Shown: positions 1 to 25,222, numbered from the stretch's first letter. The stretch is DNA of 25,222 nt from Burkholderiales bacterium (GCA_947371645.1 CANBQJ010000033.1:1-25222), one strand, 5' to 3'. The notes: generated by a model not told the origin, from the sequence alone. Made by a program: numbers and translations.

Positions 1-563
1 ACGCGCTGCAGCTCGGGCTCCAGGGCATGGGCCACGCGCTCCAGATCGAAGGCCGTGCTCAGGGCCACGCCATCGGGGCGGGCCTTGGCATGCAGGCTCA
101 GGGTGACGATGGGCACGTCGTCGATGCCCTGGGTGCGGATGACGGGCTCTCCCACGCCCAGGCCAGGCGGCAGCCAGTCCTTGTGGGCGGCCGCCGTGTC
201 GTGCAGGCGCACCACGGCTTCGGTGCGGGACACGCCCACCTTGAACTGCACCGTGACCAGTGCCATGCCCGCACGCGACAAGGACGTGACGTGCTCCACA
301 CCGGCCATGCGGCCAAAGACCTGCTCGGCCGGGGCGGCCACGGCTTGCTCCACCTCCTGCGCATCGGCCCCTGGGAAAGGCATGAAGACCTGCGCCATGG
401 TGACGTCGATCTGGGGCTCTTCTTCACGCGGCGTGACCATCACCGCGAACAAGCCCAGCAGCAAGGCCACCAGGGCCAGCAAGGGGGTGATCTGGGCGGT
501 GAGGAAGCGCTGGGCAATGCGGCCTGAGATGCCCATGGGGGTATCGGCTTGCGTGCTGGGCAT
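1..563 (-). CDS. RND efflux permease (AcrB family), C-terminus outside window
   Basis: This is the inner-membrane, proton-driven pump subunit of a tripartite efflux system. Only about 187 N-terminal residues are visible, against roughly 1,000-1,050 for the family, because the gene runs off the left edge. I read it from ATG 563. An amphipathic start leads into the first membrane helix (LLALVALLLGLFAVMV, about residues 28-43). The post-helix stretch TPREEEPQIDV and the porter-domain segment FPGADAQEVEQAVAAP, both typical of RND pumps, follow. Periplasmic porter sequence continues to the edge. An AGGA stands just upstream of ATG 563. The adaptor gene ends at 605, 41 bp upstream, so the two are one transcription unit. 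The substrate cannot be read from this part. Family call is firm; any link to export of the NRPS product is inference. Confidence 0.93.
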   Translation of the reverse strand, partial: MPSTQADTPMGISGRIAQRFLTAQITPLLALVALLLGLFAVMVTPREEEPQIDVTMAQVFMPFPGADAQEVEQAVAAPAEQVFGRMAGVEHVTSLSRAGMALVTVQFKVGVSRTEAVVRLHDTAAAHKDWLPPGLGVGEPVIRTQGIDDVPIVTLSLHAKARPDGVALSTAFDLERVAHALEPELQR

Positions 564-604
564 GAACTTGTCCTGGCCTGTGTGGATGGGGACCGCAGGG
601 AGGG

Positions 605-1720
605 TCACGGCAATTGCCTGGCGGCCATCAGCGGCTCGGTCGCCACGCGCTCGCCAGCCTGCAAGCCGGCCACCACCTCGGTGCGCTCGGCGCTGGCCTG
701 GCCCAGCCGCACCTGGCGCAGTCGCGGCACGCCCCGGCCATCGACCACATAAACGGCGCGCACCTCACCGCGCTGGACCACGGCCGATGTCGGCACAGAC
801 AGCGTCCCACCGCGCGGGGCGGCCGCCTCGTTACCTGCCGCCAGAAGGGGCAAGCTCACCCGCACCAGCTGGCCCGGGCCCACCGCCTGCACGGCATCGA
901 CCGCATCCGCCGGCAAGTCCATCCGCACGGTAGCGGCATGGGTCACAGGGTCCAGGCCGGGCAAGAGCGTGAAGCGCGAGACCAGCCAGGACCGCGCACC
1001 CGCATGCGGCAAGCTGAAGCGCGCTGGCGCCTCGCGCTGCAGGTGCGCCACATCGGACTCGGGCACCGACACCGCCACCCGCAGGCCTTGCGGCGAGAAC
1101 AGCTGCAACAGAGGCACGCCGGGGGAGGCCAGGTCGCCCTCGCTGGCCATCACCTGGGTGACCCGGCCCGCGTATGGCGCGCGCACCTCGTGAAAGCCGG
1201 CCTGGGTGCCACTGGCCAGGGCCTGGGCGCGCAAGGACTCGGCTCCGGCCTGCGCGGACTTGAACTGGGCGCGGGCCTGGTCCAGCGCCGCCGGGCTGAT
1301 GTAGCCTTGGCCCGCCAGAGACTGAGCGCGCGTGAAGTCGGCCTGAGCCGCCTGGAGCAGGGCCTCGGCCTGGGCCTGCTGGGCACGGCTGGCAGCCAGC
1401 TGCTGGACCGCCAGGGTGGCGTCGATGCGCAGCAAGGGCTGGCCTGCGTTCACCACATCACCCGCGCGGACCAGCACCTGGGTGATGCGGCCACTGACCT
1501 GCGCCGACACCCGCGCGTCCACCCGGGCCTCCAGGGTGCCATCCAGCACCAGGGTGTGGGCGCTGGACGATACTTGAACGGGGGCGGTGGACAGGGGGGC
1601 AAGGGGAGCGGCCTGAGCCAGGCTCGCCAGAGACAACGCGGCCAGCCCCGTCAGCAAGGGCACGGCGCCCCAACGCTGCACTGGGCGCTGGGCAGGGGCC
1701 GACATGGGGCTGCGGTGCAT
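605..1720 (-). CDS. RND periplasmic adaptor (membrane fusion protein)
   Basis: This 371-residue adaptor should bridge the inner-membrane RND pump and an outer-membrane channel, whose gene is not in the window. Residues 1-37 form a Sec signal peptide (positive start, hydrophobic LLTGLAALSLASLAQA, cleavage after AQA). Next come a biotinyl-lipoyl-like half-motif (about 67-104, with VSGRITQVLVRAGDVV), an Ala/Gln-rich alpha-hairpin (about 106-176), the second lipoyl half (RAPYAGRVTQV), a beta-barrel (about 213-292) and a membrane-proximal C-terminal part with VPTSAVV. The length is normal for the HlyD/AcrA-like family. The start at 1720 has a good AGGAG six bases upstream. An internal Met at residue 6 would also leave a usable signal peptide. 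It is the first gene of the unit with the pump and is driven from the promoter at 1746-1774. Confidence 0.93.
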   Translation of the reverse strand: MHRSPMSAPAQRPVQRWGAVPLLTGLAALSLASLAQAAPLAPLSTAPVQVSSSAHTLVLDGTLEARVDARVSAQVSGRITQVLVRAGDVVNAGQPLLRIDATLAVQQLAASRAQQAQAEALLQAAQADFTRAQSLAGQGYISPAALDQARAQFKSAQAGAESLRAQALASGTQAGFHEVRAPYAGRVTQVMASEGDLASPGVPLLQLFSPQGLRVAVSVPESDVAHLQREAPARFSLPHAGARSWLVSRFTLLPGLDPVTHAATVRMDLPADAVDAVQAVGPGQLVRVSLPLLAAGNEAAAPRGGTLSVPTSAVVQRGEVRAVYVVDGRGVPRLRQVRLGQASAERTEVVAGLQAGERVATEPLMAARQLP

Positions 1721-1745
1721 GGACGTCTCCTGGGGGTTAATTATT

Positions 1746-1774
1746 AGTATATAGCTACATAGTTATACACGCAA
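1746..1774 (-). promoter_or_regulatory. Sigma70-like promoter for the RND adaptor-pump unit
   Basis: On the minus strand TTGCGT (1774-1769) is separated by exactly 17 bp from TATACT (1751-1746), which matches the -10 consensus at five of six positions. Transcription would begin about 20 bp upstream of the adaptor ATG at 1720. The surrounding DNA is the only clearly AT-rich stretch in the left part of the window. The -35 match is weak (3 of 6), so the spacing and the -10 box carry the call. Confidence 0.6.
1750..1767. promoter_or_regulatory. Inverted repeat, probable ArsR-family operator
   Basis: TATAGCTA-CA-TAGTTATA is an imperfect palindrome with 7 of 8 arm positions complementary and a 2-bp centre. 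It fills the spacer of the adaptor-pump promoter and touches its -10 box, so a bound repressor would exclude RNA polymerase. ArsR/SmtB dimers bind AT-rich inverted repeats of this kind, and an ArsR-family gene starts about 60 bp to the right. Binding by that protein is inferred from position and shape. Confidence 0.6.
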
Positions 1775-1825
1775 TAACGCATTCAGTTAAGATGATGCGC
1801 ATCCAACCCCTTCGATGAGGCCCCC

Positions 1826-2257
1826 ATGCAAGCCCTTGATGATGGCGCCCTGGCTCACGTTGCCGACTACTTTCGCGCGCTGGCCGAGCCGCTGCGCTTG
1901 CGCCTGCTCAATGCCTTGCGCGATGGCCCCGTCAAGGTGGGTGACCTGACCGCCCAGCTGGGCTGCAGCCAGGCCAATGTGTCCAAGCACCTGGCCTTGC
2001 TGGCCAAGAGCGGCCTGGTCACGCGCGAGGCGCGCGGCACCAGCGTGTACTACCGGATGGCCGACGCCCGCACCTACGAGTTGTGCGACCTGGTCTGCGG
2101 CCAGATTGCCCAGCGCCTGATGGCGCAGGTGCAAGGCCTGGGTGGGCTGGCGGCGGTGGCTCCGTTGAAAACGGCAACATTGGCCAGACCCGCCCGGTCG
2201 GCCATGCCCAAGCCGCCAGCAGTCACCCCGGCACGCAAGGCCAAACGCTCAGCTTGA
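1826..2257 (+). CDS. ArsR-family winged-helix regulator
   Basis: This 143-residue repressor-type regulator has an ArsR core: helix FRALAEPLRLRLLNAL, the recognition helix region CSQANVSKHLALLAKSGLV (about 47-65), and the beta-wing TREARGTSVYYRM. Three cysteines are present: C47 at the start of the recognition helix, and C87 and C91 in the C-terminal dimer helix (ELCDLVCGQ). The Cys pair could sense a thiol-reactive compound, an oxidant or a soft metal. The classical ArsR metal motif ELCVCDL is absent. The last 35 or so residues form a Pro/Ala/Lys/Arg-rich tail beyond the usual fold. GAGG lies 5 bp before ATG 1826. It is divergent from the RND adaptor and most likely represses that unit and itself through the palindrome at 1750-1767. 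The inducer is unknown. Confidence 0.9.
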   Translation: MQALDDGALAHVADYFRALAEPLRLRLLNALRDGPVKVGDLTAQLGCSQANVSKHLALLAKSGLVTREARGTSVYYRMADARTYELCDLVCGQIAQRLMAQVQGLGGLAAVAPLKTATLARPARSAMPKPPAVTPARKAKRSA

Positions 2258-2273
2258 CGCCGCGACACCATGC

Positions 2274-2289
2274 GGGGGAAGCTGCCCCC
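2274..2289. terminator. Possible short hairpin between convergent genes
   Basis: GGGGG-AAGCTG-CCCCC forms a five-pair all-GC stem with a six-base loop. It lies in the 34-bp gap between the convergent ArsR and AraC stop codons. There is no T-run on either side, so it is at best a weak or factor-assisted bidirectional terminator. Position is the main support. Confidence 0.3.
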
Positions 2290-2291
2290 AC

Positions 2292-3197
2292 TCAACCGTC
2301 GTTGGACGCAGCCAGGGACGCGGCACCCTGCTGCTTCAACCAGTCCCGGGGCGACAGCCCCAGCCTCGCCGCGAACGCCCGCGACAGGGCCGATGGCGTG
2401 GCATAGCCCAAGTCATCGGCCAGGGCCTTGATGGGGCGGCCATCGCGCAGGCCCGCCTGGGCCAGGGCCATGCGCCAATCGGCCAGGTAGTCGGCCGGGG
2501 GCTGGCCCACCACCTCACGGAAGGTGGTGGCAAAGGTGGTGCGCGACATGCCGGCCACCTCCGCCAGCCGGGGCAGCGTCCAGTCCTCGCCTGGCGACTC
2601 GTGCACCGCGGCCAGCGCGCGGGCCAGGCGGGGGTCCGACAGCGCCGTCATCAGGCCTGTCTGCACACCGGCTTCTTCCGGGTGGTCCAGCAACCAGCGC
2701 AACAGCTGCAACAAGACCACCTCGAACAGGCGATCGGCCAGCAGGCGCTGACCACAGCGCACGCGGTCGGTCTCGGCAAACAGCAGGTTCAGCGCGGCGT
2801 CCAGCCCCCCCACGCGGGACAAGGGCAAGGCGATGAGATCGGGCAGCGCGCGCACCAGCGGGTGGCTGGCCCCACCCTCGAAGTGCAGCTGCGCGCAGGT
2901 GAAATCCGAGCCTTCTTCAGGCGGGTTGTGGAAGCGGTGCACGAAGGGCCGCGGGTAGAGCAGCAAGGTGGGTTCGCTGATGCTCAGGCGCTTGGGCAGG
3001 TGCGCCGAGCCCGGGTGGCTGACCTGCATGCTGCCCCTGCGCAGCACGTGCAGGAAGCCACTGCCGTGTTCCAGCCCGAAATGGTCGACCCCGCACAAGG
3101 GCCCGCTGTGGAACAACTGGGGGCGCACCCGAAAGCGCTCCAGCAGGCCAGAGAGCCTGTCTATGGGGGCCGACGGGCTGGAGGGGGAGGTGCCCAT
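2292..3197 (-). CDS. AraC-family transcriptional regulator with cupin-like N-terminal domain
   Basis: This is a 301-residue regulator. Residues about 15-165 resemble the cupin-type ligand/oligomerisation domain of the AraC_binding/cupin_6 kind (HVLRRGSMQV, PTLLLYPRPFVHRF). Residues about 190-290 hold two helix-turn-helix units: LPRLAEVAGMSRTTFATTFR, then IKALADDLGYATPSALSRAF with the usual closing GLSPRDW. The frame stays open upstream to 4004. I chose ATG 3197 because the cupin fold begins soon after it, and the upstream extension would be non-homologous and run through the divergent gene. The ribosome binding site is weak. It is divergent from the AhpD-like gene with a 153-bp gap. AraC proteins of this class often activate such a redox or detoxification neighbour. 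The ligand is unknown. Confidence 0.88.
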   Translation of the reverse strand: MGTSPSSPSAPIDRLSGLLERFRVRPQLFHSGPLCGVDHFGLEHGSGFLHVLRRGSMQVSHPGSAHLPKRLSISEPTLLLYPRPFVHRFHNPPEEGSDFTCAQLHFEGGASHPLVRALPDLIALPLSRVGGLDAALNLLFAETDRVRCGQRLLADRLFEVVLLQLLRWLLDHPEEAGVQTGLMTALSDPRLARALAAVHESPGEDWTLPRLAEVAGMSRTTFATTFREVVGQPPADYLADWRMALAQAGLRDGRPIKALADDLGYATPSALSRAFAARLGLSPRDWLKQQGAASLAASNDG

Positions 3198-3220
3198 GGT
3201 GATCGGATGTCTACCGTTCT

Positions 3221-3258
3221 GAACGAATTGGCATCTTATCCGAACGCATGGCGACTTT
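3221..3258. promoter_or_regulatory. Candidate AraC-type operator: direct repeat at 21-bp spacing
   Basis: GAACGAATTGGCATCTT (from 3221) and GAACGCATGGCGACTTT (from 3242) match at 11 of 17 positions, starting with an identical GAACG, and start exactly 21 bp apart. Two-turn spacing of direct repeats is the usual geometry for AraC-family operators. The pair sits in the gap between the divergent AraC and AhpD-like genes. No clear -10/-35 pair for the plus-strand gene is visible. This is a pattern-based call only. Confidence 0.35.
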
Positions 3259-3350
3259 TCATTCAGCCTTGACGCAGACACTGACTTCGTCGACGGGGCA
3301 AACAGCCCCCGACGAGACACCACCACAGACCACCCCCGAAAGGACACACC

Positions 3351-3887
3351 ATGGCCCGCATCAACCTCGACACCACCCGCACCCCCGCCAACAGCCAGCC
3401 CACGCTGAACCAGGTCGCCCAGGCCTTTGGCGGCACCACCCCCAACATGTTCAAGGCCACGGCCAACTCGCCCGCCGCGCTGCGCATGATGTGGGCGGCT
3501 TTTGGCGCCCTGGGTGGCGGCACGCTGGGTGCACCGTTGGGCGAACAGGTGGCCGTGGCCGTGGCCAACGCCAACCGCTGCGAGTACTGCCTGGCCGCCC
3601 ACACGGCGTTGGGCCAGAAGGCCGGCGTGAGCGCTGACACCCTGGCCCGCGCCCAGCTGGGTGAGTCTGACGACCCGCGCACCTCGGCCGCCTTGCGCTT
3701 CGCACTGAAGGTGGTGCAGCAACGCGCCCAGATCAGCGACGCCGACGTGGCCGAACTGCACGAGGTGGGGCTTGCCGACGAGCAGGTCATGGAGCTGCTG
3801 GCCCATGTGGCGCTCAATGTGTTCACCAACTACGTGAACGTGGCCTTCGCGGTGCCCGTGGACTTCGCGCCGGTGGCCCTGAAGTGA
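3351..3887 (+). CDS. AhpD-like carboxymuconolactone decarboxylase family protein
   Basis: This 178-residue all-helical protein is probably a cytosolic alkylhydroperoxidase-type enzyme. The active-site segment NRCEYCLAAH gives the thiol pair C77/C80 and H84. E65 lies 12 residues before C77. The same relative spacing of Glu, Cys, Cys and His forms the proton relay in Mycobacterium tuberculosis AhpD. This argues for peroxide or disulfide chemistry rather than lactone decarboxylation. AAAGGA lies upstream of ATG 3351. It is divergent from the AraC regulator, the natural candidate for controlling it, and convergent with the NRPS operon, whose last stop is 25 bp away. No partner peroxiredoxin (AhpC) is in the window. 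Substrate unknown; a role in NRPS product formation is not supported. Confidence 0.88.
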   Translation: MARINLDTTRTPANSQPTLNQVAQAFGGTTPNMFKATANSPAALRMMWAAFGALGGGTLGAPLGEQVAVAVANANRCEYCLAAHTALGQKAGVSADTLARAQLGESDDPRTSAALRFALKVVQQRAQISDADVAELHEVGLADEQVMELLAHVALNVFTNYVNVAFAVPVDFAPVALK

Positions 3888-3912
3888 AGGCCGGGCGCAG
3901 TGCCTGGGCTGT

Positions 3913-5079
3913 TCAGGCCGCGCTGTGTTGCAGCCCACGCGCCACGTTGAGCCGCGCCACGCGCCAGGCCGGCCCCACCGCGCCCACCAGCCCCACCAGC
4001 ACACAGGCCAGCACCTGCGCCACCAGGGTGGGCGTGGCCACGGTGAAGCCCTTGGCCAGCCCGCCCGAGACCCCGATGAACAGCGAGGTGGCCGGGTAGG
4101 TGAGCAAGATGCCCACCACCGCGCCGATGGCCGCCAGCGTCAGGCTTTCACCGAAGAGCGTGGCCGCCACCTGTCGAGGCTTGAAGCCCAGGGCCTTGAG
4201 CGTGGCGTACTCCGTGAGGCGCTCGGATGCCGACATGGTCATGGTGTTGGCCATGACCGCCATGATGGCCAGCACCAGGCCGATGCTGACCAGGCGGATG
4301 GCCCACAGCACCTGGCTGCTCATGTTGACGATGGACAGCTGGTAGGCGCGCTCGGTCTCGGTGCGCGTGGCCTGCGCCGAGTTGCGAAAAAGCGCGTCGA
4401 TGCGCGCAGCCACCTGCGTGCCTTGTGCCGGGTCGGCGATGCCCACGATGAAGGCATGGGCCAGCTCGGGCACGTGGCCACCCAGGCGCAGGGCCAGGGT
4501 GTCGGCGATGTAGCGACCCTGCACCAGCATCAGGGTGTCGTCGGTTTTGTCGTCGCGGGGCTGGTAGATGCCGCGCACGGTGAAGGCCCACTGGCCGGGG
4601 AACTGCTCACCCTGGATGGGGATGACGTCACCGATCTTGAAGCCGTAGAGCCTGGCCAGCTGCGCGCCCACCACGGCGCCCTGGCGGTCCTGCTGGAAGG
4701 CCAGCTTTTCGGCTTGGCTGAGCTTGTACTCGGGGAAGAGCGCGAAGTAGTGCTGGGCGTCGACCGCGAACTTCGGGAAAGACCGGCTCTGGTCGCCATA
4801 GCGGCCGCCAAACCAGGTCAGCCAGGACACGGTCGTGACGCCGGGCACCGCACGGATGGGCTCGGCATAGCGCAGGGGCAGCGGATAGGCCAGGGAGATG
4901 GCCGAACGCGTCACCAGGCGGCTTTGCGACGACGCCTCGGCGTTGGCGTACCAGACCTGGATCACCGTGTCGAGCAGGCCATACGCCACCACCACCACGA
5001 CCAGGCCGATCAGCGTCAGCGTGGTGCGCAGGCGCTGGCGAAAGGCGTTGCGCAGGGGCAGGTAGAACCAGGTGAACAT
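3913..5079 (-). CDS. ABC transporter permease, FtsX/MacB type
   Basis: This 388-residue inner-membrane permease of the type VII (MacB/LolCE/FtsX) architecture has one N-terminal helix (about 20-42), a large periplasmic MacB_PCD-like domain (about 43-250) and three C-terminal helices (about 256-280, 312-336, 351-372). The coupling segment SERLTEYATLKALGFKPRQV, typical of FtsX domains, faces the ATPase. Such permeases need a cytosolic ATPase and often a second copy of themselves. Neither gene is present on the downstream side, because the convergent AhpD-like gene begins at once. Its ATG lies 3 bp after the TetR stop, with no strong ribosome binding site, so translation is probably coupled. Operon membership with the NRPS suggests peptide export or self-protection, but this is inference. 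Confidence 0.87.
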   Translation of the reverse strand: MFTWFYLPLRNAFRQRLRTTLTLIGLVVVVVAYGLLDTVIQVWYANAEASSQSRLVTRSAISLAYPLPLRYAEPIRAVPGVTTVSWLTWFGGRYGDQSRSFPKFAVDAQHYFALFPEYKLSQAEKLAFQQDRQGAVVGAQLARLYGFKIGDVIPIQGEQFPGQWAFTVRGIYQPRDDKTDDTLMLVQGRYIADTLALRLGGHVPELAHAFIVGIADPAQGTQVAARIDALFRNSAQATRTETERAYQLSIVNMSSQVLWAIRLVSIGLVLAIMAVMANTMTMSASERLTEYATLKALGFKPRQVAATLFGESLTLAAIGAVVGILLTYPATSLFIGVSGGLAKGFTVATPTLVAQVLACVLVGLVGAVGPAWRVARLNVARGLQHSAA

Positions 5080-5082
5080 CGC

Positions 5083-5766
5083 TCAGGGCTGGGCCGCGGC
5101 CACGCGGTCGTCGAACCATGTTTGCAGGCCGCGCCAGGCGTAGAGGTTGTAGTCCAACACCTCGTCGACGGGGGTGTCCATGCCTTGGGCAGCCCAGACC
5201 GTGCCCACCTGGACGGCCACGCCCACCAGTCCCCAGGCCACGAACTCCATGTTGAGCTGGCTGTGCAGGCTGGGATAGAGCGTGGCGGCCAAGCGGTCCA
5301 TCAGCACCACGTAGTCCGTGAACAGCTCGCGCGATCGCTCGAAGTTGCTGCGCTTGGCGCTGGCCCCGTCCAACAGCATCACCCGGGCACGGCGCGGGTC
5401 TTCCTGAATGAAGGTGTAGAAGGCGCGCAGGCCCGCCCGGGCCAGGTCTTCGATCCTTTGCGGGGCCTGCCCCATCTCTGCCATCACCCGCGCGACGAGG
5501 GCCTGCCGCAAGCGCGCAAACACCTCGTCGAAGGCGTGATCGGTGTTGCGGAAGGACTCGTAGAAATAGCGCTCGGTCAGGCGCGCTTCGGTGCAGATGT
5601 CACGCATCGTGGTTTTGGCGATGCCGTGTCGGGCAAAGGCCTCCAGTGCGGCACCCATGAAACGCTCGCGGCGTTGCTGCTCGCGCTCGTCGGGCGATTC
5701 GCCACGCCACGCCCGCTTGTTGGCTCGGGGGGCCTGGGGCATGTCCAGGCCTGATGTGCTGCTCAT
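5083..5766 (-). CDS. TetR-family transcriptional regulator
   Basis: This is a 227-residue regulator. The N-terminal helix-turn-helix reads ALEAFARHGIAKTTMRDIC, then the recognition helix LTERYFYESF (about 63-72). A ligand-binding C-terminal domain follows (about 85-220), of no subfamily I can name. Residues 1-30 are a charged leader before the TetR fold. The reading frame stays open upstream to 6339, but ATG 5766 is clearly favoured: it overlaps the NRPS stop codon as ATGA and has a perfect AGGAGG four bases upstream inside the NRPS coding end. The ABC permease follows 3 bp downstream. A TetR gene translated from the same message as the enzyme it may control implies feedback. The ligand could be the peptide product, which would make it a sensor for export, but nothing in the sequence proves this. 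Confidence 0.9.
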   Translation of the reverse strand: MSSTSGLDMPQAPRANKRAWRGESPDEREQQRRERFMGAALEAFARHGIAKTTMRDICTEARLTERYFYESFRNTDHAFDEVFARLRQALVARVMAEMGQAPQRIEDLARAGLRAFYTFIQEDPRRARVMLLDGASAKRSNFERSRELFTDYVVLMDRLAATLYPSLHSQLNMEFVAWGLVGVAVQVGTVWAAQGMDTPVDEVLDYNLYAWRGLQTWFDDRVAAAQP

Positions 5767-8700
5767 CTCGCCTCCTGGTGTGCGGTCATCGCCGACACCG
5801 GCACCAGCAAGGCCTGGGCCAGCGCCTGCACCTGAGGTGCCTGCAGCATGGTCATGTGGTTGCCTGGGAGCACCGTGTCGGATGCGATGCGAGCATACAA
5901 CCGCCAGCCCTGAGTACGGTCGGCAACGCCCCCTTTCTCGCTGGGGCGCAGTTCGGCGGCGCGCAGCAGGCGGGTGGGCACGCTCAGGTCGTGTGCGGGC
6001 ACATAGCCGGTGTTGAGGTTGGCCTCGAAGACCGCCAGCAAGCGGGTGAGCTGGGCGCATTGGGCCGCTGCCGGGCCTGCCCCCAGCAGGCCGGCTTCGC
6101 GCATGGCCTGCTGCAGGCGCTGCACGCGGGCCTCCGGCGTCAACGGTGTCAGCAGCTCGCGGTTGAGGCCCATGTCGTGGCCGCACTGCTGGGCCAGCAG
6201 GCCATGCAGGGCCAGGAGGGCGTCCAGGCCCCGCACGGCACCGTGCCGCGGGCCTTGTGCCGAAGGCGCCATGCTGTCGACCAGGTTGAGCGAGGCCACG
6301 GGCCAGCCCTGAGCAGACAGGCGCTGGGCCAGCTCGCACGCGATCCAGCCGCCAAAGGAGTGGCCCAGCACATGAACGGGGCCGGCGAGGTGGTGGCGGT
6401 GGCAGGCCTGCACGAAGGCGGCCGCCGCGGCCTCGACGCTGGCGTAGGGGGCTTCGTCGCGGTCCAGGCCACGGGGTTGCAGGCCGTAGACGGGCACGTC
6501 AGGCCCCAGGGCCTGGGCCAGGGCCACGAAGCAGGTGACGTTGGCACCGGCACCGGGCACGCACAACCAGGGCGTCACGCCAGCGCGACCGGCCTGGATG
6601 ACGACCCAGGGCGAGGCTTCGCCCGCAGCGGCATCAAGGGCCGCGTCCATGACGTTGGCCAGCTGCGCGGCGGCGGCAGGTGCCAGCATGTGGGCATGGT
6701 CTGCGGGCACGCGGCTGGTGTGCAGGGCTCGGCCCCAGCGGGTGTGCCACTGGGCTTGCCAGGTGTCGATGGGCTGGGTTGCCTGGCTGGCATGCAGGCC
6801 GGTGGCTGGCGCGGCAGCGACGTAGTGCAGGGTGAGGTCGGCCTGGGCCACCTGGTGCTGGCCCACCATGCGCACCAGCTGCGCCGTGCGGGCGGCCATC
6901 TCGCGCAGGGTGTCCACCTTGGCGCCACGGGGCCACCAGGGGCTGGTGGACAGGGCTTGCAGCACAGTGCCCAGGTCCGGATGGGCGACCGGGTCGACCA
7001 GGCTGGCCAGTTGCACCTGCACATCAGGGGTGGCCCCCGAGGCCTCGATCTGGCGGGAGACGAAGGCCAGGATGGCCTGGCGCGTGGTGGTGGCCAGGTC
7101 TGGGGCGCTGTCGGCGGCGGGCGCATCGGGCCAGGGCGCGTCCAGCAGGCCCACATAGGCCACGGCCTCACCGGCCTGGCGCAACTGAGCGGCCACGTCC
7201 TGCGCCAGGAGCCCCCCGGCAGACCAGCCGGCCAGGTGGTAAGGCCCATGCGGCTGCGCGCAACGGATGGCCGCTGCATGGCGCATGGCGAGCTCATGCA
7301 ATGACCCCATGGCGGCCAGCTCTGGCGCCGCCAGGCCGTCGGCCAGGGCCAGGCCCAGCAAGGGGCGGTCGCCTTCCAGGCTGCGGGCCAGGGGCAGGTA
7401 GGGCAAGACCGAGCCACTGATGTCATGCAGCAGGAACAGCGGCGCCCGCTGACCGCCATGGCGCAAGGGCACCAGCTGCACACCGGCCGCTTCAGGCGGC
7501 AAGGCCGGCAGGGCGGGCGTGTTCAGTGCCTGCAGACCGGCCAGCTCGGCCATGGCCGCGGGTGTGGCGTGCGTGAACACCGCCGACAGGGGCAGGTTCA
7601 GGCCCAAGGCCTGCACGCGGCTCATCAGGCGGGCGGCCGACAGCGAATGCCCGCCCAGCTCGAAGAAGTGGGCGTGGCGGCCGCAGGCACCGGGCAGGCC
7701 CAGGGTCTCTTGCCACAGCAGGCACAGGGTCTGCTCCAGCGGGGTGAGTGGGCCTTCGGTGGCGGGGCCGTCACCGGGCTCGGCACCAAAGTCCGGGCCA
7801 GGCTGCGCCCCGGATGCGGTGGCCAGGGCCAGCAAGGCGGCCTTGTCGACCTTGCCATTGGGCGTGAGCGGCCAGGCCACCACGCCGATCACGCAGGCAG
7901 GCAGCATGTGCGCGGGCAAGTTCTGGCGCAAGGCCGCCAGCCAGTCGGCGCTGGACGCCTGTGCCCAGGCGCGGGCCTGCACCGCTGCGTCGCCTTCGTC
8001 GGGCTGGGTGGACGTGGCCTGTGGGCAGGCAAAGGCCAGCAACACGGCATCGGCGCCGTGGCCCTGGACCAGGGCCATGGCCTCGCGCACGCCGGGCTGG
8101 CGCTGCAGCTGCGACGCGATCTCGTTGAGTTCGATGCGCAGGCCACGCAACTTGACCTGCTCGTCCCTGCGGCCCAGGAAGACCAGCTGACCCTGGGCAT
8201 TCCAGCAGGCCCAGTCCCCCGTGCGGTACAGGCGCGGGCTGGCCTGCATGGCCGCCATGCCCGCGCTTGGGAAGGGATCGGGCACGAAGCGCTGGGCGGT
8301 GAGTTCTGGCTGGTTCAGGTAGCCGCTGGCCAGCGCCGCACCACCGATGCAGAGCTCGCCCGCCACGCCGATGGGCTGAGGCTGGCCATGCGCGTCCAGA
8401 ACAAGGCAGCGGGCGTAGGGCAGCGGCTGGCCGATGGGCAGGGGCTGGTCCAGTGCCACGGTGTCGGCCTGGACTTCATGCACGGTGGCGCACACGGTGC
8501 CTTCTGTGGGGCCGTAGGCATTGAAGAAGCGCCGGCCGGCAGACCAGGCCTTGGCCACGGCAGGCGGGCAGCTCTCACCGGCCACGACGAGGGTGTGCAG
8601 GGCCGGCAGGTGAGGCGGGCAGGTGGCGCCCGGTTCCGGGGACGCGAGCTGGGCCGGAGACACCGCCATGGCGCTCAAGGCCACGGGCGGCAGCGTGGCG

Positions 8701-11700
8701 TGGGTGATGGCCTGCTGACGCAAGGTACCCAGCAAGGCATCGCCGGGCATGAGCGCGTCCCGGTCGGCCAGCACCAGGGTGGCGCCATGGCAGAGGGCCA
8801 TGGTCCATTCCCAGGTGCAGGCATCGAAGCTGGGCGACGCGAACTGCAGCACGCGGCTGCCAGGCTGCGGCTGGAAGGCATCGCCCAGCCACTGGGCCAG
8901 GTGGGCCAGGCCACCATGGGCCAAGGTCACGCCCTTGGGCAGGCCCGTGGAGCCGGAGGTGTAGATGACATAGGCCAGCTGATCGGCCAGGGCGTGGCGG
9001 GGCAAGGCAGCGGCGCGGGCGGCGGCCTGCATCCTGGCGCGCTCGGTGCCCCGTGCATGCGCAGACGGCGGCAGTTCGTCCACGCGACACAGCCGCACGG
9101 TCTGGCCAGCTTGCTGCGCCTGGCCTTGCAGGGCCAGGGCCAGCGGGGCGTGGGCGGCATCGGTCAGCAGCACGCGCGGGCGGGCATCGGCCACCATGTG
9201 TTGCAGGCGGGCCGGTGGGTAGTGCGGGTCCAGCGGCAGGTAAGCGCCACCGGCGCGCAGCGTGGCCAGCATGGCGGTGATGAGCGCCGGGCCCCGGTCC
9301 AGCGCAATGCCCACCAGGGCATCCGGACCCACACCCAGCTCGCGCAGGTGCAGGGCCAGGTGGGCGCTGTCGGCGTCCAGCTGGCCGTAGCTGATGGCCG
9401 CGTCTGCACCGTGCAGCGCGATGGCTTCGGGGTGGGCGTGGGCCTGTTGCAGGAAGGCCAGGTGTGCAGGCAGCGCCGGTCTGGCGGCCTGCTGCGCGGC
9501 CTGGCCGTGCGGGTTGAAGCCTTGCAGCACCTGCACCTGCTGGGCATCGCTCAACCAGGCCAGGCGGTGCAGGGGCAGCTGGGCGGGCGCGGCCACCAGG
9601 CTGTCGAGCAAGGTGAGCCAGTGGCCATGCCAGCGCGCCACAGTGGTTTCGTCCAGCACGGCGCTGGCGAACTCCAGCGTGCCGCGCAGTTCGCGAGCGC
9701 CGTCTTGCAGGCTCAAGGACAGGTCGAAGGGCGTGCCGCCTGGCGGGATGTCCACAGGGCTCAGGTGCAAGCCAGGCAGGCTGACTTCAGCCGAGGGCGT
9801 GTTGTTCAGGCTGAAGAGCACCTGGAAGATGGGCGCGTGCCGCAGGTCGCGCGGGGGCTGCACGGCCTCGACGATCTGGTCGAAAGGCAGGTCCTGGTGG
9901 GCGTAGGCCGTCAGCACGCTGTGCTTGAGCCGCTGCAGCCAGTCGCCCAGCAGGGCGTCGTCGTCCACAGGCGTCCGCAGGGGCAGCGTGTTGACGAAGA
10001 AGCCGATGAGCCCTTCCAGTTCGGGCTGGTTGCGGTTGGCCACGGGCGTGCCCACGACCACGTCGGGCTCACCACTCAGGCGCCGCAGGCACAGGGCCCA
10101 GGCCCCCAGCAAGAGCATGTGCAGGGTCACGCCATGGGCCTGGGCACATTGGCGCAAGGCCTCGCTGCGGGCGGCGCCCAGGGTCACCTGGAGGCGGCCA
10201 CCAGACTGGCTGTGGGTGGCGGGGCGGGGGCGGTCCAGCGGCAGAGGCAGCTCGGTGGGTGCACCGGCCAGAGCGGCTTGCCAGTGGCGAGCCTGTGCGG
10301 CCAGGTGCTCGCCGCTCAGGTGTTCTCGCTGCCACAGGGCGTGGTCGGCATACTGGATGGGCAGGGCAGGCAGAAACTGGCGCAGGGCCTGCGTGTCCAG
10401 GCCCGTGGCGGCGGCCTGGTAGAGCGCGGTCAGCTCGCCGACCAGCACGCCCATGGACCAGCCGTCGGTGACGATGTGGTGAAGGCTGAGCACCAGTTGG
10501 TGGCGCTGAACGCCGGCTTGGGGCCCGAGTTGCAAAAGGGCCGCGCGGCACAAGGGACCGGTGCGCAAGTCAAAGGGCTTGTGGAGCAGCGCCTGGCGTG
10601 CCGCGAGCGCGTCGGCCTCACCCGCCACGGCCAGCACCTGCAAGTCAAATGACCGCGCGGGCTCGATGCGCTGCACAGGCTGGCCGTCCTGCACGGGGAA
10701 GGTGGTGCGCAGGGCCTCGTGGCGCCACAAGACGGCGTCCAGGGCGGCCTGGAGCGCGGGCACGTTCAGGTCGCCGTCGAGCTGCAAGGCCACGGGCACG
10801 ACGTAGGCGTCGCCATCACCACCCAGCTGGTTCAGGAACCACAGGCGTTGCTGGGCCAGTGACAGCGGCGCGGTGAAGGTCTGGCGCTGACCTGTCCGAT
10901 CGGCACGGGCATGTGGGCGGCCTGCGGTCTTGCCAGGTGCACCGGTTGCGCCCAGCCCGGCGGCCACACCGGCGTCCACGGTGGCATCGATGTGGGCGGC
11001 CAGCGCAGCCAGGGTGGGCGTGTCGAAGACCTGGCGCAGTGGCAGCTGCACCTGCCAGCGGGCCTGCACACGGGCGGCCAGCTGCACCGCCAGCAGCGAA
11101 TGGCCGCCAAGGTCAAAGAAGCTCTGGTGACGGCCCACGGCAGCCACGTGCAGCAGCGCCTGCCACACCGCGCCCAGGGCCAGCTCGGTGTCGGTCTGCG
11201 GGGCCTCGTCTGCCGCCGTCACCTGGCTGGAGGCGGCCGGGGCAGGCAGCGCGCGGCGGTCCACCTTGCCGTTGGGGGTGAGGGGCAGCTCGTCCAGCAG
11301 CACCCAGGCGGTGGGCACCATGTAGTCGGGCAAGGTGGCGCGCAGGTGGCCACGCAAGGCCTCGAACAAGGCGGATTCATCGGTCTGAGCTGAGGCCGCA
11401 GCCGAGGTCACGTAGGCCACCAGACGCTTGTCGCCCGGGTGGTCTTCGCGCAGCATGACCAGGCCTTCGTGCAGGCCAGGCCAGCTCATCAGGCGGGCCT
11501 CGATCTCGCCGGGCTCGATGCGCAGGCCGCGCAGCTTGACCTGCTGGTCGTTGCGGCCCATGTGGTCCAGCACGCCGGGGGTGCGCCAGCGGCCCAGGTC
11601 GCCGGTGCGGTAGAGCAAGGCGCCCGCTTCATGAGGCTGGAAGGGGTCGCGCACGAAGTGGCTGGCGGTGAGCGCGGGCCGGTTCAGGTAGCCCAGGGCG

Positions 11701-14700
11701 ACGCCCGCGCCGCCGATGTAGACCTCGCCCACCACGCCCGGCGGCACGGGCCGCATGGCGTCGTCCAGCACCAGCACCTGGGTGGCGGCAATGGCCCGGC
11801 CAATGGGGATGCGGCGGGTTGCCGACTCGGCCACATCCGCTTCGGTGATGTGGTGCGATGTGGCAAAGGTGGTGGTCTCGGTGGGGCCGTAGACGTGCAG
11901 CAGCTGTTGCGGGCGGCCTCGGGCCCAGGTGCGGCGCACGGGCGTGGTGTCCAGGGTCTCGCCGCCAAAGAGCACGGCCTTCATGCGGGCAAAAGCCGGC
12001 GCCAGGGTGTCGGCGTGCAGGCCAAACAGCGCCGTGGTCATGAACATGATGCTCACCTCGTGGGTGAGCAGCGTCTGGGCCAATGCTTGCGGTGCCAGCA
12101 CCGTGTCCGCGTCCAGCACCACCAGGCTGGCGCCATTGAGCAGCGCGCCCCAGACCTCGAAGGTGGCCGCGTCAAAGGCCGGGTTGCTCAGGTGGGCCAG
12201 GCGGTCATCGGGCTGGATGTCCAGGTAGCCGTTGTCCACGGTGACGCGTGCGATGCCACGGTGCGGCACGCGCACGCCCTTGGGCTGGCCGGTGGAGCCG
12301 GAGGTGTACATCACACAGGCCACGCTGTCGGGGCCAAGCGTGTTGGGCGCGACGGGCGAGGAGGCCCGCGCGCCAGCGCCGCACAGGGCGATGGCATCGG
12401 CCTCCCGCCGCACGTCGATGAGGGGCAGCGCCGCCAGATCGGCCTCATCCCACGAGGGCTGCAGGCCATCGACGATGACGGCGCAGGCGCCGCTGTCTTG
12501 CAGCATGAAGGCTTGACGCGCCGCTGGGGTGTCCGGGGCAATGGGCAGGTAGCAGGCGCCCAGTTGCAACACGGCCAGTTCGGCCACGATGAGCGCAGTG
12601 CTGCGGCCCATGAGCAGGGCCACGGTCTGGCCGCCGCACGGCTCGACGCCGAGGCGCGCTTGAAGGTGCATGCCCAGGCAGCGGGCGCGGGTGTCCAGCT
12701 GGGCGTAGCTGAGCTGGGCGTCACCGTCGATGACCGCGATGGCATCCGGCTGGCGGGCCACTTGCAGTGCCCACAGGGCAGGCACGCTCAGAGCCTGGCG
12801 CGTGGTGACGTCGGGGCCCTGGCCTTGCTGAAGCCAGGAACGGGTCACGGCGGGGGGCAGCACATCCAGGGCCAGCACGTCCTGGGCTGAGGCATCTGGT
12901 GCGGGCATCGGGCGCAGGGCCTGCAGCAGCAGGCGCAAGGCCTGGAGCATGGCGTCCAGCACCACCCGGGCGCTGCGGTCGGCCTGCTGGCCTGCCCCTT
13001 GCAGCTGCGCGGTGAGCATGAAGCCTTCACCCAGGTCGTCCACCGACATCGCCAGCGGGAAGTTGCTGCGCTCCTGGCTGAAGACCATGGCGATGCCCGG
13101 CCAGAGGTCCTGTCCTGGCGTGCCCGGGCTGGCGCTGTGGCGGTAGTTGAGCACCGCGCTGAACAAGGGCTGGTCGCCCGCCACCTGGCTGCAACGCTGC
13201 ACCTGGGCCAGCGAGGCCTGCTCGTGCGGCAGCAGCGCCAGCAGCTCATGGTGCAGGTGCTGCACCAGCCCCGTGGCAGGCATGCCCGCCAGGCGAACGC
13301 GCAGCGGCAAGGTGTTGATGAACATGCCGATGACGCGGTCTGCACCGGCCAGGCCCTGCATGCGGCCAGACAGGATGGTGCCCAGCACCACGTCCTGGCG
13401 GCCAGACAGGCGGGCCACGACCAGGGCCCAGGCCGCGTGGGCCAAGGCCGCGCAGCTCACGCCCTGGGCCAGGGCGGCATCGCGCAAGGCCAGGGCGAGG
13501 CCGTCATCCAGCACGAGGCGGGCTTCGTCGACGCGGGCGGCACCGGCCTGGTGACCGGTGCTTGCGGGCGCGGCATCGGCCACAGCAGCATCGGCCAATG
13601 CGGCGGGCGCTGTGCCGTGCGCGTCCTGCAGCCCAAAGGGCGCCGTCCCTTCGTCCACATCGCCCAGGCGCTCGCGGAAAAAGGCCATGGCCGCGACCCC
13701 ATCGGCCTGCTGCAGGGCATGGGCCACAAAGTGGCGATACGGCACCGGCGCGGGCAAGGCCGCTGCCTGACCGGCCAGGCAGGCCTGGAGCTCGGCCAGC
13801 ACGATGTCTTGCGAGACGTGGTCGCTGACGATGTGGTGAACCTGAATGGCCACGTGGATGGGCCCCTGCGCAAGGCCTTCATCGGCGGGCCTGGCCACGG
13901 TCACGCGCAGCAGAGGCGCGGCCTGCAGGTCCAGCTGCTGCGGGCCGGCCAGCAGGGCCTGCAGACTGGCCAGCGGGTCTTGACCGGGCTGAGCGCGCAG
14001 CGTGAGCACGGGCAGCGCCGCGTGGCGCCAGACCACCTGCACGGCATGCGGCATGTCCACACCCAGGCGCTGTGGCCACACGAAAGACGTGCGGAGGATG
14101 TCGTGGCGGTCGATCACCTGCTGCAAGGCGGCCAGCAGGGCCTGCAGGCGTGCATCGCCGTCCAGGCGCAGGATGGTGGGCAGGATGTAGGGGTCGTCGG
14201 CCGGCCCCGACTCACCGTGCTGGGCCAGCAGGTGGTGGAAGAGGATGCCTTCTTGCAGCGGGGCCAGGGGGTAGATGTCCTGCACCTCGGGGGCGCCGCC
14301 CGGCACGGTGGCCACGACCGCGTCCAGCTGAGCCTGGCTGAGCCGACACAGGGGCAGCATGGCCGGGGTGAAGCGGTCCACAGCGGCGGTGTGGGTGCGC
14401 AAGCCAGGGCTGTCAGGCTGTGCATCCACAGGCAGCAGGGCCTGGGCCAGGTCCAGCAGGCGTGGCTGCTCGAAGACCTTGCGCACGGGCAGCTGCCAGC
14501 CGGCCTGACGCAGGCGCTCGACCATCTGCATGACCAGCAGGGAATGGCCCCCGAGCTCGAAGAAATGGTCGTGGCGGCCGATGGCCACGCCTTGCACGCG
14601 CGGCAGGATCTGCTGCCAGATGCCGGCCAACAAGGCCTCTTGAGGGCCCTGTGGCAGCTCATGGCGGCTGGCGGCGAAGGCCAGGCGGTCCGGCGCGGGC

Positions 14701-17700
14701 AAGGCCTGCTTGTTGACCTTGCCGTTGGGGGTAAGCGGCAGGCTGGGCAGGCAGACGATGGCCTGGGGCAGCATGAAGTCGGGCAGGGCCGCACCCAGAT
14801 GGGTGCGCAGGCGGGCCGTCAGCGCAGCGGTGGTCGCGGGGTCGGCGAGGCCACCGGCATCGGCCTCGTCCAGCACCACATAGGCCGTCAGGTGAGCTTG
14901 CCCAGGTTCGTCTTCGCGGCGCAGCACCACGGCTTCGCGCACGCCAGGCAGCTGGCCGATGCGGGTCTCGACCTCACCCAATTCGATGCGGAAACCACGC
15001 AGCTTGACCTGGTCGTCGTTGCGGCCCAGGTGTTCGATCTCGCCGGATGGCGTCCAGCGGCCGATGTCGCCAGTGCGGTAGAGGCGTGCGGACGCGGGTG
15101 GCGTGCCGGCCGCTGCAAAGGGGTCGGGCACGAAGCGCGATGCACTCAACTCAGGCTGGCCCAGGTAGCCTCGCCCCACCTGCAGCCCGCCGATGCAGAG
15201 CTCACCGGCCACGCCCACAGGCACAGGCCGCCCCTGGGCATCGAGGATGCGCACCAGGGTGCCGGCCCAGGGCTTGCCAATGCTCACGGCCTGGCCGGGT
15301 GTGGCCTCCGGTGGCTGCGCGGGCACGTCGGCCACGGTCGCAACGATGGTGGTCTCGGTCGGTCCATAGCTGTTGAGCAGCCGGGCATGCGCGCCAAAGC
15401 GGCGCTGCCAACGCTGCAAGGCCTGCGGGCTGGCGGCTTCGCCACCGATGACCAGCAGGCGCCAGGGCGGCACGCCTTGCAAGGCCTCTGGCAAGGCCAG
15501 CGCCTCATCACCGGCCATGGCCAGCGCGCGCCAGTAGGCTGTGGGCAGGCCCAGCACGCTGATGCGGCGGGCCACACAGGCCGCGATGAAGTCGCGCGGC
15601 GAGGCCAGCATGGCGTCGTCACGCAGCACAACGGTGGCGCCGGTGCACAGCGGCAGCACGGTCTCTTCGAAGGCGGCGTCAAAGCTGAGCGACGCAAACT
15701 GCAGCATGCGGTCGTCGGCGCGCAAGCCATAGCGTTGCTGCGCTGCGCTCACGTAGGCCGCGAGATTGCCGTGCGTGACCATCACGCCCTTGGGCTGGCC
15801 GGTCGAGCCCGACGTGAAGACCACATACGCCAGCGCGTCCAGCTGATCGTGGTCGGGCGACACCAGGTCTGTGGACAAGGCAAGAGCCTGGCCCACGTCA
15901 CACAGGCTGTCCACGGTGTGGGCGTGGGCCGTTGGCGCCAGTGACTGCAGGCGCGCCAGGCCGTCGGCATCAGCGATGAGGTGCTGCACGCCGGCTTGCT
16001 GCAGCATCTGCGCCAGCCGCTGATCGGGGTGGTTCAGGTCCAGCGGCAGGTAGGCCGCACCGGCCTGGAAGGTGCCCAGCATGGCCACGATCAGCTCGGG
16101 ACAACGCGGCAGGGCCACGGCCACGATGGCTTCGGGTGGCAGGCCCTGGTCACGCAAGGCACGGGCCAGGGCCGTGCTGCGGGCGTTCAGCTCACCATAG
16201 CTGAGCGTACGGCCGGCGGCTTCGATGGCCGGGTGATCGGGCTGCTGCAGCGCCATCTCGTGGATGCGGCGGTGCACGGGCAAGGCCAGGTGGCTGGCGG
16301 GCAGCGGCTCAGGCAGGGCGGGCAGCAGCTGCGCCAACTCGGCCTCGGGCAAGACGTGCAGGTCGCTCAGCAAGGTGTGGCCACCGTGCTGGGCGTCGTG
16401 CGTCAGGGCAGCCACCAGGTGCTGCAAGGCGGTCAGCATGCAGGCGTTCACGCGCTCTGCAGACACGGGCGAGCGGGCCTCGGTGCCGAGCGTGAAGCCA
16501 GCACCGGTGTCGTCCACCGACAGGGACACGGGGTAGTTGCTGTGCTCCAGGCTGGCGCGCACGCGCAGGCCATGCCAGCTGGCATCGGCAGCGCCGGCGG
16601 GCTGGCTGTGGCGGTAGTTCAACATCGCTGTGAACAGGGGCGCACCCGGGGCCACGGCGCTGCAGCGCAGGGCCAGCGCCAGGGGCGTTTGCTCAAAGGG
16701 CATGAGGTCTTGCAGGGCGCGGTGCGTGGCCTGCAGGCCCGCCTGCACGCTCACCGGCTCACCGGCCTGCTCACCCAGGTTCACGCGCAAGGGCAAGGTG
16801 TTGACGAACAGGCCCAGCACCTCGTGGGCACCGCTCAGGGCCTGCGCGGCTTGCATGCGCCCGGACATCACGGTACCAAACACCACGTCTTCGCGCCCGC
16901 TGCAACGCGCCACCACCAGGGCCCAGGCCAGGTGGCACAAGGCGGCCGGGCTCACGCCCGCCTGGCGTGACTGGGCGCGCAACTGGCGGGCCAGGTCGGC
17001 GGGCAGGTCCAGCGTGGCGGTTTGCGAGGCCTGCCCGTCGTCCCAGGTGTCCAGCAGGCCAAAGGGTGCGCTGCAGGTGTCCACGTCGCCCAGGCGGGCG
17101 CTGAAGAAGGCCTGCGCGGCCGCGTCGTCGCGGTGGCGCACGGCGTGGGCCACGAAGTCGGCATAGGCCACCGGCGCGGGCAGGCTGGCCTGGGCGTCGG
17201 CCTGGCCCACGTCACCCACACCGCCCATCAACACGGCCACTTCGGCCATCACCCGCTCCAGCGAGATGTGGTCGCACACCATGTGGTGCAGCTGCAGCAG
17301 CACCTGCAGGCCGTGGGTGTGCACCTGCAGCAGCGGGGCCCGCGTGAGGTCCATGCGCTGGGGAGCGTGGGCCAGGGCGGTGCTGGCGTCATCGCCTGCC
17401 CACAGGGCCTGCGGCCTCCTGTGCACGGGCAGCGGGGCCTCCCGGCACACCACCTGCACGGGCTGGCTCAGGCCCTGCCACTGGATGGCGGTGCGCAAGG
17501 CGTCGTGGCGGTTCACCACCCTTTGCAAGGCGCTCAGGAAGCGCTGCAGCGTGGCTTCATCCGCCACCTCCAGCAGCACGGGCAAGACATAGGCGTCTCG
17601 CCCTTCACCGTGCACCTGGTGGTGAAACAGCATGCCCTCTTGCAGCGGCGTCAGTGGGTGAATGTCTTGCACCTGCGGGGCGCCACCGGGCACGCGGGCC

Positions 17701-20700
17701 ACCACCTGGGCGATGTCATCGAGCGTGAGCGCCAACAGGGGCAGCATCTGCGGCTGGATCTGCGCGGTGCCGAGGGGCAGGCCGTGGCACGCGGCCAAGG
17801 CGCCAGGCGCCACGGCCTGAACCAGAGGGCGCAGGCGCAAGGCCAGGTCGGCCAGGGTGGGGGCGTTGAAGACGTCGTCCAGCGTCAGGCTCAGGCCCCT
17901 CTGGGCCAGTCGCTCGATCATGCGCACGATCAGCAGGGAGTGCCCACCCAGCTCGAAGAAGCGGTCGTGGCGGCTGAGCCGGGCCAGGCCCAGCAGCTCG
18001 CACCAGACGGCGGCCAGGGTCTGTTCGGCCTCGCCTTGGGGCTCGGCCTGCGGGGTCTCGCTGCCAGACAGGTCCGGTGCGGGCAGGGCGGCGCGGTCCA
18101 GCTTGCCATTGGGGGTGAGCGGCAACTGGTCCAGCACCATCACGCACGCAGGCAGCATGTGCTCGGGCAGGCGCAGGCGCAGTTGTGCGCGCAGGCTGCC
18201 GCCCGTGACCACATCGGCATCAGGCAAGGCATGGGCCAAGGCGTGCAAGGTGGCATAGGCGACCAGCTGGTCGCCAGCAGGCGCGGCGTGCAGCAGCACC
18301 ACCGCTTCACGCACGCCGGGGCAGGCCAGCAGGCGGGACTCGACCTCGCCCAGCTCGATGCGGAACCCGCGCAGCTTGACCTGGTGGTCGTTGCGGCCCA
18401 GGTAGTGCAGGCGGCCTTGGGCGTCCCAGCGGGCCAGATCGCCAGTCTTGTACAGGCGCTGCGGTCGGCCAAAAGGCGCGGCATGCACGAAGCGCTGGGT
18501 GCTGAGGTCCGGGCGGTGCAGGTAGCCGCGGGCCAGGGCCTCACCGCCGACGTAGACCTCGCCCACCGCGCCAATGGGCAAGGGCTGCATGTGGGCGCCC
18601 AGCACGTACAGCTGCACCCGTGGCCAGGGCTGGCCCAGGCTGAGGTCATCTCCTTGCAGGTCGGCCTCTGACACGGGGTGCCAGCTGACGCAGACCGAGG
18701 CCTCGGTGGGGCCATAGGCGTTGACCACACGCAGGCCTGCCTTGACGTAAGGCGCGACGGTGGCGGGTGCGCAGGCCTCGCCGCCCACGATGAGGGTTTG
18801 CAGGCTGTGCGCACTGCCCAGCTCGCTGGCGGCCAAGGCAGATGGGGTGAGCAGGGCGTGCGTGATGCGGCCGGCTTGCAGGGTCTGGCGCAAGGGGGCG
18901 CCCGGCATGAGCGCTTCGCGTGGCGCCAGGTGCAGGCAGGCACCGTGGCACAAGGCCATGAGCCATTCCCAGGCGCAGGCATCGAAGCTGGGCGAGGCCA
19001 GCTGCAGCACGCGGCTGCCGGTGCTCAGGCCCAAGGCCGGGGCGCTGGCCTGGGCCAGCTGGTACAGGCCACGGTGCGACACCATCACCCCCTTGGGCTC
19101 GCCGGTGGAGCCGGAGGTGTAGATCACATAGGCCAGGTCGTCCACATGCGGCGCCGGTGACTGGGTGGCTGCATGGGCTTCACCGCTGAAGGCGGTGCGG
19201 TCATCGTCCACCCAGAGCACAGCCGTGTGTGCGCCGGGCTGCAGGCGGTCGACCAGCTCGCCGTGGCCGTGGGCCGTCAGCAGGACCAAGGGCTGTGCAT
19301 CGGCCAGCATGAAGGCCAGGCGGGACACGGGGTAGACCGGGTCAAGAGGCAGGTAGGCGCCACCGGCCTTGAGCACGGCGAGCATGGACACGATGAGTGC
19401 GGGGCCGCGGTCTTGCAGCAAGGCCACGACGCGGTCAGGACCCACGCCTTGCGCGCGCAGGGTGGCGGCCAGCAGGTCGGCCTGGGCGTCCAGCTGGGCA
19501 TAAGTCCAGGTCTGTTGCTGCCAGCTCAGCGCGGCGGCTTGCGGGGTGCGCCGGGCCCAGTCGCCGATGCAGGCTTCCAGGCGGCGGGTTGCGGCCTCGC
19601 CATCCGAGGCCAGGGCCTGAGCTTGGGCATGGCTGTGGGCCTTCAAGGCGACCAGCTGGCCTTCGCTGAGCCAGGGCAGCCGGTGCCAGGGTGCTGGCGC
19701 CTGGTCGACCGATGGTCGCCTGGCCTCATCGGCCATCGCACCCAGCAGCGTGCGCAGGCTGTCTGCCCAGCGGGCGATGGTGGCCTCGTCAAACAAGGCG
19801 GTGGCGTATTCGATGGCGCCCACCAGCTCCGCACCACCCTGCCCTGCCCGCTCGTCGGGCGCGGTTTGCAGTTGCAGGCTGAGGTTGAGGTCAAAGGGCG
19901 TGCCCTGGCGGGGCCAGTCCACCTGCTCGGCTTGCCAGGGGCCGCCGGGCAAGCCCGTTCCCGGGGTGTTGTGCAGGGTCAGCGTGGTCTGGAAGATGGG
20001 GCTGTGGCTGAGGCTGCGCGCCGGTGCCAGGGCATCGACCAGCTGGTCAAAGGGCAAGGCCTGGTGGGCCAGCGCCGCCAGCGTGCGCTCGCGCACCTGG
20101 GCCAGCAGGCCATCGAGGCTCAGCCCTTCGGGCAGGCTCACGCGCATGGGCACGGTGTTGACGAAGCAGCCCACCACGCCTTCCAGCGCGGGCAGCGGCC
20201 GGTTGGCCACCGGGCTGCCGATGACGACCTCGTCTTGCGCGCTCAGGCGGGCCATCAACATGGCCCAGGCACTGAGCAAGACCATGTACAAGGTGGCACC
20301 GTGCTGCCCGGCCAGGCGCTGCAAGCCCGCCGTGGTGGCTGCGTCCACGCGCAGGCTCAGGTGGCGGCCGGCGTGACTGGGCATGGCCCCGCGTGGGTGG
20401 TCGGTGGGCAGGGCCAGCAGGGGCGGCGCGCCGTCCAGGGTGTGGCGCCACCAGGCCAGTTGCGCGGCCATGCGGGCAGCGTGCACGCCCTGCCCTTCCA
20501 GGCCGCGTTGCCACAGGGCGTAGTCGGGGTACTGCAGAGGCAGCGCCGGCAAGGTGTGCTCGCCATGGTCGTCAGACCACAGCTGGGTCAGCTCGTTCGT
20601 CAAGACGCCCATGGACCAGCCGTCGGCCACGATGTGGTGCAACACCACGCACAGCAGGTGGGTGTCTGCACGCAAGCGCCACAAGCGCACACGCAGCAGT

Positions 20701-23700
20701 GGGCCCTGGGCCAGGTCGAAGGGGGCCAGCAACTCGTCCGACCGGCCCGCCAGCAGCTGGGACACGGCCTCGGCGCTGGGCACCTGCTCGCGCCAAGAGC
20801 CGCTGAGGTCCACCGCCGTGAGGGTCAGGGGCTGGGCGGCATCGACGTGCTGCACGGGCTGGCCATCGACCACGGGGAAGCGGGTGCGCAGGCCTTCATG
20901 GCGTTGCACCAGGGCATTCAGGCTGGCCTGCAGGCGGGCCAGGCCAGCGCTGCCCATGGGGCCCCGCAGCAGCAGGGCCAGGGGCAGCACGTAAGCGCGC
21001 CGGGCCTGAGGGAACTGGTCCACGAACCACATGCGTTGCTGCGCCCAGGACAGCGGCAGCGGGGCATCCGGGGCGACCGGCGGGTGGCGCAGGTGGCGGG
21101 CCTGCAGGTGGCCCGCTTGTTCGATGCCATGGGGCGTTGGGGCAGCAGCCGCTTGCTGGCCATCACCGGGGCCGGCCGCATCGGCTGCCACGGCCTGTGC
21201 CGATGCCGCCTGGGGCAGGCGCGCTTCGATCTGCATGGCCATGTCACCCAGGGCCGGATGACCGAACACCGCTTGCAGGGGCAGCTCGATCGCCCATTGC
21301 GCCTGGACGCGGCCCAGCAGCTGCACGGCACGCAGGCTGTGCCCGCCCAGGTCCATGAAGGACGTGTGCATGCCGATGCGCTGCGTGGCAGGCAAGCCCA
21401 GCACCTCGGCCCACAAGCGGGCCAGCTGCGCGGCCACCGGGCTCAGGGTGTCGCGCTCAGCGTGGTCGCCTGCAGGCCCTGGGTGGGCGGCCGCGTCGGG
21501 CAGGTGCAAGGCCTGGCGGTCCACCTTGCCGTTGGGCGTGAGCGGCAGCCGGGGCACTTGCACCAACACGGCCGGCACCATGGGGGCGGGCAAGGCCTGG
21601 CGCAGGGCGTGGCGCAGGGCGTCCAGCGGCAGGGTGGCAACGGCGTCGCTGGCGACCAGCCACGCGGCCAGCAGCGGCTCGCCCAGCGCGTCTGTGCGCA
21701 AGGCCACAACCGCGTCTCGCACGCCAGGCTGTTGCATCAGGTGGTGAGCCACCTCGTCGGTTTCGATGCGGTGGCCCCGCAGCTTGATCTGCGTGTCGGC
21801 ACGTCCCAGGAAAGCCAGCGTGCCATCCGCTCGCCAGCAACCCAGGTCACCCGTGCGGTAAAGCCGCTGAGCAGGCCTGCCCGTTGGGGCCTCGGGATCG
21901 GGCACAAAGCGCGCTGCGCTCAGTTCAGGCTGATGCAGGTAGCCGAGGGCCAGACCAGGGCCGGCGATGCAGATTTCGCCCACGGCGCCTTGCGGCAAGC
22001 GACGCTGATGGCCATCGACCACGCGCACCTCGACACGGCCAATTGGGCGGCCGATGGGCAGCGAAGCGGCGCGCGCGTCACGCTGCGGATCGCATTCATG
22101 GAGGGTGGCACACACCGTGCCTTCGGACGGCCCGTAGGCATTGACGAAGCGGCGGCCCTGAGCCCAGCGCTGCATGAGCAGCGGCGGGCAGGCTTCGCCA
22201 GCGACCAGCAGCACGCGCAAGGGCTCACCGACTTGCTCAGGGTCCATGGCAGAGAGGGCCACGGGCGGCAAGGTGACGTGCGTGATCCCACGCTGGCCCA
22301 GCAAGGCTTGCAAAGGCGCGCCAGGCATGATGGCTTCGCGTGGGGCCAGGTGCAGCGCGGCACCTTGCGTCAGGGCCATCAGCCATTCGAAGGCAAAGGC
22401 ATCAAAGCCTTGCGCGGCGAATTGCAGCACGCGGTCGCCGGGGCCCATGGAGAAGGCATGGGCCTGAGCCGTGGCCAGGTGCCACAAGCCGCCATGGCTG
22501 ACCATCACGCCCTTCGGTCGGCCGGTGGAGCCGGAGGTGTAGACCACATAGGCCAGGTCGTCTGGCCGCGGTGGCGTGGCGGCCTGCGCCTCACAGGCCG
22601 GCGCGTGGGCATCCGGCAGAGGCCTGGCCTCGTCGCGCACGTGAGCGTCTGCGCTGAGCCACATCGTGGGCAAGGCGCCATCGGGCAGGCTGGCGGCCAG
22701 CGCGGCATGCACCTCGCCCAAGGCCTCATGGGCCAGCAGCAAGGCGGGGCGGGCGTCCGCCCACATCTGCTGCAGGCGTGCGGCGGGGTAGCTGGCGTCG
22801 AGCACCAGGTAGGCCGCGCCCGCGTGCAAGGTCGCCAGCACGGCCACGATGGACGCGGCCTCACGGGGCATCAGCAAGGCCACGATGGGGAGACTGACGG
22901 CCGTGTCCGGCGGCGAAGCGGCCTGCGCGCCAATGGCCAGGGCCACACGCATGCGGGCGGCCAAGGCCTGAGCCTGTTCGTTCAGCTGCGGATACGTGCG
23001 TTCACCGTGTGCGTCGTGCAAGGCCACGGCCTGCGGATTTGCACGGGCCATGCGGGCCACACGCTGATGGACAGGCTCGAAATCGGCATCGTCGATGGCC
23101 ACGTCGTGCGAACGCTCCAGGGCCTGCAGCCTTGCCAGTTCTGCAACCGGCAAGCCCAGGCCATGCACCGGGGCACCTTCACCCGCCGCTGCGGTGGCAT
23201 CCAGTTGGGCGCAGAGCTTGTCGACGGCATGCAGCACCCAGGCCATGACGCGCTCAGGCGCCACGCCGCTTTGGCCATCCAGCGCGCCGGGCAGTCGGGT
23301 CTGCACGCTGAACATGAAGCCTTCGCCCAGGTCGTCCACGCTCAGCGAGAAAGGGTAGTTGCTGCGCTCTTCGCTGTGCAGCAGGCTCAGTTCACCGGGC
23401 CGCCCCAGCTCGGGGGCCAGCACGTCGGCGCTGGTGTGGCGGTAGTTGAGCACGGCGCTGAACAAGGCCTGGCCAGGCGGCAGCGCGCTGCAGCGCAGGG
23501 CATCGGCCAACGATGCCTGCTCATGCGCCAGCAGGCCCACCAGGCCCTGGCGGGCCCGTTGCAGCAGGGTGAGCAAATCTGGCGCATCCGACCAGTTCAG
23601 GCGCCAGGGCAAGGTGTTGATGAACAGGCCCAGGGCGCGGTCCAGGCCGGCAGACGCAGAGGGGTCGGCGTCGTCACCGCCGTGCATGCGGCCTGAGAGC

Positions 23701-25222
23701 ACCGTGCCCAGCACCACGTCGTCGCGCCCGCTGCACAGGCCCACCACCCAGGCCCAGGCCACGTGGCACAGCACGGCGGGGCTCAGGCCCAGGCGTCGGC
23801 CGTGGCCCCGCAGGGCCTGAGCCTGTGAGGTGGACAGGTGGTGCCGGTGCTCGCCAATGTCGCGCCCAGCCACCTGCACGTCGCTCAGACCCAGGGGCCA
23901 GGTGGGGGTGTCGACATCGCCCAGCAAGGCACTGAAATGGCCCCGCGCGGCATCGGGTGTCTGCGCCAGTGCGCGGGCCACGAAGCCACGGTAAGGCACG
24001 GCCGGCGGCAGTTGCGTCACCGGCGTGCCGGCCAGCAGGGCTTGCAGCTCGCTCAGCAGCACAGCCTGAGACACGTGGTCGCACACCAGGTGGTGCATCT
24101 GCACGACCACGCGCCAGCGGGCGTCGTCAGGCAAGTCACCCCAGGCCGCGTGCGGCGGCACCAGGATCACACGGCCCAGCGGGGCCTCGGCCAGGGCCAG
24201 TGCGGGCACCGGCTGGAGGCCGTCCAGCACGGGCAAGGTGGCCTGGCGGTGCACCACCTGCAGCGGGCGGGGCAGGCCTTGCCACCACAGGCTGGTGCGC
24301 AGCGCGTCGTGGCGGTCCACCAGGTTTTGCAGCGCCTGCAGGAAGCGCGACACGGCCGCCCGGTCTGCCGCGGCAAAGACCATGGGCAGCAGGTAGCCGT
24401 CAGGGGCCGCTTGTGCGCCTTCGGCTGGCGCGGCGCCCGCGCCGAGCAGCCGGTGAAAGAGCATGCCCTCTTGCAGCGGCGTGAGCGGGTAGATGTCTTG
24501 CACCGACGCCGGGCTGTGGCCGGTGCGGGCACACCAGGCCTGCAGCAGCTCGTCGGTGAGGCCGGCCTGGCGGGCCAGGGGCAGGTGGTCCAGGTGGATG
24601 CGGCGGGCATCGTGCGGCACACCGTGTGCCACGTCGCTTGACGACTGAGCAAGCAGGTTCACCGGCCGGGCACACGCGGCCAGCTCGGACAGGCGGCCGT
24701 GTTCCAGCACCTCGCGCACCTGCACCACCCAGCCCTGCTGGCGCAGCCGCTCGACCATCTGCACGACCAGCAACGAGTGGCCGCCCAGTTCGAAGAAATG
24801 CGCGTGCCGGCCGACCTGCGGCAGGCCGATGAGTTCGCACCAGATGGCGGCCAGCGCCTGCTCGATGGGGCCCTGGGGTGCGTCGTCGGTGACCGGCCTG
24901 GCCAGCGCAAGCGCTGCCACCGGCGAGAGCACCGGCGCACGGGCTGCCCGCAAAGGCCGCTCGCCTTCGGGCCAGATGTGCAGCTGTGCCGGGGCCACTG
25001 CGCCCGGGGCTTGCGCCAGCGCATCGGCCAGCGCCTGCAAGGCCCGGCACATCAGCGCGTTGACCTGCGCGGCCCGGGCGGGTGCACGGGCCTGGGTGGT
25101 CAAGGCCAGGTCCAGGCCGTAGTCGTCCACCGACAAGGTCAGGGGGTAGTTGGTGCGCTCCAGGCTGGCCAGCACCTGCACGCCCGTCAGGTCGCGCAGG
25201 CCCTGCTGCTCCTGGGCGCTGT
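5763..25222 (-). CDS. Giant non-ribosomal peptide synthetase, N-terminus outside window
   Basis: One open frame of 19,460 bases runs from the right edge to the stop at 5763-5765 with no interruption, giving about 6,485 visible residues. The frame is open through 25222. The GTG at 25181 falls inside a condensation domain and is not a start. Domain order: C/E(end)-T, C/E-A-T, C-A-T, C/E-A-T, C/E-A-T, C-A-T-TE-TE. All six carrier domains keep the phosphopantetheine serine in LGGHSL (S136, 1282, 2415, 3547, 4695, 5846). All five A domains keep the TSGSTG loop and the A10 lysine in NGK. There is no stand-alone E domain: D-residues are expected from the dual C/E domains. No MbtH helper gene is nearby. 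The enzyme is cytosolic and multi-modular. Nearly repeated domain DNA makes misassembly possible. The product is not identified. Confidence 0.97.
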   Translation of the reverse strand, partial: SAQEQQGLRDLTGVQVLASLERTNYPLTLSVDDYGLDLALTTQARAPARAAQVNALMCRALQALADALAQAPGAVAPAQLHIWPEGERPLRAARAPVLSPVAALALARPVTDDAPQGPIEQALAAIWCELIGLPQVGRHAHFFELGGHSLLVVQMVERLRQQGWVVQVREVLEHGRLSELAACARPVNLLAQSSSDVAHGVPHDARRIHLDHLPLARQAGLTDELLQAWCARTGHSPASVQDIYPLTPLQEGMLFHRLLGAGAAPAEGAQAAPDGYLLPMVFAAADRAAVSRFLQALQNLVDRHDALRTSLWWQGLPRPLQVVHRQATLPVLDGLQPVPALALAEAPLGRVILVPPHAAWGDLPDDARWRVVVQMHHLVCDHVSQAVLLSELQALLAGTPVTQLPPAVPYRGFVARALAQTPDAARGHFSALLGDVDTPTWPLGLSDVQVAGRDIGEHRHHLSTSQAQALRGHGRRLGLSPAVLCHVAWAWVVGLCSGRDDVVLGTVLSGRMHGGDDADPSASAGLDRALGLFINTLPWRLNWSDAPDLLTLLQRARQGLVGLLAHEQASLADALRCSALPPGQALFSAVLNYRHTSADVLAPELGRPGELSLLHSEERSNYPFSLSVDDLGEGFMFSVQTRLPGALDGQSGVAPERVMAWVLHAVDKLCAQLDATAAAGEGAPVHGLGLPVAELARLQALERSHDVAIDDADFEPVHQRVARMARANPQAVALHDAHGERTYPQLNEQAQALAARMRVALAIGAQAASPPDTAVSLPIVALLMPREAASIVAVLATLHAGAAYLVLDASYPAARLQQMWADARPALLLAHEALGEVHAALAASLPDGALPTMWLSADAHVRDEARPLPDAHAPACEAQAATPPRPDDLAYVVYTSGSTGRPKGVMVSHGGLWHLATAQAHAFSMGPGDRVLQFAAQGFDAFAFEWLMALTQGAALHLAPREAIMPGAPLQALLGQRGITHVTLPPVALSAMDPEQVGEPLRVLLVAGEACPPLLMQRWAQGRRFVNAYGPSEGTVCATLHECDPQRDARAASLPIGRPIGRVEVRVVDGHQRRLPQGAVGEICIAGPGLALGYLHQPELSAARFVPDPEAPTGRPAQRLYRTGDLGCWRADGTLAFLGRADTQIKLRGHRIETDEVAHHLMQQPGVRDAVVALRTDALGEPLLAAWLVASDAVATLPLDALRHALRQALPAPMVPAVLVQVPRLPLTPNGKVDRQALHLPDAAAHPGPAGDHAERDTLSPVAAQLARLWAEVLGLPATQRIGMHTSFMDLGGHSLRAVQLLGRVQAQWAIELPLQAVFGHPALGDMAMQIEARLPQAASAQAVAADAAGPGDGQQAAAAPTPHGIEQAGHLQARHLRHPPVAPDAPLPLSWAQQRMWFVDQFPQARRAYVLPLALLLRGPMGSAGLARLQASLNALVQRHEGLRTRFPVVDGQPVQHVDAAQPLTLTAVDLSGSWREQVPSAEAVSQLLAGRSDELLAPFDLAQGPLLRVRLWRLRADTHLLCVVLHHIVADGWSMGVLTNELTQLWSDDHGEHTLPALPLQYPDYALWQRGLEGQGVHAARMAAQLAWWRHTLDGAPPLLALPTDHPRGAMPSHAGRHLSLRVDAATTAGLQRLAGQHGATLYMVLLSAWAMLMARLSAQDEVVIGSPVANRPLPALEGVVGCFVNTVPMRVSLPEGLSLDGLLAQVRERTLAALAHQALPFDQLVDALAPARSLSHSPIFQTTLTLHNTPGTGLPGGPWQAEQVDWPRQGTPFDLNLSLQLQTAPDERAGQGGAELVGAIEYATALFDEATIARWADSLRTLLGAMADEARRPSVDQAPAPWHRLPWLSEGQLVALKAHSHAQAQALASDGEAATRRLEACIGDWARRTPQAAALSWQQQTWTYAQLDAQADLLAATLRAQGVGPDRVVALLQDRGPALIVSMLAVLKAGGAYLPLDPVYPVSRLAFMLADAQPLVLLTAHGHGELVDRLQPGAHTAVLWVDDDRTAFSGEAHAATQSPAPHVDDLAYVIYTSGSTGEPKGVMVSHRGLYQLAQASAPALGLSTGSRVLQLASPSFDACAWEWLMALCHGACLHLAPREALMPGAPLRQTLQAGRITHALLTPSALAASELGSAHSLQTLIVGGEACAPATVAPYVKAGLRVVNAYGPTEASVCVSWHPVSEADLQGDDLSLGQPWPRVQLYVLGAHMQPLPIGAVGEVYVGGEALARGYLHRPDLSTQRFVHAAPFGRPQRLYKTGDLARWDAQGRLHYLGRNDHQVKLRGFRIELGEVESRLLACPGVREAVVLLHAAPAGDQLVAYATLHALAHALPDADVVTGGSLRAQLRLRLPEHMLPACVMVLDQLPLTPNGKLDRAALPAPDLSGSETPQAEPQGEAEQTLAAVWCELLGLARLSRHDRFFELGGHSLLIVRMIERLAQRGLSLTLDDVFNAPTLADLALRLRPLVQAVAPGALAACHGLPLGTAQIQPQMLPLLALTLDDIAQVVARVPGGAPQVQDIHPLTPLQEGMLFHHQVHGEGRDAYVLPVLLEVADEATLQRFLSALQRVVNRHDALRTAIQWQGLSQPVQVVCREAPLPVHRRPQALWAGDDASTALAHAPQRMDLTRAPLLQVHTHGLQVLLQLHHMVCDHISLERVMAEVAVLMGGVGDVGQADAQASLPAPVAYADFVAHAVRHRDDAAAQAFFSARLGDVDTCSAPFGLLDTWDDGQASQTATLDLPADLARQLRAQSRQAGVSPAALCHLAWALVVARCSGREDVVFGTVMSGRMQAAQALSGAHEVLGLFVNTLPLRVNLGEQAGEPVSVQAGLQATHRALQDLMPFEQTPLALALRCSAVAPGAPLFTAMLNYRHSQPAGAADASWHGLRVRASLEHSNYPVSLSVDDTGAGFTLGTEARSPVSAERVNACMLTALQHLVAALTHDAQHGGHTLLSDLHVLPEAELAQLLPALPEPLPASHLALPVHRRIHEMALQQPDHPAIEAAGRTLSYGELNARSTALARALRDQGLPPEAIVAVALPRCPELIVAMLGTFQAGAAYLPLDLNHPDQRLAQMLQQAGVQHLIADADGLARLQSLAPTAHAHTVDSLCDVGQALALSTDLVSPDHDQLDALAYVVFTSGSTGQPKGVMVTHGNLAAYVSAAQQRYGLRADDRMLQFASLSFDAAFEETVLPLCTGATVVLRDDAMLASPRDFIAACVARRISVLGLPTAYWRALAMAGDEALALPEALQGVPPWRLLVIGGEAASPQALQRWQRRFGAHARLLNSYGPTETTIVATVADVPAQPPEATPGQAVSIGKPWAGTLVRILDAQGRPVPVGVAGELCIGGLQVGRGYLGQPELSASRFVPDPFAAAGTPPASARLYRTGDIGRWTPSGEIEHLGRNDDQVKLRGFRIELGEVETRIGQLPGVREAVVLRREDEPGQAHLTAYVVLDEADAGGLADPATTAALTARLRTHLGAALPDFMLPQAIVCLPSLPLTPNGKVNKQALPAPDRLAFAASRHELPQGPQEALLAGIWQQILPRVQGVAIGRHDHFFELGGHSLLVMQMVERLRQAGWQLPVRKVFEQPRLLDLAQALLPVDAQPDSPGLRTHTAAVDRFTPAMLPLCRLSQAQLDAVVATVPGGAPEVQDIYPLAPLQEGILFHHLLAQHGESGPADDPYILPTILRLDGDARLQALLAALQQVIDRHDILRTSFVWPQRLGVDMPHAVQVVWRHAALPVLTLRAQPGQDPLASLQALLAGPQQLDLQAAPLLRVTVARPADEGLAQGPIHVAIQVHHIVSDHVSQDIVLAELQACLAGQAAALPAPVPYRHFVAHALQQADGVAAMAFFRERLGDVDEGTAPFGLQDAHGTAPAALADAAVADAAPASTGHQAGAARVDEARLVLDDGLALALRDAALAQGVSCAALAHAAWALVVARLSGRQDVVLGTILSGRMQGLAGADRVIGMFINTLPLRVRLAGMPATGLVQHLHHELLALLPHEQASLAQVQRCSQVAGDQPLFSAVLNYRHSASPGTPGQDLWPGIAMVFSQERSNFPLAMSVDDLGEGFMLTAQLQGAGQQADRSARVVLDAMLQALRLLLQALRPMPAPDASAQDVLALDVLPPAVTRSWLQQGQGPDVTTRQALSVPALWALQVARQPDAIAVIDGDAQLSYAQLDTRARCLGMHLQARLGVEPCGGQTVALLMGRSTALIVAELAVLQLGACYLPIAPDTPAARQAFMLQDSGACAVIVDGLQPSWDEADLAALPLIDVRREADAIALCGAGARASSPVAPNTLGPDSVACVMYTSGSTGQPKGVRVPHRGIARVTVDNGYLDIQPDDRLAHLSNPAFDAATFEVWGALLNGASLVVLDADTVLAPQALAQTLLTHEVSIMFMTTALFGLHADTLAPAFARMKAVLFGGETLDTTPVRRTWARGRPQQLLHVYGPTETTTFATSHHITEADVAESATRRIPIGRAIAATQVLVLDDAMRPVPPGVVGEVYIGGAGVALGYLNRPALTASHFVRDPFQPHEAGALLYRTGDLGRWRTPGVLDHMGRNDQQVKLRGLRIEPGEIEARLMSWPGLHEGLVMLREDHPGDKRLVAYVTSAAASAQTDESALFEALRGHLRATLPDYMVPTAWVLLDELPLTPNGKVDRRALPAPAASSQVTAADEAPQTDTELALGAVWQALLHVAAVGRHQSFFDLGGHSLLAVQLAARVQARWQVQLPLRQVFDTPTLAALAAHIDATVDAGVAAGLGATGAPGKTAGRPHARADRTGQRQTFTAPLSLAQQRLWFLNQLGGDGDAYVVPVALQLDGDLNVPALQAALDAVLWRHEALRTTFPVQDGQPVQRIEPARSFDLQVLAVAGEADALAARQALLHKPFDLRTGPLCRAALLQLGPQAGVQRHQLVLSLHHIVTDGWSMGVLVGELTALYQAAATGLDTQALRQFLPALPIQYADHALWQREHLSGEHLAAQARHWQAALAGAPTELPLPLDRPRPATHSQSGGRLQVTLGAARSEALRQCAQAHGVTLHMLLLGAWALCLRRLSGEPDVVVGTPVANRNQPELEGLIGFFVNTLPLRTPVDDDALLGDWLQRLKHSVLTAYAHQDLPFDQIVEAVQPPRDLRHAPIFQVLFSLNNTPSAEVSLPGLHLSPVDIPPGGTPFDLSLSLQDGARELRGTLEFASAVLDETTVARWHGHWLTLLDSLVAAPAQLPLHRLAWLSDAQQVQVLQGFNPHGQAAQQAARPALPAHLAFLQQAHAHPEAIALHGADAAISYGQLDADSAHLALHLRELGVGPDALVGIALDRGPALITAMLATLRAGGAYLPLDPHYPPARLQHMVADARPRVLLTDAAHAPLALALQGQAQQAGQTVRLCRVDELPPSAHARGTERARMQAAARAAALPRHALADQLAYVIYTSGSTGLPKGVTLAHGGLAHLAQWLGDAFQPQPGSRVLQFASPSFDACTWEWTMALCHGATLVLADRDALMPGDALLGTLRQQAITHATLPPVALSAMAVSPAQLASPEPGATCPPHLPALHTLVVAGESCPPAVAKAWSAGRRFFNAYGPTEGTVCATVHEVQADTVALDQPLPIGQPLPYARCLVLDAHGQPQPIGVAGELCIGGAALASGYLNQPELTAQRFVPDPFPSAGMAAMQASPRLYRTGDWACWNAQGQLVFLGRRDEQVKLRGLRIELNEIASQLQRQPGVREAMALVQGHGADAVLLAFACPQATSTQPDEGDAAVQARAWAQASSADWLAALRQNLPAHMLPACVIGVVAWPLTPNGKVDKAALLALATASGAQPGPDFGAEPGDGPATEGPLTPLEQTLCLLWQETLGLPGACGRHAHFFELGGHSLSAARLMSRVQALGLNLPLSAVFTHATPAAMAELAGLQALNTPALPALPPEAAGVQLVPLRHGGQRAPLFLLHDISGSVLPYLPLARSLEGDRPLLGLALADGLAAPELAAMGSLHELAMRHAAAIRCAQPHGPYHLAGWSAGGLLAQDVAAQLRQAGEAVAYVGLLDAPWPDAPAADSAPDLATTTRQAILAFVSRQIEASGATPDVQVQLASLVDPVAHPDLGTVLQALSTSPWWPRGAKVDTLREMAARTAQLVRMVGQHQVAQADLTLHYVAAAPATGLHASQATQPIDTWQAQWHTRWGRALHTSRVPADHAHMLAPAAAAQLANVMDAALDAAAGEASPWVVIQAGRAGVTPWLCVPGAGANVTCFVALAQALGPDVPVYGLQPRGLDRDEAPYASVEAAAAAFVQACHRHHLAGPVHVLGHSFGGWIACELAQRLSAQGWPVASLNLVDSMAPSAQGPRHGAVRGLDALLALHGLLAQQCGHDMGLNRELLTPLTPEARVQRLQQAMREAGLLGAGPAAAQCAQLTRLLAVFEANLNTGYVPAHDLSVPTRLLRAAELRPSEKGGVADRTQGWRLYARIASDTVLPGNHMTMLQAPQVQALAQALLVPVSAMTAHQEAR
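5771..5776 (-). promoter_or_regulatory. Strong Shine-Dalgarno inside the NRPS 3' end for the TetR gene
   Basis: AGGAGG on the minus strand lies in the last codons of the NRPS gene, four bases before the ATGA that is both TetR start and NRPS stop. It fixes the TetR start at 5766. It would also allow TetR translation to restart or begin independently of ribosomes finishing the very long NRPS frame. Confidence 0.8.
5787..6614 (-). other. NRPS thioesterase domain TE2 (tandem)
   Basis: A second alpha/beta-hydrolase domain spans about residues 6190-6465, only a few residues after TE1. The nucleophile is S6275 in GHSFGG, the likely acid is D6302 in NLVDSM, and the likely His is H6442 in GNHMTML. 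Its sequence is quite different from TE1 (start WLCVPGAGANVTCFVAL), so it is not a fresh duplication. Tandem TEs are known from arthrofactin, massetolide and lysobactin synthetases, where one TE cyclises and the other helps turnover or editing. The division of labour here is unknown. Confidence 0.88.
6636..7484 (-). other. NRPS thioesterase domain TE1
   Basis: This alpha/beta-hydrolase release domain spans about residues 5900-6182. The nucleophile is S5987 in GWSAGG. The acid is probably D6014 in LLDAPW, and the His is probably H6162 in DHAHML. The oxyanion region reads LFLLHDISGS. It directly follows the terminal carrier, the usual place of a type I TE that cyclises or hydrolyses the peptide. 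All three catalytic residues look intact, so it should be active. Confidence 0.88.
7527..10874 (-). other. NRPS module 6 (terminal): C(LCL)-A(Phe)-T
   Basis: The condensation domain (about 4770-5212) is the ordinary type, with LSLAQQRLWFLNQL and HHIVTDGWSMG from 4901. The A domain (about 5237-5783) has YTSGSTGLPKG at 5407-5417. Code residues D5453, A5454, W5457, T5496, V5532, A5534, A5555, V5563, C5564 and K5777 give DAWTVAAVCK. It differs from the GrsA phenylalanine code only by two Ile-to-Val changes, so phenylalanine is a good prediction for the last residue. The A domain carries an extra Ala/Gln-rich insert near 5370-5400 and another near 5721-5745. The carrier (about 5811-5885) has FELGGHSLSAARL with S5846 and feeds the two thioesterases. 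Confidence 0.88.
10971..14375 (-). other. NRPS module 5: C/E-A(Ile/Val)-T
   Basis: The C/E domain (about 3603-4108) has LFHHLLAQHG (H3649, H3650) and HHIVSDH at 3782-3788. An Ala-rich insert around 3856-3880 is longer than in the sister domains. The A domain (about 4128-4648) has YTSGSTGQPKG at 4292-4302 and a pocket loop AFDAATFEVWGALLNGA. Code residues D4337, A4338, F4341, F4380, L4404, G4406, V4430, T4438, F4439 and K4639 give DAFFLGVTFK. This is very like published Ile and Val codes such as DGFFLGVVYK and DAFWIGGTFK, so an aliphatic beta-branched residue is likely. The carrier (about 4662-4737) has FFDLGGHSLLAVQL with S4695. The next domain is an ordinary C domain, so this residue should stay L. 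Confidence 0.86.
14430..17765 (-). other. NRPS module 4: C/E-A(unassigned)-T
   Basis: The C/E domain (about 2473-2945) carries both His motifs: LFHHQVHGEGRD from 2518 (H2520, H2521) and HHMVCDH at 2632-2638. The A domain (about 2963-3497) belongs to a different subgroup from its neighbours. Core A3 is FTSGSTGQPKG (3122-3132) and the pocket loop is SFDAAFEE. Code residues D3168, A3169, E3172, G3211, V3244, G3246, S3271, I3279, V3280 and K3488 give DAEGVGSIVK. A Glu at the third position occurs in some codes for basic residues, but I know no close match and leave the substrate open. The carrier (about 3511-3584) has FELGGHSL with S3547. The following C/E domain predicts a D-residue. Confidence 0.85.
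17817..21065 (-). other. NRPS module 3: C(LCL)-A(hydrophobic)-T
   Basis: The condensation domain (about 1373-1845) is of the ordinary L-to-L type, with LSWAQQRMWFVDQF at its start and HHIVADGWSMG at 1515. The A domain (about 1865-2369) has YTSGSTGEPKG at 2021-2031. Code residues D2067, A2068, W2071, L2110, I2131, G2133, A2155, V2163, C2164 and K2360 give DAWLIGAVCK. Its framework closely resembles the A domains of modules 2 and 6 (SPSFDACAWEWLMALCHGA, LMPGAPL), but the pocket differs from a Phe pocket at two key places (Thr to Leu, Ala to Gly). I predict a hydrophobic substrate, Leu or a related residue, with low certainty. The carrier (about 2384-2455) has FELGGHSL with S2415 and is followed by a C/E domain, so the residue is expected to be D. 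Confidence 0.85.
21216..24608 (-). other. NRPS module 2: C/E-A(Phe-like)-T
   Basis: The C/E domain (about 192-690) has the catalytic motif HHLVCDH (363-369). Its extra N-terminal His motif, which marks dual C/E domains, reads LFHRLL: the second His is Arg (R244), and a long Ala/Gly-rich insert precedes DGYLL. The A domain (about 701-1228) has YTSGSTGRPKG at 881-891. The code positions (D927, A928, F931, T970, L992, A994, A1015, V1023, C1024, K1219) give DAFTLAAVCK, close to the GrsA phenylalanine code DAWTIAAICK, so an aromatic or bulky hydrophobic residue is likely. The carrier (about 1245-1322) has the variant MDLGGHSL with S1282. The next module starts with an ordinary C domain, so this residue should stay L. 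Confidence 0.85.
24666..25222 (-). other. NRPS module 1 (partial): end of C/E domain plus carrier, no A domain
   Basis: The visible sequence begins in the C-terminal part of a condensation domain. ERTNYPLTLSVDD matches the equivalent segment of the C/E domains of modules 2, 4 and 5 (for example ERSNYPFSLSVDD). It ends at LHIWPEGER, the counterpart of LHVLPEAEL in module 4. In module 4 an A domain begins within about 20 residues of that point. Here a short linker (about residues 76-103) leads straight to a carrier domain (about 104-172) with intact FFELGGHSL (S136). About 500 residues of A domain are therefore absent. The linker piece VAALALARPV resembles the residues that follow the A10 lysine elsewhere, suggesting in-frame loss of an A domain. 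The carrier may be loaded in trans, act as a relay, or be skipped. Confidence 0.85.

What the first reader, a model, noticed from the sequence alone, without database searches (positions are those of the whole stretch)
24666..25222. NRPS module without an adenylation domain (C-T only)
Seen: the end of a C/E-type domain (up to LHIWPEGER) is followed after a linker of about 28 residues by an intact carrier domain. Every other visible module has about 500 residues of A domain there. The linker segment VAALALARPV looks like the residues just after the A10 lysine of the other modules, as if an A domain had been cut out in frame. Known: A-less modules exist and are loaded in trans, loaded by a neighbouring A domain, or skipped. 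Inference: this line may make a peptide one residue shorter than its module count, or recruit a separate A domain.
Basis: partly seen in the sequence, partly recalled or inferred. Interest (0 to 1): 0.72.

Follow-up and report, generated by a model that had tools for sequence, protein, structure and literature searches.

The report
Peptide-synthetase module lacking its activation domain
One unit of a giant bacterial peptide-making enzyme has a condensation end and a carrier but no amino-acid-activating domain, although two related bacteria show one at the same spot; units like this are already known, and the joint lies too close to the end of the sequence to rule out an assembly error.

Summary
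The NRPS ORF (5763-25220, minus strand, 6485 aa, open at the window end) has six carriers and five A domains. The first carrier (24672-24860) follows the end of a C domain with about 23 unassigned residues between, and no A10 motif is recognisable. Two Aquabacterium relatives fix the context. P0095 is collinear over aa 114-6471 at 49% identity, and P0048 carries the matching module in full. Both have A-domain sequence before the orthologous carrier, and the window's 88-residue C end matches that P0048 module best of 656 C-domain ends. So this is module 3 of a probable eight-module line, minus its A domain. No repeat in the visible sequence would explain an assembly collapse. However, the joint lies only about 0.27-0.33 kb from the window end, no whole genome is held and no reads are available, so an artefact is not excluded (about 0.3). 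The carrier and the next C domain are about as conserved as in intact modules, which fits continued use, a recent loss or an artefact. A-less C-T modules are known (SyrE, CmnI, Cal19). P0048's A3 has the same specificity code as A5 of this line, so I favour loading by A5 or a separate A domain; skipping is the main biological rival.

The parts
5763..25220 (-). NRPS ORF, 6485 aa, 5' end beyond the window; modules numbered 3-8 by alignment with P0048
24951..25220 (-). C-terminal end of condensation domain C3 (about aa 1-90); the rest lies outside the window
   Evidence: best of 656 C-domain ends in the fetched proteins is P0048 position 2590, module 3
24882..24950 (-). Ala/Pro-rich joint (about aa 91-113) where relatives have A-domain sequence
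24672..24860 (-). carrier (T) domain of module 3 with intact LGGHSL Ser site
   Evidence: Pfam PF00550, motif
23151..24533 (-). condensation domain C4 (limits by eye), active-site motif HHLVCDH
   Evidence: PF00668, best stretch about aa 366-638; motif
21471..23078 (-). adenylation domain A4 (limits by eye), code DAFTLAAVCK
   Evidence: PF00501; code (GrsA template recalled)
18066..19598 (-). adenylation domain A5 (limits by eye), code DAWLIGAVCK, identical to the code of A3 in relative P0048: candidate donor for the orphan carrier
   Evidence: motifs; code
5766..7508 (-). last part of ORF: tandem thioesterase domains (upper limit by eye)
   Evidence: PF00975 and Abhydrolase matches

Best explanation
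This is module 3 of a probable eight-module NRPS line of Aquabacterium-like Burkholderiales whose A domain has been lost in frame, leaving C3 fused to carrier T3. Shown: the A-less anatomy, A-domain sequence in front of the same carrier in two relatives, an intact reading frame, an intact carrier Ser motif, and ordinary conservation of T3 and C4. Inferred: the loss is real, and T3 is still filled, by another A domain acting across modules (best candidate A5 of the same polypeptide) or by a separate A protein encoded elsewhere, so that the peptide keeps its length.
For: P0095 aligns collinearly with window aa 114-6471 at 49% identity and begins with A8-A10 sequence before its first carrier. P0048 has a full C3-A3-T3, and the window's C end (aa 1-88) matches that C3 best of 656 ends in the fetched proteins (191 against 174 for the next). 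T3 is 58% identical to its P0095 ortholog (the five other carriers 46-65%) and C4 55% (the four other C domains 56-61%). P0048's A3 and A5 have the code DAWLIGAVCK, as have A5 of the window and of P0095. Precedent: CmnA-A1 loads the A-less CmnI carrier in trans (PMC12400406; abstract, passages and part 1 of 2 of section 4 seen). The longest exact word that the joint region (24840-25010) shares with the window elsewhere is 14 nt, and in the 6 repeat families of at least 50 nt found in the ORF no copy exceeds 91% identity to its reference.
Against: The joint is only about 0.27-0.33 kb from the window end, where assembly errors are likeliest, and no fetched protein was seen to show an orthologous A-less joint. 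No donor A domain was tested. T3 is no more like T5 (53%) than like T6 (58%). The code of the missing A domain rests on P0048 alone; P0095 starts after its A3 code. Conservation of T3 and C4 fits a very recent loss or an artefact equally well. The C end is also fairly like the window's own C6 end (46%; 51% to P0048 C3).
Confidence: 0.37

Rival explanations
1. Assembly or sequencing artefact: the genome has an A3 domain and the contig end was joined wrongly.
For: Both relatives have A-domain sequence there; the joint is about 0.3 kb from the window end; P0095 as deposited also starts inside its A3 domain, for a reason not known here (contig end, frame break or start call).
Against: Frame is kept across the joint (one in three by chance); the C end matches the orthologous C3 best; A domains in the window are 36-49% identical to each other, so no near-identical repeat is seen to cause collapse; longest shared exact word 14 nt; GC3 is similar on both sides (0.92 and 0.88). 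The missing A3 itself cannot be inspected.
Confidence: 0.3
2. Real loss, and module 3 is skipped: the chain passes over T3 and the peptide is one or more residues shorter, or truncated shunt products appear.
For: Engineered deletion of A6 in plipastatin synthetase gave module-skipped products, and deletion of A7 gave truncated peptides (PMC5984369, abstract and passages seen).
Against: T3 and C4 show no relaxed conservation against P0095; in that engineered case the simple one-residue omission was not obtained.
Confidence: 0.18
3. Real loss that inactivated the line; the gene is a young pseudogene.
For: A lost A domain would block elongation at module 3 unless compensated (inference).
Against: 6485 codons stay open with intact carrier motifs and HH-type C motifs.
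Confidence: 0.15

Closest known systems
CmnI / VioI (capreomycin, viomycin), A-less module 3
   Same: module without A; the carrier is loaded by another module's A domain (shown for CmnI)
   Different: CmnI is a separate protein; here the module is internal to a giant polypeptide and relatives show A-domain sequence at that place (PMC12400406)
Cal19 C-PCP didomain of the WS9326A line
   Same: A-less C-T module followed by a further module
   Different: two stand-alone trans A domains encoded in the cluster are essential (PMC7539972, passages); none seen in this window
SyrE module 9 (syringomycin)
   Same: A-less module in a large NRPS
   Different: terminal C-T-Te completed by SyrB1 A-T (PMC8949500, passages); here internal, no A-T protein seen
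Plipastatin synthetase with A6 or A7 deleted by engineering
   Same: an internal module left as C-T after A-domain removal
   Different: engineered, not natural; gave skipped (A6) or truncated (A7) products (PMC5984369, abstract and passages)
P0194 (unnamed JGI protein, 1715 aa)
   Same: C-domain end joined to a carrier without A
   Different: the C-T is at the C terminus of a smaller protein; not the same place by my reading of its domain order

Membership tests
A-less NRPS module (C-T) | carrier with intact Ser attachment motif | tested here: met
   LGGHSL at aa 145; PF00550
A-less NRPS module (C-T) | no A domain between C and T | tested here: met
   only PP-binding found in aa 1-215; no A10 motif
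A-less NRPS module (C-T) | complete, active C domain upstream | tested here: inconclusive
   only about 90 C-terminal residues lie in the window
Trans-loaded A-less module (CmnI, Cal19 type) | a partner A domain loads the carrier | not testable with these tools
   needs a loading assay; A5 is a code-based candidate only
Split module (SyrB1/SyrE type) | stand-alone A or A-T protein in the cluster | tested here: inconclusive
   none in 12 of 23 listed ORFs reaching into 1-5763; upstream sequence and genome not held
Skipped module (plipastatin A6 deletion type) | product lacks the residue | not testable with these tools
   no product data

The most novel reading that the evidence does not exclude
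A natural loss of the A domain from an internal module, compensated within the same polypeptide: the A domain of module 5, with the same specificity code as A3 of the relative P0048, charges two carriers, T5 and T3, so the peptide is unchanged although a domain is gone.
Probability: 0.17. Interest if true: 0.62.

Novelty: new member of a known kind. Interest (0 to 1): 0.36.

Why it matters
If real, it is a natural counterpart of laboratory A-domain deletions, with relatives that keep the domain for comparison. That would make it directly testable whether an orphan carrier is rescued by a same-specificity A domain in the same enzyme or is skipped, which bears on the collinearity rule used to predict products from NRPS genes.

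Tried and rejected
Own-genome search: no genome held. The genome-contig scan with the C-T part gave two loci, Duganella and Trinickia, matching the carrier region alone. Searching 399 genomes of one order for the thioesterase end gave 6 matches at E 1e-40 or better, 32-40% identity, none an ortholog by my reading. A search of the protein database with the thioesterase end gave 15 proteins of the allowed length; P0095 is best at 39%, the rest 29-36%. A search for shorter proteins listed 120 of 937 hits; among them only P0194 showed a C-T joint by my A10 test, not at the orthologous place. Plasmid megablast gave 28 records, best 3% of the query covered. The code DAWLIGAVCK is in no paper of the library, nor DAWLIGAV anywhere in text. 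Paper searches gave the precedents cited or nothing further that I used; (Aquabacterium with NRPS or lipopeptide, 8 of 962 listed) listed no paper that mentions Aquabacterium. Considered and rejected: a random chimeric C-domain end (it matches C3 of P0048 best; the window's own C ends were compared only); a post-A10 remnant in the linker. My first C-end matrix missed P0048's C3 because the pattern was too strict; one search used a wider one.

Full report
The window holds one NRPS gene on the minus strand, 5763-25220, 6485 codons without a stop and open at the window end. Motifs and Pfam give carriers at aa 145, 1291, 2424, 3556, 4704 and 5855, A domains in front of the last five only, and tandem thioesterase domains at the end. 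The first 215 residues contain, by Pfam, only a carrier; the first 90 or so are the end of a C domain by similarity to other C-domain ends.

Relatives give the context. Of 822 proteins found with aa 1-700 (120 listed), P0095 and P0048, both labelled Aquabacterium MAGs, have the highest identities listed, 49% and 47%. P0095 matches window aa 114-6471 in one collinear alignment at 49%. As deposited it begins with the A8-A10 part of an A domain before its first carrier; why it starts there is not known. P0048 runs from C1-A1-T1 to a cut A6 (my reading of motifs), and window aa 72-3065 aligns with its residues 3161-6043 at 48%. The window's C-domain end (aa 1-88) scores 191 against the end of P0048's third C domain and 174 against the next best of 656 ends in the fetched proteins; P0095 does not reach its own C3. 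Inside the window the nearest C end is that of C6 (46%). So the C end and the carrier both correspond to module 3, and what is missing is the A domain between them. Joining the two relatives' orders suggests eight modules; this is inferred, as no single protein here shows all eight.

The joint itself. In 866 A-T linkers an A10 motif was recognised in 750, and in 649 of these its lysine lies 34 residues before the conserved Trp. The corresponding residue here is Ala 93, with no motif near it. C-side similarity runs patchily to about aa 90 and carrier-side similarity starts at aa 114; between them only P100 (+3.9) clearly fits the post-A10 profile. The stretch between is Ala/Pro-rich and I cannot assign it.

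Is it an artefact? For: the joint is about 0.27-0.33 kb from the window end, and both relatives have A-domain sequence there. Against: the frame is kept; GC3 is 0.92 before and 0.88 after (0.81 in aa 86-116); the longest exact word that the joint region shares with the window elsewhere is one of 14 nt, whose two copies (24848 and 25025) lie on either side of the joint; A domains in the window are 36-49% identical in protein; and in the 6 repeat families of at least 50 nt found in the ORF no copy exceeds 91% identity to its reference. The missing A3 itself cannot be inspected for repeats. I put an artefact at about 0.3.

Is the module still used? Against P0095, T3 is 58% identical and the other five carriers 46-65%; C4 is 55% and the four other C domains 56-61%. 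Against P0048, T3 and T4 are both 51% and T5 55%; C4 and C5 are both 55%. There is no sign of decay, which fits use, a recent loss, or an artefact.

What could load T3? P0048's A3 and A5 are both DAWLIGAVCK. DAWTVAAVCK is predicted as Phe in PMC9866976, and the near-identical DAFFLGVTYK as Ile (one passage); no paper in the library holds DAWLIGAVCK. An A domain with the code of the relative's A3 thus still exists in the same polypeptide. T3 is 53% identical to T5 and 58% to T6, so carrier similarity does not single out A5. Of 23 listed ORFs of at least 100 aa reaching into 1-5763 (NRPS frame not counted) I scanned 12; they show a TetR-type regulator, an FtsX-like permease, an AraC-type regulator, an ArsR-type regulator on the other strand, an RND adaptor and part of an RND pump, but no A domain.

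Precedents. CmnI is loaded across modules by CmnA-A1 (PMC12400406); the line with Cal19 needs two stand-alone A domains (PMC7539972); SyrE's last module is completed by SyrB1 (PMC8949500); engineered A6 deletion in plipastatin synthetase led to skipping and A7 deletion to truncation (PMC5984369). Among 813 motif-defined carriers in 240 fetched proteins only P0194 was, by eye, a C-T joint of this kind; these proteins were chosen for similarity to the window and are not a census, and the permissive A10 pattern could hide others. The finding is thus a further member of a known kind, with the useful feature that relatives keep the domain.

Noticed in passing
5766-7508 (-): The synthetase ends in tandem thioesterase domains, shared with P0095 (39%) and, at 29-36% identity, with synthetases of Xenorhabdus, Massilia, Pseudomonas, Burkholderia and others.
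   Followed up: partly
3-5763: Genes beyond the 3' end of the NRPS gene: TetR-type regulator, FtsX-like permease, AraC-type regulator with cupin domain, RND adaptor and part of an AcrB-type pump, plus an ArsR-type regulator on the plus strand.
   Followed up: no
P0035, P0049, P0062, P0082 (fetched proteins): Carrier-to-carrier spacings of 200-278 residues flagged by the script come from GG[DA]S matches inside A domains, not from A-less modules (sequences).
   Followed up: yes
24381-24503 (-): C4 begins VQDIYPLTPLQEGMLFHR followed by an Ala-rich stretch, where P0048 has LFHHLMGEQAQDDAY; it may be a dual epimerisation/condensation domain (motif recalled, not tested), so residue 3 may be D-configured.
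   Followed up: no
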